Source: Planotetraspora phitsanulokensis (GTDB lineage: Bacteria; Actinomycetota; Actinomycetes; Streptosporangiales; Streptosporangiaceae). From it: 64,000 nucleotides of DNA. Shown here one piece after another: positions 1-64,000 of this stretch; position 1 is the stretch's first letter; every line of letters starts with the position of its first letter. The notes beneath the pieces were generated by a model. The model worked only from the letters and a program-made list of their open reading frames with translations, searched no databases and had not been told where the DNA came from. The stretch is from assembly GCF_016863295.1 (NCBI RefSeq), contig NZ_BOOP01000015.1:124001-188000 (forward strand), read 5' to 3'. Both the position numbers and the translations under genes were made by a program.

Positions 1-275
1 CGGAGCAGCCGCACGATCTCGGCCTCGTCGTCACGGGCCGTCGCCACGATGACCGGCACGTCCGAGACGGCCCGGAGCATCTTGAGCGCCTCGGCCCCGT
101 CGAGGTCGGGCAGCCCCAGATCGAGGATCACCACGTCGGGCGCGGAGTGGGCGATCTCCCGCAGGGCGTCCAGCGCACGGCCCGCGCTGCGGACCGCATG
201 GCTGCGACCAGTCAGGTCGCGAATGATCGCGGAACGGACGAACTCATCGTCCTCCACCAGCAGAACGGTCGCCAT
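1..275 (-). CDS. Response regulator, N-terminal part (runs off the window)
   Basis: The reverse strand from an ATG at 275 encodes a receiver domain of two-component signalling. It begins MATVLLVEDDEFVRS, giving the paired acidic residues that bind Mg, and continues with VVILDLGLPDLDG, whose Asp is the phosphoacceptor, and a conserved Thr in VIVATARDD. About 91 residues are present; the rest, presumably a DNA-binding output domain, lies outside the window, so the subfamily cannot be told. It is transcribed away from the gene at 424. A cognate histidine kinase is not visible here. The receiver assignment is secure; the regulon is unknown. Confidence 0.88.
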   Translation of the reverse strand, partial: MATVLLVEDDEFVRSAIIRDLTGRSHAVRSAGRALDALREIAHSAPDVVILDLGLPDLDGAEALKMLRAVSDVPVIVATARDDEAEIVRLL

Positions 276-423
276 GGGCCAGAAACGTACACGTCTCCGA
301 GGTAATCACGTCCGTTTTCGTCTGCCCGATATCTGTTTTGTCCAGTTATTTCGCTTGTCAGACGCTGATGATGGCGAATATCCCCCTCTCGGAATGAACA
401 GGTGCCGCTAGAGTGAGCGCCCG
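276..423. promoter_or_regulatory. Divergent intergenic region upstream of the response regulator and the gene at 424
   Basis: This 148-base gap separates two divergent genes and is clearly richer in A/T than its surroundings, for example around 308-375, so both promoters should lie here. I could not pick out a convincing -35/-10 pair or an operator. Confidence 0.4.
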
Positions 424-951
424 ATGAAACGGGCCCTCGGTTACCTGCTCGCCTGGTGCGGGGCGACCGCGCTCGCCGTCGGCATCTCCTGGCTCGGCGT
501 GCGCGACGTGCTTCGCAACACGGTCATGGACGAACCGCCGCTCGCTCCGGTCGTGGCCGAGGAGGTGGGCGGCACCTCGCGCCCCATGCCCTCCGCCGTG
601 CGCTCCTCACCGGCCGAGCGGCCCGCCACGCCGCGTCCCTCCTCTTCCGCCGTACGGCGTCCGCCTTCGCCCTCACCGCACGTCTCCGCTCACCCCAGCC
701 CCAGGTCGAGCCCGAAGAGTCAGGCGGACGAGACCTTGCGGACGTTCACGCTCAAGGGCGGCCGGGCGACCATCGCGGTCACCGCCCACGACTGCCGGAT
801 GGTGACCGCGACGCCCAACGACGGCTACCGGCTCGGGGTGTGGGAGACCTCGACCTGGATCCGCGTCGCGTTCCTCCAGGAGCCCCACGAGTCGTCGGCG
901 TTCTGCACCTGGAACGGCACGCCGCCCCGGCTCGAGACGTACGAGAACTGA
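424..951 (+). CDS. Membrane-anchored or secreted protein with Pro/Ser-rich linker, unknown function
   Basis: This 175-aa protein starts with a signal or membrane anchor (residues 4-24, rich in L, A, W and G). A long Pro/Ser/Arg-rich linker (about residues 35-100) follows, then a compact C-terminal domain of about 70 residues. That domain has two cysteines (AHDCRM and AFCTWNG) that could form a disulfide outside the cell. I recognise no family. The ATG sits just after the divergent promoter region. It is probably exported or tethered on the outer membrane face with the C-terminal domain exposed; the role is not known. Confidence 0.7.
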   Translation: MKRALGYLLAWCGATALAVGISWLGVRDVLRNTVMDEPPLAPVVAEEVGGTSRPMPSAVRSSPAERPATPRPSSSAVRRPPSPSPHVSAHPSPRSSPKSQADETLRTFTLKGGRATIAVTAHDCRMVTATPNDGYRLGVWETSTWIRVAFLQEPHESSAFCTWNGTPPRLETYEN

Positions 952-1123
952 CCTCGGAAAACGGCGCCTGGACGCCCTCGACCGGGTCGGAGTCGCGCTC
1001 GCCTGAGCGTGATTTCCCGGTGCCCTCAGAAAAAGTTCCGTCAGGATGTAGAGGACGTCGAGCCGTGCTTCGACCTACCGGTGGAAGCGCCCTCGAGGGC
1101 GCCTTGGCCAAAGGAGACCGCAC

Positions 1124-1522
1124 GTGAAGTACATGATGCTCATGCAGTTCGGCCCGCTGTCCGGCCTCCCGCCGATGGACACCTGGCCGGCGGAGGACGT
1201 CAGCGCCCACATCCAGTTCATGCACGACACGAACAAGACGCTCACCGAAGCCGGAGAGTTCGTGGACGCGCAGGGGCTGGCCGATCCCGGACAGGCCAAG
1301 ATCGTGCGCGCCGGCGCCGACGGCAAGCCGGTGATCACCGACGGCGTGTTCCCGGAGACGAAGGAGTTCCTGGTCGGCTACTGGATCATCGACGTGGAGA
1401 GCCCCGAGCGGGCCGTCGAACTCGCCGCGTACGTCTCGGCGGCGCCTGGGCCCGGGGGCAGACCGTTGAACATGCCGATCGAGGTCCGCCAGGTGATGTC
1501 CGTCGAGACCGGAGAGCTCTGA
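1124..1522 (+). CDS. YciI/DGPF-family protein partnered with ECF sigma factor
   Basis: This 132-aa protein begins MKYMMLMQFGP, typical of the YciI (YCII/DGPF) family of small dimeric alpha+beta proteins. The usual DGPF signature appears as DGVFPETKEF, with Val in place of Pro. Genes of this family commonly sit immediately upstream of ECF42-type sigma factors, as here. The biochemical role of these proteins is poorly defined. An AAGGAGA-like ribosome site precedes the ATG. The stop codon falls against the next coding region, so the two are almost certainly co-transcribed and translationally coupled. Confidence 0.85.
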   Translation: MKYMMLMQFGPLSGLPPMDTWPAEDVSAHIQFMHDTNKTLTEAGEFVDAQGLADPGQAKIVRAGADGKPVITDGVFPETKEFLVGYWIIDVESPERAVELAAYVSAAPGPGGRPLNMPIEVRQVMSVETGEL

Positions 1523-1524
1523 CC

Positions 1525-2784
1525 CTGGACGAGACCGCCATCGACGGCCTGCTGCGCGAACTTGTGCCGCAGGTCGTCGGCGTGCTCACCCGGCGCTTCG
1601 GCGACTTCGACGCGGCCGAGGACGCCGTCCAGGAGTCCCTGATCGACGCCGCCGCCCAGTGGCCGGAGCAGGGCGTGCCCGCCAACCCACGGGGCTGGCT
1701 CATCCAGGTCGCCTACCGCCGCATGATCGAGCAGGTGCGCAACGAGCAGTCGCGGCGCCGCAGGGAAGAGCTCGTGGCCGCCCAGGAGCCGGCGGGCGAG
1801 CGGACGGCACCGGCGGCGGACGACGCACTCGAACGGGAACGGGACGACACGCTGACCACGCTGTTCCTGTGCTGCCATCCGGCGCTCAGCCCGGCCTCGG
1901 CCATCGCTCTCACGCTGCGTTCCGTCGGCGGTCTCACGACGGCGGAGATCGCCCGGGCGTTCATGGTGCCCGAGGCGACGATGGCGCAACGGATCAGCCG
2001 GGCCAAGCAGCGGATCAAGGCGTCCGGCGTGCCGTTCCGCATGCCCGATCACCAGGAACGCCCCCGGCGGCTCGCCTCGGTGCTGCACGTGCTCTACCTG
2101 ATCTTCAACGAGGGCTACGCCAGCAGCGCCGGACCCGACCTGCACCGCGTCGAGTTGTCCCGCGAGGCGATCCGGCTGGCCAGAACCGCCCACGCCCTGC
2201 TTCCCGACGACTGCGAGGTCGCCGGGCTGCTCGCTCTCATGTTGCTCACCGACGCGCGGCGCCCCGCGAGGACGGACGCGATCGGCACGCCGATCCCCCT
2301 GACGGACCAGGACAGGAGCCTGTGGGACGCCGGCGCCGTCGCGGAGGGGGTCGCGCTCATCACCGCCGCGCTGTCCAGGGGCGCGGTCGGGCCGTACCAG
2401 CTCCAAGCGGCGATAGCCGCGGTCCACGACGAGGCGGCCACGGCCGGGGAGACCGACTGGCCGCAGATCCTGGCCCTGTACGGCCTGCTGGAACGCATGT
2501 CGGACAACCCCATGGTCACGCTCAGCCGGGCCGTCGCCGCCGCCATGGTCCACGGTCCCGCGACCGGGCTCGACATGCTCAAGGCGCTCGACGCCGACGG
2601 GAGGCTCGCGGAGCACCACCGCTTCTACGCGACCCGCGCACACCTGCTGGAGATGGCCGGGGACCGTCAGGCCGCCGTCGACGACTACCGCGCGGCGGCC
2701 GGCCGTACGACCAGCACCCCGGAGCGGGACTATCTCACCACTCGCGCCGCCCGCCTGTCGTCGGACCTGCGGCGTCAGCCGTGA
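1525..2784 (+). CDS. ECF42-type RNA polymerase sigma factor with C-terminal TPR-like extension
   Basis: About 419 aa. The N-terminal half holds sigma-70 region 2 (FDAAEDAVQESL, then RGWLIQVAYRRMIEQVR) and region 4 (LTTAEIARAFMVPEATMAQRISRAK, residues about 140-170). The long C-terminal half, with DWPQILALYGLL and NPMVTLSRAVA, matches the TPR-like extension of the ECF42 group. It directs transcription of an unknown regulon, and no anti-sigma gene is adjacent, which is normal for this group. The start is uncertain: no ATG, GTG or TTG lies in frame near the YciI stop. A GGAGAG at 1511 best positions a CTG at 1525 (or 1519, overlapping the YciI TGA). GTG at 1564 is possible but would cut into region 2. 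Confidence 0.85.
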   Translation: MDETAIDGLLRELVPQVVGVLTRRFGDFDAAEDAVQESLIDAAAQWPEQGVPANPRGWLIQVAYRRMIEQVRNEQSRRRREELVAAQEPAGERTAPAADDALERERDDTLTTLFLCCHPALSPASAIALTLRSVGGLTTAEIARAFMVPEATMAQRISRAKQRIKASGVPFRMPDHQERPRRLASVLHVLYLIFNEGYASSAGPDLHRVELSREAIRLARTAHALLPDDCEVAGLLALMLLTDARRPARTDAIGTPIPLTDQDRSLWDAGAVAEGVALITAALSRGAVGPYQLQAAIAAVHDEAATAGETDWPQILALYGLLERMSDNPMVTLSRAVAAAMVHGPATGLDMLKALDADGRLAEHHRFYATRAHLLEMAGDRQAAVDDYRAAAGRTTSTPERDYLTTRAARLSSDLRRQP

Positions 2785-2881
2785 GGACTGTCGCTCCGGA
2801 CAGCCCGTCACATCGAGCCATAACCGAGATCTTTCCGTCCAGGTTGCACAGTGTTGACCAAACCGGATAGGTCATACCCCC

Positions 2882-3325
2882 ATGACCGGATTCAAGAAAT
2901 TCCTCGTGCGCGGCAATTTGGTCGAGCTCGCCGTCGCGGTCGTCATCGGAGCCGCGTTCAGCGGCCTGGTCGACGCCCTGGTCTCGGACATCATCACCCC
3001 GCTCATCGGCGCGGTGACGGGCGGGCGCGAGCCCGACTTCGCGGACTACTCCTTCAAGCTCAACGGCGCCCAGTTCCAGTACGGCGACTTCGTCAACCAC
3101 GCCCTGTCGTTCCTCATCGTGGCCGCCGTCATCTACTGGCTGGTCGTGCTGCCCATGACCCGCCTGCTCGGCCTCCTCACCCGGGACAAGGCCGTCACCG
3201 AGAAGCAGTGCCCCGAGTGCCTGAGCGACATCCCCGTCGCCGCGCGCCGCTGCGCGTTCTGCACCGCGGTGCTCGTCTCCCCCTCCGGCTCCCCCGCCCC
3301 CGCCCACGGCAGGCACTCCGCCTGA
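2882..3325 (+). CDS. mscL: Large-conductance mechanosensitive channel with C-terminal zinc ribbon
   Basis: This 147-aa protein opens with the MscL signature (FKKFLVRGNLVELAVAVVIG) and has two transmembrane helices, about residues 15-45 and 75-100. MscL forms a homopentameric pore that releases solutes when membrane tension rises. Residues about 113-135 add a CPEC...CAFC four-cysteine zinc ribbon not found in the classical E. coli protein, followed by a Ser/Pro tail. The gene stands alone after the sigma factor with a 97-base gap. Identification of the channel is very safe; the role of the ribbon is unknown. Confidence 0.95.
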   Translation: MTGFKKFLVRGNLVELAVAVVIGAAFSGLVDALVSDIITPLIGAVTGGREPDFADYSFKLNGAQFQYGDFVNHALSFLIVAAVIYWLVVLPMTRLLGLLTRDKAVTEKQCPECLSDIPVAARRCAFCTAVLVSPSGSPAPAHGRHSA

Positions 3326-3382
3326 TCCGCCGTACGACCGCCGCGTCCTCGCGAGCAGGCGAGCCGAGCACCCCCTTGCGCG

Positions 3383-3976
3383 CTATTTGCGCATCGTCCG
3401 CCTCGCCCACATGGTGGGTGCGGACGTCCATTCACGTTCCCCGTGCTCGGCTCGCCTGACCACATCGAGGATCACGAGCGAGGCCCGGTCCGGGTGCCGC
3501 ATCACTCGTACGTCCCTCGCGAACCAGCACGAGGCCGCGATGAGCTCGCGTGCCCTCTCCAGATCTCCCGGGCTCGTCCCCGCGCGGCACCAGATCCACA
3601 GCCGCTCTCCGAACGGCTCGGGCTTCGTGTGGACGATGATCGGCAGCTTGCCCTTGCGCGTGACGATCAGCGCCTCCGCGCACGCCTCGCGCACCCGATG
3701 CGGTGTCACCACGCACCAGAACCTGGCCTCGACCTCCCGGCGCGCCTGCGGAAGCACGGCGGCCACCAGGCAGATCACCGCCGCCCCGACGATCGTCGGC
3801 GCCATGCCGATCGCCCGCCAGGACACGGCCACCAGCGCGGGCACACCGACCAGCAGGGCGGCCTCGTACCGCCACCTCCAGAGAACCGTGAACGGACCCG
3901 GACGGGCGACGGGGACCACCGCGCTCTCGACGAACCGCGCGACCAGGCGGTTGTGACGCTGGAGTCCGTGTCTCAC
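3383..3976 (-). CDS. Integrative-element-type membrane protein (normally found beside FtsK-like transfer ATPase)
   Basis: About 197 aa from a GTG start that overlaps the previous gene's TGA (GTGA). The sequence RHNRLVARFVES, then a WRWRYEAALLVG membrane hairpin (two transmembrane segments, about residues 35-80), then ARFWCVVTPHRVR and ERLWIWCRAGTSPGDLE resemble, from memory, a protein encoded next to the FtsK/TraB translocase in actinomycete integrative conjugative elements. No FtsK-like, replication, excisionase or integrase gene is present here, so it is probably a relic or a domesticated gene. The precise role in transfer is not known. Confidence 0.6.
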   Translation of the reverse strand: MRHGLQRHNRLVARFVESAVVPVARPGPFTVLWRWRYEAALLVGVPALVAVSWRAIGMAPTIVGAAVICLVAAVLPQARREVEARFWCVVTPHRVREACAEALIVTRKGKLPIIVHTKPEPFGERLWIWCRAGTSPGDLERARELIAASCWFARDVRVMRHPDRASLVILDVVRRAEHGEREWTSAPTMWARRTMRK

Positions 3977-4293
3977 GTGAGCGCTCCTGGAGGACGCTCG
4001 TCACGCGCCGGCTGGGTGGTGACGCCTTCAGCGCCGCTGTCCTCCCCTTCCGGCCTGGGCGGCGGTTCGAGCAGATTCACCCGTCCGAATCCCCCGCACG
4101 TACGGCACGGCCGGTCGCCGGCCTTTCCTGTCGCCTCGCAGGCCCGACAGGTGATGAGAGCGTTGAACTGCTTGTCACGGTAGGTGCGGCTGTGCCAGGT
4201 GCGCTTGATCTCCCAGTTCTGTACCCACGCGAACGCGTCTACTTCGGCGAAGACGGCTTCGCTGACGGACCATAAGAGGGTGATGATGCGCAT
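3973..4293 (-). CDS. Small zinc-finger-like protein of the integrative-element remnant
   Basis: About 106 aa if translation begins at the ATG at 4293; an open frame extends further upstream but looks non-coding. The centre holds a DnaJ-like double CxxC cluster (CRACEAT...CRTCGGFGR) that should bind one zinc, followed by a Pro/Glu-rich tail. The N-terminal part (ITLLWSVSEAVFAEVDAFAWV) is hydrophobic and may be helical. The stop overlaps the start of the next minus-strand gene by four bases, so the two form an operon. The function is unknown; the neighbourhood suggests origin in a mobile element. Confidence 0.6.
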   Translation of the reverse strand: MRIITLLWSVSEAVFAEVDAFAWVQNWEIKRTWHSRTYRDKQFNALITCRACEATGKAGDRPCRTCGGFGRVNLLEPPPRPEGEDSGAEGVTTQPARDERPPGALT

Positions 4294-4672
4294 CCGTAAC
4301 TCGGAGCGGGAAGTATTCCGGATGCCGAGGTGGTTAGTATTCACCGGGATCGTCCTTTGCTTGAGCAGCGACTTTGGGTGGTCTTCTGCGCTGGGTCGAT
4401 GTGCCTGCATCGGCCCAGCGGTGCATCTGAACTGAAGAACCGCGCCTGGGTCTCGAACCCCTAAGGACCATCGCCTCCCCTCCGGAACTGGCGCGGACGC
4501 CGCCACGTTGAGGCTTATGTCGTCATTACCCGCCCATTGCCAGCGGCAACCTACATTTGGCAATTGCCATTAGTTGTTTGCCGACGGTACATGCCCTGCG
4601 TAGTGCTAGGCTGCAACCCGAGGACCTCCTTCAGGCCCGTCGGCGACGGCACAAGGAAGTGGGTGGGCGCCG
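4294..4672. promoter_or_regulatory. 379-base divergent regulatory region with TTGCC half-sites
   Basis: No gene was found here. The right part holds a cluster of related half-sites: an inverted repeat TTGCC-AGC-GGCAA at 4537-4549, a perfect 12-base palindrome TGGCAATTGCCA at 4558-4569, and another TTGCC at 4578-4582, about 90-135 bases before the XRE regulator. This pattern suits autoregulation by that regulator, but this is inference. A weak extended -10 (TGCTAGGCT) lies at 4604-4612. The left part (4294-4500) shows nothing clear. Confidence 0.45.
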
Positions 4673-5545
4673 ATGGCCGGAAGCAATCAGACCCTTCGCC
4701 GCCGTCAATTGGCGAGTCGCTTGAGAGCGCTTCGACACGCTTCAAACTTGACCGTCGAGCAGGTTGCCCAACAGTTGCTTTGCAGCCCCGCGAAAATCAG
4801 TCGACTGGAGACCGGTCAGCGCGGTGCGAGCTTGAGGGATGTGCGCGATCTCTGTCGCATATACGACGTCCCCGAGGAGACCGTCACTCATCTTATGAAT
4901 CTGGCGCGTGAGTCACGTCAGCCAGGCGTCAAGCATGAACTGGGAGACCTCGGCAACGACAACCTGTACATGTACATGGACCTGGAAGCGGCCGCGTTCT
5001 CGATCACAGAGCTCCAGATCACGTTCCTACCGGCCCTGTTCCAGACCGAGGAGTATGCCCGGACATTGATTGAGGGCCTCCTGCCAGGCATACGTTCCGA
5101 CGTCCTGGATCGCCGTGTGGAGGCACGGATCAAGCGACAACAGTTGCACACACAAAAGGAGCCCCCTCGATACTGGACCTTCATCGACGAGGCGGCTCTA
5201 CGTCGACTGGTTGGCGACAGGGCGCTGATGATTGCCCAACTCGAACGTGTGCTTGATTTAGCCCGATTGCCACATGTGACGATCCAGGTCATCCCTTTCA
5301 CCCAGGGCCCTTACATGTGTGCGGACAGCCCCTTCGTGATGTTCGAGATCAAGGATCCGACATTATCGAAAGTGGTATACCGCGAGTCACCTGACCGTGC
5401 GGAGTATTTGGAGAAGCCAGCAGAAATAGAGATCTTTCAAGAGGCGGTCGACAGCATCCGCGCGGTCGCGATGCCGCCGAAAGAGTCCATCAAACGCATT
5501 GCCAGGGCGATATCGGACTTTAGTGAAATTGGACCACAGGAATGA
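4673..5545 (+). CDS. XRE-family regulator with DUF5753 domain (WhiJ-like)
   Basis: This 290-aa protein has an N-terminal helix-turn-helix (about residues 12-68; NLTVEQVAQQLLCSPAKISR, then LETGQRG). Its DUF5753 C-terminal domain holds LQITFLPALFQTEEYAR, EARIKRQQ, FIDEAALRRLVG and IQVIPFTQGPY. In streptomycetes such WhiJ-like proteins pair with small DUF397 proteins and influence development and antibiotic production. Two DUF397 genes follow directly. The coding GC is visibly lower than in flanking genes, which suggests recent acquisition together with the element-type genes on its left. Confidence 0.9.
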   Translation: MAGSNQTLRRRQLASRLRALRHASNLTVEQVAQQLLCSPAKISRLETGQRGASLRDVRDLCRIYDVPEETVTHLMNLARESRQPGVKHELGDLGNDNLYMYMDLEAAAFSITELQITFLPALFQTEEYARTLIEGLLPGIRSDVLDRRVEARIKRQQLHTQKEPPRYWTFIDEAALRRLVGDRALMIAQLERVLDLARLPHVTIQVIPFTQGPYMCADSPFVMFEIKDPTLSKVVYRESPDRAEYLEKPAEIEIFQEAVDSIRAVAMPPKESIKRIARAISDFSEIGPQE

Positions 5546-5589
5546 TCGGCTGTCTCGAGAGCATCGTAGCCTAGGGACAGGGAAACAGG

Positions 5590-5805
5590 ATGGAACCATC
5601 GATCGAGGTTTCACAGTCGGACTTGAAGTGGCACATCGCTTCCCGCTGCACCTCCGGAAACTGTGTTGAAGTAGCAGTCGATACCGACGCAGTCTTCCTT
5701 CGCGACTCGAAAGATCCAGGCAGCGGAGGCCTTCGCTACTCGCATCGCGAGTGGCAGAACTTCGTAATAGCCGCAAAGGCGGGCGTTTACGACATGCCGA
5801 AGTAG
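5590..5805 (+). CDS. DUF397-family small protein
   Basis: This 71-aa protein has the DUF397 pattern: a Trp near the start (DLKWHIASRC), GNCVEVAV, an FLRDSKDP segment and SHREWQNFV near the end. DUF397 proteins act with the adjacent XRE/DUF5753 regulator, probably as modulators or counterparts; the mechanism is not settled. It lies 44 bases after the regulator with an ACAGGG/GGAAACAGG ribosome site, so probably in the same transcript. Confidence 0.85.
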   Translation: MEPSIEVSQSDLKWHIASRCTSGNCVEVAVDTDAVFLRDSKDPGSGGLRYSHREWQNFVIAAKAGVYDMPK

Positions 5806-5937
5806 GCTGTTGGCCGCGAGGCGGGCGAATGCTCGCACCTACCCAACAATGCGGACATACCGATAAAGAACGGCATAGATTAAACTGCTGTCGGCGATGT
5901 CTCTCACTCTTGAGTGAGCCGATCCCCGGGAGCGCGC

Positions 5938-6147
5938 ATGGTGAGCCAACCTTCATTCCACAACGCTCTCTGGGAGCAGTCGTGCACCGGTGGCGACTGC
6001 GTTGAAGTGGCGTTCCGGGATGGCTGGGTCGGTCTTCGAGACAGCAAGGCAGGCGACGACAGCCCTGTCCTGATCTTCAATCATGAGGAATGGGATGGCT
6101 TTGTAACAGCGATCAAGAGCGGCCAGTTCGACCGGCCACCTCTTTGA
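5938..6147 (+). CDS. Second DUF397-family small protein
   Basis: About 69 aa starting at the ATG at 5938, chosen over the GTG at 5914 because GGGAG at 5928-5932 is well spaced. It shows the DUF397 pattern (ALWEQSCTGGDCVEVAF, VGLRDSKAG, NHEEWDGFV). It is clearly a different copy from the one at 5590 rather than a recent duplicate. The 132-base gap before it may carry its own promoter. It is convergent with the GH87-like gene and separated from it by a strong hairpin. Confidence 0.82.
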   Translation: MVSQPSFHNALWEQSCTGGDCVEVAFRDGWVGLRDSKAGDDSPVLIFNHEEWDGFVTAIKSGQFDRPPL

Positions 6148-6247
6148 TCAACAAGCGTCGACGCGGCGCAGACACGCCAGCAAACGCACCGAAGGGGTCC
6201 GGAGGAGCGATGTCCTTCGGGCCCTGCTGCACATGGTCGAATGGCGC

Positions 6248-6276
6248 AAAGGCGCATCCCGGTGGGATGCGCCTTT
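6248..6276. terminator. Perfect 13-bp hairpin between convergent genes
   Basis: AAAGGCGCATCCC (6248-6260) and its exact complement (6264-6276) are separated by a 3-base loop. The A/T ends give a short T run in both directions, so it should stop transcripts of the DUF397 gene and, from the other strand, the catabolic operon ending at 6408. Confidence 0.85.
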
Positions 6277-6407
6277 GACTGCGTTGGCCGTACGGCCGGT
6301 TGAAGTGCTGGCGTCCGGGAGGCGGGTGGTAACCCGCCTCCCGGAGTAGGTGTCCGGCCGGCGCGAGGCTCGAAGCGCCTCGCCGCCGACCAGGTTGTGC
6401 GGCGTCC

Positions 6408-8423
6408 CTACGACCAGGGGGACGGCGCCGGGGGCGCGACGACCGGTGGGCGGTCGTCGCAGGTGATGGTGTTCGGCAGTTCCCAGGGGGCGAGCCACGG
6501 GCCGGTGGTGCCGCCGCCGTCGTTGCCGCCGAGGTCCGTCAGCGAGAACTCCGAGCCGGCGGGCGTGAAGTTGAACGATCCGCAGTTGTTGACGCCGACC
6601 GCGCCGACGTTGCGGGCGTCCACGTTCTCGAAGGTCGCCGACCCCTTCACGCGGGCGCTGACCACCGAGGTGCCCGTGCCGTCGACCCTGATGTCCTTGA
6701 AGTGGACGTTCGTGATCGAGTACAGGTCCTTCACCGGGAAGTCGCTGACCAGCATGATCGCGTTGTAGGTGTTGTCGAGGAAGTGGTCCCCGACGACCTG
6801 GATGTCCGCGTCGATGTTCTTCTCCAGCGCGTACAGCCAGATGGCCCCGAGGCCGATGTTCCAGTTCAGCTCGTACGTGCCGGCGCGGACCGTGGTGTTG
6901 TCGGTGATCCACAGGTGCCCGGCGAACGGCTCGGCGCCGAAGCGGGAGCCCGCCTGAATCGCGCTGCCCTCCCGGATCGGGTCGGCGATCAGGTTGTTGG
7001 ACACCGTGTTGTCCGTACCGCCGTAGATGGCGATGCCGTTCGCCAGCACCGGCGTCTGCACGGTGTTGTGGTCGAAGGTGTTGCCGGTGTTGGAGACCTT
7101 CTCCGACCACATGGCGAGGGCGTCGTCACCCGTGTTACGGACGAAGTTGTTCTTCACGAGTGACTTCGTGACGCCGGTGTGGAAGTTCAGGCCGTCGGCG
7201 ATCTGGTCGACGATGACGTTGTTCGTGACCTTCACGTTCTTCATCGGCCCGTCGAACCACAGGCCCACCTTGGTGTGACGGATGTAGAGGCCGTCGATGG
7301 TCGAGTCGCTCATCGCGCCGCCGATGCCGTTCACCTGGTCGGTGTCGATGCGCTCGCGGACGTCGCCCTCGATCGCGAAGCCGGACAGGTGGACGTTCCT
7401 GCTGCCGCCGGCGGACGCGTCCTTGCCGTAGAAGCCGACCCCGGTGTGCACCGAGCCGTCGGGGGCCGGTGTGCTGAGCGCGACCTCGCGGCCCTTGATG
7501 ATCGTGTACCAGCTGCCGGCGCCCTCGATCGTCACGTCGTCAACGATGATGTGGCGGTTCACCTGGTAGGTGCCCGGCGGGATGTAGACCTTCAGGTGGG
7601 TGCGCTTCGCGAACGCGATGGCCTTGTCGAACGCCCCGGCGGAGTCGCGTTTGCCGAACGGGTCGGCCCCGAACGCCAGCACGTTGGCCGCGACGAGGTT
7701 GACCTTCGGTGCGCCGACGAGCTGCGAGTCGAGCAGGTCGACGACCGTCCACGCGGCCTTGGCTCCCGCGGGCACCGTCAGCCGCACCTTGTCGCCCGCG
7801 CGGTACTTCTTGCCGAGGAGCAGCCGCTGCTCGACGTAGAAGTGGTTCGGGCGGAACGGCTTGGTGATCGTCGGCGTCGGCGTCGTCGCGTTGGGCACGC
7901 AGGCGCACTCAGTGATCCACCAGTCGGGGTGCAGCAGGTCGGCGTTCGGGTCGTTCGTGAACGGATACTGGTTGTACAGCCACGCGTACTGCGACGTGAG
8001 CGTCATGGTGGTGCGGTTCTTGCCGTTCACCGTGACGTCGAGCGGCGAGGTGATGCCCCCGCCCCCCGGCGCGTCGGGGATGCTGTACCGCACGGTGATC
8101 GCGTTGGCCGCGCTCGGCAGCGTGAACTCGACGTACTGACCGGGCGTCAGCTTGACCGCCTTACGGCCTGACGCCTCCGCGGGCAGCGTGTACGCGGTGC
8201 GGTCCGGCCCGATGACCGAGCCGTTCGTCGCGGCGTTCTCCGCCTCCTGTTCGGCGAAGTCGACGCTCGCGCCCCGGCCCGTGACGAGCGACGGGGCGAG
8301 GGCGGCGCGCGTCACGACGGGCGACGCCCCGCTGGAGGCGGAGGCGGGGGCCGACAGCGCCACGAGACCGGTGGCCGCGAGGGCCCCCGATAAGAGCGAC
8401 ACGGATAAGAGAGATCTGACCAT
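6408..8423 (-). CDS. Secreted GH87-like alpha-1,3-glucanase / mycodextranase
   Basis: A 671-aa protein with a Sec signal peptide (residues 1-30, ending APASASS). A CBM35-like beta-sandwich follows (about 40-235; EQEAENAATNGSVIG, EASGRKAVKL, GQYVEFTLPSAANAI), then a right-handed beta-helix (about 245-660). The motif ADGLNFHTGV followed by NTGDDALAMW places Asp410, Asp433 and Asp434 at the same spacing (+23, +24) that I recall for the three catalytic Asp of a characterised Paenibacillus GH87 enzyme. GH87 members hydrolyse alpha-1,3-glucan or nigeran outside the cell. It is the last gene of an operon with a GH13 enzyme and ABC importer, 18 bases after the GH13 gene, and has no extra binding modules. 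Confidence 0.82.
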   Translation of the reverse strand: MVRSLLSVSLLSGALAATGLVALSAPASASSGASPVVTRAALAPSLVTGRGASVDFAEQEAENAATNGSVIGPDRTAYTLPAEASGRKAVKLTPGQYVEFTLPSAANAITVRYSIPDAPGGGGITSPLDVTVNGKNRTTMTLTSQYAWLYNQYPFTNDPNADLLHPDWWITECACVPNATTPTPTITKPFRPNHFYVEQRLLLGKKYRAGDKVRLTVPAGAKAAWTVVDLLDSQLVGAPKVNLVAANVLAFGADPFGKRDSAGAFDKAIAFAKRTHLKVYIPPGTYQVNRHIIVDDVTIEGAGSWYTIIKGREVALSTPAPDGSVHTGVGFYGKDASAGGSRNVHLSGFAIEGDVRERIDTDQVNGIGGAMSDSTIDGLYIRHTKVGLWFDGPMKNVKVTNNVIVDQIADGLNFHTGVTKSLVKNNFVRNTGDDALAMWSEKVSNTGNTFDHNTVQTPVLANGIAIYGGTDNTVSNNLIADPIREGSAIQAGSRFGAEPFAGHLWITDNTTVRAGTYELNWNIGLGAIWLYALEKNIDADIQVVGDHFLDNTYNAIMLVSDFPVKDLYSITNVHFKDIRVDGTGTSVVSARVKGSATFENVDARNVGAVGVNNCGSFNFTPAGSEFSLTDLGGNDGGGTTGPWLAPWELPNTITCDDRPPVVAPPAPSPWS

Positions 8424-8441
8424 GGGGGGTGTGACCTACCT

Positions 8442-10022
8442 TCAGGAGGAAAGCCAGGCGGTGGTGTCGGTGGGCAGAAGATCACCGTCAAGGGGTCCGC
8501 TCGTCAGCAGGATCGACTCGTGCGGCGGGAGCCGTACCGGCTGGGAGCCGAGGTTGACCACGCAGATCAGGCCGGATTCGCGAGTGAAGGCCAGGACGCC
8601 GTCCCCCAGGGGCAGCCAGGTCATCACCCCGTCTCCGAGCCGCTCGCGGCGGATGCCCAGAGCGGCGCGGTAGAGCGACAACATCGATCCGGGGTCGTCG
8701 AGCTGGGCCTCGACCGTCATCGTGCTCCAGCCCGCGGGCTGCGGCAGCCAGGGAGTGCCCGTGCTGAAGCCGAACGCCGGCTCGCCGCCCGACCACGGCA
8801 GCGGAACCCGGCAACCGTCGCGACCCGGGTCGGTGTGTCCCGACCGGGCCCAGATCGGGTCCTCGCGCAGGTCGTCGGGGATGTCCTCGACCTCCCACAG
8901 GCCGAGCTCCTCGCCCTGGTAGACGTAGACACTGCCGGGCAGGGCCATCGCCAGGAGGGCGGCCGCCCGCGCGCGCCGGGTCCCGAGCTCGAAGTCGGAC
9001 GGCATGCCGTGCTTGCGGTCGGCGTGGTCGAAGGACGTGTCCGCCCTGCCGAACCGGGTCGCGGGCCGGGTGACGTCGTGGTTCGACAACACCCAGGTCG
9101 CGGGGGCGCTGATCGGCACGTGGGTGGCCAGCGTCATGTCGATGACGTCGCGCAGGGCGTCCGGCTCCCATGGGCTCGCCAGGAAGGCGAAGTTGAACGC
9201 GGTGTGCATCTCGTCCTGACGCAGGTACAGGGCGAACCGCTCCTGGTCGGGCAGCCAGACCTCGCCGATCAGGACCCGGTTCCCGTACTCGTCGGCGATC
9301 CGGCGCCACTCGCGGTAGATCTCATGGACGCCGTCGTGGTCGGTGTAGGACTCCTCGACGCTGTCGAGGTCCTTGACGAGCACGGCCGCCGAGTCGATGC
9401 GGATGCCGTCGACGCCGCGGTCGAACCAGAAGCGCAGCACGTCGAGGAACTCCTCCCGCACGGCGGGGTTGTTCCAGTTGAAGTCGGGCTGCTCGGGCGC
9501 GAACAGGTGGAGGTACCACTCGCCGTCGGGGACCTGGGTCCACGCCGGCCCACCGAAGATCGACTTCCAGCCGTTCGGCGGGCCGTCGCCGTTCCCCGGA
9601 CGGAACCAGAACCGCTCCCGAGCCTCCGAACCGGGACCGGCCTCCAGCGCCTCCTGGAACCAGACCATCTGGTCGGAGCCGTGGTTGGGGACGACGTCGA
9701 CGATGGTGCGGATGCCGAGTTCGTGCGCCTCCTCGATGAGCTTCTCCGCCTCGGCCAGGGTGCCGAAGACCGGCTCGATGTTCCGGTAGTCGGCCACGTC
9801 GTAGCCGCCGTCGGCCATGGGCGAGGGGTACCACGGGTTCAGCCAGATGGCGTCCACGCCGAGCTTGGAGAGGTACGGGAGACGTGCCCGCAGCCCTGCC
9901 AGGTCACCTGTGCCGTCGCCGTTGCCGTCGGCGAAACTGCGCAGGTAGACCTGATAGATCGAGGCACCCCTCCACCATCCGTCGGGATTGCGAATCGTCC
10001 CCGGGGACATGCTGGCGGGCAT
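8442..10022 (-). CDS. GH13 alpha-glucosidase, cytoplasmic
   Basis: This 526-aa protein has no signal peptide and carries all GH13 hallmarks: VDVVPNHGSDQ (region I), GIRIDSAAV (nucleophile Asp, region II), LIGEVWLPD (acid/base Glu, region III) and LSNHDVTRP (transition-state Asp, region IV). The start YQVYLRSFADGNGDGTGDL and the PWYPSPMADGGYDVADY loop are typical of oligo-alpha-glucosidases rather than amylases. It probably hydrolyses imported alpha-linked oligosaccharides (nigero- or malto-type) to glucose. It sits 31 bases after the second permease gene in one operon. AAGGAG upstream supports the ATG at 10022; ATG at 10010 is also possible. Confidence 0.9.
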   Translation of the reverse strand: MPASMSPGTIRNPDGWWRGASIYQVYLRSFADGNGDGTGDLAGLRARLPYLSKLGVDAIWLNPWYPSPMADGGYDVADYRNIEPVFGTLAEAEKLIEEAHELGIRTIVDVVPNHGSDQMVWFQEALEAGPGSEARERFWFRPGNGDGPPNGWKSIFGGPAWTQVPDGEWYLHLFAPEQPDFNWNNPAVREEFLDVLRFWFDRGVDGIRIDSAAVLVKDLDSVEESYTDHDGVHEIYREWRRIADEYGNRVLIGEVWLPDQERFALYLRQDEMHTAFNFAFLASPWEPDALRDVIDMTLATHVPISAPATWVLSNHDVTRPATRFGRADTSFDHADRKHGMPSDFELGTRRARAAALLAMALPGSVYVYQGEELGLWEVEDIPDDLREDPIWARSGHTDPGRDGCRVPLPWSGGEPAFGFSTGTPWLPQPAGWSTMTVEAQLDDPGSMLSLYRAALGIRRERLGDGVMTWLPLGDGVLAFTRESGLICVVNLGSQPVRLPPHESILLTSGPLDGDLLPTDTTAWLSS

Positions 10023-10053
10023 GCTGAATACAGCTCCTTACGGGTGAAGGCCC

Positions 10054-11037
10054 TCAGCCCTTGAGGCTTCCGGCGGTGAGACCGGCCATGATGTGGCGCT
10101 GGAAGATGAAGAAGACGACGATGGTCGGGATGCTCGCGATCACCAGTGAGGCGACCAGCACGTTCTGCGGCATCTGCGAGGACAGCGAGGCGATGCCGAT
10201 GCTGATGGACATCTTGTCGCTGTCCGGCAGGACCAGCAGCGGCCAGACGAAGTCCCGCCAGACGTTCACCACCGTGAGGATGGAGACCACGCCGAGGATC
10301 GGACGGGAGATCGGCATCACCACGGACCACAGGATGCGGCCGGGCGACGCGCCGTCGATCTCGGCGGCTTCCAGCAGCTCCCTGGGGATCGAGTCGAAGA
10401 AGCGCTTGAGCAGGAAGACGTTGAATCCGTTCGCCGCGGCCGGCAGCCAGATCGCCCACGGGGTGTTGAGCAGGTCCCAGTGGAAGAACGGCACGTCCTT
10501 CACGGTGAGGTACGCCGGCAGCATGATGACCAGCGGCGGGATCATCAGCGTCGACAACATCAGGGCCAGGACGACCTTGCCGAGCACCGGGCGGAGCTTG
10601 GACAGGGCGTAGGCCGCCGAGACGTCGAACGCGAGGGTCAGCAGCCAGGCGCCGCCCGCGTAGAGGGCCGTGTTGCCGAGCAGCCGGCCCAGTTCCAGCA
10701 GGTCCCACGCCTGGGCGTAGCCGTCCAGCGAGAAGTGCTCCGGCAGGAAGGTCGGCGGGATGGAGTTGAGCTCCTCCGTCGACTTCATCGCGCCGGTGAT
10801 CATCCAGTAGAGCGGGAAGACGAACGCGGCGGTGAAGCTGACGACCACGATCACCAGCACGATCCAGTAGATGATCCGGCCGTGGGTCGTGTTGAGCTGG
10901 TGCGGCGAGACGGCGGTGCGGAACTGCGTGTTGATCGGCTTGCGCGGGCGCCGCTGCCGGCGACCGTCGCGATCGTCCCGGCCGGGAGTGAGAGGCGTCT
11001 GCGCGGAACGGCCCGGCGTGACGGTGACGTTGGACAT
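10054..11037 (-). CDS. Sugar ABC transporter permease (MalG-type)
   Basis: About 327 aa from the ATG at 11037. A charged N-terminal tail of about 55 residues precedes six predicted membrane segments. The cytoplasmic EAA loop reads ELLEAAEIDGASPGRILWSV, which docks the ATPase, and the GSLKG C-terminus is characteristic of MalG-type permeases. It pairs with the permease at 11049 (11-base gap) to form the inner-membrane channel of a carbohydrate importer of the CUT1 class. No ATPase is encoded nearby; such systems usually share a common MsiK-type ATPase. Confidence 0.92.
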   Translation of the reverse strand: MSNVTVTPGRSAQTPLTPGRDDRDGRRQRRPRKPINTQFRTAVSPHQLNTTHGRIIYWIVLVIVVVSFTAAFVFPLYWMITGAMKSTEELNSIPPTFLPEHFSLDGYAQAWDLLELGRLLGNTALYAGGAWLLTLAFDVSAAYALSKLRPVLGKVVLALMLSTLMIPPLVIMLPAYLTVKDVPFFHWDLLNTPWAIWLPAAANGFNVFLLKRFFDSIPRELLEAAEIDGASPGRILWSVVMPISRPILGVVSILTVVNVWRDFVWPLLVLPDSDKMSISIGIASLSSQMPQNVLVASLVIASIPTIVVFFIFQRHIMAGLTAGSLKG

Positions 11038-11048
11038 GGTCGCTCCCC

Positions 11049-11972
11049 TCACACCGTGTTGTCGCGCGAGATGCGCAGGTAGATGGCGGAGAACACCATG
11101 AGCACGAGCATCAGCATCAGCCCGAGGGCGTTGCCCGCGTTCAGGCTGCCGAAGTTGAAGGCGTACTGGTACATGAGATAGACGACGGTGACCGTCGAGT
11201 TCTCCGGGCCGCCGCCGGTGAGCAGATAGGGCTCGATGAAGACCTGCATGGTCGCCACGATCTGCAGCAGCAACATCACCAGCAGGATCAGCTTGGTCTG
11301 CGGGATCGTGATGTGCCTGATCCGCTTGAAGAGGCCGGCGCCGTCCAGCTCCGCGGCCTCGTACAGCTCGCTCGGGATGGTCTGCAAAGCGGCGAGGTAG
11401 ATCAGGGTGCCGCTGCCCATGTTCATCCAGGTGGAGACGATGACCAGCGAGATCAGGGCGGTGCTCGTCGAGTTGAGCCACTGGAGCCCGGGCAGGTGGA
11501 AGAAGCTGAGGACCTGGTTGAACAGCCCGTAGTCGGGGTTGTAGAACCACTGGAACAGCAGGACGCCCACCGCGGGCGGCAACATGACCGGCAGGTAGAC
11601 GACGAAGCGCAGGTATGCGCGCGCGTGCCGTAGTTCGTTGAGGATGAGCGCGGTGATGAAGGGGATCACGTAGCCGCACAGCAGTGCGAGCAGTGTGAAC
11701 ATCGCCGTGTTGATCCACGCGGGCGCGAAGGCCGGGTCGCTGAAGACGGTGCGGAAGTTCTTCAGCCCCACCCATTCGGGCGCGTCCACGAAGTTCGTCT
11801 TCTGGAAGCTGAGGATGACCTGCCGGACCATCGGATACCAGGAGAAGAACGCGAAACAGATCAGAGCGCCGCAGAGGAATCCGTAGGCGGTCAGATTGCG
11901 TCGCACGGCACGCCGCAGCTTCGTGGGCTGCCGCCGCCTGCGGTTCGCTACCGGGATACTCGCTGTGGTCAT
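11049..11972 (-). CDS. Sugar ABC transporter permease (MalF-type)
   Basis: A 307-aa protein with six membrane segments. The first follows a basic N-terminal tail (RRRRQPTKLRRAVRRN). The EAA loop reads ELYEAAELDGAGLFKRIRHI. LTGGGPENST is the periplasmic-side motif common in MalF/UgpA-like permeases. It forms the heterodimeric CUT1 channel with the next gene and receives substrate from the binding protein encoded upstream. Confidence 0.93.
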   Translation of the reverse strand: MTTASIPVANRRRRQPTKLRRAVRRNLTAYGFLCGALICFAFFSWYPMVRQVILSFQKTNFVDAPEWVGLKNFRTVFSDPAFAPAWINTAMFTLLALLCGYVIPFITALILNELRHARAYLRFVVYLPVMLPPAVGVLLFQWFYNPDYGLFNQVLSFFHLPGLQWLNSTSTALISLVIVSTWMNMGSGTLIYLAALQTIPSELYEAAELDGAGLFKRIRHITIPQTKLILLVMLLLQIVATMQVFIEPYLLTGGGPENSTVTVVYLMYQYAFNFGSLNAGNALGLMLMLVLMVFSAIYLRISRDNTV

Positions 11973-12000
11973 CGTTGTGATTCCGATCTCGACGTGCTTG

Positions 12001-12047
12001 CCGGGGCGCCGGCCGCGGCCAGATCACGGCCACGGGCGGCGCCCCGG
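12001..12047 (-). other. Intercistronic hairpin between binding-protein and permease genes
   Basis: CCGGGGCGCC at 12001-12010 is perfectly complementary to 12038-12047 (with one further pair, 11 bp), enclosing a GC-rich loop region. It lies between the binding-protein stop (12060) and the permease start (11972). Such hairpins often protect the upstream mRNA or partly stop transcription so that the binding protein is made in excess over the permeases. Confidence 0.6.
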
Positions 12048-12059
12048 ATTATCGAACGG

Positions 12060-13442
12060 TCAGCTCTTCGAGGCGAGCATGGAGTTGACCTTCGCCTCGG
12101 CGTCGGACAGGAGCTGGTCGACGTTGGCGTCCTTCCTGGTGAGGACTGCCGACATCGGGGTGTCGAGAATCGCGTAGATCTCCTGGGCGTACGGCCCCGG
12201 CTCCGGCTTCGGCGTGATGCCCTTGGAGCCTTCGACCCATCCGGCGAACTGGGCGGCGTCGATGTTGGCGTTCGCCGCGCGCAGGTCGGTGACGGCCTTG
12301 CCCGACGCCGTGTCCGCGCCGTACAGGTCGGGGTAGGGCTGGCCGACGGTCAGGTCCTGGCTCTTGGCCCGCACGTAGTCGAGCTGGCCCTTGCCCGGGG
12401 TGAGGAACTTGTACTCGATCCACTTGAGGCCGGCCCTGATCTGGTCCGGGGTGGCCTTCGGGTTGATCATGTAGCCTGCGCCACCGTTGAGCAGGGCCTT
12501 GGCCTCGGGCTGGGCGGTGACGGCGTAATTCTCGAACTTGCCGCCGAAGTCGTTGCGGAGCGAGATGAGCACGTCGGGCGCGCCCAGCATCATGCCCATC
12601 TTGCCGCCGGCCATGGCCTTCATGAGCGCCGGCCACTCGATGTACAGCTGGGAGCCCATGCTGTTGTCGGTCCACCGCATCTGCTGGAGGTTCTGCAGCA
12701 CGGCCTTGCCCTCGGGGGTGTTGAAGGCGGCCTTCTTGCCGTCGTCGCTGATGACCGAGCCGCCACGGCCGTAGAGGGAGGCGGTGAAGTGCCAGCCACC
12801 GGTGTTGCCGCCGCTGTACTCGCCGTACCCGACGTAACCGGGGCCGAGCGCGGCGATCTTCTTGGCCGCGGCCTGCACCTCGGCCCAGGTCTTGGGCGGG
12901 TTGTTCGGGTCGAGGCCGGCCTTGGTGAAGACGTCCTTGTTGTAGACGAGGCCCATGCCGTAGCCGTCGGTCGGCAGACCGTAGACCTTGCCGTCCTTCT
13001 TGAACAGGTCGAGCGAGCTGTTGTAGTCCGGGTAGGTCTTCAGCTCGGTGACGTAGGACGAGATGTCGGCGGCCTGCCCGCTCTCGATGAGGCGGCCCAC
13101 GTTGGGGAAGTTGACGTAGAAGACCGTCTCGAGCTCGCCGCTGGCCAGCTTGGGCTCGAAGGTCTTCGGGTCGTAACAGGGGAAGGCGTCGGTGACCTTG
13201 GAGACCGTGATGTTCGGGTACTGCTTCTGGAAGCCCGCCACGTCCTCTTCGAACGTTGCGCGCTCCGCCTTGTTCGTCTTCGGCGGCTCACAGTTGACGC
13301 TGATCGACACCGGGGCGTTCGGGTTGGCGGACGGCGCGGCGGACTTGTTGGCGGCGTCGCCGCTGTCGTTGCCGCTGCCGCAGCCCGCCGCCGCGAGGGC
13401 CAAGCCCGCGGCCAGAACTATTGAAAGCTTGCGGGGTTTCAT
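12060..13442 (-). CDS. Extracellular sugar-binding lipoprotein of ABC importer
   Basis: About 460 aa from the ATG at 13442, which has an excellent AGGAGG ribosome site; the longer open frame upstream is non-coding. The signal sequence ends in a lipobox (ALAAAGCGSG), so Cys21 is lipidated and anchors the protein. The body is a CUT1 solute-binding fold (FEEDVAGFQKQYPNITV, VVYNKDVFTKAGLDPNNPPKTW). It captures the oligosaccharide released by the secreted glucanases and delivers it to the permeases. It is the first gene of the minus-strand catabolic operon, downstream of the LacI gene, with its own promoter likely in 13443-13650. Confidence 0.92.
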   Translation of the reverse strand: MKPRKLSIVLAAGLALAAAGCGSGNDSGDAANKSAAPSANPNAPVSISVNCEPPKTNKAERATFEEDVAGFQKQYPNITVSKVTDAFPCYDPKTFEPKLASGELETVFYVNFPNVGRLIESGQAADISSYVTELKTYPDYNSSLDLFKKDGKVYGLPTDGYGMGLVYNKDVFTKAGLDPNNPPKTWAEVQAAAKKIAALGPGYVGYGEYSGGNTGGWHFTASLYGRGGSVISDDGKKAAFNTPEGKAVLQNLQQMRWTDNSMGSQLYIEWPALMKAMAGGKMGMMLGAPDVLISLRNDFGGKFENYAVTAQPEAKALLNGGAGYMINPKATPDQIRAGLKWIEYKFLTPGKGQLDYVRAKSQDLTVGQPYPDLYGADTASGKAVTDLRAANANIDAAQFAGWVEGSKGITPKPEPGPYAQEIYAILDTPMSAVLTRKDANVDQLLSDAEAKVNSMLASKS

Positions 13443-13650
13443 GATTGTTCCCTCCTGGAACGGCGCACCACGACCCGTCTTGGAGCTCGCTGTCTCGGGG
13501 GCATGGGGGGCGCCTCCGATCCAGCTCGGTTGCGAGAAACATACAGAGCCATGCAGAACCCAGCAATACTCCGGCATTCATGATGCAAAAAAGTGACAGT
13601 GAATCCGGCGAAACCGCAACGCCTGATCGTTGTCACACCGCGTGAAACGA

Positions 13651-13685
13651 CGGAGCCCCTGGACACAAGGGGTCCAGGGGCTCCG
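13651..13685 (-). terminator. Perfect 14-bp hairpin after first LacI gene
   Basis: CGGAGCCCCTGGAC (13651-13664) pairs exactly with 13672-13685 around a 7-base loop. It follows the stop of the LacI gene (13697) on the minus strand and so separates the regulator transcript from the binding-protein operon. Confidence 0.8.
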
Positions 13686-13696
13686 GAAGGCCGTGT

Positions 13697-14839
13697 CTAC
13701 TCGGCTCTGGCGGCCGGGCGCCGCGGAGCCGACCCGGCCGCGGACGACCCAGGTGTCACAGACGACGCAGATGACGCGGACGCGGAACGCCCGGCCGGCA
13801 AACTCGGAGAACCCGCGGACCCCTGCCGGACCGAACGCGGCGCGGGCGCGGTCGAGGACCGGACCACCAGTTCGGGCTCGAAGAGCAGCTCGTTCGCGGG
13901 GACGATCGCGGCGTCGATCTGCGCCACCAGCAGCTCGACGGCCGCCCGGCCCATGGCGTCGATCGGCTGGCGGACCGTGGTCAGCGGCGGATCGATGCAG
14001 TTCATCAGGGCCGAATCGTCGTAACCGATGACCGAGAAATCCTCAGGTACGGCAAGGCCCGCGCGGCGGGCCGCCCGGATGGCCCCCAGGGCAAGAACGT
14101 CGCTCGCGCAGATCACCCCGGTGACGCCCGCCTTGATGAGCCTGGCCGCTCCAGCGTGCCCGCCCTCGACCGAGAACATGGTGTGTTCCACGTGGTCGGC
14201 CGGCAGTTCGAGGTCGTTCGCTTCGGCGAACGCACGATAGGCGGCCAGCTTGAGCCGCGAGGGCTCGTGGTCGGGGGCGCCGAGGAGCATGCCGATCCGG
14301 CGATGCCCGAGAGCGAACAGGTGACTGAGCGCCATCTCGGCGGCCGCCGCGTCGTCGCAGGAAACCTGGGGGAATCCCAGGTGCTCGACGGCCGCGTTGA
14401 CCAGCACCGCGGGGAGCTTGCGATCCAGCACCCGCTCGTAGTGGTCGTGGGGCGCGTCGCCCTGGGCGTACTGGCCGCCGGCGAAGACGATGCCCGAGAC
14501 GTGCTGCTGGAGGAGCAGGTCGACGTAGTCCGACTCCGACACCCCGCCGACCGTCCGGGTGCACAACACCGCGGTGAAACCCTGCTGCGCGAGAGCGCCG
14601 CCGACGATCTCGGCGAAGGCGGGGAAGATCGGGTTCTGCAGCTCGGGAAGGACCAGGCCGACCAGGCGGCCCCTGTCTCCGCGCAACTGGGTCGGCCGCT
14701 CGTATCCGAGCACGTCGAGCGCGGTCAGCACCGTCTCACGAGTGGTCTCGGAGACGCCGGGCTTGCCGTTGAGCACGCGGCTCACGGTCGCCTCACTCAC
14801 GCCGACCTTCTTGGCCACTTCCGCAAGCCGTCGAGTCAT
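13697..14839 (-). CDS. LacI-family transcriptional regulator (copy 1)
   Basis: A 380-aa protein. The N-terminal LacI helix-turn-helix and hinge helix read TRRLAEVAKKVGVSEATVS and RVLNGKPGVSETTR. The periplasmic-binding-like effector domain spans about residues 60-330 (LVGLVLPELQNPIFPAFAEI, SVIGYDDSALMNCIDPPLTT). A Ser/Ala/Pro-rich tail of about 50 residues is unique to this copy. It probably represses the adjacent importer/hydrolase operon and the divergent GH87-like gene, and is released by an alpha-glucan oligosaccharide; this is inferred from context. It is a close paralogue of the regulator at 18127, and the bases just upstream of the two start codons are also similar. Confidence 0.92.
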   Translation of the reverse strand: MTRRLAEVAKKVGVSEATVSRVLNGKPGVSETTRETVLTALDVLGYERPTQLRGDRGRLVGLVLPELQNPIFPAFAEIVGGALAQQGFTAVLCTRTVGGVSESDYVDLLLQQHVSGIVFAGGQYAQGDAPHDHYERVLDRKLPAVLVNAAVEHLGFPQVSCDDAAAAEMALSHLFALGHRRIGMLLGAPDHEPSRLKLAAYRAFAEANDLELPADHVEHTMFSVEGGHAGAARLIKAGVTGVICASDVLALGAIRAARRAGLAVPEDFSVIGYDDSALMNCIDPPLTTVRQPIDAMGRAAVELLVAQIDAAIVPANELLFEPELVVRSSTAPAPRSVRQGSAGSPSLPAGRSASASSASSVTPGSSAAGSAPRRPAARAE

Positions 14840-15131
14840 AGGCGCAACTATACGACAAATAGCGCAAGCACTTTCATGGGCTTGCGCAGCCAGTCAGGAA
14901 ACCTCACCGGCAGTCAGGGAAATTTGACCTGCGGCGGATCGTTCCATCAGGTCGTTCACCTGCGGTTTGTCGACTTCGGTAACTGTGGCGTGATATTGCG
15001 ACTTGTCGTCGAAATATTGCAGTTACGTGTCCCCCAACCTAATGTGTGGGCCACCTCACCATGTTGCGGAGGTACGACGGCTTCAGCGTCCCCGTCGTCC
15101 CTCGCGGATCTTCATGCAGAAAGGGCCACTC
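14840..15131. promoter_or_regulatory. Divergent control region between LacI copy 1 and GH87-like gene 2
   Basis: This 292-base, A/T-richer gap contains several related words. AGCGCAAGC at 14862-14870 and GCTTGCGC at 14880-14887 form a spaced inverted pair just upstream of the LacI start. ATATTGC occurs at 14993-14999 and again at 15014-15020, exactly 21 bases (two helical turns) apart. These are plausible operator sites for one or both LacI proteins. No coding frame is credible. Confidence 0.5.
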
Positions 15132-17996
15132 ATGAAACGATCCGGAGCCGCCGCCATCGCGGTGGCCGGGGCGCTGATCGCTCTGGGGAGCGTGGTCACG
15201 TTCCCGGGCACCTCGTCGGCGGCCGTCTCGCCGTCGCCGTTCTCCGTTCCCGGACGCGGCGCGACCGTGCCCTTCACCGAGATCGAGGCCGAGTCGGCCG
15301 CGACCAACGGCGAAGTGATCGGATCCGACCGGGTGTACACACGCCTGCCGTCAGAGGCCTCCGGACGCCGGGCCGTACGGCTCGACGCCGCGGGCGAGTA
15401 CGTCGAGTTCACCCTGCCCAAGGCCGCGAACGCGATGACGGTGCGCTACAGCGTCCCGGACAACGCGGCCGGCACGGGCATCACCGCCCCCGTCGACCTG
15501 CGCGTCAACGGGACCAAGCTGAAGGACCTGTCGTTCACCTCGAAGTACGGCTGGTACTACGGCGGCTACCCCTTCGGCAACCAGCCGGGCAACCAGCCTC
15601 ACCACTTCTACGACGAGACCCGCACGATGTTCGGCTCCACCCTGGCGGCCGGAACCAAGGTCCGGATCCAGGTGGCGTCCACCTCGGCCTCCCCCTGGTT
15701 CGTGGTCGACCTCGCCGACTTCGAGCTGGTGCCCGACCCGATCCCCCAGCCCGCCGGATCGCTGAACGTCGACGACTTCGGCGCCGTACGGAACGGCACG
15801 ACCGACTCGACCGCCGCGTTCCAGGCGGCCGTCGACGCCGGAAAGGCGCAGGGCAAGGCCGTCTACATCCCCGCCGGCACCTACACGCTCTGGGACCACG
15901 TGGTCGTGGACGGTGTGACGCTCCGCGGCGCCGGCCCCTGGTACAGCGTGCTCACCGGCCGCAACCCCACCCAACGCAACCGAGCCGCCGGCATCTACGG
16001 CAAGTACGTCAGCGGCGGCGGCTACACCGGCCCCGTCCGGTCCCACGAGGCGGGCGGCCCGAGCCGGGGAGTCACCCTCAGGGACTTCGCCATCATCGGT
16101 GAGATCACCGAGCGGGTGGACGAGGACCAGGTGAACGCCCTCGGCGGCGCGATGACCGACTCGGTGGTGGACAACCTCTGGATCCAGCACACCAAGGTCG
16201 GGGCCTGGATGGACGGCCCGATGAACAACTTCACCATCAAGAACAGCCGGATCCTCGACCAGACCGCCGACGGCGTGAACTTCCACACCGGCGTCACGAA
16301 CTCCACGGTGACCAACACCTTCGTGCGCAACACCGGGGACGACGGCCTCGCGATGTGGCCCGACCGGGTGGCGAACGTCAACAACTCGTTCACCTTCAAC
16401 ACCGTGGTCGCGCCGGTTCTCGCCAACAACATCGTCACGTACGGCGGCAGGGACATAAAGATCACCGACAACGTGGTGAGCGACACGGTCACCAACGGCG
16501 GCGGCATCCACATCGCCAACCGCTATCCGGGCGTCAACTCCGGCCAGGGCACCGCGGTCGCCGGCACCATCACGGCCGCCCGCAACACCCTGATCCGGGC
16601 CGGCAACAGCGACTACAACTGGAACTTCGGCGTCGGCGCCATCTGGTTCGACGGGCTCAACGAACCCGTCAACGCGACCATCAACGTGACCGACACCGAC
16701 ATCATCGACAGCTCGTACGAGGCCATCCAGTTCATCGAGGGCAGCACCAGCACCGTCAACTTCAGCAACGTGAAGATCGACGGCACCGGCACGTACATGA
16801 TCCAGGCGCAGTCGGGGGCGTCGGCCACGTTCACCAACGTGACGGCCGCCCACATCGGCGCGGGCACCGCGATCCACAACTGCGTGGGCACCGCATTCAC
16901 CCCCGTGTACGGCACGGGCAACTCCGGCTGGAGCCCGTCCTCGACCACCTGCACCGGTCAGTGGCCCGCCCCGAACTACATCTACGACGGCACCGGCACG
17001 CCGCCGCCCGACACCCCCACTCCCACGCCCCCGGTGACCCCGACCCCCACGCCGACCCCCACACCGACTCCGCCCACCTGCTCCGTCGGGACCGGCGACC
17101 TGGCCCGGGGCAAGCCCGCCACCGCGACCAGCAGCACCCAGTCGTTCGTCCCCGCGAACGCGGTGGACGGCGACGCGGGCAGCTACTGGGAGTCGGCCAA
17201 CAACAGCTTCCCGCAGTCGATCACCGTCGACCTGTGCGGCGTCGCGTCCGTGAACCGGGTCGCGCTGAAGCTGCCGCCGAGTGCCGCGTGGGCCACCCGC
17301 ACCCAGACGTTGTCCGTCCTGGGCAGCACCGACGGGTCGAACTTCACGACGCTCTCCGCGTCGGCGGGACGCGCCTTCGACCCCGCGAGCGGCAACACCG
17401 TGAACATCTCGTTCAACACGGCCTCCGTCCGTTACGTCCGGATCACCGTCACGGGCAACACGGGGTGGCCGGCGGGGCAGCTCTCCGCGCTGGAGGTCTA
17501 CGGGTCCGGATCGACCCCGCCGCCGGTGACCCCGACCCCGACTCCCACGCCCACGCCCACCCCCACTCCTCCGGCCGGGGGGAACCTGGCGGGAGGCAGG
17601 CCGATCACCGCGAGCAGCCACTCCGACGTCTACGTGGCCGGCAACGCGGACGACCGCAACGCGGACACCTACTGGGAGTCGGCCAACAACGCCTTCCCCC
17701 AGACGCTGACCGTCGACCTCGGCTCCGCCACCAGCGTCGGCCGGGTCGTCCTGAAGCTGCCGCCCGCCGCGGCCTGGGCCACCCGCACCCAGACGTTGTC
17801 CCTTCAGGGCAGCACCGACGGCTCGACCTACAGCACGATCGTGGGATCCACCGGCTACACGTTCAACCCCGCCGGCGGCAACACCGCGACGATCACCTTC
17901 CCGGCGACCGGCAGGCGTTACCTGCGGCTGAACATCACCGGCAACACCGGCTGGCCCGCCGGCCAGATCTCCGAGTTCGAGGCGTACGCCTCGTAG
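15132..17996 (+). CDS. Secreted modular GH87-like alpha-1,3-glucanase with two F5/8C binding modules
   Basis: About 954 aa from the ATG at 15132. A Sec signal peptide (1-31) precedes a CBM35-like module (about 36-200; EIEAESAATNGEVIGSD, EASGRRAVRL), closely related to that of the enzyme at 6408. A beta-helix follows (about 205-620). Asp380, Asp403 and Asp404 (ADGVNFHTGV...NTGDDGLAMW) keep the GH87 spacing. Two discoidin (F5/8C, CBM32-like) modules come next, each with YWESANN and TRTQTLSV/TRTQTLSL signatures, preceded by Pro/Thr linkers. It should act outside the cell on insoluble alpha-1,3-glucan or nigeran, with the modules holding the polymer. It is divergent from LacI copy 1 and convergent with LacI copy 2, which suggests control by either. 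Confidence 0.82.
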   Translation: MKRSGAAAIAVAGALIALGSVVTFPGTSSAAVSPSPFSVPGRGATVPFTEIEAESAATNGEVIGSDRVYTRLPSEASGRRAVRLDAAGEYVEFTLPKAANAMTVRYSVPDNAAGTGITAPVDLRVNGTKLKDLSFTSKYGWYYGGYPFGNQPGNQPHHFYDETRTMFGSTLAAGTKVRIQVASTSASPWFVVDLADFELVPDPIPQPAGSLNVDDFGAVRNGTTDSTAAFQAAVDAGKAQGKAVYIPAGTYTLWDHVVVDGVTLRGAGPWYSVLTGRNPTQRNRAAGIYGKYVSGGGYTGPVRSHEAGGPSRGVTLRDFAIIGEITERVDEDQVNALGGAMTDSVVDNLWIQHTKVGAWMDGPMNNFTIKNSRILDQTADGVNFHTGVTNSTVTNTFVRNTGDDGLAMWPDRVANVNNSFTFNTVVAPVLANNIVTYGGRDIKITDNVVSDTVTNGGGIHIANRYPGVNSGQGTAVAGTITAARNTLIRAGNSDYNWNFGVGAIWFDGLNEPVNATINVTDTDIIDSSYEAIQFIEGSTSTVNFSNVKIDGTGTYMIQAQSGASATFTNVTAAHIGAGTAIHNCVGTAFTPVYGTGNSGWSPSSTTCTGQWPAPNYIYDGTGTPPPDTPTPTPPVTPTPTPTPTPTPPTCSVGTGDLARGKPATATSSTQSFVPANAVDGDAGSYWESANNSFPQSITVDLCGVASVNRVALKLPPSAAWATRTQTLSVLGSTDGSNFTTLSASAGRAFDPASGNTVNISFNTASVRYVRITVTGNTGWPAGQLSALEVYGSGSTPPPVTPTPTPTPTPTPTPPAGGNLAGGRPITASSHSDVYVAGNADDRNADTYWESANNAFPQTLTVDLGSATSVGRVVLKLPPAAAWATRTQTLSLQGSTDGSTYSTIVGSTGYTFNPAGGNTATITFPATGRRYLRLNITGNTGWPAGQISEFEAYAS

Positions 17997-18008
17997 TCGG
18001 AACGGAAG

Positions 18009-18077
18009 CCCGTTGAAGGAGTGGACGCCTCCTTCGACGGGAGGCCCGGAGAAGGAGTGGACGCCTCCTTCTCCGGG
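18009..18077. terminator. Tandem pair of near-identical hairpins between convergent genes
   Basis: Hairpin 1 occupies 18009-18041 (13-bp stem with one G-T pair). Hairpin 2 occupies 18045-18077 (perfect 13-bp stem). Both share the same loop, TGGACGC, and the same inner stem, GAAGGAG/CTCCTTC. They lie after the GH87-like gene stop (17996) and before the LacI stop (18127), so they probably act as a bidirectional double terminator. Confidence 0.75.
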
Positions 18078-18126
18078 TTCCGTTCTTGCCGTACAAATCC
18101 ATTCTCATCAGGATTCGCCCGAACGC

Positions 18127-19119
18127 TCAGCCGGCGAGTGCTCCCATTCGTCCCGTCGAGGACCGGACGACGAGCTCGGGCTCGAAGAGGAGCTCTCCGG
18201 TCGCGACGGCGGCGCCGTCGATCTGGCTGACCAGCAACTCGACGACCGCCCTGCCCATCGCCTCGATCGGCTGGCGCACGGTGGTCAGCGGCGGGTCGAC
18301 GCAGTTCATCAGCGCCGAGTCGTCGTAACCGATGACCGAGACGTCGGCGGGCACACGCAATCCCTCGCGCCGGGCCGCCCTGATGGCGCCGAGCGCGAGC
18401 GGGTCGCTTCCGCAGATGATGCCGGTGACCTGCTGCCGCAGCAGCTTCACCGCAGCGGCGTGGCCGCCCTCCAGCGAGTGCATGGTGTGCTCGACCCGTT
18501 CGCCGCCCTGCGCCCGGAACGCGTCCAGCTTGCGGATCGACGGCATGTGATCCGGCGGCCCCACGATCAGGCCGATGCGCTCGTGGCCCAGCGCGCGCAG
18601 ATGCCCCAGGGACTGCTCCACCGCGATCGTGTCGTCACAGGAGACGCGCGGGAACTCCCAGTGGTCGGCCGCCGCGTTCACCATGACGGTCGGAAGACGC
18701 CGGTCGATCAGCCGAAGGTAGTGCTCGTGGACCACGCCCGACTGCGTGTAGAGCCCACCGGCGAAGACCACGCCGGAGACCTGTTGCTGGAGCAGCAGGT
18801 CGACGTAGTCGGCCTCGGAGACCCCGCCGACGGTGCGCGTGCACAACACCGGGGTGAACCCCTGCTGGGCGAGCGCGCCACCGACGACCTCGGCGAACGC
18901 CGGGAAGATCGGGTTCTGCAACTCGGGCAGGACGAGCCCGACGAGCCGGGCGCGCTCTCCGCGCAACTGGGTCGGCCGCTCGTATCCGAGCACGTCAAGG
19001 GCGGTCAGCACCGCTTCGCGGGTGGCATCGGAGACTCCGGCCTTGCCGTTGAGGACACGGCTGACCGTGGCCTCGCTGACCCCCACTTTTTTCGCAACTT
19101 CAGCAAGCCGTCGCGTCAT
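18127..19119 (-). CDS. LacI-family transcriptional regulator (copy 2)
   Basis: About 330 aa from the ATG at 19119, chosen to match the start of the paralogue; ATG at 19131 would add four residues. The DNA-binding domain is almost identical to that of copy 1 (TRRLAEVAKKVGVSEATVS, RVLNGKAGVSDATR), and the effector domain is very similar (LVLPELQNPIFPAFAEVVG). It lacks copy 1's Ser/Ala tail and has a short deletion before MHSLEGGHA. With such similar recognition helices both should bind the same operators, perhaps with different inducers. It probably controls the adjacent GH87-like gene and itself. Confidence 0.92.
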   Translation of the reverse strand: MTRRLAEVAKKVGVSEATVSRVLNGKAGVSDATREAVLTALDVLGYERPTQLRGERARLVGLVLPELQNPIFPAFAEVVGGALAQQGFTPVLCTRTVGGVSEADYVDLLLQQQVSGVVFAGGLYTQSGVVHEHYLRLIDRRLPTVMVNAAADHWEFPRVSCDDTIAVEQSLGHLRALGHERIGLIVGPPDHMPSIRKLDAFRAQGGERVEHTMHSLEGGHAAAVKLLRQQVTGIICGSDPLALGAIRAARREGLRVPADVSVIGYDDSALMNCVDPPLTTVRQPIEAMGRAVVELLVSQIDGAAVATGELLFEPELVVRSSTGRMGALAG

Positions 19120-19199
19120 GGGCGCAAGCATACGACGGCCGATGCCGTGCCTTTGCGATCACTTGCGTTGTCAAGCCCTCGTCAAAAGCACTGTGCACG

Positions 19200-19237
19200 C
19201 CGGACGGCCGAGGCCGGGCCCGGCCTCGGCCGTCCGG
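19200..19237 (-). terminator. Perfect 38-base palindrome, terminator-like
   Basis: Bases 19200-19218 and 19219-19237 are exact reverse complements (CCGGACGGCCGAGGCC... ) with no spacer. It sits a few bases past the stop of the minus-strand gene at 19244 and should end that transcript before the LacI copy 2 promoter. Confidence 0.75.
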
Positions 19238-19243
19238 TGTCAG

Positions 19244-19489
19244 TTAGTACTCCAGCCCCCAGTCGTGCGGGCCCAGCACATAGGCCTCGCCTCTGCGCAC
19301 GAGCCTGCCTCCCCGGGTCAGTGCCTCGAGCCCGTTCCGCACGGACTCCTCGGGCAGTCCCACCATCGCGGCGACCGTCCGGACCGTCGCCGTCCGCCCG
19401 TACACGTCCATCGAGGCGACGGCCTCGTAGACGCTGATCTCGGTGGCGGACATCTCCTGGACGTCGCCCAATCGCTCGTTTTCACCCAT
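19244..19489 (-). CDS. Small winged-helix-like protein, unknown function
   Basis: About 81 aa from the ATG at 19489. The pattern ATVRTVAAMVGLPEESVRNGLEALTRGGRLVRRGEAYVLG reads as a helix-turn-helix followed by a wing, as in small MarR/GntR-like folds, with an N-terminal helix (EISVYEAVASMDV). It could bind DNA or act as an adaptor; I recognise no named family. Its start overlaps the end of the DUF6158 gene by 8 bases, so the two are co-translated. Confidence 0.65.
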   Translation of the reverse strand: MGENERLGDVQEMSATEISVYEAVASMDVYGRTATVRTVAAMVGLPEESVRNGLEALTRGGRLVRRGEAYVLGPHDWGLEY

Positions 19490-19709
19490 TGCGCGCCCTC
19501 GCTCCGCTGCGCAGCCTCGCGGCGTCGACATGGCGGTCGGGGAATCGTTTGAGGTACTCGCCCTCGAGCTCCTCCGTCCGGGAGGTGTGCCGTTCGAGGG
19601 CGTCGTCAGAGCCGTGAAGCAGAGTGTCGGTCCGGGTGTCGTGCAGACTTCGAATCTCCCGGAACAGGTCGTCATCGGCGAGTTCCCGCGGATCGACTCC
19701 CATGCTCAT
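19482..19709 (-). CDS. DUF6158-family small protein
   Basis: About 75 aa from the ATG at 19709, which has a strong GGGAGGA ribosome site 5 bases away; longer starts lack one. The sequence MGVDPRELADDDLFREIRSL, then LHDTRTDTLLHGSDDALE and a helical RTEELEGEYLKRFPD match the actinobacterial DUF6158 pattern. It is all-helical and charged, probably cytoplasmic, with no known role. It forms a two-gene operon with the winged-helix-like gene. Confidence 0.75.
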   Translation of the reverse strand: MSMGVDPRELADDDLFREIRSLHDTRTDTLLHGSDDALERHTSRTEELEGEYLKRFPDRHVDAARLRSGARARNG

Positions 19710-19851
19710 GACGTCCTCCCTCGTCAGCCGCCCGGCCCGCCCTCGCGACCCGGCCACCGCCTTCGCCATATGCCGGTCTCCTGCCCTATCGGGACCGACC
19801 CATTCATTCAATTTGACGACCTTTATGGCGAAAAAATCGTTCAAAAATGGA

Positions 19852-19886
19852 GTACGGCTTGCGCCCCTATGAGGCGCAAGCCGTAC
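19852..19886 (-). terminator. Rho-independent terminator with T tract after XRE/DUF397 pair
   Basis: GTACGGCTTGCGCC (19852-19865) pairs perfectly with 19873-19886 around loop CCTATGA. Read on the minus strand, it is followed by the T runs complementary to 19826-19850 (several A5-A6 tracts). It terminates the operon ending at 19902. Confidence 0.88.
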
Positions 19887-19901
19887 GGAATCGGGTCCGG
19901 G

Positions 19902-20123
19902 TCAGGACAGGTCGAACTCGCCGCCCTTCACGCCGTCAACGAACGCGTCCCACTCCCCTGCAGTGAACATCAGGTTCGGCCCTTCGGGGTTCTTCGAGTC
20001 GCGCACGGCGACGCCTTGGCTCAGGAGCGCCACTTCGACGCACTGGTTGCCCACGGTGTTGGAACGAACCGCCTTGCGCCAGACCGCACCTGTCAGGTCC
20101 TGCGCCGGATGGATGCCCTTCAT
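19902..20123 (-). CDS. DUF397-family small protein
   Basis: About 73 aa starting at the ATG at 20123, which overlaps the stop of the XRE gene (ATGA). It shows the DUF397 pattern AVWRKAVRSN, NQCVEVALL, VAVRDSKNPEGP and EWDAFVDGV. It is co-translated with the upstream WhiJ-like regulator and probably modulates it. Confidence 0.88.
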   Translation of the reverse strand: MKGIHPAQDLTGAVWRKAVRSNTVGNQCVEVALLSQGVAVRDSKNPEGPNLMFTAGEWDAFVDGVKGGEFDLS

Positions 20124-20971
20124 CGTCCTGTCATCTCCTTCTCGACCGAATCGATCTTCTCCAGGGACTTCTCCGGGCCGAGCGCGGCGGCGCGAAGATG
20201 ATCGAAGACCTGGACATACCTGCGGACCTCTTCCTGGCTCTCCAGGTAGAGCTCGCCGCCCATGTTCTCCAGGAACACCACGTCGGAGTCCTCGGGGTCG
20301 GGAAAGGTGAGGATCGCCAGCGAGCTGCCCATGCCGAGGTAGGCGCCCGCCTCGAAGGGGAGCACCTGGAGGGTGACGTTCGGCTGGACGGCGGTCTCCG
20401 ACAGCCGGCGCAGTTGCTCGGCCATGACGGGCGGACCTCCGACGGGCCGCCGGAGCGCGGCCTCGTCGAGGACGACCCACAGATCCAGACCATCGGACAT
20501 GGTGAGGCGCCGTTGCCGCTCCATGCGGACCGTGATCCGACGCTCGATCTCCGCCGGGTCCTTCACCAGTGCGGCCCCCACGACCGCACGGGCGTAGGCC
20601 TCGGTCTCCAGCAGCCCGGGAACGAGCAGCGGCTCGTAGTTGCGGACCGAGGCGGCCTCCGCCTCGAGCCCGACGTACGGCCCGGGGAGGACGTCCCCGA
20701 ACGCGTGCCACCAGCCGCGCCGACCGGCCTCCCGAGCGAGCTCGAGGAGGGCCTGCCGTTCCGTGCCGTGGACCTTGTAGAGGTCGAGCAGATCCCGAAT
20801 GGTCCGGCCCTGGGGCCGGGTGTGTCCGGTCTCGATCCGATACACCGTGGAACTCGCCACGCCAAGGCGGCTCGCCACGTCCTCCCTGCTGAGCCTCGAC
20901 TCACCCCGCAGGCGCGTCAGCTCACCGGCGAGCCGGCGAAGCCGGACCGATGGGCTGCGTCCTACCCCCAT
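20120..20971 (-). CDS. XRE-family regulator with DUF5753 domain (second WhiJ-like set)
   Basis: About 283 aa from the ATG at 20971. The helix-turn-helix lies at about residues 10-65 (RLSREDVASRLGVASSTVYR). The DUF5753 domain follows (YEPLLVPGLLETEAYARAVV, RMERQRRLT, VVLDEAALRRPVGG, LQVLPFEAGAY). It is coupled to a DUF397 gene downstream and divergent from an anti-sigma-type ATPase. That three-part arrangement (XRE, DUF397, RsbW-like ATPase) recurs in streptomycete-type developmental loci. It is distant in sequence from the copy at 4673. Confidence 0.9.
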   Translation of the reverse strand: MGVGRSPSVRLRRLAGELTRLRGESRLSREDVASRLGVASSTVYRIETGHTRPQGRTIRDLLDLYKVHGTERQALLELAREAGRRGWWHAFGDVLPGPYVGLEAEAASVRNYEPLLVPGLLETEAYARAVVGAALVKDPAEIERRITVRMERQRRLTMSDGLDLWVVLDEAALRRPVGGPPVMAEQLRRLSETAVQPNVTLQVLPFEAGAYLGMGSSLAILTFPDPEDSDVVFLENMGGELYLESQEEVRRYVQVFDHLRAAALGPEKSLEKIDSVEKEMTGR

Positions 20972-21115
20972 GAGACGACATCTCCCTACGAAAGGAACTT
21001 TGCAATAGTGCATTCGCAGTATTGCGTGACGGAATTCCAAAGTGCAGGATGAATGCAGTCTGGCACGGACCGCACTTCCGCATTGGCTGACGGGTACACA
21101 GGGAGTTATCACAGG
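20972..21115. promoter_or_regulatory. Divergent promoter region of XRE regulator and RsbW-like gene
   Basis: This 144-base, A/T-richer gap lies between divergent genes. TTGCAATAGTGCATTCGCAGTATTGC (around 20999-21025) contains a loose repeat of (T)TGCA/TATTGC words that might be the XRE site. No firm promoter elements could be assigned. Confidence 0.4.
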
Positions 21116-21559
21116 ATGACAATTCTCAACCTCCCGGGGAGAACCGCGATCTCGCGCCCCTTCTCTGGAGATCCGTCTCAGGCGGGAGCGGCCCGGCGCT
21201 TCGTCGCGGGCCGTCTGGGAGACGGTCATCCCTGCCGGGACGACGCGGTCCAGCTGATCGGTGAGCTCGTCGCGGAGTGCCTGCGGCACGCCGCCGCCTG
21301 CAGGAGCCGGCCGGGCTACGCGGTGGCGGTGCGGTCCACCCCGGAGTCCGCCCAGGTGACGCTCGCGACGCAGGCCTGCGGCTGCTGGACCTCGCCCGCA
21401 CGCACGCCCGGCCGCGGCGTGCACCTCGTCGACCTGTTCACCGAGCGCTGGGGCGTCTCCGCCACCCGTACGGGGGTCTCGGTCTGGTTCGAGCTCGGGC
21501 CTGCGGGCACCCGCGTCCAGGGGCAGCCGCTCGACGCCCACGTCAGGTACTCGATCTAG
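21116..21559 (+). CDS. RsbW-like ATP-binding (HATPase) regulatory protein
   Basis: About 147 aa from the ATG at 21116. It resembles the small HATPase_c_2 family related to anti-sigma factors RsbW/SpoIIAB: AARRFVAGRLGD, DDAVQLIGELVAECLRHA (N-box region, with Glu-Leu-Val but no canonical Asn) and GRGVHLVDLFTERWGV (G1-box region). The N-box looks weakly conserved, so ATP binding is not certain. In comparable loci such proteins accompany XRE/DUF397 pairs. A target sigma factor cannot be named. Confidence 0.72.
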   Translation: MTILNLPGRTAISRPFSGDPSQAGAARRFVAGRLGDGHPCRDDAVQLIGELVAECLRHAAACRSRPGYAVAVRSTPESAQVTLATQACGCWTSPARTPGRGVHLVDLFTERWGVSATRTGVSVWFELGPAGTRVQGQPLDAHVRYSI

Positions 21560-21599
21560 GCGATTACGGCCGGAGCCTCCGCATTTCCGGGCGCCGCGG

Positions 21600-21645
21600 C
21601 CACCCGGACCCCGCCCTGGAGGAGGGGCGGACGGGGCCCGGGTGG
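21600..21645 (+). terminator. Terminator-like interrupted hairpin
   Basis: CCACCCGG (21600-21607) pairs with CCGGGTGG (21638-21645), and inside it CCGCCC (21611-21616) pairs with GGGCGG (21625-21630). It lies 40 bases after the RsbW-like gene and before the MFS gene. Confidence 0.6.
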
Positions 21646-21747
21646 TCGCGGGAACACGCGGGCGGGCCGCCCTCCACCCGCCGCCCGATGATTCTCCGGC
21701 CCTCTGGCGGGTAGTCGGGCGCCATATCGTGCGATGAAAGGGACGAT

Positions 21748-23190
21748 ATGGCGCAAATCAGCACCGACATTCCCGCGCGGCTCGATCGCCTGCCCTGGGC
21801 CCGCTGGCACTGGCTCGTCCTCGCCGGCCTCGGGACGGTGTGGGTGCTCGACGGGCTCGAGGTCACCATCGTGGGGGTCATCGGCCCACGGATCACCCAG
21901 GCGAACAGCGGGCTCGGGCTGACCGAAAGCCAGGTGGGACTGGCAGCCGGCGTCTACGTCGCCGGGGCCTGCCTGGGCGCCCTGTTCTTCGGCCACCTGA
22001 CCGACCGGTTCGGCCGCAAGAAGCTCTTCCTCGTCACCCTCGCCGTCTATCTCGTCGCCACCGTGGCGACGGCGTTCTCCACCGAGGCCTGGTACTTCTA
22101 CCTGTGCCGGTTCTTCACCGGCGCGGGCATCGGCGGCGAGTACGCCGCGATCAACTCGGCGATCGACGAGCTGATCCCCGCGCGCGTGCGGGGCACGGTC
22201 GACCTGGTCGTCAACGGCTCCTTCTGGCTCGGCACCACGGTCGGCGCCGCGATCGCCGTCCCTCTGCTGAATCCGGGCGTGCTCCCCGTCGACGTGGGCT
22301 GGCGCGTCCTGTTCGGTCTCGGGGCGGTGCTGGGGATCGGCATCCTGCTGATCAGGAGGATGGTGCCGGAGAGTCCTCGGTGGCTGACCATCCACGGCCG
22401 CGAGCGGGAGGCCGAGGACATCGTCGGCGACATCGAAAGGCAGGTCAGGGAGGACAGCGGCAAGGCGTTGGAGCCGCCCGCCGGCGAGATCAGGATCACC
22501 CAGCGCACGCACACCCCGCTGACCGAGGTGGCCGCCACGTTGTTGCGCCGCTACCCGAGGCGGACGGTCGTCGGGCTCTCGCTCTTCATCGGGCAGGCCT
22601 TCCTCTACAACGCGGTCTTCTTCACCTACGCGCTCGTGCTCGCCACGTTCTTCGATGTCCCCGACGCGAGCACGCCCTGGTACCTGATCCCCGTGGCCAT
22701 CGGCAACTTCCTCGGGCCGGTCCTGCTCGGCCGGTTCTTCGACTCGGTCGGCCGCCGGGCGCTGATCTCGGGCTCCTACGCCCTGTCGGGGCTGCTCCTG
22801 CTGGGAACGGCGGCGCTCTTCCACGCCGGGGTGCTCTCCGCGGGGACGCTGACCGCCTGCTGGCTGGTGGTGTTCTTCTTCGCGTCCGCGGGAGCGAGTT
22901 CGGCCTACCTGACGGTCTCGGAGATCTTCCCGATGGAGACCAGGGCCCTGGCGATCGCGCTGTTCTACGCGGTCGGGACGGGGCTCGGCGGCATCATCGG
23001 CCCCGTGCTCTTCGGCCGCCTCGTGGAGAGCGGATCGGTGGACAACGTCGCGCTGGGATACGTGACCGGCGCCCTGCTGATGATGGCCGCGGGCGCGGTC
23101 GAGTGGTTCATGGGGGTGGAGGCGGCCCGGCGGTCGCTCGAGGACATCGCGCAGCCGCTGAGCGTCCAGGAGGAACGGGTGGCGGGATGA
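21748..23190 (+). CDS. MFS transporter (sugar/organic-acid porter type)
   Basis: This 480-aa protein has twelve predicted membrane segments. The MFS signature GHLTDRFGRKKLFLV lies after helix 2, the mid-helix RFFTGAGIGGEYAAINSAI motif in the first half, and VPESPRWLTIHGRE in the central loop, as in sugar-porter and aromatic-acid/H+ symporter subfamilies. It is a secondary transporter of the cytoplasmic membrane; the substrate cannot be read from sequence. It stands alone between a terminator and the small Lys-rich gene, with ATG preceded by GAAAGGGACG. Confidence 0.88.
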   Translation: MAQISTDIPARLDRLPWARWHWLVLAGLGTVWVLDGLEVTIVGVIGPRITQANSGLGLTESQVGLAAGVYVAGACLGALFFGHLTDRFGRKKLFLVTLAVYLVATVATAFSTEAWYFYLCRFFTGAGIGGEYAAINSAIDELIPARVRGTVDLVVNGSFWLGTTVGAAIAVPLLNPGVLPVDVGWRVLFGLGAVLGIGILLIRRMVPESPRWLTIHGREREAEDIVGDIERQVREDSGKALEPPAGEIRITQRTHTPLTEVAATLLRRYPRRTVVGLSLFIGQAFLYNAVFFTYALVLATFFDVPDASTPWYLIPVAIGNFLGPVLLGRFFDSVGRRALISGSYALSGLLLLGTAALFHAGVLSAGTLTACWLVVFFFASAGASSAYLTVSEIFPMETRALAIALFYAVGTGLGGIIGPVLFGRLVESGSVDNVALGYVTGALLMMAAGAVEWFMGVEAARRSLEDIAQPLSVQEERVAG

Positions 23191-23259
23191 CCGTCCACCC
23201 AGTGGGTATCACCCTGTTCGATGCCGTAAAGGTCGATATGTCATAAATTCGGGGGAATT

Positions 23260-23382
23260 ATGGCTGAGGCACCGAAGAAGAAGCACGCCAAGTCCACGGC
23301 GAAGGCGAAGAAGACGGCCATCAAGGAGGCCCGCTCGATCAAGCAGGCCAAGAAGGACAGACGTACCACCGAGGGCGAGTGA
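23260..23382 (+). CDS. 40-aa Lys-rich basic protein
   Basis: A short frame from the ATG at 23260 with a strong GGGGGAA ribosome site. The product has about 14 Lys/Arg in its first 35 residues (MAEAPKKKHAKSTAKAKK, then AIKEARSIKQAKKDRR) and an acidic end. The pattern resembles the Lys/Ala-rich tails of bacterial histone-like proteins, so nucleic-acid or ribosome binding is plausible but unproven. It is followed at once by a strong terminator, which supports a real transcription unit. Conventional length cut-offs miss it. Confidence 0.65.
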   Translation: MAEAPKKKHAKSTAKAKKTAIKEARSIKQAKKDRRTTEGE

Positions 23383-23405
23383 CCGGCGATCCCAGCCGGA
23401 GCAGG

Positions 23406-23434
23406 AGTGCCCGCGAGCCCGGCTCGCGGGCACT
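23406..23434 (+). terminator. Perfect 14-bp hairpin after the Lys-rich gene
   Basis: AGTGCCCGCGAGCC (23406-23419) is exactly complementary to 23421-23434, with one unpaired base at the tip (in practice a 3-5 base loop). It ends the small-gene transcript 24 bases past its stop. Confidence 0.82.
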
Positions 23435-23537
23435 TCGCGGGCCCGCACCGGGGATTCCAGATATATGACATTCGTCCTGAAAAATAGAGGATCACCCCCA
23501 CTGACTTGGTTGCGGAGCTTCGGGCAGAGTTGAGGGT

Positions 23538-24029
23538 GTGGAAACCACGACCCTCCGCCCCCCTCAGCACCGGGTGAGCCCCACCGCCCGGTGGTACTGG
23601 GCTGCCCACGCCGCCGTCGGCTGGCTGGTCCTCATCGCCGTCCAGGTCGTCTGGCTGATCGCCGACGGCGGTGACGTCCCTCTTCGCGTGGCCGGGCTCG
23701 TCGCCACAGGCGTCCTCGCGACGGCGCACGTCGTCGTCATGCCGCTGTGGCGTTATCAGGTACATCGGTGGGAGGCCACCCCCGAGGCCGTCTACACCCA
23801 GTCGGGCTGGTTCAGGCAGGAATGGCGGATCGCCCCCGTCTCCCGCATCCAGACCGTCGACAGCGCACGGGGACCTCTCGAGCAGCTGTTCCGGCTGGCG
23901 AACGTCACCGTCACGACCGCTTCCGCGGCGGGGCCCGTCCGCATCAGCGGGCTGGACCGCGAGACGGCGCAACGGCTCGTGGACGAGCTCACCGCCAACG
24001 CCCAGGCGACCGCGGGTGATGCCACGTGA
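23538..24029 (+). CDS. PH (bPH2/DUF304) domain membrane protein
   Basis: A 163-aa protein from a GTG. Two transmembrane segments (about 20-42 and 50-75) are followed by a bacterial PH-like domain: RYQVHRWEATPEAVYTQSGW, FRQEWRIAPVSRIQTVDSA, RGPLEQLFRLANVTVTTAS. This matches the YdbS family, usually encoded next to a larger multi-PH partner (YdbT), as here. The pair forms a membrane complex of unclear role; in Bacillus the homologues are linked to envelope stress and peptide tolerance. The stop overlaps the next start (GTGA). Confidence 0.88.
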   Translation: METTTLRPPQHRVSPTARWYWAAHAAVGWLVLIAVQVVWLIADGGDVPLRVAGLVATGVLATAHVVVMPLWRYQVHRWEATPEAVYTQSGWFRQEWRIAPVSRIQTVDSARGPLEQLFRLANVTVTTASAAGPVRISGLDRETAQRLVDELTANAQATAGDAT

Positions 24030-25657
24030 GTGCGACGGTCACCGACTGGCGGCGGCTGAGCCCCCGGATGCTGGTGATCCACCCCATCCAGGAGGTCGTC
24101 CGGGCCGCACCGGCCCTCCTCGGACTCCTCGTCGCCGGCTCGAGCAGCGGCGGCCACGGCCCCCTGTGGAGCCTGGTCGGCGTGGCGATCACGGTCCTGC
24201 TCGGCACGACGCGCTGGTTCACGACCACCTACCGCATCACGCCCGAGCACGTCCAGGTGCGCAAGGGCCTGCTGCACCGCAAGGTGCTGACCGTGCCCCT
24301 CGACCGGGTCCGCACGGTCGACGTCACCTCCAACATCCTGCACCGCGTGCTCGGCCTGGCCCGGGTCGAGGTGGGCACCGGCCGGTCCGACAGGAAGGGC
24401 GGCGGCGAGCTCAAGCTCGACGCGCTCGGCGCTCCCGAGGCCGCCCACCTGCGCGTGGAGCTTCTGCACCGCGAGAACCGCACGGCCACCGCGGCCACCA
24501 CGGCAGCCACGGCCACCACGGCCGAGGGCCCTGCCGCGGACGCCCCCGCCGCCCCGGTCGCGATCCCGTGGCAGGCCGGCGTCGAGACGGAGCTCGCGGC
24601 CCTGCGGCCCGAGTGGATCCGGTTCGGGCCCTTCACGCTCTCCGGCCTCATCACCGTGGGCATCATCGCCGGTTTCGTCTCCCGGCTCGCGTCCGAGGGG
24701 AACGTGAACCTGGGGCAGATCACGCCCGTGAAGACCACTCTGGGCTGGTTCGGATCCCTCTCCCTGCCAGTGGAGATCGCGACCGCCGTCCTCGTGCTGG
24801 CCGTCTTCGTCGCGGTCGCCTCCACGCTCGGGTACGTCCTCGCCTTCTGGGGATTCCGGCTGACCCGCCATTCCAGCGGGACGCTGCACGTCAACCGTGG
24901 TCTCATCACCACGAGAGCGACCACCATCGAGGAGCGGCGCCTGCGCGGGCTCGAGTTCAGCGAGCCCCTGCTCCTGCGTGCCGTACGGGGAGCCCGCCTG
25001 ATCGCCGTGACGACCGGGCTGCGGGTCGGCCAGGGGGCCCAGCGAGGCGGCTCGATGCTCCTGCCGCCCGCTCCCCGGGGCGAAGCCGAGTCCGTGGCCG
25101 TGCGGGTGCTCGGCGGCGACGCCGCCACGGTCTCCGGGCCGCTGGTGCCGCACGGCCCCGCGGCCAGGCGGCGCCGGTTCACCCGGGCCCTCGGCGTGGT
25201 CGTCTCGTGGATCGTGGTCTGCCTCGTGTTGTGGGAGTGGTCGGACCTGCCCGCCTGGACCTGGGTGGCCGGTCTGGCCCTGCTGCCGGTGACCGCGCTG
25301 ATCGCGGCCGACCGGTACCGGAGCCTCGGGCACGCGCTCGTGGCCGGTCACCTGGTCACCCGGTGGGGCTCCCTCGTACGCCGGCGTGTGGCCCTGGAGT
25401 ACGACGGGATCATCGGCTGGAACATCGAGCGCTCGTTCTTCCAGCGTCGCGCCGGGCTCGTCACGCTGACCGCCACCACCGCCGCGGGCCGCCAGGGGTA
25501 CCGCGTGCAGGACGTGGCGCTCGCCGAGGCGATCCGGCTCGCGTCGGCCGGTTCGCCCGGACTGCTCGACCCGTTCGTGTCAGGGGGGACGCCGAGGCCG
25601 GAGCCGCAGGTCTCCGGTGGGCCGCCGGACGTCGCACAGCCCCTCGTCTCCGGATGA
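24026..25657 (+). CDS. Multi-PH-domain membrane protein (YdbT-like)
   Basis: A 543-aa protein with several transmembrane pairs and three bPH2 repeats. Repeat 1 is at about residues 65-150 (TTYRITPEHVQVRKGLLHRK, VPLDRVRTVDVTSNILHRVL). Repeat 2 is at about 280-370 (HVNRGLITTRATTIEERRLR). Repeat 3 is at about 440-515 (AGHLVTRWGSLVRRRVALEY). An Ala/Thr-rich linker around residue 155 is low-complexity. It is translationally coupled to the smaller PH protein and acts with it at the membrane. The last 25 residues contain a short VSGG-type repeat. Confidence 0.88.
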   Translation: MSATVTDWRRLSPRMLVIHPIQEVVRAAPALLGLLVAGSSSGGHGPLWSLVGVAITVLLGTTRWFTTTYRITPEHVQVRKGLLHRKVLTVPLDRVRTVDVTSNILHRVLGLARVEVGTGRSDRKGGGELKLDALGAPEAAHLRVELLHRENRTATAATTAATATTAEGPAADAPAAPVAIPWQAGVETELAALRPEWIRFGPFTLSGLITVGIIAGFVSRLASEGNVNLGQITPVKTTLGWFGSLSLPVEIATAVLVLAVFVAVASTLGYVLAFWGFRLTRHSSGTLHVNRGLITTRATTIEERRLRGLEFSEPLLLRAVRGARLIAVTTGLRVGQGAQRGGSMLLPPAPRGEAESVAVRVLGGDAATVSGPLVPHGPAARRRRFTRALGVVVSWIVVCLVLWEWSDLPAWTWVAGLALLPVTALIAADRYRSLGHALVAGHLVTRWGSLVRRRVALEYDGIIGWNIERSFFQRRAGLVTLTATTAAGRQGYRVQDVALAEAIRLASAGSPGLLDPFVSGGTPRPEPQVSGGPPDVAQPLVSG

Positions 25658-25748
25658 ACGTCACATACCATGACGGCGCCGCCTCATCGCCGGACCTGAC
25701 AGGAAGGCTCCGGACCCCGCGGGGCGGCACCGGCGCTGAAGGAGCCCG

Positions 25749-26762
25749 ATGACCCGTTACGGCCCGATGTTCGGCCCTGACGTCACCTTCCTCGGGGTCG
25801 GCCGATGCGACCTCGAGGACGCGGAGACCTACGCCGGGGCGGACGTCGTCATCGTCGGCGCGCCCTTCGACGGCGGGACGTCGCACCGCCCGGGCGCACG
25901 CTTCGGCCCGAGCGCCATCCGGCAGGCCTGCTACCTCCCGCACGACGGATCCCGGCCGAGCCTGGCCCTCCGCGTGGACGCCCTCCAGGATCTCCAGGTC
26001 CTCGACGCCGGTGACGTCGAGACCTACGCCGGCGACATCGAGGGCAGCCTGCGCGCGATCGAGGAGGCGGTCGCCCGCGTCTCTGCCTCGGGCGCGATCC
26101 CCATCGTGCTCGGCGGCGATCACACGGTGGCCCTGCCCGACGCCACCGGCGTCGCGCGCCACCACGGCTTCGGCCGGATCTCCATGCTGCACTTCGACGC
26201 CCACGCGGACACCGGCGACGTCGAGTTCGGGCATCTGCACGGCCACGGCCAGCCGATGCGCCGCCTGATCGAGTCCGGGGCGATCCGCGGCGACCGGTTC
26301 CTCCAGATCGGCCTGCGCGGCTACTGGCCGGGCCCCGACATCCTCGACTGGATGGCCGGGCAGAAGATGCGCTCCTATGAGATGACCGAGATCGTCTCCC
26401 GGGGCCTGGACACGTGCCTCACCGAGGCGTACGGCATCGCGCTCGACGACTGCGACGGCGTCTACCTGTCGGTCGACGTCGACGTGTGCGATCCCGGGCA
26501 TGCCCCGGGCACGGGCACTCCCGAGCCCGGCGGCCTGTCCGCCCGTCAACTGCTCGACGCCGTGCGGAGGACCTGTTACGAGCTGCCCGTCGTGGGCGTC
26601 GAGATCGTCGAGGTCGCCCCGCCGTACGACCACGCGGAGATCACGGCCTACCTGGGGAACCGCGTCGTCCTCGAGGCCCTGTCCGCCATCGCCCGCCGCC
26701 GCAGGGACGCCGCGGACGGCACCCGCTGGGACCCTTCGCGCCCCCTGCTCGACGGCCGCTGA
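25749..26762 (+). CDS. speB: Agmatinase / ureohydrolase-family enzyme
   Basis: A 337-aa protein with the full arginase-family metal set: GGDHT (His), FDAHAD (Asp, His, Asp) and SVDVDVCDP (two Asp), which hold two Mn ions. PFDGGTSHRPGARFGP and the length favour agmatinase or guanidinobutyrase over arginase. The reaction releases urea from a guanidino compound, giving putrescine if the substrate is agmatine. It is a stand-alone gene, so the substrate stays open (agmatine, guanidinobutyrate or guanidinopropionate). The symbol is given for the family. Confidence 0.88.
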   Translation: MTRYGPMFGPDVTFLGVGRCDLEDAETYAGADVVIVGAPFDGGTSHRPGARFGPSAIRQACYLPHDGSRPSLALRVDALQDLQVLDAGDVETYAGDIEGSLRAIEEAVARVSASGAIPIVLGGDHTVALPDATGVARHHGFGRISMLHFDAHADTGDVEFGHLHGHGQPMRRLIESGAIRGDRFLQIGLRGYWPGPDILDWMAGQKMRSYEMTEIVSRGLDTCLTEAYGIALDDCDGVYLSVDVDVCDPGHAPGTGTPEPGGLSARQLLDAVRRTCYELPVVGVEIVEVAPPYDHAEITAYLGNRVVLEALSAIARRRRDAADGTRWDPSRPLLDGR

Positions 26763-26855
26763 GTCGTCCGGAAGCGGTTGATTTACGGGAATCCGTGCCG
26801 CACACTACTCGCATGATCGGCGACTGGCTGATCACGCTACGTCGATCTGAGCGAC

Positions 26856-27989
26856 GTGCGTAGGGGTGTGCACCGGGGGCGGGTGGCGCTCCTGGCCGTC
26901 GTCGTCTCCTCCATGATGCTGAGCGTGCTCGGCCGTCTCTGGCACCTCCAGATTGTCGACGGCGCGTACTACGCGAGGGCGGCGGCGGACTCACGCGTCC
27001 GCACGGTTCCCCTGCCCGCGCCCGCGGGACGGGTCCTCGCCGCCGACGGCCGCCCGCTGGGCTCCGGCGCCCTCGTCGGGCTGGGCCTGGAGACGTGGTA
27101 CCGCGCCGAACTGGCGGGCCGCGCGGGCGTGCGCAAGCTGGCCGTCGACAGCAGAGGGACGGTCACCGGAGTCCTGGGCGAGAGCGGGCCCCGTCCGGGG
27201 AACACGCTCACGACCAGCATCGACCCGCGGATCCAGCGCCTGGCCGAGCAGGCCCTCGCCTCCGGCGCGGCGAAGGCGGGCCGGGCCCCCGCCGGCGCGG
27301 TGGTCGTGCTTGAGGCCTCGACCGGACGCGTGGCCGCCCTCGCCGGCCACGCGGGCCAGGAGACGGCCGCGCGGCACGGCGGCGCAGCGGGTGTGGACAC
27401 CGGCGCTCTTCCCGCCTCCGGAGCCCTGGTCGCGCGGCGCCCGCCCGGGTCCGCTCGGGCGATCACCTCGCCGGCCGCGGCGACGGCGTTCGGCTTCGGC
27501 AGACGCACCGGCATCGACCTGCCGAACGAGGCGGCCGGCAGCGTCCCGGACCCCGCGCGGCATCCGGAGCGGGAACCGGCCTCCGGCGCGGACGACGTCC
27601 TGGTGACCCCGCTCCAGCTCGCCAGGGCCTACGCGGCCGCCGTCAACGGCGGCACGCTCTTCAGCCCCCGTCTGGCCACCGGCCTGGTGCGGCCGGACGG
27701 CACGGTGGCGCACGCGGTCGTCCCGCCCGTCGACGGCCATGTGACGGTCTCCCCCGAGACCATGCGCGGCTTACGGCACGCGCTGTCCTCGAGCCCGTCT
27801 CCGGGCAGGACCCTCCATGCGTACGGCGGGTCCGGCACGTCCTGGTCGGCGTGCTACGTCGCGGCCGGGCCTTCCCGGTATGTCGTGGTCGTGGTGGTGC
27901 CGTGGTCCGGGCGCGACGCGGCCGGTACAGCGGCGCGCGCCTTGCGGGAGGGCATCCCCCGCCTCGCCTCCGACCCCTCCGGGACATGA
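26856..27989 (+). CDS. Degenerate penicillin-binding protein (lacks SxxK and KTG motifs)
   Basis: About 377 aa from a GTG. One N-terminal membrane anchor (about 9-30) precedes a class-B PBP dimerisation region (PAPAGRVLAADGRPLG; GNTLTTSIDPRIQRLAEQAL). The start of a transpeptidase domain follows (GAVVVLEASTGRVAALAG). The catalytic SxxK site appears as PPGSARAI with no Lys. The KTG box appears as GGSGTS with no Lys. The stretch between the first two motifs is about 100 residues shorter than usual. It therefore looks catalytically dead. Its stop overlaps the FtsW/RodA start (ATGA), the usual partner of an active PBP, suggesting a scaffold or regulatory role. Confidence 0.8.
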   Translation: MRRGVHRGRVALLAVVVSSMMLSVLGRLWHLQIVDGAYYARAAADSRVRTVPLPAPAGRVLAADGRPLGSGALVGLGLETWYRAELAGRAGVRKLAVDSRGTVTGVLGESGPRPGNTLTTSIDPRIQRLAEQALASGAAKAGRAPAGAVVVLEASTGRVAALAGHAGQETAARHGGAAGVDTGALPASGALVARRPPGSARAITSPAAATAFGFGRRTGIDLPNEAAGSVPDPARHPEREPASGADDVLVTPLQLARAYAAAVNGGTLFSPRLATGLVRPDGTVAHAVVPPVDGHVTVSPETMRGLRHALSSSPSPGRTLHAYGGSGTSWSACYVAAGPSRYVVVVVVPWSGRDAAGTAARALREGIPRLASDPSGT

Positions 27990-29125
27990 CCGTCCCCGGG
28001 CCGGGCCTGCGGGCGTGGTCGGCGCCGTTCGCCCCGCGCACGCCCCTGGACGCGGGGCTGCTGGTTCCGTCGGCGGCGCTCGCGGCGATCGGCCTGCTGC
28101 TCCTGAGCTCGGCCGCCCGGACCGACCCCGGCTCGGTCCTCGTCCAGCGGCAGGCGCTCAGCGTCTGTCTCGGGCTGGCCCTCATGTGGCTCGTCTCCCG
28201 GGCGGAGCCGCGGGTCCTGAGGGCGTACGTCCCGGCCGTGTACCTGCTCGGGCTCGCCGCCCTGGTCGCGGTGCTGACCCCGCTCGGCCGTACGGTCAAC
28301 GGCTCGCAGGCGTGGATCGTGCTGGGGCCCGGGCTGGGGTTCCAGCCCTCCGAGTTCGCCAAGGTCTCGACGATCCTCGCGCTGGCCGGCGTGCTGGGCG
28401 GGCGGCGCGAAGCCGGACGGCCGGGCGGCCGGGCCGTACTCCTCGCCCTCGCGCTGGCGGCCCCTCCGGTGATCCTGATCGCCCTGGAGCCCGACTTCGG
28501 CACGGCGCTCGTCTTCGGGGCCGTGACGATCGGCATGATCACGGTGTCCGGGGCGCGGATGCGCTGGCTCGCCGGGATCGCCGCGCTGGGCGGCCTTGTC
28601 CTCGCGCTGATGTGGCGGCTCGACCTCGTCCGCCCCTACCAGCTGCGACGGTTGTCGGTCCTGATCCATCCCGAGGCCGATCCCCTGGGCTCGGGCTATC
28701 ACGCCACCCAGTCGCGCATCGCGGTCGGCTCGGGCGAGGTGTTCGGGACCGGCCTGTTCCAGGGCGGGCAGACCGCCGGTCGTTTCGTCCCCGAGCAGCA
28801 CACCGACTTCATCTTCACCGTGGCCGGAGAGGAGCTCGGTTTCCTCGGGACCGCGTCCATCGTGCTGCTGGTGACCCTGCTGCTGTGGCGGGGCCTGTGG
28901 ATCACGGCCGTCAGCGCGTCCGCGTACGGCACGGTGCTGGCAGGCGGAGTGGTCTGCTGGCTGGCGTTCCAGTCCTTCGTGAACATGGGGATGACGCTCG
29001 GCATCGTGCCGATCACGGGCCTGCCGCTCCCGTTCGTCTCGTACGGAGGCTCCGCCGTCATCGCGGCCTTCGCGGCCGTCGGCCTGCTGGACGCCGTCAA
29101 GCGGGCTCGCGAGCCCGCGCCGTAG
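27986..29125 (+). CDS. FtsW/RodA/SpoVE-family (SEDS) glycosyltransferase
   Basis: About 379 aa from the ATG at 27986 (overlaps the previous stop). It has around ten membrane segments. SEDS hallmarks are present: GSQAWIVLGPGLGFQPSEFAK, EPDFGTALVF (loop Asp of the polymerase), QSRIAVGSGEVFGTGLFQG, FVPEQHTDFIFTVAGEELGF and the final LPLPFVSYGGSAVI. SEDS proteins polymerise lipid II together with a class-B PBP. Here the partner PBP is degenerate, so the pair may be a special elongation or sporulation module. It lies in an operon with the PBP and perhaps the DUF2293 gene 15 bases downstream. Confidence 0.93.
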   Translation: MTVPGPGLRAWSAPFAPRTPLDAGLLVPSAALAAIGLLLLSSAARTDPGSVLVQRQALSVCLGLALMWLVSRAEPRVLRAYVPAVYLLGLAALVAVLTPLGRTVNGSQAWIVLGPGLGFQPSEFAKVSTILALAGVLGGRREAGRPGGRAVLLALALAAPPVILIALEPDFGTALVFGAVTIGMITVSGARMRWLAGIAALGGLVLALMWRLDLVRPYQLRRLSVLIHPEADPLGSGYHATQSRIAVGSGEVFGTGLFQGGQTAGRFVPEQHTDFIFTVAGEELGFLGTASIVLLVTLLLWRGLWITAVSASAYGTVLAGGVVCWLAFQSFVNMGMTLGIVPITGLPLPFVSYGGSAVIAAFAAVGLLDAVKRAREPAP

Positions 29126-29140
29126 GGCAGGCTTGGGGGA

Positions 29141-30241
29141 ATGCGGAGCAAGCTGGGCAGCCGGGTGGCGGAGGCCGCGGAGATCGCGCTGGCCACCCGG
29201 AAACATGTGACGGCCCTCGACGTGCTGACCGGCCTGCGCTGGCTGCGCGGCCCCGATGTGGACACCTGGCGGCAGGGACGGGCGGGTGACCTGGAACGAC
29301 TGGCGGCGGTCGACGCCTCGCGCATGGCGGAGGCGATCGAGCACCTGCGGGACTGGGCGGTCGGCGGCGGCCTGATCCCAGGCGAGGCCGCATACATCTC
29401 CGCGGACCGGGACCGGCGGCCGCTGCGCTTCACGACCTCGGGCAGCGAGGAGTTGGAGCGCGCGTTCCGCGTCCACTGGGTGTCACCGGACATGAGCGAT
29501 GCGGCCCGCCGTCGTCTCGAGGAACGGCAGAACCGCGCGCCGGACCTGACGGCCGTCGCACCGGCCGAGTCGTGGACCTGCGCCGGCTGCGGGGCCACGA
29601 CGCGGGTGGACGCGGTGCGGGCCGGGGAGCGGGCGGCTGACCCGGCCGGATTCATGATCACGGAGGCGGACCGGCCGTTCTGCCTGACCTGCGCGGACAT
29701 GGACCACCTGCTCTTCCTTCCCGCGGGCGACGCGGCGCTCAGCCGCCGCGCCAAGAAGGGCAGCGGCCTGTCGGCCGTCGTCGTCCGGTTCAACCGGCGG
29801 CGCAAGCGTTACGAGCGGCTCGGAATCCTCGTCGAGGAGGCGGCGCTCGCGCTGGCCGAGGAGCGGTGCCTCGCCGACGAGGAGGTGCGGCTCCGCCGCC
29901 GCGAGCGCGACCGGGAGCGGCGTGCCGGCGAGGACGTGACGTTCCAGGCGGCCATGGCCGCGGAGATCCTCCGGCTGTTCCCCGGGTGCCCGCCGGATCG
30001 AGCGGAGTCCGTCGCCCTCCACGCCGGGCAGCGCGGAAGCGGCCGGGTCGGCAGGACGGCGGCCGCCCGCGTCCTCGACGAGAACGCGATCACGCTCGCG
30101 GTGGTCGCGAGCGTGCGCCACCTGGACACCGACTACGACCGCCTGCTGATGTCCGGCGTCCCCCGGATGGAGGCGCGTGACCGGATCCGTTCCCGCGTCG
30201 ACGAGGTCCTGACGGGCTGGCGGAGCGCTCCACGGCGTTGA
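29141..30241 (+). CDS. DUF2293-domain protein with zinc-binding centre
   Basis: A 366-aa cytoplasmic protein. An N-terminal helical region of about 130 residues (ATRKHVTALDVLTGLRWL) precedes a zinc-like cluster (WTCAGCG...FCLTCADMDHL, about 145-190). A charged helix rich in Arg/Glu (about 245-265) and a C-terminal DUF2293 domain follow (RLFPGCPPDRAESVALHA; GRTAAARVLDENAITLAVVA; HLDTDYDRLLM). The function of DUF2293 is unknown; the basic helix suggests nucleic-acid contact. It is convergent with the Ser/Thr kinase gene (10-base gap). Confidence 0.78.
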   Translation: MRSKLGSRVAEAAEIALATRKHVTALDVLTGLRWLRGPDVDTWRQGRAGDLERLAAVDASRMAEAIEHLRDWAVGGGLIPGEAAYISADRDRRPLRFTTSGSEELERAFRVHWVSPDMSDAARRRLEERQNRAPDLTAVAPAESWTCAGCGATTRVDAVRAGERAADPAGFMITEADRPFCLTCADMDHLLFLPAGDAALSRRAKKGSGLSAVVVRFNRRRKRYERLGILVEEAALALAEERCLADEEVRLRRRERDRERRAGEDVTFQAAMAAEILRLFPGCPPDRAESVALHAGQRGSGRVGRTAAARVLDENAITLAVVASVRHLDTDYDRLLMSGVPRMEARDRIRSRVDEVLTGWRSAPRR

Positions 30242-30251
30242 CGACGGCGTC

Positions 30252-31142
30252 TCAGCGCACGCGGCCGACCATCCTCGCGTACATCCGGCCGGGGCTAGGG
30301 ACCGACGACTGGTCCAGGAAGCCCGGCAACATGGGCAGGTCGACCGCGAAGGGCTGCAGCCGCTGGTAGAGGGTGTAGGCGTCCGGCGGCCGGTCGTCCG
30401 GGTGCTTCTCCAGGAGTTCGGCGATCAGCCGGTCCAGGTCGGACGGCACGCCCGGTACGCGCGGCGGTCGCTCCTTCACCTGCTTGTCGAACACCGCATA
30501 CTCCGTGGGCCCGGTGAACAGCTGCCTTCCGGTCAGCATCTCGTGCAGCACGCAGCCGAGCGCGTAGAGGTCGCTCTTCGGGTCGGCCACCCCGCGCTCG
30601 ATCTGCTCGGGCGACATGTACGCCGGAGTCCCCAGGATCTGACCGACCCGGGTGAACTGGGCGGACTCGCCCTCACGGAGCATCGCGAGTCCGAAGTCGA
30701 GCACCTTGACGCTGCCGTCGGGGCAGAGCATGAGGTTGGTCGGCTTGAGGTCCCGGTGGCAGATGGACAGCGCGTGCGCGGCGGTGAGCACCGCGCAGGC
30801 CTGGGCGGCGATCGCGGCCGCCCATGGGACGGGGAGCGGGCCGTGCTCGCTGACGAGATCGGCGACCGTCACCCCTTCGATGAACTGCATGACCTGGAAG
30901 AGCCGCTGCTCGTAGGTCCCGAAGTCGTAGAGCACCGGCGCGCCCGGGTGGTCGAGCCGTGCGAGGATGCGCGCCTCCCGGATGAAACGGCGCTCCAGCT
31001 CGTCGTCGGGCCCGCCGGGCAGGCGGAGGAACTTGACCGCGACCCTCCGGTCGAGCCGCCGGTCGTGACCTCCGTAGACGGCCCCCATGCCGCCCTGGCC
31101 CAGGGGCAGGTCGTCAAGCTCGTAACGGTCGCCGATGACCAT
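30252..31142 (-). CDS. Soluble Ser/Thr protein kinase
   Basis: A 296-aa Hanks-type kinase covering little more than the catalytic domain: GQGGMGAVYGGHD (P-loop), VAVKFLRLP (Lys), HRDLKPTN (catalytic Asp), VLDFGLAM (DFG) and GTPAYMSPEQIERG. There is no membrane segment or sensor domain, so it is cytoplasmic. GGAGGGTGC precedes the ATG. It lies downstream of the DNA methylase in the same direction (40-base gap), and a PP2C phosphatase is divergent from the methylase, so kinase and phosphatase may form a switch. Confidence 0.92.
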   Translation of the reverse strand: MVIGDRYELDDLPLGQGGMGAVYGGHDRRLDRRVAVKFLRLPGGPDDELERRFIREARILARLDHPGAPVLYDFGTYEQRLFQVMQFIEGVTVADLVSEHGPLPVPWAAAIAAQACAVLTAAHALSICHRDLKPTNLMLCPDGSVKVLDFGLAMLREGESAQFTRVGQILGTPAYMSPEQIERGVADPKSDLYALGCVLHEMLTGRQLFTGPTEYAVFDKQVKERPPRVPGVPSDLDRLIAELLEKHPDDRPPDAYTLYQRLQPFAVDLPMLPGFLDQSSVPSPGRMYARMVGRVR

Positions 31143-31182
31143 GCACCCTCCAGTCGGCCTTTCCGGGGCAAAGCTACACCTT

Positions 31183-33339
31183 TCAACTACCAGGCCGGAG
31201 GTGACCCGCGGCGAGCCCCTCCACTCCCAGCCGCACGAGCGCCTCCCCCGCCGCGGCCGCCTCCCGCAGGCCGTCCTCCAGGTCGAGGAGCCGCCGGAAC
31301 GCCTGGCCGTACCGGCTCTGCTCCGCGAGGGACAGGCGCGGGACCCGCGCCCGGCGGGCGTCCACCCGGCTGGAGCCGAGGTGTGGCCGCCCTGCGGTGG
31401 CGAACCGGAGGAATCCGGCCAGGAACTCCGGGTCGATCCGCGTGGGATCCACCCGGAAGAGCGTGAGCTGCGGCCCCAGCACCGCTCCTCCGCTGCCGAT
31501 CACCCGGGCCGTCATCGCCGAGCCCACCACGTCGCCGTCGGCGATCGTCACCAGGCCGTCCTCGGGAGCCGCCGTGCCCGTGGGCGGGCCGCCACGGGCC
31601 AGATCCTCGGCCGTGAGCACGGGGAGGGCGCCCTCGTCGGGACCATCCTCGTCCGCCGCCTTCAGCGTCGAGTGCCGCACGGTCACCAGGCCCGCCCTGA
31701 CCAGCTCCGCCAGCGTCGCGGGCGGAGAGTCCCATCCCGCGGCGTCGCCGGGCGCGTCCAGATCGCCCAGGCTTCCGGCCGCCACGGCCACCAGCGCCGC
31801 CGAGGCGTCCCGGAACCGGTCGCGGGCGGCGGGGAAGTCGCCGGCGTCGCCGCGCGGGGACAGGTGCCGCGCCGGGCTGAGGTCCACCTCGTCGTCGAGG
31901 AGGTCGACGATCCCGACCGTACGGCTCTCGCCGGGCGGCTCGGCCCCGGTCAGGTGGGCCGCCCAGGCGGACTCCACGAGCGTCAGGTCGTCGCCCGCCG
32001 TCGCCACCAGGACGGTCACAGGTTGCCGCTCGCCGGGCTCGGGACGGCGCAGCAGCCACAGGTCGGGACCGCCCGCGCCCAGGGAGAAGACGGCGCGCAC
32101 GGCGCCGGCGCGCAGCATGTTGGCCCGGATGCGCCTGCCCGACCTGCGGCTCGCGGCGGCGGCGGGCATCAGGACGGCCACCAGGCCGCCGGGCCGGACA
32201 TGTGCGAGGCAGTGCTGCGCCCAGGCGAGCTCGGACTCGCCGCGCGGCGGCATGCCGTAGGTCCAGCGTGGATCTCCGACCAGGTCCTCGTGCCCCCACG
32301 CCCGTTCGTTGAACGGCGGATCGCAGACGACGGCGTCGGCCAGGGCGCCGGGGAAGCCGTCGTCCCTGAGTGAGTCCCCCGCGACGACCCGCGCGTGTTC
32401 CCCGCGCAGCAGCAGACGCAGCGTGGCGAGCAGGGCGACCGTCTCCCCCGAGTCCTGGCCCAGAAGCTCCGGGGCGCGCGGGGCCTTCCGGGACTCGTGG
32501 GTCTCGTGGGTCTCGTGGACGGCTTCGCCCGGTGACATGGCGCCGGGGCCGGGCAGCGTGGGATCCTGGCTCCGCGGCCGGGGTTCCTGGCCGGGCAGGG
32601 AGGGGCTCCCCGGCGCGACAGGCTCGTCCACCGGCTCACCGCCGGGCGGCGCGGCGTCGCTCCTTCCCCGCCGTGCCTCCTTGACCGCGAGGAGAAGGGT
32701 GCCCATGCCGCAGGCCGGGTCGAGTACCGATCCCCCCTCAGAGCAGGCCAGCCGGGCCATCAGCTCCGCCACGTCCGTCCGCGTGATTGAGAGCCGGCGG
32801 CTGTGCGCCTCCACGTAGCGCTCACAGAGCAACTCGAACGCCTCGGCGGGCCCGTGTGCGGCCGCCAGTTCGCCGAGCGGGCCGATCAGGCCGGCGTCCT
32901 CCGCCCAGATCTCCGCCCGGCCGTCCGCGTGACCGGGCGCGCCCGGCCTGACCGGCAGGTCGGGGGTCGCGGCGGCGACGGCCTCCGCCAGCCGTGCGGG
33001 CAGGCCGGGGCCTCCGGCGAGCCTGCGCAGGCCGTCCGGCTCCCGGAGCGTGTAGAGCAGGAACGCCCCCGCCTGGCCGAGCAGGTCTCCCAAGTGCAGG
33101 TCGTCGGCCGAAGTCCTGAGCCGCTGCCATACCCTGTCGGCGACGGACACCTCGAATGTCTTGTTGTTCCGCCTGAGCCAGGCCTCGACCTCCGGCAGGG
33201 AGAACAGCGGACTGGAGGTCGTTCCGCCGACGGGCTCGGGGAAGTCGTCGTAACGGCGGCGCCAGTTGCTCACCGCGGCCCGTCCGACGTCGGCCATCCG
33301 TGCGATGTCACCCGCGTTAACCGTCGCATCGAGGCTCAT
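31183..33339 (-). CDS. N6-adenine DNA methylase with HTH and specificity-like domain
   Basis: About 718 aa from the ATG at 33339. An N-terminal helix-turn-helix (NAGDIARMADVGRAAVSNWR) and a helical domain lead to a type I HsdM-like catalytic domain. SVLDPACGMGTLLLAV is motif I. VVCDPPFNERAWGHEDL is motif IV, with DPPF where NPPF is usual. HVRPGGLVAVLMP follows. A disordered, Pro-rich insertion of about 65 residues with an HETHETHE repeat separates motif I from motif IV. The last 200 residues resemble a half type I specificity subunit (LAELVRAGLVTVRH, IDPEFLAGFLRFA, LSLAEQSRYGQAFRRLLDLE). No restriction subunit is nearby, so this is an orphan methylase or regulator. Confidence 0.85.
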   Translation of the reverse strand: MSLDATVNAGDIARMADVGRAAVSNWRRRYDDFPEPVGGTTSSPLFSLPEVEAWLRRNNKTFEVSVADRVWQRLRTSADDLHLGDLLGQAGAFLLYTLREPDGLRRLAGGPGLPARLAEAVAAATPDLPVRPGAPGHADGRAEIWAEDAGLIGPLGELAAAHGPAEAFELLCERYVEAHSRRLSITRTDVAELMARLACSEGGSVLDPACGMGTLLLAVKEARRGRSDAAPPGGEPVDEPVAPGSPSLPGQEPRPRSQDPTLPGPGAMSPGEAVHETHETHESRKAPRAPELLGQDSGETVALLATLRLLLRGEHARVVAGDSLRDDGFPGALADAVVCDPPFNERAWGHEDLVGDPRWTYGMPPRGESELAWAQHCLAHVRPGGLVAVLMPAAAASRRSGRRIRANMLRAGAVRAVFSLGAGGPDLWLLRRPEPGERQPVTVLVATAGDDLTLVESAWAAHLTGAEPPGESRTVGIVDLLDDEVDLSPARHLSPRGDAGDFPAARDRFRDASAALVAVAAGSLGDLDAPGDAAGWDSPPATLAELVRAGLVTVRHSTLKAADEDGPDEGALPVLTAEDLARGGPPTGTAAPEDGLVTIADGDVVGSAMTARVIGSGGAVLGPQLTLFRVDPTRIDPEFLAGFLRFATAGRPHLGSSRVDARRARVPRLSLAEQSRYGQAFRRLLDLEDGLREAAAAGEALVRLGVEGLAAGHLRPGS

Positions 33340-33395
33340 GCGGCCCAGAATATCTACGCTTGTGAAGTGATTCAACCAATGATTTACTCGAAACC

Positions 33396-34178
33396 ATGAC
33401 GCACAACCGCATTCGGTATGCCGCTGGATCGGACATCGGGCGGTCCCGTACCAAGAACGAGGACTCGGTGTACGCGAGCGAGCACCTGCTCGCCATCGCC
33501 GACGGCATGGGCGGCCACGGCCACGGGGACGTCGCCAGCGCCGCGGCGATCGAGGCGCTGTCCGCCATCGACGACGGCACGCCCCCCGGGGATCTCATCA
33601 CCACGCTGGAGGGCGGCGTGCGGGAGGCGGCCCGCCGCCTCAGCGAGCTGGCCGAGCACGATCCCACCCTGGAGCGGATGGGAACCACGATCACCGCGAT
33701 GTTGTGGGACGGCGAGAGCCGGTTCGCGGTCGCCCACGTCGGCGACTCCCGGGCGTACATGTTGCGGGACGGCGGGCTCTACCAGATCACCCGCGACCAC
33801 ACCCTGGTGCAGTCGCTGGTCGACGACGGTCACATGAGCCCCGATCAGGCCGCCAAGCATCCGAACCGGTCGCTGCTGCTGCGGGCGCTGGAGACGAGCG
33901 GCCTGGCCGACCCCGACCTGTCCCTGCGCGACGCGCATCCGGGAGACCGCTACCTGCTCTGCTCGGACGGGCTGACCGCCGTGCTGGAGCCGGAGACGCT
34001 GCACCAGGTGCTGACCGCGATCGACGAGCCCGCCGAGGCCGTCCGCCGCCTGATCGAGCTCGCCAACGAGGGCGGCGGGCCCGACAACATCACCTGCATC
34101 GTCGCCGACATCGCGTTCGACCCCGCGTACGACACGGGCCACGACAACCAGAACGGCGACGGCTCCCAACCCTCGTGA
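33396..34178 (+). CDS. PP2C-family Ser/Thr protein phosphatase
   Basis: A 260-aa phosphatase with the PP2C metal motifs: YAAGSDIGRSRTKNEDSV (first Asp), AIADGMGGHGHGDVAS (DGMGG), VAHVGDSRAYML, YLLCSDGLTAVL and GGPDNITCIV. It removes phosphate from Ser/Thr proteins and is probably the counterpart of the kinase at 30252. It has no membrane anchor. It is divergent from the methylase with only 56 bases between, so the two promoters overlap. A hairpin follows at 34189. Confidence 0.93.
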   Translation: MTHNRIRYAAGSDIGRSRTKNEDSVYASEHLLAIADGMGGHGHGDVASAAAIEALSAIDDGTPPGDLITTLEGGVREAARRLSELAEHDPTLERMGTTITAMLWDGESRFAVAHVGDSRAYMLRDGGLYQITRDHTLVQSLVDDGHMSPDQAAKHPNRSLLLRALETSGLADPDLSLRDAHPGDRYLLCSDGLTAVLEPETLHQVLTAIDEPAEAVRRLIELANEGGGPDNITCIVADIAFDPAYDTGHDNQNGDGSQPS

Positions 34179-34188
34179 CGACCCCCCG

Positions 34189-34220
34189 CCGTACGGCCGG
34201 CCCCGATGGCGGCCGTACGG
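34189..34220 (+). terminator. Terminator hairpin after PP2C gene
   Basis: CCGTACGGCCG (34189-34199) pairs perfectly with 34210-34220 (11 bp) around a 10-base loop, 11 bases past the phosphatase stop. Confidence 0.72.
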
Positions 34221-34365
34221 GCGAGGCGCGCCCACCCGGCCAAGGTGCCGTCTTTGCTCGCATTTTGTCGTTGACCCGTTACGTTCAGTAATCGATGCGG
34301 AATATCACCGCATTAAGGGGTCTCGCCAAATCGGGGGCTCGATCACCGGGCGAAAGGGAGTGCGC

Positions 34366-34770
34366 ATGCTCGGCACCTGGGCGTCGGAGAGGAAGACCAC
34401 GCGGTCGGGCTGGCTGGACTTCGCCGCCGTCCTGACCGTGCTGGTGGGCGTCTACAACGTGATCGAAGGCCTGACCGCGCTGATCCGGCCCGAGTACTTC
34501 CTGGTGACGACCGAGAAGATCCTGGTCTTCGACTTCACCGCATGGGGATGGATCATCCTGCTCCTCGGACTCGTCCAGGTCGCCGTGGGCCTCGGCATCG
34601 CCGTCGGCCAGATGTGGGCGAGGGCCGCCGGGATCGCCCTCGCGTTCCTCATCGCCATCGTGCACCTGGCGTTCCTCTCGGCCTACCCCGTGTGGTCCAT
34701 CGTCTCCATCGCGCTGTGCGTGCTCGTCATCTACGGCCTGATCGTGGCCCCCCGGAACGCCACAGGCTGA
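34366..34770 (+). CDS. DUF7144-type four-helix membrane protein
   Basis: About 134 aa. ATG at 34366 is preferred over GTG at 34360, because GGGAG at 34356 would overlap the GTG. Four transmembrane helices alternate with short loops (LDFAAVLTVLVGVYNVIEGL; WGWIILLLGLVQVAVGLGIA; AAGIALAFLIAIVHLAFL; SIVSIALCVLVIYGLI). The pattern matches a widespread actinobacterial small membrane family (DUF7144) without assigned function. It is convergent with the CGNR gene. Confidence 0.78.
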   Translation: MLGTWASERKTTRSGWLDFAAVLTVLVGVYNVIEGLTALIRPEYFLVTTEKILVFDFTAWGWIILLLGLVQVAVGLGIAVGQMWARAAGIALAFLIAIVHLAFLSAYPVWSIVSIALCVLVIYGLIVAPRNATG

Positions 34771-34795
34771 GAACGCACCGCCAGACCCGTCCCGC

Positions 34796-35365
34796 TCACG
34801 CGTTGCGGGCGCGGAAGGCCGCCGTCTTGACCCGGTTCTGGCACGCGGTCGAGCAGAACCTGCGCGTCCCGTTGCGCGAGGTGTCGACGTAGACGCGGTC
34901 GCAGTGCGGCGCCGTGCAGACCCCGAGCCGGTCGAACAGTTCGCCGCCCAGCACGACGGCGAGCGCCGTCGCGCAACTCGCCGCCCAGTCGTTCGCCCGG
35001 GTCCCGCCGGCCCCGTGGAAGTGCAGGTGCCAGGGCTCGCCATCGTGCCTGTCGAGGTGCGGGCGAGCGTCCGTCTCCTTCAGCAGCGTGTTGACCTGCC
35101 CCGCGGCCGCGTCGGCGTCGCCGCGCGCCACGGCCTCGAAGACCACACGCAGCGCCGCCGCGACGCGGGTCAGCTCGGCCGCCTCGTCGGCGGCCACCTC
35201 GGCGTAACGCCGCCCGCCGGCCCGGAGGGCCTCCGTGGCGGCGGCCGCCCGCTCGTCGCCGTCGGGGGCCGGATACGGCCTGCCGCGGAGCTCACCGGCG
35301 GTCAGCGCGTTGACCAGCCCGACGGCGATGGCCACCACTCCATCTGTGTGACTGTTGAAGTTCAC
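34796..35365 (-). CDS. CGNR zinc-finger protein (ABATE domain), putative transcription regulator
   Basis: About 189 aa from the GTG at 35365; the long open frame upstream belongs to the opposite strand's genes. The N-terminal ABATE-type helical domain (HTDGVVAIAVGLVNALT; LTRVAAALRVVFEAVARGD) is followed by a C-terminal zinc finger, CTAPHCDRVYVDTSRNGTRR then FCSTACQNRVKT, the CGNR signature. Such proteins probably bind ligand through ABATE and DNA through the finger. It is divergent from the methyltransferase at 35438, across a 72-base gap with an inverted repeat. Confidence 0.85.
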   Translation of the reverse strand: MNFNSHTDGVVAIAVGLVNALTAGELRGRPYPAPDGDERAAAATEALRAGGRRYAEVAADEAAELTRVAAALRVVFEAVARGDADAAAGQVNTLLKETDARPHLDRHDGEPWHLHFHGAGGTRANDWAASCATALAVVLGGELFDRLGVCTAPHCDRVYVDTSRNGTRRFCSTACQNRVKTAAFRARNA

Positions 35366-35437
35366 TTGACCAGTTACCGACTCTCCGTCTATGTTGTGAC
35401 TGCCAAAAGCATATAAGACAGTTACAAGGAGAGTCGC
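35366..35437. promoter_or_regulatory. Divergent promoter with inverted repeat covering the methyltransferase RBS
   Basis: CGACTCTCC (35378-35386) and GGAGAGTCG (35428-35436) are exact complements, the second containing the ribosome site of the gene at 35438. CAGTTAC is repeated directly at 35371 and 35419. CATATAAG (35410-35417) is a likely -10. The CGNR protein is the obvious candidate to bind here, or the repeat folds in the mRNA leader and hides the RBS. Confidence 0.55.
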
Positions 35438-36211
35438 ATGCTGACCTTCGACGTGGCACGGGACTGGATCGACCGCTGGGACCGCCAGCAGGAGGGTTAC
35501 CTTCCCGACCGGGAGGAGAGGTTCACCGCGCTGATCGACGCCGTCGAGGCGGGGGCCGGGCGGCCCGACCCTCTGGTGATCGACCTCGGATGCGGCCCCG
35601 GCTCCCTGTCGGCCCGGCTGCTCGACCGCCTTCCCCGGGCCACCGTCGTCGCCGTCGACACCGACCCGCTGCTGCTCTCGCTCGGCCGGGCGCGGTACGG
35701 CGACACCGCCGGATTGCGTTTCGCCGACCTCGACCTGCGGACCCCGGGATGGTCCGCGGGCCTCGGACTCGACCGGCCCGCGGACGCCGCCGTGAGCACG
35801 ACGGCGCTGCACTGGCTGCCCGAACACCACCTGCGCGCGGCCTACAGGGAACTCGCGGGCGTGCTGCGGCCGGGCGGCCTGTTCCTCAACGGCGACCACC
35901 TCGGGGTCGGCGACACGATGCCCGGCATCGGCGGGCTCGAGGTCGCTGTGCACCAGATGGAGGAGCGGCGGCGTTTCGCGGAGGGACGCCCGGAGGACTG
36001 GCGGCAGTGGTGGGACGCGATCGCCGCCGACCCCGCGCTGGCGGAGGTCAACTCCGCCCGCGACAGCCGTACCTCCGCCTCGAACCACGACGGGACGGAG
36101 ACCGCGCACCTGTCCACCCACGTGAACGCGCTGCGGGAGGCGGGCTTCGGCGAGATCGGCACGTTGTGGCAGCGGGGCAACGACCGCCTGCTGTGCGCGA
36201 TCCGCTCGTGA
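35438..36211 (+). CDS. Class I SAM-dependent methyltransferase
   Basis: A 257-aa protein with a Rossmann methyltransferase fold: VIDLGCGPGSLSARLL (motif I, SAM-binding), VVAVDTDPLLLSLGRARY (acidic motif II), AAVSTTALHWLPEHHL and LRPGGLFLNGDH. The HWL after motif II resembles trans-aconitate/UbiE-like small-molecule enzymes; the substrate is unknown. GGAGAG before the ATG. It is probably regulated by the divergent CGNR protein. Confidence 0.88.
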   Translation: MLTFDVARDWIDRWDRQQEGYLPDREERFTALIDAVEAGAGRPDPLVIDLGCGPGSLSARLLDRLPRATVVAVDTDPLLLSLGRARYGDTAGLRFADLDLRTPGWSAGLGLDRPADAAVSTTALHWLPEHHLRAAYRELAGVLRPGGLFLNGDHLGVGDTMPGIGGLEVAVHQMEERRRFAEGRPEDWRQWWDAIAADPALAEVNSARDSRTSASNHDGTETAHLSTHVNALREAGFGEIGTLWQRGNDRLLCAIRS

Positions 36212-36241
36212 CCCGTGTGACCGGGTGATCGCGGCACCTGT

Positions 36242-36274
36242 GTGACCGCGGGACTCGGGTGACCGCGGGACTCG
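36242..36274 (+). repeat. 17-bp tandem direct repeat, two copies
   Basis: GTGACCGCGGGACTCGG (36242-36258) is followed by GTGACCGCGGGACTCG (36259-36274). Degenerate pieces of the same unit flank it (36214-36241 and 36275-36281). It lies in the leader between the methyltransferase and acetate kinase genes. Confidence 0.7.
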
Positions 36275-36350
36275 CGGGACTGTGTGCAGGGCCGGGCGAT
36301 CGCCCGGAGCCGGGCCGTTTGCGGCCGGGCCTCGAGGGGAGACGGCAGCT

Positions 36351-37463
36351 ATGACTCCGGTGGTCCTCACTGTCGTCGCCGGCTCCTCGAGCCTGCGCCT
36401 CCATCTGATCCGCGACGGCCGGGTGCTGCGCGTCGAGCACAGCGAGCGCAGCCCCGACCCCGCGGCGGCGGAGCGCACGATCGCGGAGTTCCTCGGCCGC
36501 ACGGGCGACGAGGAAGACGGCCGGGTGACCGTGGGACTCGTCGGGCATCGGCTCGTGCACGGCGGCGACGCCGTGGTCGCCCCGACGGTCGTCGACGACG
36601 GCGTGCTGCAGGCGGTGCGCGGGTTCGCCGACCTGGCGCCGCTGCACGTGCCGCCCGCGCTGGCGCTGGTGGAGGCGGCCCGGCGCGCGCTCCCCTCGGT
36701 GCCGCACGTGTTGTGCCCGGACACGGCGTTCCACGCTGGACTTCCGGTGGCGGCGGCGACGTATCCCCTCCCCTCCGAGTGGCGCCGGCGGTACGGCCTG
36801 CGCAGGTTCGGCTTCCACGGGCTCTCCTACGCCCACGCCACCAGGACGGCGGCCCAACTGCTCGGCCGGCCGGCCGGGGAGTTGCACATGGTCGCCGCCC
36901 ATCTCGGTGGAGGGGCGTCGGTGTGCGCGGTCCGGGAAGGACGCAGTGTGGACACCTCCATGGGCTTCACCCCGTTGGAGGGCGTCCCGATGAGCAAACG
37001 GTCGGGCAGCGTCGATCCGGGCATGCTGCTCTGGCTTCTCACGGGTTCACGGTTGTCGCTCGACGAGCTCAGAGACGGGCTCGAGCACGCTTCGGGGTTG
37101 CTCGGGCTGTCGGACGGGCTGTCGGGTGACACTCGCGACCTGGTCGCCTCGCCGGAGCCGGCCGCCGCGCTGGCGCTGGAGGTGTTCGCCCACCGGGTCG
37201 CCAGGGAGATCGCCGCTGCCACCACCAATCTGGACCGGCTCGACGCGCTGGTCTTCACCGGCGAGATCGGCTGGGACCAGCCCGAGGTGCGCGACGACGT
37301 GTGCCGCAGGCTGGCACTGCTCGGCCTCGAGCCTCCGGTCCGCGGGAACCTCGACGCCGACGGGTTCGTCAGCGCGCCGGGCGCACGCGTGCCCGTCGTG
37401 GTGGTCGAGACCCGCGAGGAACTGCAGGTCGCGCGGGAAGCCCTGGCCGCCGTGAACTCGTAG
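36351..37463 (+). CDS. ackA: Acetate kinase-family protein (divergent)
   Basis: About 370 aa from the ATG at 36351 with GGGGAG upstream. Family motifs are VAGSSSLRL (phosphate loop), GHRLVHGGD, CPDTAFHAGLP, FGFHGLSYAHA, HLGGGASVCAV and TPLEGVPMSKRSGSVDP. These keep the Arg, Asp and His residues that bind acetate and stabilise transfer in characterised AckA. Two usual positions are changed: the Asn of NxGSSS is Val, and the C-terminal GGIGEN box reads GEIGWD. It may still make acetyl phosphate from acetate, or use another short acid. No phosphotransacetylase or phosphoketolase gene is adjacent. Confidence 0.83.
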   Translation: MTPVVLTVVAGSSSLRLHLIRDGRVLRVEHSERSPDPAAAERTIAEFLGRTGDEEDGRVTVGLVGHRLVHGGDAVVAPTVVDDGVLQAVRGFADLAPLHVPPALALVEAARRALPSVPHVLCPDTAFHAGLPVAAATYPLPSEWRRRYGLRRFGFHGLSYAHATRTAAQLLGRPAGELHMVAAHLGGGASVCAVREGRSVDTSMGFTPLEGVPMSKRSGSVDPGMLLWLLTGSRLSLDELRDGLEHASGLLGLSDGLSGDTRDLVASPEPAAALALEVFAHRVAREIAAATTNLDRLDALVFTGEIGWDQPEVRDDVCRRLALLGLEPPVRGNLDADGFVSAPGARVPVVVVETREELQVAREALAAVNS

Positions 37464-37474
37464 AATCCGCAAAT

Positions 37475-38266
37475 ATGCGCCTTTTCACCGTTGATTCATT
37501 CAGCGATCGGCCCTTCCACGGCAATCCCGCCGGAGTGTGCCTCCTCGAGGCCCCGGTGCCTGACGAGTGGATGCAGGCCGTCGCCGCCGAGATGCGCCAC
37601 TCCGAGACGGCCTTCGTCCTCGAACAGGACGGCGGGCCCCGCTCGCTGCGCTGGTTCACGCCCGCGGTCGAGGTCGCGCTGTGCGGGCACGCCACCCTCG
37701 CGACGGCGCACGTCCTGTACTCCCTGGGCGCCTCCGGACGCCTGGAGTTCTCCACCCTGAGCGGCGTCCTGACCACCGACCAGGGCGGGGACGGTCTCAT
37801 CACCATGGACTTCCCCGCCTCGCGGCCGGAGCAGGCGCCGGCCCCCGAGGGCCTGCTGGAGTCCCTCGGCGTGAAGCCCGTCTGGGTCGGCCGCAGCCGG
37901 TTCGACTTCCTGGTCGAGGTCGAGAACGCCGACGTCGTACGGTCGATGGCCCCGGACCTCGACCGGCTGAGCACAGTCGAGACCCGGGGGGTCATGGTGA
38001 CGGCCCCCTCCGACCACGCGGTCGCCGACTTCGTGTCGCGCTTCTTCGGCCCCCGGGCGGGCGTCCCCGAGGACCCGGTCACCGGATCCGCCCACTGCGC
38101 GCTCTCGCCGTACTGGTCGGAGAGGTTCGGGCGCGACACCCTCGTCGGCGAGCAACTCTCCGAGCGCGGCGGATTCGTGCGGACCACCCTGCGCGGGGAC
38201 CGTGTCGAACTGGCCGGACACGCCGTGACCGTCTGGTCCGGCGACCTCACCATCCCCCCTGCGTGA
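37475..38266 (+). CDS. PhzF-family isomerase/epimerase-like protein
   Basis: A 263-aa protein matching the PhzF fold of two diaminopimelate-epimerase-like halves: FTVDSFSDRPFHGNPAGVCL, MRHSETAFV (catalytic Glu), RWFTPAVEVALCGHATLATA in the first half and PVTGSAHCALSPYWSE in the second. Apart from phenazine synthesis these enzymes serve in many unknown isomerisations, and no phenazine genes occur here. It starts 11 bases after acetate kinase and is likely co-transcribed. Confidence 0.9.
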   Translation: MRLFTVDSFSDRPFHGNPAGVCLLEAPVPDEWMQAVAAEMRHSETAFVLEQDGGPRSLRWFTPAVEVALCGHATLATAHVLYSLGASGRLEFSTLSGVLTTDQGGDGLITMDFPASRPEQAPAPEGLLESLGVKPVWVGRSRFDFLVEVENADVVRSMAPDLDRLSTVETRGVMVTAPSDHAVADFVSRFFGPRAGVPEDPVTGSAHCALSPYWSERFGRDTLVGEQLSERGGFVRTTLRGDRVELAGHAVTVWSGDLTIPPA

Positions 38267-38389
38267 TCACCCCCAGCGTGATCACGCACAGGTTCGGCGA
38301 CACCCCTCCGGCCTGCGCAAACCCCTGCCGTGATCATGCACAGATTCGGTGATCACGGCGCTGACCTCGTCGTCCGTGCTTCGTGATCA
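38264..38389. repeat. Cluster of five TGATCA palindromes with a duplicated 21-bp unit
   Basis: TGATCA occurs at 38264, 38279, 38331, 38350 and 38384. A 21-base unit, CGTGATCAYGCACAGRTTCGG, occurs at 38277-38297 and 38329-38349 (19 of 21 identical). The cluster fills the gap between the convergent PhzF and AhpD-like genes; the first and last TGATCA overlap the two stop codons. Confidence 0.75.
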
Positions 38390-39535
38390 TGCACGGGCCG
38401 GCCTGTTCAGCCCCGCCTCGACGTGGTTCACGGCCGTGATGGCACCGTACGCCAGCAGACGCACGAGGTCGGCGTCGCCGTCCGGCGTGGCGGTCCGGGT
38501 GACGGACCGCCACGCGGCCACGTCCGTGTCGGCGATCCGGTACGGCGCGACCGCGGCGAGCAGGGCCAGCCGGGCGGCGGGGCGGTCGGCCTCGGGCAGG
38601 AGGGCCGTCTGATCGGACGGCCATCCGCCCGCGAGGGGCGGATGCGCGCCGTCCCACTCCCGGACCTGGGCCTCGACGACCTGCCGGGCGTCGGCGCCGA
38701 GCAGCGCCCCGCCGCTCCCCGCGGCCGCGCGAAGGGCGGCGAACGCGGCGGCTATCGCCGTGCCGCTCGATGAGCTCGCCGTCCACGCCGGTGCCGGGCC
38801 CGCCCAGAAGCTCGAGCCGTCCGACGAGGCCGGGCCCTCCCACGCACCCGAGCCCTCCCACGCACCCGAACTGTCCGACGGATCCGGACCCATGGGTACC
38901 CGGAGCAGCGGCATCCGGAGCAACGGCAGGCTCCGGCCCGGCTCCTGCCGCCGCCGGGTGGTGCGGGCCACGGCACGCCCGCCTGCCCGCCGCACGAGCC
39001 GCCACCGCTGGACGCCGCCGGGGAGCAGGTCGTCGGTCAGGAGCGCCGACGCCATGCGGTTGACGAAGTGGAAGGCCAGCGCGGTCCCGATGTGCTCGGC
39101 CGCGAGGCCGGCGGGGAAGGGCGGCTCCGCGTGACCGGTCTCTTCAGGCGTGCGGGTGGCCATCGCCCAGGCGAGCAACCGCGCCTGCCGAGGGTCGGCC
39201 GGGGTTCCGCCCCGCGCGACCGTCTCCGCGAGCTCGTGGGCGCCGGTCGCATGGAGCAGCATTGTGTGCGCGTCGACGCAGAAGGGACATCGGTTGGCCA
39301 GCGACACGGCGACGGCCACGACCTCCTTGTCCGTCCTGGAGGCTTCACCGGCGACCAGCGACTCACGCACCATGGCCCAGGTCGCGGCCAGCACATCGGG
39401 TGCGGGCGACAGGGTCATGAACAGCGGCATCCGGGCGAGGCCGAAGTCGTCGGCAAGCTGGCGGTAGACCTCGGCGACCTGGCCGGTCGCCGCCTCCGTC
39501 GATGTCGGGGTGACGTAGCGGAACGGTGTGGGCAT
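38387..39535 (-). CDS. AhpD-like/carboxymuconolactone decarboxylase-family protein
   Basis: About 382 aa from the ATG at 39535. The N-terminal half holds the alkylhydroperoxidase pattern: ANRCPFCVDAHTMLLHATG, with the CxxC redox pair and the downstream His, and RTDKEVVAVAVSLAN. This suggests a thiol-dependent peroxidase. The C-terminal half carries a low-complexity insertion (SGAWEGSGAWEGP repeat, about residues 245-275) and then a second helical, AhpD-like region without cysteines. GGAGG lies upstream of the start. It is divergent from the histidine kinase gene. Confidence 0.82.
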   Translation of the reverse strand: MPTPFRYVTPTSTEAATGQVAEVYRQLADDFGLARMPLFMTLSPAPDVLAATWAMVRESLVAGEASRTDKEVVAVAVSLANRCPFCVDAHTMLLHATGAHELAETVARGGTPADPRQARLLAWAMATRTPEETGHAEPPFPAGLAAEHIGTALAFHFVNRMASALLTDDLLPGGVQRWRLVRRAGGRAVARTTRRRQEPGRSLPLLRMPLLRVPMGPDPSDSSGAWEGSGAWEGPASSDGSSFWAGPAPAWTASSSSGTAIAAAFAALRAAAGSGGALLGADARQVVEAQVREWDGAHPPLAGGWPSDQTALLPEADRPAARLALLAAVAPYRIADTDVAAWRSVTRTATPDGDADLVRLLAYGAITAVNHVEAGLNRPARA

Positions 39536-39784
39536 GTCAGGTGCCTCCGGTGCCTGAGGTACGGCGCGACGGCGGTTCGCCTGCGGCACATGGTGGCGAT
39601 GGGCGGCGCGCCGGTGTCCTGATCGATGCTGCTCGCCCGGCCGCTCCGTGTCGTCGTACGGGGGAAGGCCGTGTCCGCCACTCCCCCACGGTCCCCGGCG
39701 GGAGGACGTACTCCACGGGAAGTAGTGCGGGATCGGTCCCATGGGGGGAAGACCGAAGCCCCGAAAGCGGATTATCGTGCGACC
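39536..39784. promoter_or_regulatory. Divergent gap between AhpD-like and histidine kinase genes
   Basis: These 249 bases hold no credible gene and should contain both promoters. CCGTACTCCACGGGAAGTAGTGC-type sequence around 39705-39730 shows no clear operator, and I see nothing else distinctive. Confidence 0.35.
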
Positions 39785-41179
39785 ATGAACGGTGATCGCG
39801 GATTGCGCCCCCATGCCCCGGACATCGGGCTCGCCGCCGGCGTGGGGGCTCTGCTGGCGGTCGGCGGCGTGATCATTCCTGCGCCGGTGGCCACCGCGCC
39901 GGGGCCGCTCGGGTACGCCGCCATCGTCGTGGGAGCCGCCGGCCTCGCCTTCTGCCGCCGTGCCCCTCTCGCGGCTCTCGCCGTCACCACGGTCGGCATG
40001 CTGACCTATCTCCTGCAGTGGGGAGCGACCACGTCGGCGGCCTTCCCGGTGCTGATCACCGTGTGCTTCGCCGCGAGGGCGGGCCACCGCGTGCCGGCCA
40101 TCGTGGCCAGCGTGATCCACCTGGCAGGCAGTCTGGCGGTCGCGCTGTCGGCCACTCCGCCGCCGGGTGTCGCGCCGCCACTGCCCCGCGACATCGCCGA
40201 CCGCACCGGCCTGCTCCTCGGCTGGTTCGTCGCCGCCAACGTGATGGGCGTGGTCGCCCGGCACCGCCAGGCGTATCTGCAGCAGGTGGAGCAACGGGCG
40301 ATCGAGGCCGAGCGGACCCGCGAGGAGACCGCACTGCGCCGAGCCGGCGAGGAGCGCCTGCGGATCGCCCGCGAACTGCACGACTCGCTCACCCACAGCA
40401 TCTCCATCATCAAAGTCCAGTCGGGCGTGGCCGTACACCTCGCGCGCAAGCGCGGCGAGGAGGTGCCCGACGCGCTGGTCACCATTCAGGAGGCGAGCGG
40501 AGAGGCCATGCGCGAGCTTCGGGCGACGCTCGAGGTGCTGCGCGTCCCCGGCGACGAGACCGCGGGAGGCGGGGTGGACCGGCTCGCCGATCTGGCCGAA
40601 CGCACCCAGGCGACCGGGGTGCCCACCGACCTCGAGGTCAGCGGGACGCCTCAGCCGTTGCCCGCCGACGTCGACCGGGCGGTCTACCGCATCGTCCAGG
40701 AGTCCCTCACCAACATCGCCCGGCATGCGGGTCCCGCGACGGCCCGAATCCGCCTCCGCTATTCGCCGGACGAGCTGGTCGTCCAGGTCGACGACGACGG
40801 GAGGGCCCGGCCGGGCGACGCCCCGACGCCCGGTTTCGGGCTGACCGGCATGCGCGAGCGGGTCGCCGCGCTCGGCGGGACGCTCACGGCCGAGGCCCGA
40901 GCGGAGGGAGGCTTCACCGTCCTCGCGGAGATCCCGCTGAACGGGTCACGACCTGACGGCGCGGGGCTCACCAAGGCGCCCCTGTCCAGCCCAAGACCCG
41001 CCGACGCCGACCATCCCGGCGCAGGAGCCGCCGACGCCGACCATCCCAGCGCTCGACCCGCCGACGCCGGCCCTCCCGGCGCGGGACTCGCCGGAGCGGG
41101 CCTTGCCGGTGCGCGGCGGATCGGCGCGGAACGCAACGGCACGCGGCCGGGGGCGCCGGTGGGCGAGGGGCCGGCGTGA
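39785..41179 (+). CDS. Sensor histidine kinase (HisKA_3/NarL type)
   Basis: About 464 aa from the ATG at 39785. The N-terminal membrane region has about five to six helices (residues 12-150). A coiled coil, QQVEQRAIEAERTREETALR, leads to the HisKA_3 dimerisation domain with RIARELHDSLTHSISII (His199 phosphorylated). An HATPase domain follows (YRIVQESLTNIARHA; VQVDDDGRARPG; GFGLTGMRERVAALGG). The last 85 residues are an Ala/Pro/Asp-rich degenerate repeat without domain character. It is coupled by a GTGA overlap to its response regulator. The signal is unknown. Confidence 0.92.
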   Translation: MNGDRGLRPHAPDIGLAAGVGALLAVGGVIIPAPVATAPGPLGYAAIVVGAAGLAFCRRAPLAALAVTTVGMLTYLLQWGATTSAAFPVLITVCFAARAGHRVPAIVASVIHLAGSLAVALSATPPPGVAPPLPRDIADRTGLLLGWFVAANVMGVVARHRQAYLQQVEQRAIEAERTREETALRRAGEERLRIARELHDSLTHSISIIKVQSGVAVHLARKRGEEVPDALVTIQEASGEAMRELRATLEVLRVPGDETAGGGVDRLADLAERTQATGVPTDLEVSGTPQPLPADVDRAVYRIVQESLTNIARHAGPATARIRLRYSPDELVVQVDDDGRARPGDAPTPGFGLTGMRERVAALGGTLTAEARAEGGFTVLAEIPLNGSRPDGAGLTKAPLSSPRPADADHPGAGAADADHPSARPADAGPPGAGLAGAGLAGARRIGAERNGTRPGAPVGEGPA

Positions 41180-41850
41180 ACCGCGCGATCCGCGTGCTCC
41201 TCGTCGACGACCAGGCGCTCATCCGGGCCGGGTTCCGCGCGCTTCTGAGCGCCGAGGACGACATCGAGGTCGTCGGCGAGGCCCGCGACGGCCATCAGGG
41301 CGTGGCGATGGCGCAGCAGCACCTGCCGGACGTCGCCCTTGTGGACGTCCAGATGCCCGGGATGGACGGCATCGAGACCACCCGCCGGATCGCCGCCGAC
41401 GCACGCCTGGAAGGCGTGCACGTGGTGATCCTCACCAACTACGGCCTGGACGACTACGTCTTCCAGGCCCTGCGCGCGGGAGCGAGCGGGTTCCTGCTCA
41501 AGGACACCGAGCCGGCGGAGTTGCTGAGAGCCGTCCGGGTCGCCGCGCTCGGCGAGGCGCTCCTGTCCCCCTCCATCACGCGCATGCTCATCAGCGAGTA
41601 CGTCTCCCGCCCGCCGGACGGCATCCGGCCGTCGGCCCTGGAGATGCTCACCAGGCGCGAGCGCGAGGTGGTCGCGCTGGTCGCGCGCGGGCTCAACAAC
41701 GACGACATCGCCGGGCGCATGGTGATCAGCCCGTACACCGCCAAGACGCACGTCAGCCGGGCCATGACCAAGCTCGGGGCGCGCGACCGGGCACAGCTCG
41801 TCGTCTTCGCCTACGAGTCGGGCCTGGTCACCGCGCGGGACTCGGGCTGA
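41176..41850 (+). CDS. NarL/LuxR-family response regulator
   Basis: A 224-aa protein. The receiver domain (1-120) has VLLVDDQALIRAGF and the phosphoacceptor Asp in VALVDVQMPGMDG, with LLKDTEPAELL at its end. The C-terminal LuxR helix-turn-helix (about 155-215) reads LTRREREVVALVARGLNNDD, IAGRMVISPYTAKTHVSRAM. It is phosphorylated by the adjacent kinase. The GTG start overlaps the kinase stop. Its 3' end overlaps the convergent M20 hydrolase by 23 bases. Confidence 0.95.
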   Translation: MNRAIRVLLVDDQALIRAGFRALLSAEDDIEVVGEARDGHQGVAMAQQHLPDVALVDVQMPGMDGIETTRRIAADARLEGVHVVILTNYGLDDYVFQALRAGASGFLLKDTEPAELLRAVRVAALGEALLSPSITRMLISEYVSRPPDGIRPSALEMLTRREREVVALVARGLNNDDIAGRMVISPYTAKTHVSRAMTKLGARDRAQLVVFAYESGLVTARDSG

Positions 41851-43057
41851 CGGGCTCCGCCAGCAGGTCCTCGAGGACCCGGGCGAGGGCGGCGACGCCG
41901 GCCAGGCAGTCGGCCCGCTCGGCGTGCTCCTCCGGCGAGTGCGAGACACCCGTCGGATTGCGCACGAACAACATGGCCGTGGGAACGGCGGAGGCGAGGA
42001 TGCCCGCGTCGTGACCCGCGCCCGTGGGCAGGACGGGAGCTCCGCCGAGCAGCCCTGCCAGGCGGTCGCGGAGCGGGCCGTCGAAGTCCACCACCGGCGT
42101 GAACGACTCGCGGACGACCTCCGCCCCCGACGCACGGGTGATCTCCGCCACGAGCGCGTCCAGCACGGCGGGGTCGGCGGCCCGGGAATCCAGCCACGCG
42201 GTGACCCGCGACGGGATGGCGTTGGTGCCGTTGGGCTCGACCACGACCTTCCCGAAGGTGGCGAGCGCGCCGGAGCGCCGCGCTCGTTCCCGGGCGTCCA
42301 GGACGGCGGCGGCGAAGGCCGGCATCGGGTCGCGGCGATCCTCCATGCGCGTCGTGCCCGCGTGGTTCGCCTGCCCGTGGAAGTCGAACCGCCAGCGGCC
42401 GTGCGGCCAGATCGCGGAGGCGACCCCGATCGGGGCGTCGCCCAGGTTCCTGCCCTGCTCGACGTGGAGCTCCACGAAGGCCGCGATCCTCGACAGCCGT
42501 TCCTCGTCACGCCCGAGCGCCGAGGGGTCGCGGCCCGCCTTCTCCATGGCGGCCGCCAGGCTCACGCCGCCGTCGTCGGTGAGGGCGCGCGCCCGGTCCG
42601 CGTCGAGGACGCCGGTCATGAGCCGCGAACCGACGCACGCGACGCCGAACCTGGCGCCCTCCTCGTCGCCGAAGTTGACGATCCCGAGCGGGCGCGATCC
42701 GACCGCGCCGCGCTCGCGGAGGAGGTCGAGCGCGGCGAAGGCCGACACCACGCCGAGAGGGCCGTCGAAGGCTCCTCCGTCGGGCACCGAGTCGAGGTGG
42801 GAGCCGGTGACGACGGCGCCGCCGGCGGCCGGGTCTCCCGACCAGGCCCACTGGTTGCCGTTCCTGTCGACCTCGTAGGCGAGCCCTCTGGCGCGCGCCT
42901 GCTCCTCGAACCAGGCGCGGCACTCGGCGTCGGCGGCCGTCCACGCGTGGCGGCGGTAGCCGCCGGTCCCGCTGTGCCGCCCCACCGGGAGCAGCTCCGC
43001 CCACATGCGGGCGAAGCCGTCCTCGGCCTGTACGGCGGCCCGCTCCGGGTCGATCAC
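41828..43057 (-). CDS. M20-family amidohydrolase of histidine-utilisation operon
   Basis: About 409 aa from a GTG at 43057 that overlaps the urocanase stop (GTGA). Metal ligands are visible in [40 protein letters not shown] and the final [11 protein letters not shown]. The family includes allantoate amidohydrolase and N-carbamoyl-amino-acid hydrolases. Directly downstream of urocanase, as in some streptomycete hut loci, it more likely hydrolyses a formyl- or formimino-glutamate intermediate; this is inference from context. The hutI and formimidoylglutamate deiminase genes that usually follow are not here. Confidence 0.85.
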
Positions 43058-44718
43058 GCGCCCTCGCTCATCGGGATCCGCACGCCGCGCTCGCCCGCGA
43101 CCTCGGCGGCCCGGTCGTAGCCGGCGTCGACGTGCCGGATGACGCCCATCCCCGGGTCGTTGGTCAGGACCCGCCTGATCTTCTCCCCGGCGAGAGCCGT
43201 ACCGTCGGCGACCGTGACCTGGCCCGCGTGGATGGACCGGCCGATTCCGACGCCGCCTCCGTGGTGGATGGACACCCACGACGCGCCCGACGCGACGTTG
43301 ACCATCGCGTTGAGCAGCGGCCAGTCGGCGATCGCGTCGGAGCCGTCGAGCATGGCCTCGGTCTCGCGGTACGGCGAGGCCACGCTGCCGGCGTCGAGAT
43401 GGTCGCGGCCGATCACGATGGGGGCCCGCAGCTCTCCGGAGGCGACCATGTCGTTGAACCGCTCGCCGGCCCGGTCGCGCTCGCCGTACCCCAGCCAGCA
43501 GATCCGCGCCGGGAGCCCCTGGAAGGCGACCCGCTCGCCCGCCATGCGGATCCAGCGGGCCAGCGCCTCGTTCTCGGGGAAGAGCTCCAGGATCGCCTGG
43601 TCGGTCTTGGCGATGTCCTCCGGATCGCCCGACAGCGCCGCCCAGCGGAACGGGCCCTTGCCCTCGCAGAACAGCGGCCGGATGTAGGCGGGCACGAAAC
43701 CGGGGAAGTCGAAGGCCCTGCCGTACCCCGCGAGCTGGGCCTCGCCGCGGATCGAGTTGCCGTAGTCGAAGACCTCGGCCCCCGCGTCCTGGAAGCCGAC
43801 CATGGCCTCGACGTGCCTGGCCATCGACGCGCGGGCCCGTTCCGTGAAGCCCTCGGGGTCCTTGGCCGCCTCGGCGGCCATGTCCTCGAACGCCACCCCG
43901 ACCGGCAGGTAGCTCAGCGGGTCGTGTGCGGACGTCTGGTCGGTCACGATGTCGATCTCCGCGCTCCGGGCCAGCAGCTCCGGCACGGCCTCCGCCGCGT
44001 TGGCCTCGACGCCGATCGACAGCGGCCGGCGCGCGTCGCGGGCCTCGTAGGCCAGGCGCAGGGCCTCGTCGAGGCTGTCCGCCCGGACGTCGAGGTAGCG
44101 GTGCTCGATCCGCCGCTCGATCGAGCGCGGGTCGCAGTCGATGCAGATCGCCACGCCGCCGTTCATCGTGACCGCGAGCGGCTGGGCGCCGCCCATGCCG
44201 CCGAGCCCGGCGGTGAGCGTGATCGTGCCGGCCAGCGACCCGCCGAACCGCTTGGCCGCCACGGCCGCGAAGGTCTCGTAGGTGCCCTGGAGGATGCCCT
44301 GTGTGCCGATGTAGATCCACGATCCCGCGGTCATCTGGCCGTACATGGTCAGGCCGAGCTGCTCCAGCCGCCTGAACTCGGGCCAGGTCGCCCAGTCGCC
44401 GACCAGGTTGGAGTTCGCAAGAAGCACCCGCGGCGCCCACTCGTGGGTGGTCATCACGCCCACGGGACGGCCGGACTGCACGAGGAGCGTCTCGTCGGCG
44501 CGCAGCGTGCCGAGGGTCCGGACGATCGCGTCGAACGACCGCCAGTCACGGGCGGCCCTGCCGGTCCCTCCGTAGACGACGAGCTTGTCGGGATGCTCGG
44601 CGACCTCCGGATCGAGGTTGTTCATCAACATCCGCAGGGCGGCCTCCTGCTGCCATCCCTGGGTGTTCAGCGACGTGCCCCGCGGTGCCCGTACCGGGCG
44701 CGGACCGCTCTGCTCCAT
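43054..44718 (-). CDS. hutU: Urocanate hydratase
   Basis: About 554 aa, full length for the family. ATG at 44718 lies 8 bases after AGGAGG; GTG at 44724 is too close to it. Family signatures are [51 protein letters not shown] and [20 protein letters not shown]. It converts urocanate to imidazolone propionate with tightly bound NAD, the second step of histidine breakdown. It is followed by the coupled M20 hydrolase. Histidase is not in the window. Confidence 0.96.
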
Positions 44719-44797
44719 CTTCACGACCTCCTCGACGGCCGTCGGCCGCGGCCGACACGCTCATTCATATCCAAACACCGCTGGACGGCAGGGCGCG

Positions 44798-45349
44798 TCA
44801 GACGCCCTCGGCCAGCCATTCCTGCACCTGCTTGCGCGCGTGGTGCAACCGGGACTTCACGGTGCCCAGCGGGATCTCGAGCCGCTCGACGATCTCGGAG
44901 TACTCCAGCTCGCCGATGTCCCGGTAGACCAGCGGGGCCACCAGGTGCGGGTTCTCACGCTCGAGCCGTTCCAGCGCCTCCAGCAGGTCGAGACGCGAGC
45001 CCGCGATCACGCTGGTCGTGCGCGGGTCGGGACGGAGGCTCTCCTCGTCGGTGATGCGCTCCTCGCCGGCCCGCCGCTTGAGCTCGCGGTACTTCTGGCG
45101 AGAGCAGTTCGCGATCACGGTGTACAGCCAGGTGTTGAACTTGCTGCGCCCCTCGAAGGTGTGGATCTTGCGTGCCACCTGCAGCAGCACGTCCTGCGCG
45201 GCCTCCTCCGCGTCCTCCCGGTACGGCAGGAAGCGACCGCAACGCCGTACGACGTCGGGCTCGATGCGCCGGAGCAGAAGATCGAGAGACGCGGGGTCGC
45301 CCGCGGCGGCCTGCGCGGCCAGGGTGTCGGTCTCCGGTGCGGGCGGCAC
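44798..45349 (-). CDS. ECF-family RNA polymerase sigma factor
   Basis: About 183 aa from a GTG at 45349 with AGGAG 8 bases upstream; the longer frame runs into the divergent gene's promoter. Region 2: YREDAEEAAQDVLLQVARKI, SKFNTWLYTVIANCSRQKYR. Region 4: VAPLVYRDIGELEYSEIVER, LEIPLGTVKSRLHHARKQV. It directs RNA polymerase to an unknown stress regulon. No anti-sigma gene is coupled; instead a receptor-type Ser/Thr kinase gene is divergent, which may control it. Confidence 0.93.
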   Translation of the reverse strand: MPPAPETDTLAAQAAAGDPASLDLLLRRIEPDVVRRCGRFLPYREDAEEAAQDVLLQVARKIHTFEGRSKFNTWLYTVIANCSRQKYRELKRRAGEERITDEESLRPDPRTTSVIAGSRLDLLEALERLERENPHLVAPLVYRDIGELEYSEIVERLEIPLGTVKSRLHHARKQVQEWLAEGV

Positions 45350-45497
45350 GGGGGCGGCTCCTTCTGTGACTTCTACGACTTCTGCGACGACTTTGCGGCG
45401 TCGTTCATCGGTTCGGCCGACTCGCCCGGCGATTCTGCCGCCGGTTACCCGGGTGGCTCGTCGGGGATGGGCGGACAACCCGGGCATGATATACGGC

Positions 45498-47036
45498 ATG
45501 TCCCCTCCCCCGCAGATAGGCCGCTACCGGCTCGAACGACGTCTGGGCTCCGGCGCGTTCGCAACGGTGTGGCTGGCCCACGACGATCTGCTGGAAGCGC
45601 CCGTGGCGGTCAAGGTCATGGCGGAGAACTGGGCGTACCGGATGGACATCCGGGAGCGGTTCCTCTCGGAGGCCCGGCTGCTGCGCCGCGCCGCGTCGGG
45701 CAGCGTGGTGCAGGTCTTCGACATCGGCCAGCTTCCGGACGAGCGGCCCTATTTCGTGATGGAGCACGCCGACCGCGGCACGTTGGAGGACCGGCTGGCC
45801 GACGGCCCGTTGCCCGTGGTGGAGGCGGTCCGGCTGGCGGCGGAGACCGCGCACGGGGTGGCCGCACTCCACGAGGCGGGAATCCTGCACCGGGACATCA
45901 AGCCGTCGAACGTGCTGATCGCGAGCGCGGCGGGCGGCAGGGAACGGGTGCTGGTGGCCGATCTCGGCCTGGCCAAGAGCCTCGCACACGCCTCGGGCCT
46001 CACCATGGCAGCGGGATCGGCCGGTTACATGGCGCCCGAACAGGCCGAACCGACCGCGGGCATCGACGAGCGGGCCGACGTGTACGGCCTGGGCGCGCTC
46101 GCCTACCACCTGGTCACGGGAAGCGTCCCCGGATCCCCCGGCAAGACCGTCCCGGTCGGTGACCTTCGGCCCGACCTGCCGGAAGGCGTACGGCGGGCCA
46201 TCCAGCGGGCCATGGAGCCCGACAGGGACAACCGGTGGCCCACCGCGGCGAGCTTCGCGGCCGAGCTCGTGAAGGGACTCAGCGAGCCGGTGAGCACGCC
46301 TGGCCACGAGCTGAGCGGCACCCCGGGCGGCACCCCGGGCGGCACCCCGGGCGGCACCCCGGGCGGCACCCCGGGCGGCACGGCGAACGACACGGTGAGC
46401 GACGGCCAGGCCGACGGCGAACCGGCCGGACCGAGCGGACAGCCGGTTGGTCGTCCGGCCGCGCCGCCACGACGGCGTGCACGCCGGACTCCGCTGGTCG
46501 CCGCGCTCACCGTCGCCGTGCTGGCGCTCGCCGGGACCGGTGTCGCCGCCTACCTGGCGTCCTCCCGGTCCGCGCCGGATCTGGTGGAGGTGAGCGACGC
46601 CACCAAGCGGATCACGCTGAAGGTGCCCGCGGCGTGGGGCCGTCAGGTGGTCACCGCCGGCTGGAATCCGAAGAGCCTGGGCCTGGCGGACTCGCAGGAG
46701 CCCGGCCTCACCGTGGCGGACGACCTGAGAAACTGGACCGACCTGAAATCCCAGGTCAACGGCGTGTTCGTCGGCCTCACCGACCAACCCGCCCTGCCCG
46801 CGCGGGTGAACATGATCACGCACGACGGCTGCAGGTACGACAGCGACCGGATGTACGACGGAGGCGAGTGGAAGGGTGAGATCAGGCGCTGGGTCGGCTG
46901 CGCGTCCGGCAGCCTCGAAGAGATCCACCTGACCGGGGCGGGCGCGGGTGCGCCCGCGGTGTACGTGCAGATCCGCCAGCAGGGCGACACGGATGCGACC
47001 GACCAGGTTCTGCGCACCCTTGCGGTCGAAGGCTGA
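45498..47036 (+). CDS. Receptor-type Ser/Thr protein kinase with extracellular domain
   Basis: About 512 aa from the ATG at 45498 (45486 possible). Kinase domain 1-270: RLGSGAFATVWLAHD, VAVKVM, HRDIKPSN, VADLGLAKS (DLG instead of DFG) and GSAGYMAPEQAE. A GTPG repeat linker (about 274-296) and a Pro/Arg-rich stretch follow. One transmembrane helix (about 325-347; LVAALTVAVLALAGTGVAAY) leads to an extracellular domain of about 165 residues with two Cys (HDGCRYD, WVGCASG). It should sense something outside and phosphorylate cytoplasmic targets, perhaps linked to the divergent sigma factor. The start has no clear ribosome site. Confidence 0.9.
   Translation: MSPPPQIGRYRLERRLGSGAFATVWLAHDDLLEAPVAVKVMAENWAYRMDIRERFLSEARLLRRAASGSVVQVFDIGQLPDERPYFVMEHADRGTLEDRLADGPLPVVEAVRLAAETAHGVAALHEAGILHRDIKPSNVLIASAAGGRERVLVADLGLAKSLAHASGLTMAAGSAGYMAPEQAEPTAGIDERADVYGLGALAYHLVTGSVPGSPGKTVPVGDLRPDLPEGVRRAIQRAMEPDRDNRWPTAASFAAELVKGLSEPVSTPGHELSGTPGGTPGGTPGGTPGGTPGGTANDTVSDGQADGEPAGPSGQPVGRPAAPPRRRARRTPLVAALTVAVLALAGTGVAAYLASSRSAPDLVEVSDATKRITLKVPAAWGRQVVTAGWNPKSLGLADSQEPGLTVADDLRNWTDLKSQVNGVFVGLTDQPALPARVNMITHDGCRYDSDRMYDGGEWKGEIRRWVGCASGSLEEIHLTGAGAGAPAVYVQIRQQGDTDATDQVLRTLAVEG
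46317..46376 (+). repeat. Five perfect copies of a 12-bp in-frame repeat
   Basis: GGCACCCCGGGC occurs five times head to tail at 46317-46376, followed by a partial copy. It encodes repeated Gly-Thr-Pro-Gly in the kinase's juxtamembrane linker. Since 12 is a multiple of three, copy-number changes would not break the frame. Confidence 0.92.
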
Positions 47037-47124
47037 CGCGGCGACGCGCGAGAACTTTCCCGCCCGGATCCCCATCTCACCGGGTGAAGAAGAGTTCGCA
47101 CAGGACCCAGGAAATGAGGAAGAC

Positions 47125-47844
47125 GTGGCTGACCATCGGGAACCAGGCATCGAGCGGCGCATGGGGTCGATGCTCCCGAGCTCGGGCGTGCCGCGAGCCC
47201 TGTTGTACACGGTGACCGCGGCCGCCTCCATCGCCGTGCTGGCCGGCTGCACGGGCGTCATCAACGCCTCCGCCCCGCAGACGCTGCCGGGGTCGGCGCA
47301 GCCCGCGGACGTGGATCCCACGGACGACACGCCCGCACAGGATGCTCCCGCCGCGCCGGAGACTCCGTCCGCGCCCGAGCAGCCCGCCGGACCGGGCGTC
47401 GCCCCGTCCCGGCCGCCGAAGCCGGGGATCGCCGCCTGCGCCACGCAGCAGCTCAAGATCACCATGAAGGCGCCGGACGCGGGCGCCGGTTCCGTGAACG
47501 TCGCGCTGGTCTTCGCCAACGCCTCCAAGGTCCCCTGCACCCTCAGCGGCTATCCCGGCGTCTCGTACGTCGCGGAGAAGGGGGTCCAGTCGGGCAACGC
47601 CGCGGAGCGCAGCGCCGAGCGCGCGACCACCGTGACGCTCAAGCCCGGCGCCGCGGCGGTCGCCCAGCTGCGCGACGCCAACGGAGTCGGCGGATACGAC
47701 CCCAAGGAGTGCCTGCTCGTCCCCGCCCAGGGCCTGCGGATTTACCCTCCGAACCAGAAGGTCGCGGCGTTCCTCCCCTGGAAGACCACGCACTGCTCCG
47801 GCACGACCATCCACTCGCTGACCGTCGGGCCCGTCCAGAGCTGA
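47125..47844 (+). CDS. DUF4232-domain lipoprotein
   Basis: About 239 aa from a GTG at 47125 with TGAGGA upstream; ATG at 47161 is an alternative. A signal sequence ends in a lipobox, SIAVLAGCTG. An Asp/Pro/Ala-rich linker of about 60 residues follows. The C-terminal DUF4232 beta-sandwich has paired cysteines (ACATQQL, VPCTLSGYPGV, KECLLV, THCSGTTI). It is anchored outside the membrane; the family is abundant in actinomycetes and has no known activity. Confidence 0.87.
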   Translation: MADHREPGIERRMGSMLPSSGVPRALLYTVTAAASIAVLAGCTGVINASAPQTLPGSAQPADVDPTDDTPAQDAPAAPETPSAPEQPAGPGVAPSRPPKPGIAACATQQLKITMKAPDAGAGSVNVALVFANASKVPCTLSGYPGVSYVAEKGVQSGNAAERSAERATTVTLKPGAAAVAQLRDANGVGGYDPKECLLVPAQGLRIYPPNQKVAAFLPWKTTHCSGTTIHSLTVGPVQS

Positions 47845-47878
47845 AATCGGCTGGTCTCCCGCGACGGGACCTGGCACT

Positions 47879-48460
47879 GTGACCAGGGTGTCGAAGATCG
47901 CGAGACTCCCTCGTTCCGTCGATGAGGCGATCGCCGCCGAGCAGGCCGGCGAGAGGCTGCGTTACGTGTTCTTCTGGGGACATCGGCCCACTCCCGACGG
48001 AAGCGCCGGAGCCGGGTGCCTCAGCCAGTGGTGGCCCGTCGACTTCACCGAGGACGGGCACGTCTTCCGGTCGGCCGAGCACTACATGATGGCGCACAAG
48101 GCCTGGCTGTTCGGCGACGAGGAGACGGCGTCCGCAATCCTCGCGGCGGACCACCCTGCCGAGACCAAGAAGCTGGGGCGTACGGTCCGCGGGTTCGACG
48201 ACGCGACGTGGACCGCGCACCGGTTCGGGATCGTGACGCGGGGTAACGTCGCCAAGTTCGGCCAGAATCCCGAACTCGGCGCGTTCCTGCTCGGCACGCA
48301 CAGCAGGGTCCTGGTGGAGGCCAGCCCGCGCGACCGGATCTGGGGCATCGGCCTCGGCGCGGAAAACGAGCTGGCGGCCTCCCCCGCCACGTGGCGTGGC
48401 CAGAACCTGCTCGGCTTCGCCCTGATGGACGCCCGAGACGCACTCGAGTCCTCAACCTGA
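47879..48460 (+). CDS. NADAR-family protein (YbiA-like N-glycosidase fold)
   Basis: A 193-aa protein with NADAR signatures: YVFFWGHRP, LSQWWPVDFTEDGHVFRSAE, HYMMAHKAWLFGD, KFGQNPELGAFLLGT, RVLVEASPRDRIWGIGLG and GQNLLGFALMDARD. Characterised members split N-glycosidic bonds of ribose-linked metabolites, and some remove ADP-ribose from guanine in nucleic acid. It may act on NAD-derived or damaged nucleotides here. It is convergent with an RNA 2'-phosphotransferase gene that also works on ADP-ribose chemistry. Confidence 0.9.
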   Translation: MTRVSKIARLPRSVDEAIAAEQAGERLRYVFFWGHRPTPDGSAGAGCLSQWWPVDFTEDGHVFRSAEHYMMAHKAWLFGDEETASAILAADHPAETKKLGRTVRGFDDATWTAHRFGIVTRGNVAKFGQNPELGAFLLGTHSRVLVEASPRDRIWGIGLGAENELAASPATWRGQNLLGFALMDARDALESST

Positions 48461-48639
48461 CGATCAGCCGAGTCGGTCGCGCAGACGTCCTTCGAACGCG
48501 TCGTCCCCCAGGGGACCCCGCCGATCGGCTCGCCACCCTCCGCCCGACGCTGAAGATCCCCAGCCTGCTCAACCATGGTCGCGTAGGCGACGGGATCCGC
48601 CTTCAGCACAGCCTGCCGCCCGCTCTTCGAGCCTCGTGG

Positions 48640-49182
48640 TCAGCCGGGGAGACGGATGAACGACGGGGGGACGTGGTCCACCAGCCACACGCCGTTGTCG
48701 CTGCGGTAGAAGACATGCCCGGCGGCGTGCATCGAGCCCGAGCCGATCGTCAGCACGATCGGCCTGCCCCGCCGGGCGCCGACGCGGGTGGCGGTCTCCC
48801 GGTCGGGTGACAGGTGCACGTGGTGCCGGCTCATCGGACGCAGACCCTCGTCTCTGATCGACGGCAGGGCCGCGGCGACCGTGCCGTGGAAGAGATGCTC
48901 AGGCGGTTCGACAGGCGGCAGGTCCAGGTCGACGGGCACCGAGTGCCCCTGGTTGGCGCGGATCCGGCCGTCCATGACCGAGTACCGCTGCTTGTCGTTG
49001 TTCGCTACCACCTCGGCGAGCTCGGTCTCCGAGACGGGGAACCCGTGCGCGGCGACCGCCCGCAGGAGATCGTCCACGGCCACCCAGCCGTTCTCGTCGA
49101 GCGTGATGCCGATGCGCTCCGGCTGGTGGCGCAGGTGCTTGGAAAGGTACTTCGAGACCTTCTTCAGTCGTTGTTCGTCCAT
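48640..49182 (-). CDS. kptA: RNA 2'-phosphotransferase (Tpt1/KptA)
   Basis: A 180-aa protein matching the Tpt1/KptA family throughout: KKVSKYLSKHLRHQPERIGI (first Arg-His motif), GWVAVDDLL, DGRIRANQGHSVPVDLDL, PEHLFHGTVAAALPSI, MSRHHVHLSPDRETA and HAAGHVFYRSDNGVWLVDHV. It uses NAD+ to remove an internal RNA 2'-phosphate, giving ADP-ribose 1''-2'' cyclic phosphate. The natural bacterial substrate is unclear. It is monocistronic. Confidence 0.95.
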   Translation of the reverse strand: MDEQRLKKVSKYLSKHLRHQPERIGITLDENGWVAVDDLLRAVAAHGFPVSETELAEVVANNDKQRYSVMDGRIRANQGHSVPVDLDLPPVEPPEHLFHGTVAAALPSIRDEGLRPMSRHHVHLSPDRETATRVGARRGRPIVLTIGSGSMHAAGHVFYRSDNGVWLVDHVPPSFIRLPG

Positions 49183-49247
49183 CAGCCCGAAGTGTGACGC
49201 ACCCCCGCGGACCGCGCACCTCGATTTCGCCAGGCGTCACGTACGGC

Positions 49248-49280
49248 GGTGCCGCCGGGAGATCGACTCCCGGCGGCACC
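49248..49280 (-). terminator. Perfect 13-bp hairpin after third GH87-like gene
   Basis: GGTGCCGCCGGGA (49248-49260) pairs exactly with 49268-49280 around loop GATCGAC. It lies 36 bases past the stop of the minus-strand glucanase gene and upstream of the kptA promoter. Confidence 0.83.
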
Positions 49281-49315
49281 TGTCACCGAACGGCCGTCAG
49301 AGGGCCGTCAGAGGG

Positions 49316-52300
49316 CTACGGGTTCTGGACGATGGTGAAGGTGGACGTGGTGTTCTTGATGTTCTGAGCGTTGTTGCTCATCTGGAGGTTGTTGAAGGTC
49401 GCGGAGCCGACCGCCGGCCCCTGGCCCGCCTCCGGCATCTCGTTGACCCAGATGCCGAATCCGGACTTGGCGTCGAAGGCGTCGCCGCTCTTCTGCGCAC
49501 CCGTGATCGACACGTTCGTGAAGATCGTGTCCTTGACCGGGTTCTGCGGCTGCCCGCCGACGTAGTTCGTCTGGAACATGATGCCGCTGTAGGTCGGGTC
49601 CACGATGTCCACGTTGCTCACGCGGATGCCTTGGAACACCTTCGAAGCGGAGAAGATCCAGATTCCGGGGAAGGTCTGCGCGCCCCAGAAGTGACCGCCC
49701 GCGCGGACGATCGAGATGTTGTCGAACGTCGTGGGCGGGCTGGCGCCGAACCCGTTCATCGGGTACCCGAAGTCGAGCGAGCTGATCGTGATGCCCGAGT
49801 AGGTCAGGGTGTCGGCGATGTAGATGTTCTTGAACGTGTTGGCGTAGCCGCCGTAGACCGCGACACCGGCCGCACGCCAGGGCAGGATCGCCGTCAGGTT
49901 CTCGTAGACGTTGTTAATCTCATCGGCGCCTCCCGCGTCGATGGCCGAGAACAGCGCGAAGCTGTCATCGCCGGTCGTGCGAGCCTCGTTGTTGCTCACG
50001 AGGTTGCCGGTGCTGCCGTTGGTCATGTTGACGCCGTCCGCGAACGTGTCACGGATGCGGGAGTTCTTGATCGTGACGTTGTCGGTGTTCGCGCCCCAGT
50101 ACATGCAGACCGTGTGCTCGACCCAGACGTTGTCGATCGTCATGTTCGCGACGTTGGACCAGTTGAACACCTTGCCGGGGCCGTCGATGCGGGTGACGTA
50201 GTTGCCGAAGTAGGCGAAGCCGGAGAACGACGAGCCGTTCGCCGACGACTGCGCGTCGAAGCCGACGTCGGTGTTGTCCTGCGTCGTGGGCGCGTAGAAC
50301 CGCGTGTACCAGGGGCCCGCTCCGACGATCTTGAGGGCCTTGCCGTACACGTTGAACTTGCCCGTGGTCTGGTAGTCGCCGGTAGGCAGGTACACGCCGA
50401 CGAGGTTGGCGTCCTGGCGCGCCCTGTCGAGCGCGTTCTGCACGTCCTGGTGGGAGAAACCGGTCGGCACCGCGTAGTGGGCGGCGTCGGGGTTGGCGAT
50501 CGGCGAGACCTGCTCGAGGTCGATGAAGTCGATCGCGTAGTTGGTGGTGTTGGCGGCGTCCTTCTGCAGCCTGATCGTGCTGCCGGCCGGGACGGTGGTC
50601 CCGAGCAGGACGTTGGCCTCGTCGTAGATGTGACGCGGCCCCGCTGCCGGCGAGTTCTGCGGCCCGGTCTCGTTGCCGTACAGCCAGGCGTACTTGGACG
50701 TCAGGTTGATGGGCTTGAGGAAGGTGCCGTTGACGTAGATGTTCAGCGTGGAGTTGATGCCGCCGCCGCCAGCGGAGTCCGGGATGGAGAAGCGGGTGAC
50801 GAGGGTGTTGGTGCTCGCCTTGGTGGTGAACTCGACGTAGCTGCCGGTGCTGTTCAGCGTGACGGCCCTGCGGCCGGACGCCTCACCCGCGAGGGTGCCG
50901 ATGTCCCTGCTCGGGCCGACGACCTGCGCGCCGCCGCCGACGACGCCGCTCTCCGCCTCGTAGGTGTCGTACGGCATGTTCGCGCCCCGGCCGACGAAGA
51001 ACGGCTGGGAGAGGGTGTTGTTGCCCTGCTTGACCGGGAGCTCGTTGGCGTCGTTGGCCAGCACGGTCTTGACGGTGTACTTGCCGTTGGCGGCCGTCCA
51101 CGTCCCGAGGTTGACGGGGCTCGTGGTGGCGCCGGAGGCGATCGCACCGCTGTAGGAGCCAGTCAGCGTCCTGACGACGGTGCCCGAGTCGTTGGTGACG
51201 GTCAGGGTGATGCCGTGGGCGCCGCCGGCGGAGGCCACGGTGCCCTGGTTCTTGAGGGCGACGGAGAAGGTGACGACGTTGCCGCTCGCCGGGTTGCTGG
51301 GGGTCCAGCTCGCCGTCGGGACCAGGTCGGAGCTGTCGACGGGCCTGACGACCACCGAGGTCGGGCTGGCGAAGCTGTTGTTGGTCTCGTTCTGCTCGAT
51401 GACGCCGTTCGCCTCGTCGACCTTGGCGCTCAGCGCGTACGTGCCGGCGTCACGGGGACCGATGTTGGCGGAGACGGTGGTCGTGGCACCGGCGGCGAGT
51501 GCGCCGACGGACGCCGTGCCGACCTTCGTGGTGCCGAAGTAGAAGTTGACGTTCGTCGCGCCGGAGTCGGCGTTGCCCTGGTTCTTGACGGTCGCCGACA
51601 GGGTGACGGCGTCGGTCTCGACGGGGTTGGCGGGTGAGGAGGTCGCGCCCGTGATCGTGAGGTCGGGGTTGGGCGCCGCGGTGCCGAAGACCTGGAACTC
51701 GGCGACCTGCCCCGCCGGAGCACCGCTGTTGGAGGTGATCCGGATCTGGACGTCGGCGACCCGCCCGCTGACCGGGATCGTCACCGTGTTGCCCGACGAC
51801 GGACTGAAGCTGTACACCGTCGCCCCGGACAGGCTGGAGAACGCCGTCGCGCTCTGCTCCCGCCCGAGAACCTGAATGGTCTGCGTACGCGGCCCCCACG
51901 CACTGTCGGGGTTGAGCTTGACCACGACGCGGTTGATGTCGGCGTTGGCGCCCAACGCGACGGCCAGCGTGCTCGGGTAGGCCCCGCTCGCGCCCTCCCA
52001 GTAGGTCGCCACGTTGTCGTCGACGGCGTTGGCCGGCACGAACGTGAAGACCGAACCGGACGCGGTGACGGGCTTGCCGACGGCCAGGTTGGAACCGCCA
52101 CTGCCGCCGCTGCCGGTGCGGGTGACGGTGTTGCTGTCGGCCGACTGCTTGCCGGAGGCGTCCTTGGCCCGCACGGTGTAGGACACCGTGGCCGTGGTGG
52201 GCTGGGTGTCGGTGTAGGTCAGCACGTTGCCCGCGACACTGGCGCGCAGCGCCCCGTTGGCGTACACGTCGTACCCGGTCACGCCCACGTCGTCGGTGGA

Positions 52301-52903
52301 GGCGCCCCAGGTCAGCCTGATCTGCCCGGAGCCGGGTTCGGTGAACGACAGGTTCGACGGCGCACTCGGGGCCTGGGTGTCGCCCGTCACCGGGCCGTAC
52401 ACCTCGAACTCGGAGATCTGACCGGCCGGCCATCCGGTGTTGCCGGTGATGTTCAGCCGGACGTACCGGGTGGTGGTCGCGGTGAAGTTGATCGTCACCG
52501 TGTTGCCGGTCGCCGGGTTGAAGGTGTAGCCGGCCGAGCCCACCGTCGTGGTCGCCGGCGGATTGGAGGTGCCGGTCAGGACCGACAACGTCTGCGTCCT
52601 GGTGGCCCACGCGCTCGGGGAGGGGACCTTCAGGACGACCTGGTTCACGCTGACGGCCGAGCCGAGGTCCACCTGGATCCACTGCGGGAAGGCGTTGTTG
52701 GCGCTTTCCCAGTAGGTGTTCTGGTTGCCGTCGTTGGCGTTGCCCGCCTGGTAGACGTCCGCGAAACTGCTCGCCGTGACGGTCTTGCCGGCCGCCAGGT
52801 TCGGACCCGCGGCCGAGGCCGGCAACACCGGTCCCGCCAAAACGAGCAGACCGGCCGCGAGCAACGCCGCGACCAGCCGTAACCCTGATTTCTTGCTTTT
52901 CAT
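49316..52903 (-). CDS. Large secreted multimodular GH87-like enzyme
   Basis: About 1195 aa from the ATG at 52903. A signal peptide (1-31) precedes F5/8C module 1 (about 33-175; NTYWESANNAFPQ, GNTGWPAGQISEFEVYG) and a fibronectin III module (about 178-265). Then come F5/8C module 2 (about 268-405), two CARDB-like domains (about 410-630; VKNQGNADSGA, LKNQGTVASAG), a CBM35-like module (about 635-800; YEAESGVVGGG, EASGRRAV) and a beta-helix (about 805-1190). Asp956, Asp979 and Asp980 (ADGVNMTNG...RTTGDDSFAL) keep the GH87 spacing, although the His after DGxN is lost. Its binding modules resemble those of the enzyme at 15132. It likely attacks alpha-1,3-glucan-type polymers. Confidence 0.78.
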   Translation of the reverse strand: MKSKKSGLRLVAALLAAGLLVLAGPVLPASAAGPNLAAGKTVTASSFADVYQAGNANDGNQNTYWESANNAFPQWIQVDLGSAVSVNQVVLKVPSPSAWATRTQTLSVLTGTSNPPATTTVGSAGYTFNPATGNTVTINFTATTTRYVRLNITGNTGWPAGQISEFEVYGPVTGDTQAPSAPSNLSFTEPGSGQIRLTWGASTDDVGVTGYDVYANGALRASVAGNVLTYTDTQPTTATVSYTVRAKDASGKQSADSNTVTRTGSGGSGGSNLAVGKPVTASGSVFTFVPANAVDDNVATYWEGASGAYPSTLAVALGANADINRVVVKLNPDSAWGPRTQTIQVLGREQSATAFSSLSGATVYSFSPSSGNTVTIPVSGRVADVQIRITSNSGAPAGQVAEFQVFGTAAPNPDLTITGATSSPANPVETDAVTLSATVKNQGNADSGATNVNFYFGTTKVGTASVGALAAGATTTVSANIGPRDAGTYALSAKVDEANGVIEQNETNNSFASPTSVVVRPVDSSDLVPTASWTPSNPASGNVVTFSVALKNQGTVASAGGAHGITLTVTNDSGTVVRTLTGSYSGAIASGATTSPVNLGTWTAANGKYTVKTVLANDANELPVKQGNNTLSQPFFVGRGANMPYDTYEAESGVVGGGAQVVGPSRDIGTLAGEASGRRAVTLNSTGSYVEFTTKASTNTLVTRFSIPDSAGGGGINSTLNIYVNGTFLKPINLTSKYAWLYGNETGPQNSPAAGPRHIYDEANVLLGTTVPAGSTIRLQKDAANTTNYAIDFIDLEQVSPIANPDAAHYAVPTGFSHQDVQNALDRARQDANLVGVYLPTGDYQTTGKFNVYGKALKIVGAGPWYTRFYAPTTQDNTDVGFDAQSSANGSSFSGFAYFGNYVTRIDGPGKVFNWSNVANMTIDNVWVEHTVCMYWGANTDNVTIKNSRIRDTFADGVNMTNGSTGNLVSNNEARTTGDDSFALFSAIDAGGADEINNVYENLTAILPWRAAGVAVYGGYANTFKNIYIADTLTYSGITISSLDFGYPMNGFGASPPTTFDNISIVRAGGHFWGAQTFPGIWIFSASKVFQGIRVSNVDIVDPTYSGIMFQTNYVGGQPQNPVKDTIFTNVSITGAQKSGDAFDAKSGFGIWVNEMPEAGQGPAVGSATFNNLQMSNNAQNIKNTTSTFTIVQNP

Positions 52904-53468
52904 CGCGTTTCTCAATCTCTCGTCTGGAACGACAGGGAGTGGCGGGGAGACCGCGATCTCCACGCGCGACGCACGCGGCCGAGCCGGTCAGCGTGACTCC
53001 GGGGGGCGCCGAACGCCCGCCGAGCGCTGTGAGCTGGCGGGGAGCGTGCGGGCACTGCCAATGCCGACATCACCGAAGGCCTCTCCGTGGATGGGCCGGG
53101 GCGGATGCACGGACGCAGTGCTTTCCTGCCGCAAGTTGCGAAAGATTGCAGAGAAACTAACAGGGCTTTGATGGGATCTTGCACCGGACTGGCCAAATGT
53201 TACATATGTGCTACGGCGTCGTCAACGGCTGGACAAGACCGATGTCAGCACAACTCGATAAGGGGAATCGGACCACGTCGGGAGCCGTGTCTCCGACCGC
53301 CTCCATGCCGATGCCATATATCGGCGCGTTACGACGGGGCCGTGCGACGGCGTGCGCACTCGGCGCACCGAAGTTCACCCGCGCCGCATTCGCCGCACAC
53401 TCATACGCGGCGCGCCGGATTCGCCGTTTCCGCTCTCTCTGGCGCAATTATGAGCAAGCACTTATCGG
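52904..53468. promoter_or_regulatory. 565-base gap: promoter side of third GH87-like gene; otherwise no recognised content
   Basis: No convincing gene: the open frames present are Arg-rich and lack ribosome sites. CGAAAGATTGCAG at 53139-53151 matches 12 of 13 bases of a word upstream of the second GH87-like gene, and GCAAGTTGC just before it adds inverted TTGC/GCAA half-sites, so an operator is plausible. From about 53110 to 53470 the base composition is noticeably less GC-rich than the genes on either side. Confidence 0.45.
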
Positions 53469-54851
53469 TTAATTAGTCCGGCCGAATTCCGGTGGCGGAC
53501 CCTCGTGGCCGGACGCCGCCCAGACCATCACGTCCTCGATGTGCCAGAGCATCGCCTCGGCGACGTCCCCCCAGCCGGTGTCCTCGTGCCACGCGAGGGT
53601 GAGCAGCGCTCCGGAGACCCGGTGCTGGACGGTGAGGATGTACCGCGAGCCGCCGGGCCGTGGCGGCGAGTACCGCACGACCCCCTGGTGGGCCGGGTCC
53701 CCGAACGGGAAGCCGTCCCTTCCCCATGCCCTGCTGTTGGCCGCGCTTCCGACGAGCGCGTTGTCGATGTAGTTGAACCGGGCGGAACTCGCTCCGGTGC
53801 CGCGCAGGCTTCCGAGCACGTCGTCCTCGAGTGGTCCCGCCACGCCGGGGTCGAAGTTGGCGAAACGGTGGCCTTGCAGCTGGCGGGCGGCGCACACGGC
53901 GAGCCTGTCCCGGTAGGCGCCCTCGCGGGGGCCGGGCACGACGACCGGCACCGGCATCACGGCCTTGCGCACCGATCCCTGGAGGGCCGCGGAGAGCCGG
54001 TTGGCGGACAGGGCGAAGACCCCTGTTGTGGGCGCCTCCTCCGCCTCGCACACCGCGGCCCCGAAGGCGAGGAGGTATCCGGTCGAGACCGGCGTCCCCG
54101 CGGCCTTGGCGACGGCCTCCGCCGCCTGCGCCACCCGGCGTGAGGCCAGCCGGCAGGTGTGCAACATGGGGAGGTCGTCACGCTTCACGGCCTTCGGGGA
54201 CCAGCCGCCGAGCGAGTCCCGGAGAGTGACCAGTTGCCGCCGCCAGTGGGTGCGGGCCCGCTCCTGGTGGCGCGCGCCGGCGGCCCCCTGCTCCCACAGG
54301 GCGGTGTCGAGGGGTTGCTCGACGCTCTCCAGCGGGCCGCCGAACGGCTCGCGCCCCTTCACCCTCGCCCTGATCGCCCGTTCGAGGTCGCGGCAGAGCA
54401 CGCGCATGCCCCAGCCGTCCACGGCGGAGTGGTCGACGACCACGCCGATGCGCCGGACGCGGCCTCCCGCGGTCAGCAGGACGAACAGGACGGGCCACTG
54501 CGCGTGCAACCGGAACGAGGTGCGCGCGGCCGCCTGGAACGCCTCGCCTCCGGGCTCGCCGGGGTCACCGGGTTCGTCCGGGGTCACCCGGATCACCTCG
54601 GCCAGGCGCTCGCCGACCGAGCAGACGTCCTGCCGGTTCGCGCGCACGATGTGCGAACGCAGGCCCTCATGGCGGACGAGCAGATCGGCGATGCCCGCCG
54701 TGACGTCTCCCTGGGCGAGGTCGTGACCGGGCAAGATCGCGCTGAAGTTGGCCTCGAACGACCATTCGCTGTCGGAATCGGCGCCGAGGTCCTCGAACCA
54801 TTCACGCTGGGCCCAGTTGAGGCGCCCACCTCGTTCAACGGTGATTGACAT
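53469..54851 (-). CDS. Stand-alone condensation-domain-superfamily protein
   Basis: About 460 aa from the ATG at 54851 with GGGGAGGG upstream. The layout follows NRPS condensation domains and related acyltransferases: an N-terminal LNWAQREWFEDLG, the catalytic-type VVDHSAVDGWGM (a DHxxxDG form of HHxxxDG), then TGVFALSANRL and FNYIDNALVG in the second half. It has no adenylation or carrier domain. It may join or release a building block in trans, possibly on the free carrier protein encoded divergently at 55081, or serve as an acyltransferase for the NRPS product. It is divergent from the synthetase genes. Confidence 0.78.
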   Translation of the reverse strand: MSITVERGGRLNWAQREWFEDLGADSDSEWSFEANFSAILPGHDLAQGDVTAGIADLLVRHEGLRSHIVRANRQDVCSVGERLAEVIRVTPDEPGDPGEPGGEAFQAAARTSFRLHAQWPVLFVLLTAGGRVRRIGVVVDHSAVDGWGMRVLCRDLERAIRARVKGREPFGGPLESVEQPLDTALWEQGAAGARHQERARTHWRRQLVTLRDSLGGWSPKAVKRDDLPMLHTCRLASRRVAQAAEAVAKAAGTPVSTGYLLAFGAAVCEAEEAPTTGVFALSANRLSAALQGSVRKAVMPVPVVVPGPREGAYRDRLAVCAARQLQGHRFANFDPGVAGPLEDDVLGSLRGTGASSARFNYIDNALVGSAANSRAWGRDGFPFGDPAHQGVVRYSPPRPGGSRYILTVQHRVSGALLTLAWHEDTGWGDVAEAMLWHIEDVMVWAASGHEGPPPEFGRTN

Positions 54852-55080
54852 GCCGCCCTCCCCGCTCGCAAGCGATGGGAGATTAATATCGGGATATTGC
54901 AAGGATGTATATAACCATGTCAGTCTTCCACCGAGATTATTGCGGCTTGCGCATCTGATATTGCGCCGGACCGTCGACGGTCTCGTCCGATATGCCATTT
55001 CGCGGCTGTTCAGAACCCCTGCCGCGCGCCGTATCCAGGACGGGGGTCCTGGCCAGATCGGGGAGCCTGCCATTCACGAC
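54852..55080. promoter_or_regulatory. Divergent control region of the NRPS cluster
   Basis: A 229-base gap, A/T-rich from 54880 to 54960. It contains GATATTGC at 54892, TTATTGCGGCTTGCGC at 54940-54955 and GATATTGCG at 54957-54965. These resemble the TATTGCGACTTG word upstream of the GH87-like gene at 15132, which may be chance or a shared regulator. Both NRPS-side transcripts should start here. Confidence 0.45.
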
Positions 55081-55353
55081 ATGAGAAAGCCTCAGAGTCA
55101 GGCGAACGGGGTGGCGGACGCCGCCGAACGGGGAGAAGATCTCGTCGAGCAGGTGCGCCGGATCTGGGAGGAGGTCCTGGGGATCTCCCCCATCGACACC
55201 GACGACGACCTCTTCGATCTAGGAGGGCACTCGCTGACCATCACCCAGATCATCGCGAGGATGCGCAAGCGGCTCGGTGTCGAGGTGCCCCTGGACGTCT
55301 TCTTCGACGAGCCCACCATCGCCGGCGTGGTCGATGCGGTCCGGAACGGCTGA
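55081..55353 (+). CDS. Free peptidyl/acyl carrier protein
   Basis: About 90 aa from the ATG at 55081. A single carrier domain: EQVRRIWEEVLGISPIDTDD, then DLFDLGGHSLTITQIIARM, with the phosphopantetheine-bearing Ser in GGHSL, and VPLDVFFDEPTIAGVVDAV. It has no attached adenylation domain, so a separate enzyme must load it. It could present the starter unit to the first condensation domain of the synthetase downstream, or a modified amino acid. The ATG lacks a strong ribosome site. Confidence 0.88.
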   Translation: MRKPQSQANGVADAAERGEDLVEQVRRIWEEVLGISPIDTDDDLFDLGGHSLTITQIIARMRKRLGVEVPLDVFFDEPTIAGVVDAVRNG

Positions 55354-55379
55354 CCCGCCGCCCGGACGGTCCGCCGGAC

Positions 55380-55478
55380 ATGACGCGTCACCCCACCCGC
55401 ACGTTCGACTTCACCCGCACGTTCGAGTCCACCGGCACGCTCAGGTTCACCGGCACGCTCAGGGAGGCGTTGCGATGA
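55380..55478 (+). CDS. Possible 32-aa leader ORF of hexapeptide repeats, overlapping the NRPS start
   Basis: An ATG at 55380 opens 32 codons ending in TGA at 55476-55478, so its stop overlaps the synthetase ATG (ATGA). The peptide consists of four six-residue units (TRTFDF, TRTFES, TGTLRF, TGTLRE). Four 18-bp DNA repeats encode it. The ribosome site is weak. It could be a translational coupler for the synthetase, a real micropeptide, or an accident of repeat expansion. No homologue is known to me. Confidence 0.35.
   Translation: MTRHPTRTFDFTRTFESTGTLRFTGTLREALR
55395..55466 (+). repeat. Four tandem 18-bp units in the NRPS leader
   Basis: Units at 55395, 55413, 55431 and 55449 follow the pattern ACC(C/G)GCACG(T/C)TC(G/A)N5. 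Units 1 and 2, and units 3 and 4, are most alike, suggesting successive doubling. The last unit contains the AGGGAGG ribosome site of the synthetase. Confidence 0.88.
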
Positions 55479-58400
55479 CCGGGTTGACCCTCGCCCAGGA
55501 ACGGCTGTGGATCCTCCACCGCCTCGACCCCGACGACGCCTCCTACAACCTGCCGTTGATGTTGCGGGTGCGGGGCGCGCTGAACACCGAGGCGCTCGAG
55601 CGCGCGCTCGAGGTCGTCCTCGACCGGCACGAGATGTTGCGCTGCCGATTCGCCGAGCGCGGCGGCACGCCGGTGCGTTTGCCGGCAAGCCCGGCCCAGG
55701 TCGAACTCGTCGACTGCGCGGACGTCGAAGAGGCCCGGGCGTTCACGGGGGCGATGGCGGGCCGGCCCTTCGACCTCGAACGCGGGCCGATGATCCGCGT
55801 GGCCCTGCTCACGCTCGCCCCCGAGGACCACGTCCTGGCCGTCGTCGTGCACCACATCGTGGCGGACGGCTGGTCGCTCCAGGTGCTGAGACGGGACATC
55901 TCGGACGTGTACGCCGCGTTCGACGCGGGCAAGCCGTCGCCGCTCGCGCCGCTGCCGATGAGCTACGACGACCACGTGAGCCGGCGGCGGGAGAACGCGG
56001 GCGACGAGGCCGGGGCGGCCTACTGGGTCTCGGCGCTGGCCGGATCCCAGCCGCTGGAACTGCCCGCCGACCGCCCCCGGCCGCCGGTGCGCTCGGGCCG
56101 GGGCGACCACATCGACTTCGAGGTGCCCGGCGACCTGCTCGACCGGCTCGAGCGCGTCGCCCGCGCGGAACGCTGCACGCTCTTCATGGTGCTGCTGACG
56201 GCCTTCCAGGTGATCCTCGCCCGGCACAGCGGCCGGCAGGACATCTGCGTCGGGACCCCGACAGGCGGCAGGGACCTCGTCGAGGCGGAGCCCATGGTCG
56301 GGTACTTCGCGCAGATGCTGGTCCTGCGCGGCGATCTCAGCGGCGACCCGTCCTTCCGCGACCTTTTGCGGGCGACGCGCCGCCGCGTCCTCGGGGCGCT
56401 CACCCACGCCGACGTCCCGCTGGAACGGATCCTCACCGAGCTTCAGGTCGAACGCGACCCGAGCAGGACGCCGCTGTTCCAGGCGCTGTTCAACTTCCTG
56501 CGCGAGGAGCACGAGGGACCGGGGCTCGGCGACGCCCGCATCGAGCCCTTCGACCATCCCTTCGCGCAGTCCAGGACCGACATCTCGCTGGACATCGTGC
56601 AGAAGCCCTCGGGCACCTCCGCCATGCTCACCTTCGACGACGCGCTCTTCTCACGGGCGGGCGTCGAACGGATGCGCAGGCACCTGCTCACGCTGCTCGC
56701 CGACATCGCCGCCCGTCCCGGTGCCCGGATCGGCGAGCTGGAGCTGATCGACGACGATGAACGGGCCGACCTGCTCGACCGGTGGAACGACACCGCGGTC
56801 CCGTCCGCACCCGTGCCGGTGCTCGAGCGGTTCGGCACGCAGGTCGCCCGCACGCCCCACGCGGTCGCGGTCGCCTGCGAGGGCGTCGAGCTCACCTACG
56901 CCGAACTCGACGCGCGCTCCCGCCGGATCGCCGCCCTTCTCGCCGGGTCAGGACTCCGCGGCGGGCTGGTGGCCGTCTGCCTGCGCCGCTCCGCCGACAT
57001 GATCGCGGCGCTGTTCGCCGCCTGGCGGGCGGGTGCGGCCTACCTGCCGATCGACCCCGAGCATCCGCGCAACCGGATCGCTCTCGTCCTGGACGACTCG
57101 CGGGCCGGCCGCGTGCTCACCGATCGCGAGCTCGCCGGCCTGTTCCCCGAAGACCGGGTGCTGCTCGTCGAGGACGCCGACGCCGGGCATGCCGCCGACC
57201 TCGACGCGGACGCGCCGGAACCGGCCGACATGGAGCGGGCCGCCTACGTGCTCTACACGTCGGGCTCGACCGGGCGCCCCAAGGGAGTGGCGGTGCCGCA
57301 CCGGGCTCTGGCGCGCTTCCTGGACGCGATGGCCGGGATCCTCGGCGAGCAGGAGGACCGCACGTGGCTCGCGCTCACGTCGCTCTCCTTCGACATCTCC
57401 GCCCTGGAGATCTTCCTGCCGCTGACGCGCGGCGGACGGGTGGAGATCGCCCCAGACCACCTGCTGCGTGACGGGCCCGCGCTGACCCGGCTGATCGACG
57501 CGACGGGCGTCACGAACGTCCAGGCGACGCCGTCCGGGTGGCGCATGCTCGCCGAGGCGGGGCTGCGCGACACCCGGCTGGACGCGCTCGTCGGCGGCGA
57601 GGCGCTGCCCCTCCCGCTCGCCGCCGACCTGCGCGCGCGGGTGCGCAGGCTCGTCAACATGTACGGCCCGACCGAGACCACGATCTGGTCGTCGTTCTGG
57701 GAGGTGCCGGAGCACCCTGAGGAGGTCACGATCGGCGGCCCGATCGCGGGCACCCGGCTGCACGTCCTGGACGACCGGGGCGCGCCGGCGCCCGTCGGCG
57801 TGCCCGGCGAGCTGTGCATCGCGGGCGACGGAGTGGCCCTCGGCTACCTCGGCCGTCCGTCGCTCACCGCCGAACGGTTCGTGCCCGACCCGTACGGGCC
57901 GCCCGGCTCTCGCCTCTATCGCACGGGCGACAGGGTCAGGCGGCTGCCCGACGGCCGGGTCGTCTTCCTCGGGCGCGACGACGGCCAGGTGAAGCTGCGC
58001 GGCCACCGGGTGGAACTGGGGGAGATCGAGTCGGTCCTCGAGGCGCATCCGGGCGTCCGCGCCGCCGCCGTCGTCGTCAGGAACGACGCGCTGGTGGCCT
58101 TCGTGGTGGGCGACGCCCCCGACCTGGCGGCCCACGCCGCGGCGGCGCTGCCGCCGTACATGGTCCCGGCGGTGGTCGTGGAGATGGACGCCCTGCCGCT
58201 CACGCCGAACGGCAAGGTGGACCGGCTCGCCCTGCCGTCGTCGGTCGCGGTCCGCCCTACGGTCGCACCCGTGCGGACCCCGCCCCGCACGTGGGCGGAG
58301 CGGCGGGTCGCCGCCGTCTTCGCCGAGGTGCTGGGGGTCGAGGAGGTCGGCGCGGAGGACGACTTCTTCGCGCTCGGCGGCCATTCGCTGCTGGCCGCCA

Positions 58401-61400
58401 AGGTCGTCGCCCGGATGGACGCCGTGCCGATCCGCGAGCTGTTCGACCACCCCACCGTCGCGGGATTCGCCGCCCGTCTCGCCGAGGGCGCGGGCCGGGC
58501 GCCGCTCCACCGCAGGCCGGACGGCGCGGCGGTGCCGCTGTCGCGCGCGCAGGAACGCCTTTGGTTCCTGCAACGGCTGGACCCGCATGACGCGTCCTAC
58601 AACATGTACAACGTCTGGCGGCTGCGCGGTCCCCTCGACACCGGAGCCTTCGAGGTCGCGCTGCGTGACCTGACGGCCAGGCACGAGACGCTCCGGACCC
58701 GCTATCCCGAAGCGGACGGAACGCCGGTCACCGACGTCCTGCCCGAGGCGGGACCCGACGTCGAACACCTCGACGTCGCCTCCGCGGACGAGGCCCGGCG
58801 GCTCGTGGCCGAGCGCACCAACGCGTCCTTCGACCTGGCCGCCGCGCCGCCCTTCCGGGTGAGCCTGCTGAGGCTCGCCGAGGACGACCACGTGGTGTGC
58901 CTGGTCCTCCACCACATCGCGGGAGACGGCTGGTCGCTGAACATCCTCAGAGAGGAGCTGGAACTCCTCTACGCGGCCCGGCGTGACGGCGTCGCCGCGT
59001 CCCTCGACGAGCCCCGGATCCAGTACGGCGACGTCGTCTACGGCCTCTCCGGCCAGGACTACGACGCGGACCTCGACTACTGGCGCGAACGGCTGGCCGA
59101 TCCGCCGACGCTCGAACTTCCGGCCGACCGTCCGCGGCCGGCCGTTCCCGCCCACCGGGGCGCCTTCCACGGCACGCGCCTGGCCGCCGAGCCGGTCGCC
59201 GCCCTGGAGCGGGTGGCCGGCGAGCACCGCGCGACGTTGTTCATGGTCCTGCTCGCGGCCTACCAGGTCCTGCTCGCCGGTCACACCGGCAAGCGCGATC
59301 TGCTGGTCGGGTCCACCTTCGCCGGCCGGGACAGGGTCGAGCTGGAACGGCTGGTCGGCTACTTCGCCAACACGCTCGTGCTGCGCGGCGACCTGTCGGG
59401 GGACCCCTCCTTCGACGATCTCCTCACCCGCACCCGCGACACCGTGCTGGAGGCGATGGCCCACCAGCGCCTGCCGTTCGAGGAGCTCGCGGCCGAGCCC
59501 GGCGGGGCACGCGGCCCGCACCTGGACGCGATGTTCCGGACCATGCTCATCCTGCACAGTCAGGACGAGACCGAGACGACCGGGGCCTTCGCCGATCTGG
59601 ACCTGGAGTTCTTCGACTCCGGCTACCGGCAGGCCAAGTTCGACCTCATGCTGGAGACCTGGCGCGACGGTGAGGGGCTGATCCTCTCGTTCTGCTATGA
59701 CAGCGATCTCTTCGACCCCGAGACGATCTCCCGGCTGGCCGAACGGTTCACCCTCCTGTGCGAGGCCGTCGCCGCCGACCACCGCCGTCCCCTCTCCCGT
59801 CTGCCGCTGCTGACCCCGGCCGACGAGGCGCTGCTGGCCGGGTTCGAGGCCCAGGGGACCGGCGTCACCGAGGGCCCGACGGTTCCCGACCTGATCAGGG
59901 CGGCGACGCTGGCGACGCCCGACGCGGTGGCGTTGAGCTGCGGCGACGAGGCGGTGACCTACGCGACGCTCGACCGACGGGTCGACGCGCTCGCCGCCCG
60001 CCTGCGCGCCGAGGGCGTGGGCCCGGAGAGCGTCGTCGGGGTGTGCCTCGACCGTTCCTCCGACGCCGTCGTGAGCCTGCTCGCCGTCTGGCGGGCGGGC
60101 GGCGCGTACCTGCCGCTCGACCCCGGTCTCCCCGCGGGGCGGATCGACTGGATGCTGGCCGACAGCGGCGCCGTGCTCGTGATCACCCGGCATGAGGGGC
60201 TCTCGGGCGAGATCCCGGTGCTCGCACCCGGCGCGGCCGAGGACGGCCCGGCGGACGGCGTGAGCCCGGCGGACGGCGTGAGCCCGGCGCCCGCCGACGC
60301 CGCCTACGTGATCTACACGTCGGGCTCGACGGGACTGCCCAAGGGCGTCGTGGTGGAGCACGCCGCCCTCGCCGCGCGGGTGGAGTGGATGCGGGCGGAC
60401 TACGGGCTCGGCCCCGGCGACCGCGTCGTCCAGTTCGCCTCGCTCGGCTTCGACACCCACGCCGAGGAGATCCATCCCGCGCTCGCGTCCGGGGCGACGG
60501 TGGAGCTCCTCCCCGACGGCGCGCTCAGCCTGCCCGAACTGCTCGCGGGACCCCGGGGGCGCGAGGTGACGGTGCTCGACCTGCCGACGGCGTACTGGCA
60601 CCGGCTGGTTGACCAGATCGACGATCTGGCCTGGCCGGACCGCCTGCGACTGGTGATCCTCGGCGGGGAGCAGGTCCACGCCTCGGCGGTGGCGCGATGG
60701 CGGGAGCGCTTCGGCGACCGGGTGCGGCTCGTCAACACCTACGGGCCGACCGAGGCCACGATCATCGCGACCGCGGCCGATCTCGGGGCCGAGGACGCGG
60801 CGCCGGCCGGCGGACGCCCGCCGATCGGCGTGCCGATCGCCGGAGCCCGCGCGGCCGTCGTGGACGAGCACGGACGGCGGGTGCCGCCCGGCGCATCCGG
60901 GGAGCTGCTGCTCGGCGGAGCGGGACTCGCCCGCGGCTATCTCCGCCGGCCCGAGCTGACCACCGAGAAGTTCGTGTCCGGCCCTGACGGCGGGCGCTGC
61001 TACCGCACCGGTGATCTGGTCCGCTGGCGCGACGACGGTCGGCTGGAGTTCGTCGGCCGGGCCGACGACCAGTTGAAGGTGCGCGGTTTCCGCATCGAAC
61101 CCGGTGAGATCGAAGCCCGCCTGGCCGCCCTTCCTGACGCCGGTGAGGCGGCCGTGGCCGCGCACGACGGCGCCCTCGTCGCGTACGTCACCGGGTCCGC
61201 CGACCCGGCCGCGCTCCAGCGGCACCTGGCCGAGACGCTCCCGGCGTACATGGTGCCGGACGTCTGGGTGCGGCTCGACGAGTTGCCCATGACCCCGAAC
61301 GGCAAGGTCGACCGGAGGGCGCTGGCACCGCCCGACGCGCCGGCGGAGCGGCCGTTCGTCGCGCCGGAGACCGACGCCGAGTGTCTGGTCGCCGAGGTCT

Positions 61401-61651
61401 GGGAGGAGGTCCTGCGCGTCGACCGGGTCGGCGTGCACGACGACTTCTTCGCGCTCGGCGGCCATTCGCTGCTCGCCGTCCAGGTCGCGGCCCGCCTTCG
61501 CGCAGCCGCCGAGGTGGACGTCCCCATCCGCGAGCTCTTCGCCCACCGCACGGTGGCCGCCCTGGCCGTGCTGGTCGAGGAGCTCGTCATGCGAGAGCTG
61601 TCCGAGCTAAGCGACGACGAGGTCGCCCGGCTCCTGGAGACGGAGGCCTGA
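55475..61651 (+). CDS. Dimodular non-ribosomal peptide synthetase (C-A-PCP-C-A-PCP)
   Basis: About 2058 aa from the ATG at 55475 (AGGGAGG upstream). C1: HHIVADG at 126-132. A1: LYTSGSTGRPKG near 593, pocket residues by hand alignment DILQVGMIW, close to glycine codes. PCP1: LGGHSL, Ser about 971. C2: HHIAGDG near 1146. A2: IYTSGSTGLPKG near 1613, pocket DTEDIGTII, whose Glu and Asp suggest a basic (diamino) residue. PCP2: Ser about 1998. There is no epimerisation, methylation or thioesterase domain. Because it begins with a C domain, it must accept an upstream unit, perhaps from the free carrier protein. Its stop overlaps the next synthetase start by one base. Confidence 0.95.
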   Translation: MTGLTLAQERLWILHRLDPDDASYNLPLMLRVRGALNTEALERALEVVLDRHEMLRCRFAERGGTPVRLPASPAQVELVDCADVEEARAFTGAMAGRPFDLERGPMIRVALLTLAPEDHVLAVVVHHIVADGWSLQVLRRDISDVYAAFDAGKPSPLAPLPMSYDDHVSRRRENAGDEAGAAYWVSALAGSQPLELPADRPRPPVRSGRGDHIDFEVPGDLLDRLERVARAERCTLFMVLLTAFQVILARHSGRQDICVGTPTGGRDLVEAEPMVGYFAQMLVLRGDLSGDPSFRDLLRATRRRVLGALTHADVPLERILTELQVERDPSRTPLFQALFNFLREEHEGPGLGDARIEPFDHPFAQSRTDISLDIVQKPSGTSAMLTFDDALFSRAGVERMRRHLLTLLADIAARPGARIGELELIDDDERADLLDRWNDTAVPSAPVPVLERFGTQVARTPHAVAVACEGVELTYAELDARSRRIAALLAGSGLRGGLVAVCLRRSADMIAALFAAWRAGAAYLPIDPEHPRNRIALVLDDSRAGRVLTDRELAGLFPEDRVLLVEDADAGHAADLDADAPEPADMERAAYVLYTSGSTGRPKGVAVPHRALARFLDAMAGILGEQEDRTWLALTSLSFDISALEIFLPLTRGGRVEIAPDHLLRDGPALTRLIDATGVTNVQATPSGWRMLAEAGLRDTRLDALVGGEALPLPLAADLRARVRRLVNMYGPTETTIWSSFWEVPEHPEEVTIGGPIAGTRLHVLDDRGAPAPVGVPGELCIAGDGVALGYLGRPSLTAERFVPDPYGPPGSRLYRTGDRVRRLPDGRVVFLGRDDGQVKLRGHRVELGEIESVLEAHPGVRAAAVVVRNDALVAFVVGDAPDLAAHAAAALPPYMVPAVVVEMDALPLTPNGKVDRLALPSSVAVRPTVAPVRTPPRTWAERRVAAVFAEVLGVEEVGAEDDFFALGGHSLLAAKVVARMDAVPIRELFDHPTVAGFAARLAEGAGRAPLHRRPDGAAVPLSRAQERLWFLQRLDPHDASYNMYNVWRLRGPLDTGAFEVALRDLTARHETLRTRYPEADGTPVTDVLPEAGPDVEHLDVASADEARRLVAERTNASFDLAAAPPFRVSLLRLAEDDHVVCLVLHHIAGDGWSLNILREELELLYAARRDGVAASLDEPRIQYGDVVYGLSGQDYDADLDYWRERLADPPTLELPADRPRPAVPAHRGAFHGTRLAAEPVAALERVAGEHRATLFMVLLAAYQVLLAGHTGKRDLLVGSTFAGRDRVELERLVGYFANTLVLRGDLSGDPSFDDLLTRTRDTVLEAMAHQRLPFEELAAEPGGARGPHLDAMFRTMLILHSQDETETTGAFADLDLEFFDSGYRQAKFDLMLETWRDGEGLILSFCYDSDLFDPETISRLAERFTLLCEAVAADHRRPLSRLPLLTPADEALLAGFEAQGTGVTEGPTVPDLIRAATLATPDAVALSCGDEAVTYATLDRRVDALAARLRAEGVGPESVVGVCLDRSSDAVVSLLAVWRAGGAYLPLDPGLPAGRIDWMLADSGAVLVITRHEGLSGEIPVLAPGAAEDGPADGVSPADGVSPAPADAAYVIYTSGSTGLPKGVVVEHAALAARVEWMRADYGLGPGDRVVQFASLGFDTHAEEIHPALASGATVELLPDGALSLPELLAGPRGREVTVLDLPTAYWHRLVDQIDDLAWPDRLRLVILGGEQVHASAVARWRERFGDRVRLVNTYGPTEATIIATAADLGAEDAAPAGGRPPIGVPIAGARAAVVDEHGRRVPPGASGELLLGGAGLARGYLRRPELTTEKFVSGPDGGRCYRTGDLVRWRDDGRLEFVGRADDQLKVRGFRIEPGEIEARLAALPDAGEAAVAAHDGALVAYVTGSADPAALQRHLAETLPAYMVPDVWVRLDELPMTPNGKVDRRALAPPDAPAERPFVAPETDAECLVAEVWEEVLRVDRVGVHDDFFALGGHSLLAVQVAARLRAAAEVDVPIRELFAHRTVAALAVLVEELVMRELSELSDDEVARLLETEA

Positions 61652-64000
61652 TGACTGTCGAGGATTCCCGCAGGGCCCTCGCGGCGCGACGACTGCGCCG
61701 CAGGGCGGCCACGCTGACCGTACCGCCGCGCCCGCCCGAGGAGGAGCCGCCGCTGTCGTTCGCGCAGGAACGGCTGTGGTTCATGGAGCAGTACACCCCG
61801 GGCAGCCGCGCCTACGTCATCCCGGTCGCCCGGCGGTTCCGCCGCGAGCTCGACGCCGAGCGCCTGGCGGACGCGCTGCGCCAGGTCGTCGAGCGGCACG
61901 AGACGCTGCGGACGCGCTTCCCCGCGACCGCCGACGGCGCTCCCGCCCTCGAGGTCGTCCCGCGCGGGAGCGCCGATCTCACCGCGGATCTCGCCGTCGA
62001 GCTCGCCGTGGCCGAGGCCGCCGACGAGGAGGCCGCCCGCGCGCTGGTGGACGAGCTCCAGTCGCGCCCGTTCGACCTGGCCGCCGGCCCGCCGATCCGC
62101 GCCCTTCTCGTACGGCTCGCGCCCGACGACCACGTCCTCGGGCTCGCCGTCCACCACATCGCGGCGGACGGCTGGTCGGTCAACATCCTCCTCGGCGAGC
62201 TCATGGCGCTGTACGAAGGCCGGCCCGTGCCCGACCTGAAGGTCCAGTACGGCGACTACGCCCTGTGGCAGCGGGGCCTGCCGGCGACCGGCCTCGACCA
62301 CTGGCGCGAACGGCTGGCCGGCGTGGAGGCGCTCGCGCTGCCCACCGACCGGCCGCGACCTCCTGAGGTGACGTACGGCGGCGCGAGCCATCCGGTGCGC
62401 ATCGACGCCGACCTGGCGCGGAGGCTGCGGAGCCTCGGCGAGGACCACGGCGCCTCCCTCTACATGGTGTTGCTGGCCGGTTTCTCCGCGCTGCTCGGGC
62501 GGTACGCCGGCCAGGACGACGTGGCCGTCGGGTCCCCCGTCGCGGGCCGGCCGGCCGCCGAGCTGGAGACCCTCGTCGGCTGCTTCGTGAACATGCTGGT
62601 GATGCGGTCGGACCTGTCCGGCGACCCGTCGTTCGCCGAGCTCCTGCTCCGCGTGCGGGAGACCGCGCTCGACGCGTTCACCCACCAGGACGTGCCCTTC
62701 GAGCAGCTCGTCTCGGCGCTGAACGTGACGAGGGACGTGTCGAGGTCGCCCCTCTTCCAGGTCATCCTCGCCGTGCAGAACTACGAGGCGGGCGACGGGG
62801 CCGCGGAGGGCTTCGACCTCAAATCGTGGGCGACGCGCTTCGACCTGGAGCTCTACTTCTCGGACGACGGCGCCGAGCTGTTCGGATCCGTCATCTACAA
62901 CACCGACCTGTTCGACGCGGCCACGATCGACCGGCTCTGCAGGCACCTCACGACGTTGCTGCGAGCCGCGGTCGACGATCCGGGGAGGCCGCTGTCCGCC
63001 CTGGAGCTCCTCGACGCAGGCGAGCGGACCGCGCTCGACGCGTGGAACGACACCGGTGTGGACCTCGGGGAGCCCGCGACGCTGCTCGACCTGGTCGAGG
63101 CCCAGGTGGCCCGCACTCCCGGCGCGCCCGCCGTGACGTTCGAGGGCGTCACGCTGTCGTACGCCGAGATCGACGAGCGAGCTGAGCACGTCGCGGCGAC
63201 CCTCCGGGCCCACGGCGTCGTCCCCGGCTCGCGGGTCGGCGTGTGCGCCGAGCGGTCGCCCGAGCTCGTCGCGGCCCTGCTGGGGGTGCTGAAGGCCGGA
63301 GCGGCATACGTTCCCCTCGACCCCGAATATCCGGCCGACCGGCTGGCCTTCATGGCGGCCGACGGTGCCCTTTCCGCCGTACTGACCTTCGGCGAGTCCG
63401 AGGGTCTCGACGCCCTCGAGGGCGCCCTGACCGGCTGCCCGCTGCTGCCCCTGGACGACGCCGGCGAAAGCCCCCCAGGGGAGTCCGCGTGGCGGGCGGG
63501 CCCGCTCGACGCCGCGTACGTGATCTACACCTCCGGGTCGACCGGCAAGCCGAAGGGAGTGCCGAACACGCACCGGGGCATCGTCAACCGGCTGCGGTGG
63601 ATGCAGGACAGGTTCGGCCTGACGCCCGGCGACGTGGTGCTGCAGAAGACGCCGGCGGGCTTCGACGTGTCCGTGTGGGAGTTCTTCTGGCCCCTGATGA
63701 CGGGCGCGCGGCTCGTCCTCGCCCGGCCAGGCGGGCACAAGGACGCGGCCTACCTGCGCGACCTGATCGTCGCCGAGGGCGTCACGACGGTGCACTTCGT
63801 GCCGTCGATGCTGGCGATGTTCCTGGCCGAGGAGGGCGTCGCCGCGTGCCGCACGCTCGAGCGGATCGTCTGCTCCGGTGAGGAACTGCCCGCCGACCTC
63901 GCCCGCCGCTGCGTCGAGACGCTACCCGCCGAACTGCACAACCTGTACGGCCCCACCGAGGCCGCCGTCGACGTCTCGGCCTGGCACTGCACGCCGGAGG
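61651..64000 (+). CDS. Second non-ribosomal peptide synthetase, N-terminal part (C-A, runs off the window)
   Basis: The ATG at 61651 shares a base with the previous stop (TGATG). After a basic N-terminal stretch (SRRALAARRLRRRA) that may help docking, a C domain has HHIAADG at about 168-174 and PLFQVILAVQNYE. An A domain follows with VIYTSGSTGKPKG near 625. The pocket by hand alignment is DVWHVSLVD, close to serine codes. The window ends at the YGPTEAAVD region. It continues the assembly line of the dimodular enzyme; further domains and any thioesterase lie beyond 64000. Confidence 0.95.
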   Translation, partial: MTVEDSRRALAARRLRRRAATLTVPPRPPEEEPPLSFAQERLWFMEQYTPGSRAYVIPVARRFRRELDAERLADALRQVVERHETLRTRFPATADGAPALEVVPRGSADLTADLAVELAVAEAADEEAARALVDELQSRPFDLAAGPPIRALLVRLAPDDHVLGLAVHHIAADGWSVNILLGELMALYEGRPVPDLKVQYGDYALWQRGLPATGLDHWRERLAGVEALALPTDRPRPPEVTYGGASHPVRIDADLARRLRSLGEDHGASLYMVLLAGFSALLGRYAGQDDVAVGSPVAGRPAAELETLVGCFVNMLVMRSDLSGDPSFAELLLRVRETALDAFTHQDVPFEQLVSALNVTRDVSRSPLFQVILAVQNYEAGDGAAEGFDLKSWATRFDLELYFSDDGAELFGSVIYNTDLFDAATIDRLCRHLTTLLRAAVDDPGRPLSALELLDAGERTALDAWNDTGVDLGEPATLLDLVEAQVARTPGAPAVTFEGVTLSYAEIDERAEHVAATLRAHGVVPGSRVGVCAERSPELVAALLGVLKAGAAYVPLDPEYPADRLAFMAADGALSAVLTFGESEGLDALEGALTGCPLLPLDDAGESPPGESAWRAGPLDAAYVIYTSGSTGKPKGVPNTHRGIVNRLRWMQDRFGLTPGDVVLQKTPAGFDVSVWEFFWPLMTGARLVLARPGGHKDAAYLRDLIVAEGVTTVHFVPSMLAMFLAEEGVAACRTLERIVCSGEELPADLARRCVETLPAELHNLYGPTEAAVDVSAWHCTPE

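Follow-up and report, generated by a model that had tools for sequence, protein, structure and literature searches.

The locus considered here raises the question of which polymer it serves, and whether its secreted glucanases, sugar importer, intracellular glucosidase and regulators act in a single pathway. It is found in the soil actinomycete Planotetraspora phitsanulokensis (GCF_016863295.1, contig NZ_BOOP01000015.1, positions 124,001-188,000 of the forward strand), and this whole stretch of 64,000 nt is referred to below as the window. Two GH87 genes flank those for a GH13 enzyme, two CUT1 permeases and a lipoprotein sugar-binding protein (SBP), with two LacI genes alongside. An initial annotation had placed these eight genes at 6408-19119, and open reading frames combined with Pfam searches found every one of them there; the LacI-2 gene starts at 19119 if an internal ATG is taken. 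The features are listed below, together with a third GH87 gene of the window; R1 is a model of the promoter element, described in the last section.

6408..8423, minus strand: GH87a, predicted secreted GH87 endo-glucanase, catalytic unit only (Pfam, PDB 7C7D)
8442..10022, minus strand: GH13 cytoplasmic alpha-glucosidase, no evident signal peptide (PF00128, 8YIF/8YIE)
10054..10950, minus strand: MalG-like CUT1 permease, 5' end not fixed (frame open to 12033) (PF00528, E 8.9e-19)
11049..11972, minus strand: MalF-like CUT1 permease (PF00528, E 1.3e-19)
12060..13442, minus strand: lipoprotein SBP of the importer (PF01547, E 2.6e-29)
13542..13600, minus strand: predicted operator/promoter element of the importer operon, tandem GTC/TTGC with a 21-22 bp period (R1 22.4 bits, E 5.4e-6 in the window; footprint in relatives)
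13697..14839, minus strand: LacI-1, MalR-like regulator (PF00356/PF13377)
14862..14887, no strand: inverted repeat GCGCAAGC-N10-GCTTGCGC upstream of LacI-1 (read from the sequence)
14989..15034, plus strand: predicted operator/promoter element of GH87b, TTGC repeats 21 bp apart (R1 23.1 bits, E 3.3e-6 in the window and 4.4e-4 in the genome)
15126..17996, plus strand: GH87b, predicted secreted GH87 endo-glucanase bearing two discoidin (F5/8 type C) domains at its C-terminus (Pfam, PDB 7C7D)
18127..19131, minus strand: LacI-2, paralogue of LacI-1 at 75% identity (PF00356 and PF13377)
49316..52900, minus strand: GH87c, secreted multi-domain GH87 (two F5/8C, fn3-like, CARDB, CatAgl_D1/D2) (Pfam, 6K0M)

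Judged from sequence comparisons, the locus is likely to serve the catabolism of alpha-1,3-glucan, a polymer of fungal walls, and it may support feeding on fungi. In the proposed mechanism, the discoidin domains of GH87b would keep it bound to insoluble glucan, and GH87b and GH87a together would cut extracellular alpha-1,3-glucan into nigero-oligosaccharides. These would be captured by the lipoprotein SBP and imported by MalF and MalG with a shared MsiK-type ATPase, and the cytoplasmic GH13 enzyme, acting as an exo-alpha-glucosidase, would convert them to glucose. The two MalR-like LacI proteins would repress the importer and GH87b promoters via the tandem TTGC repeats until imported oligosaccharide releases them. 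Such a division of labour, with cutting outside, oligosaccharide import and glucose release inside, had been proposed at the outset, and is supported by recurring neighbourhoods, genome-wide co-occurrence, a near-identical characterised alpha-1,3-glucanase as a neighbour and a common promoter element. Because this conserved actinomycete candidate comprises regulators and a predicted operator as well as an importer and a cytoplasmic enzyme, each of these steps is open to testing.

The GH87 enzymes and their substrate

The two beta-helix proteins of the locus had been described as GH87-like, and both indeed carry the Pfam CatAgl_D1/D2 domains over cut-off (PF22815 E 1.2e-35 and PF22816 E 1.1e-21 in GH87a; E 1e-44 and 8.3e-19 in GH87b) as well as the catalytic Asp triad. 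A placement outside GH87, named beforehand as evidence against the initial annotation, was found for none of the three beta-helix proteins of the window, the third of which is GH87c (PF22816 E 2.7e-113). Strong sequence similarity to 7C7D, 5ZRU and 6K0M already gives the GH87 fold. NCBIfam has no match for GH87a or GH87b. In GH87a, the spacing of D410, D433 and D434 (23, 24) is that of D1045, D1068 and D1069 in Agl-FH1, and the triad of GH87b falls in the same alignment columns. Signal peptides of the locus proteins were read by eye from the translation. GH87a is the last gene of the importer operon, 18 bp from the GH13 gene. GH87c has 6K0M, presumably Agl-KA of Bacillus circulans KA-304, as its nearest solved structure, contains the catalytic stretch ADG..GDD, and is a probable extra endo-enzyme outside the operon; the R1 match upstream of it is very weak (53138-53153, E 8.3 in the window), and it is not claimed as a member of the regulon. 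A fourth GH87 of this genome lies on another contig (locus L002).

The best solved relative of both GH87a (E 2e-98) and GH87b (E 8.2e-114) is 7C7D, the alpha-1,3-glucanase Agl-ST of Streptomyces thermodiastaticus HF3-3 (as given in part of PMC11475409). GH87b shares 40-43% identity with 11 Agl-ST-type GH87s found beside related modules of importer, GH13 and LacI genes, whereas GH87a, unlike Agl-ST, has no binding domains and carries an insert near residues 160-190 that is absent from both Agl-ST and GH87b. This insert bears on a rather unlikely alternative, in which the locus would mainly serve nigeran or some other glucan of mixed alpha-1,3/1,4 linkage, GH87a being of the actinomycete mycodextranase type and GH13 clearing products with two linkages. 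GH87 includes mycodextranases, and those of actinomycetes form a cluster of their own, according to passages of PMC10696023 and PMC13421300; the latter also states there that linear alpha-1,3 chains are no substrate for mycodextranases. The GH87a type, set off by its insert, is indeed widespread and strongly conserved (77-96% identity across 80 loci), and a maltase-like GH13 would suit alpha-1,4 links. However, GH87a and GH87b share 46% identity and have the same nearest solved relative, the alpha-1,3-glucanase Agl-ST, although this argument is weak because no mycodextranase structure is among the matches; in addition, an Agl-ST gene adjoins an orthologous module, as described below. The mycodextranase branch was also sought through annotated names in 10 plasmid records, several of which have no annotation at that place, and no such name was found.

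GH87a homologues are mostly solitary, since only 17 of the 80 close homologues adjoin the module (several contigs are short). Clustering of open frames around the 63 solitary loci gave, apart from frames overlapping GH87a, no cluster shared by more than 9 of the 63.

The importer and its association with GH87 across Actinomycetes

Pfam domains likewise uphold the GH13 alpha-glucosidase, the lipoprotein-dependent CUT1 importer and the two LacI regulators that had been proposed. The importer comprises two BPD_transp_1 permeases and an SBP_bac_1 lipoprotein with a lipobox-like LAAAGC, read by eye from the translation. None of the eight locus genes encodes an ATPase; an MsiK/MalK-like ATPase gene (ABC_tran and OB_MalK, OB_MalK over cut-off) lies elsewhere in the genome, and we infer that the importer pairs with it. 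NCBIfam yielded matches below cut-off only, for GH13 (best 25 of 33), the permeases (UgpE/MalG-like for that at 10054..10950), the SBP and LacI, and these are uninformative on the substrate.

The nearest solved chain of the SBP is 7BVT, which binds cyclic maltosyl-maltose, followed by 5F7V, which binds cyclic nigerosyl-nigerose, an alpha-1,3/1,6 tetrasaccharide. The latter would fit a bacterial alpha-1,3/alpha-1,6 exopolysaccharide (mutan, alternan or cycloalternan) as the target instead of the fungal wall, and soil streptomycetes have been isolated on mutan and alternan, as a passage of PMC11475409 reports. We regard this as improbable, given that a Pfam scan of the eight locus proteins found no hydrolase domain other than GH87 and GH13. 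It is also a matter of ecology more than of mechanism, because the enzymes cannot tell the source of their alpha-1,3-glucan.

For alpha-1,3-glucan, the locus type is a variant of a known clustering. In Lachnoclostridium phytofermentans, a GH87 gene lies near a GH65 nigerose phosphorylase, GH31_u1, an ABC transporter and LacI (described in part of PMC9061262). Both clusters thus bring together a putative extracellular GH87, an ABC importer, LacI and an enzyme that would act on the alpha-1,3-linked product inside the cell; in Planotetraspora, however, the intracellular enzyme is a maltose-operon-type GH13, there are two GH87s and two MalR-like LacI proteins, and the Pfam scan found no GH65 or GH31 domain in the eight proteins. 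Similarly, a putative GH87-containing PUL of Prevotella melaninogenica, described in a section of PMC13421300, joins GH87 with uptake genes for alpha-1,3-glucan, but its uptake is of the TonB-dependent Bacteroidota type and it includes GH97 and GH99, in contrast to the Gram-positive ABC importer of Planotetraspora; no SusC/SusD domain was found among the eight locus proteins by the Pfam scan. The same 2026 paper notes, in that section, that its authors know of no experimental characterisation of any GH87-containing PUL. Literature searches for this locus type gave, among the papers listed, no actinomycete GH87-importer-GH13-LacI locus.

The importer recurs with the same neighbours. SBP orthologues, defined by 42-86% identity to the window SBP (40-85% by tblastn; the cut was placed at the gap between 42% and 39% in the list), are present in 34 genomes of the class besides that of the window, and 39 places with weaker SBP matches, all of which were fetched, served for comparison. 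A GH13 of at least 61% identity is encoded in 33 of the 34 orthologous neighbourhoods, and GH87 occurs within about 9 kb in 27 of the 34, versus 6 of the 39 weaker matches. All six of the latter fall among the 18 weaker loci with a related GH13, compared with none of the 21 without it, and 17 of these 18 (the exception is L189) also carry a LacI at 65-73% identity. Seven of the 34 orthologous loci have no GH87 in reach (two of them at a contig end), and three genomes have none by Pfam.

Across 394 genomes of the class, GH87 exceeds the cut-off in 32 of 35 with an SBP orthologue versus 18 of 359 others (Fisher p 8.6e-31, in a test that ignores shared ancestry); the 17 genomes with the second branch of the module account for 10 of these 18. 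Within one family (f18), which from the Agl-ST match may represent the streptomycetes, GH87 is found in 18 of 19 genomes with the SBP and in none of 20 without it, among those listed. Several distinct GH87 types adjoin one and the same module. At locus L134, the GH87 beside the orthologous importer/GH13/LacI module matches 7C7D (Agl-ST) at 595 of 597 residues, which would place a crystallised enzyme in a likely pathway.

The GH13 enzyme and the maltose operons

The GH13 enzyme (PF00128 E 4.6e-97; best solved relatives the alpha-glucosidase structures 8YIF/8YIE, E 2.1e-145) brings in a further alternative, in which importer and GH13 would be another system for maltose, lying next to GH87 genes that take no part in its pathway. 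The order SBP-MalF-MalG-GH13 and an adjoining LacI gene are shared with 15 operons resembling MalR-malEFG-alpha-glucosidase, although their LacI gene is divergent, unlike that of the Planotetraspora locus. The recognition stretch GVSEATVSRVLNGKPGV of LacI-1 is common to 13 of the 15 LacI proteins of these operons, among the matches listed, and the TTGC repeats of the locus resemble the MalR operator core, CTTGCAG (as given in part of PMC5526262). Nevertheless, a maltose system is highly improbable: GH87 accompanies this SBP far more often than other SBPs, the promoter element common to the importer and GH87b was not found in the 15 mal-like operons, and their SBPs and permeases are merely 22-39% identical to those of the locus in aligned parts, with no SBP match in 3 of the 15.

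The GH13 itself differs as well, which likewise speaks against a maltose system. Its main copy in the mal-like operons is 54-57% identical, and the nucleophile of the locus enzyme, D210, is followed by Ser211. A comparison of 33 + 1 + 17 module copies with 19 paralogues, 15 of them from mal-like operons (L143 has no GH13 on its stretch, and L189 was left out), showed that the residue following the nucleophile is Ser in all 51 module copies and Val in all 19 paralogues. In the midpoint-rooted tree, the module copies form one clade (support 0.951) apart from the paralogues (0.999). The importer/GH13/LacI unit of the likely alpha-1,3-glucan locus and the MalR-malEFG-alpha-glucosidase maltose operon probably descend from a common ancestor, the GH13 of the unit having been retuned (Ser for Val) and its SBP having diverged. 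Glucose release by GH13 is the weakest step of the pathway, because the strictly alpha-1,3-glucoside-specific enzymes encountered in the literature (PMC9061262) belong to GH31 and GH65 and not to GH13. Ser after the nucleophile is a marker that may flag alpha-1,3-glucoside hydrolysis among enzymes otherwise annotated as maltases and, if the reading is true, many 'maltose-like' operons of actinomycetes would be re-annotated as alpha-1,3-glucan users.

Regulators and the tandem TTGC element

Both the LacI helix-turn-helix and sugar-binding domains and the TTGC repeats expected of a MalR-type system are present, the operator role of the repeats being predicted from sequence, and LacI-1 homologues with 48-52% identity adjoin mal-like operons. 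Since a first, stricter operator expression missed most loci, it was replaced by a positional score. The resulting model of the tandem (21-bp) TTGC element, R1, was trained solely on importer promoters of other genera, 34 in number: the element was placed in 37 of 67 stretches upstream of SBP genes, of which 34 were used, and the window, Planotetraspora, most Microbispora-type loci, the 17 second-branch loci and L146 were left out. The second-branch loci have no such TTGC element before the SBP, and in L146 it lies outside the 260-bp stretch; R1 later found it in L146 and L143, both untrained.

In a search of the 9.17-Mb genome, in which 150 of 1109 first-look candidates were scored, R1 reported two sites, the importer and GH87b promoters. 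When all 73 neighbourhoods were scanned (E up to 0.1), each of the 34 orthologous loci was marked at its importer promoter, 29 of them having been part of the training set and 5 not. Of the 17 second-branch loci, 11 were marked at the GH13 promoter, and a separate GH87 promoter was marked in 11 loci. None of the 21 control loci (weaker SBP matches without the GH13) was marked, and nothing was found in the 15 mal-like operons and four lone GH13 loci. Furthermore, 58 other loci (57 of the 63 with solitary GH87a, and L002) gave a single match, upstream of another GH87 in L083; solitary GH87a is therefore not under the TTGC operator, as far as seen. A promoter search found no sigma-70-type promoters, and the three terminator-like sites are fewer than the mean of shuffled sequences.

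A nonribosomal peptide cluster that adjoins GH87c, 35 kb away within the window, might likewise be under the alpha-1,3-glucan regulators, in which case sensing of the fungal wall polymer would turn on digestion plus a secreted peptide; we consider this quite unlikely. In the region 54852-55080, which separates a divergent condensation-like gene from the first gene of the cluster, TTGC occurs at 54897, 54940 and 54961. The pattern ATTGC-N16-ATTGC has four exact occurrences in the 9.17-Mb genome, versus two for the reversed-pattern control, and two of the four are in the GH87b promoter and this region. Against this reading, R1 gives the region an E of only 0.072 in the window, and it was not reported among the candidates scored in the genome search. 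The sites are kept in all three congeners having the cluster, which proves little because the species are close there (the condensation-like protein is about 90% identical), and repeated TTGC is absent at two distant relatives of that protein.

Finally, the inverted repeat at 14862-14887 is a possible autoregulatory operator of LacI-1, with arms that are mostly preserved in the Planotetraspora loci and in several of Microbispora.

Gene content of the locus and its GH87 enzymes

The window (G000:C15:124001-188000) belongs to a 9.17 Mb actinomycete genome, and Planotetraspora species are the closest named relatives at the locus, with a P. silvatica GH87a homologue that is 96% identical. The initial annotation proposed eight contiguous genes, all of which are present where it placed them, each assigned by Pfam:

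6408-8423, minus: GH87a, a GH87 enzyme (CatAgl_D1 and CatAgl_D2)
8442-10022, minus: GH13, the cytoplasmic glucosidase
10054-about 10950, minus: MalG, CUT1 permease
11049-11972, minus: MalF, CUT1 permease
12060-13442, minus: SBP, lipoprotein sugar-binding protein
13697-14839, minus: LacI-1, MalR-like regulator, upstream of SBP-MalF-MalG-GH13-GH87a
15126-17996, plus: GH87b, a GH87 enzyme (CatAgl_D1 and CatAgl_D2; two C-terminal F5/8 type C domains)
18127-19131, minus, facing GH87b: LacI-2, MalR-like regulator

The five genes from SBP to GH87a lie in one direction with short intergenic gaps. The assignment of the beta-helix proteins to GH87 also holds, as GH87a and GH87b exceed the Pfam cut-offs for both CatAgl domains, and the closest solved relative of both is the Streptomyces thermodiastaticus alpha-1,3-glucanase Agl-ST (7C7D). 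The catalytic residues of Agl-FH1 are D1045, D1068 and D1069 (PMC10696023), and in GH87a, D433 and D434 follow D410 by 23 and 24 residues just as in Agl-FH1, with identical residues in the aligned columns of GH87b. The window holds a third GH87 gene, GH87c (49316-52900), whose closest structure is 6K0M, and a fourth lies on contig C30 of the host genome.

GH87a is a secreted, usually solitary protein, strongly conserved (77-96% identity) in many actinomycete genera (L005-L084). The module formed by the orthologous importer, GH13 and LacI was not found beside 63 of 80 close GH87a homologues within the fetched DNA, in which some contigs are short, and any given neighbour recurs in at most 9 of these 63 loci. 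GH87a may have a different function, perhaps that of a mycodextranase, an enzyme type that does not cut linear alpha-1,3 chains (PMC13421300).

Co-occurrence of the importer with GH87

SBP was searched in 394 genomes of the class, and DNA was fetched around 34 orthologous and 39 weaker places. GH13 is present at 61% identity or more in 33 of the 34 orthologous neighbourhoods, and GH87 lies nearby in 27 of them versus 6 of the 39 weaker loci. All six fall among the 18 weaker loci carrying a related GH13, which in 17 of them is accompanied by a LacI 65-73% identical to that of the locus. No GH87 lies near any of the 21 weaker loci that lack this GH13. Of the seven orthologous loci with no GH87 nearby, two (L126 and L143) are cut by contig ends. 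In addition, Pfam detects no GH87 in three genomes that possess the orthologous importer and GH13 (G241, G315 and G363; loci L130, L131 and L148), which are possibly scavengers of oligosaccharides set free by others. In L123 (14700-15372), the GH87c adjoining the module appears as two short pieces in different frames.

At the genome level, GH87 exceeds the cut-off in 32 of 35 genomes with SBP, the window's included, versus 18 of 359 without it (Fisher p 8.6e-31, a value inflated by kinship). Because of this inflation the comparison was also made within one family, f18, where GH87 occurs in 18 of 19 genomes with SBP versus 0 of the 20 listed genomes without it. Furthermore, 10 of the 18 GH87-bearing genomes without SBP belong to the 17 genomes with a second-branch module, which combines a GH13 of the same clade and a LacI at 65-73% with a different SBP (32-36% identity) in the order LacI-GH13-SBP-MalF-MalG. 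The 17 second-branch loci are L154, L159, L163, L165-L167, L174, L175, L177, L178, L180, L181, L184, L185, L187, L190 and L191, and GH87 is found nearby in 6 of them.

Indications of the substrate

The GH87 adjoining the module may be GH87a with GH87b, GH87b, a GH87c-like enzyme or, in 11 loci, another type that is 40-43% identical to GH87b. One of these 11, in L134, differs from 7C7D at two of 597 aligned residues, so that a gene for a near-identical relative of this crystallised alpha-1,3-glucanase directly adjoins the orthologous importer, GH13 and LacI; because of this match, its genome is taken for that of a streptomycete. No other single observation points to the substrate as strongly as this neighbour. 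Alpha-1,3-glucan is known to occur in fungal walls, and this occurrence is the sole basis for suggesting feeding on fungi.

In a midpoint-rooted tree, one clade unites the GH13 of the locus with the relatives that adjoin GH87 or the second-branch importer, and a separate clade holds 19 GH13 paralogues, of which 15 come from mal-like operons. By the chosen cut-offs, 13 positions distinguish the first-branch copies from the paralogues. The most telling one directly follows the nucleophile and is Ser in all 51 sequences of both branches versus Val in all 19 paralogues. In oligo-1,6-glucosidases, the residue at this place affects linkage preference, and the Ser is predicted to reflect a retuning of GH13 for alpha-1,3 links. 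The closest solved binding proteins resemble SBP weakly, and their ligands are a 1,4/1,6-linked (7BVT, E 1.5e-21) and a 1,3/1,6-linked glucotetrasaccharide (5F7V, E 1.1e-18).

In Lachnoclostridium phytofermentans, a GH87 gene is located near genes for GH65 nigerose phosphorylase, GH31_u1, an ABC transporter and LacI (PMC9061262), and the present locus should work alike, although it has a GH13. The authors of PMC13421300 state that they know of no characterised PUL containing a GH87, and our literature search found no description of this actinomycete locus, which we thus regard as a variant of the known arrangement with GH13 instead.

A shared promoter element and the surroundings of GH87c

An element in which GTC and TTGC are repeated about 21 bp apart is common to the importer promoters of 37 loci from outside Planotetraspora, and 34 of these promoters, with no GH87 promoters, were used to build a sequence-only model, R1. 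In the window, R1 marks the GH87b (E 3.3e-6) and importer (E 5.4e-6) promoters, with the next best match at E 0.049, and these two are also the sites reported from the genome (150 of 1109 candidates scored); inclusion of GH87c in the regulon is unsupported by the window search. When the 73 neighbourhoods were searched with an E limit of 0.1, every one of the 34 orthologous loci had an R1 site at its importer promoter (29 are training loci; L120, L121, L122, L143 and L146 are not), and 11 of the 27 with GH87 had a site at a separate GH87 promoter as well. Among the 17 second-branch loci, 11 have a site at the GH13 promoter. At this threshold, L189, the weaker locus with a related GH13 but no such LacI, has no site, and neither do the 21 loci that lack the GH13. 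R1 also found none in the 15 mal-like operons or in 4 loci with a lone GH13, and one among 58 loci (57 with solitary GH87a, plus L002).

The MalR core is CTTGCAG in direct and inverted repeats (PMC5526262), which fits the TTGC repeats at the locus, to which LacI would bind. All 13 LacI listed, out of 15 beside mal-like operons, have the recognition stretch of LacI-1, from which LacI-2 deviates at a single residue. Upstream of LacI-1, at 14862-14887, is an inverted repeat whose arms are GCGCAAGC, and the weak R1 match at E 0.049 (14819-14858, minus) overlaps the LacI-1 start and is a possible autoregulatory site.

GH87c adjoins an NRPS cluster, both in the window (49316-55073) and in the congeneric loci L220, L221 and L222, which come from three congeners. 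It was not found in the fetched stretches around two distant relatives of the condensation-like protein (L223 and L224). The neighbouring genes are:

53469-54851, divergent: condensation-like gene (PF00668 27.5 bits, below the cut-off of 30.6)
55081-55353: small carrier-like gene, read from sequence only, preceding the NRPS frame
55277-61651: NRPS frame with two Condensation, two AMP-binding and two PP-binding stretches

Between the condensation-like and carrier-like genes (54852-55080), TTGC occurs at 54897, 54940 and 54961. This stretch scores E 0.072 with R1 in the window, contains one of the four exact ATTGC-N16-ATTGC occurrences in the genome, and is kept in three close congeners.
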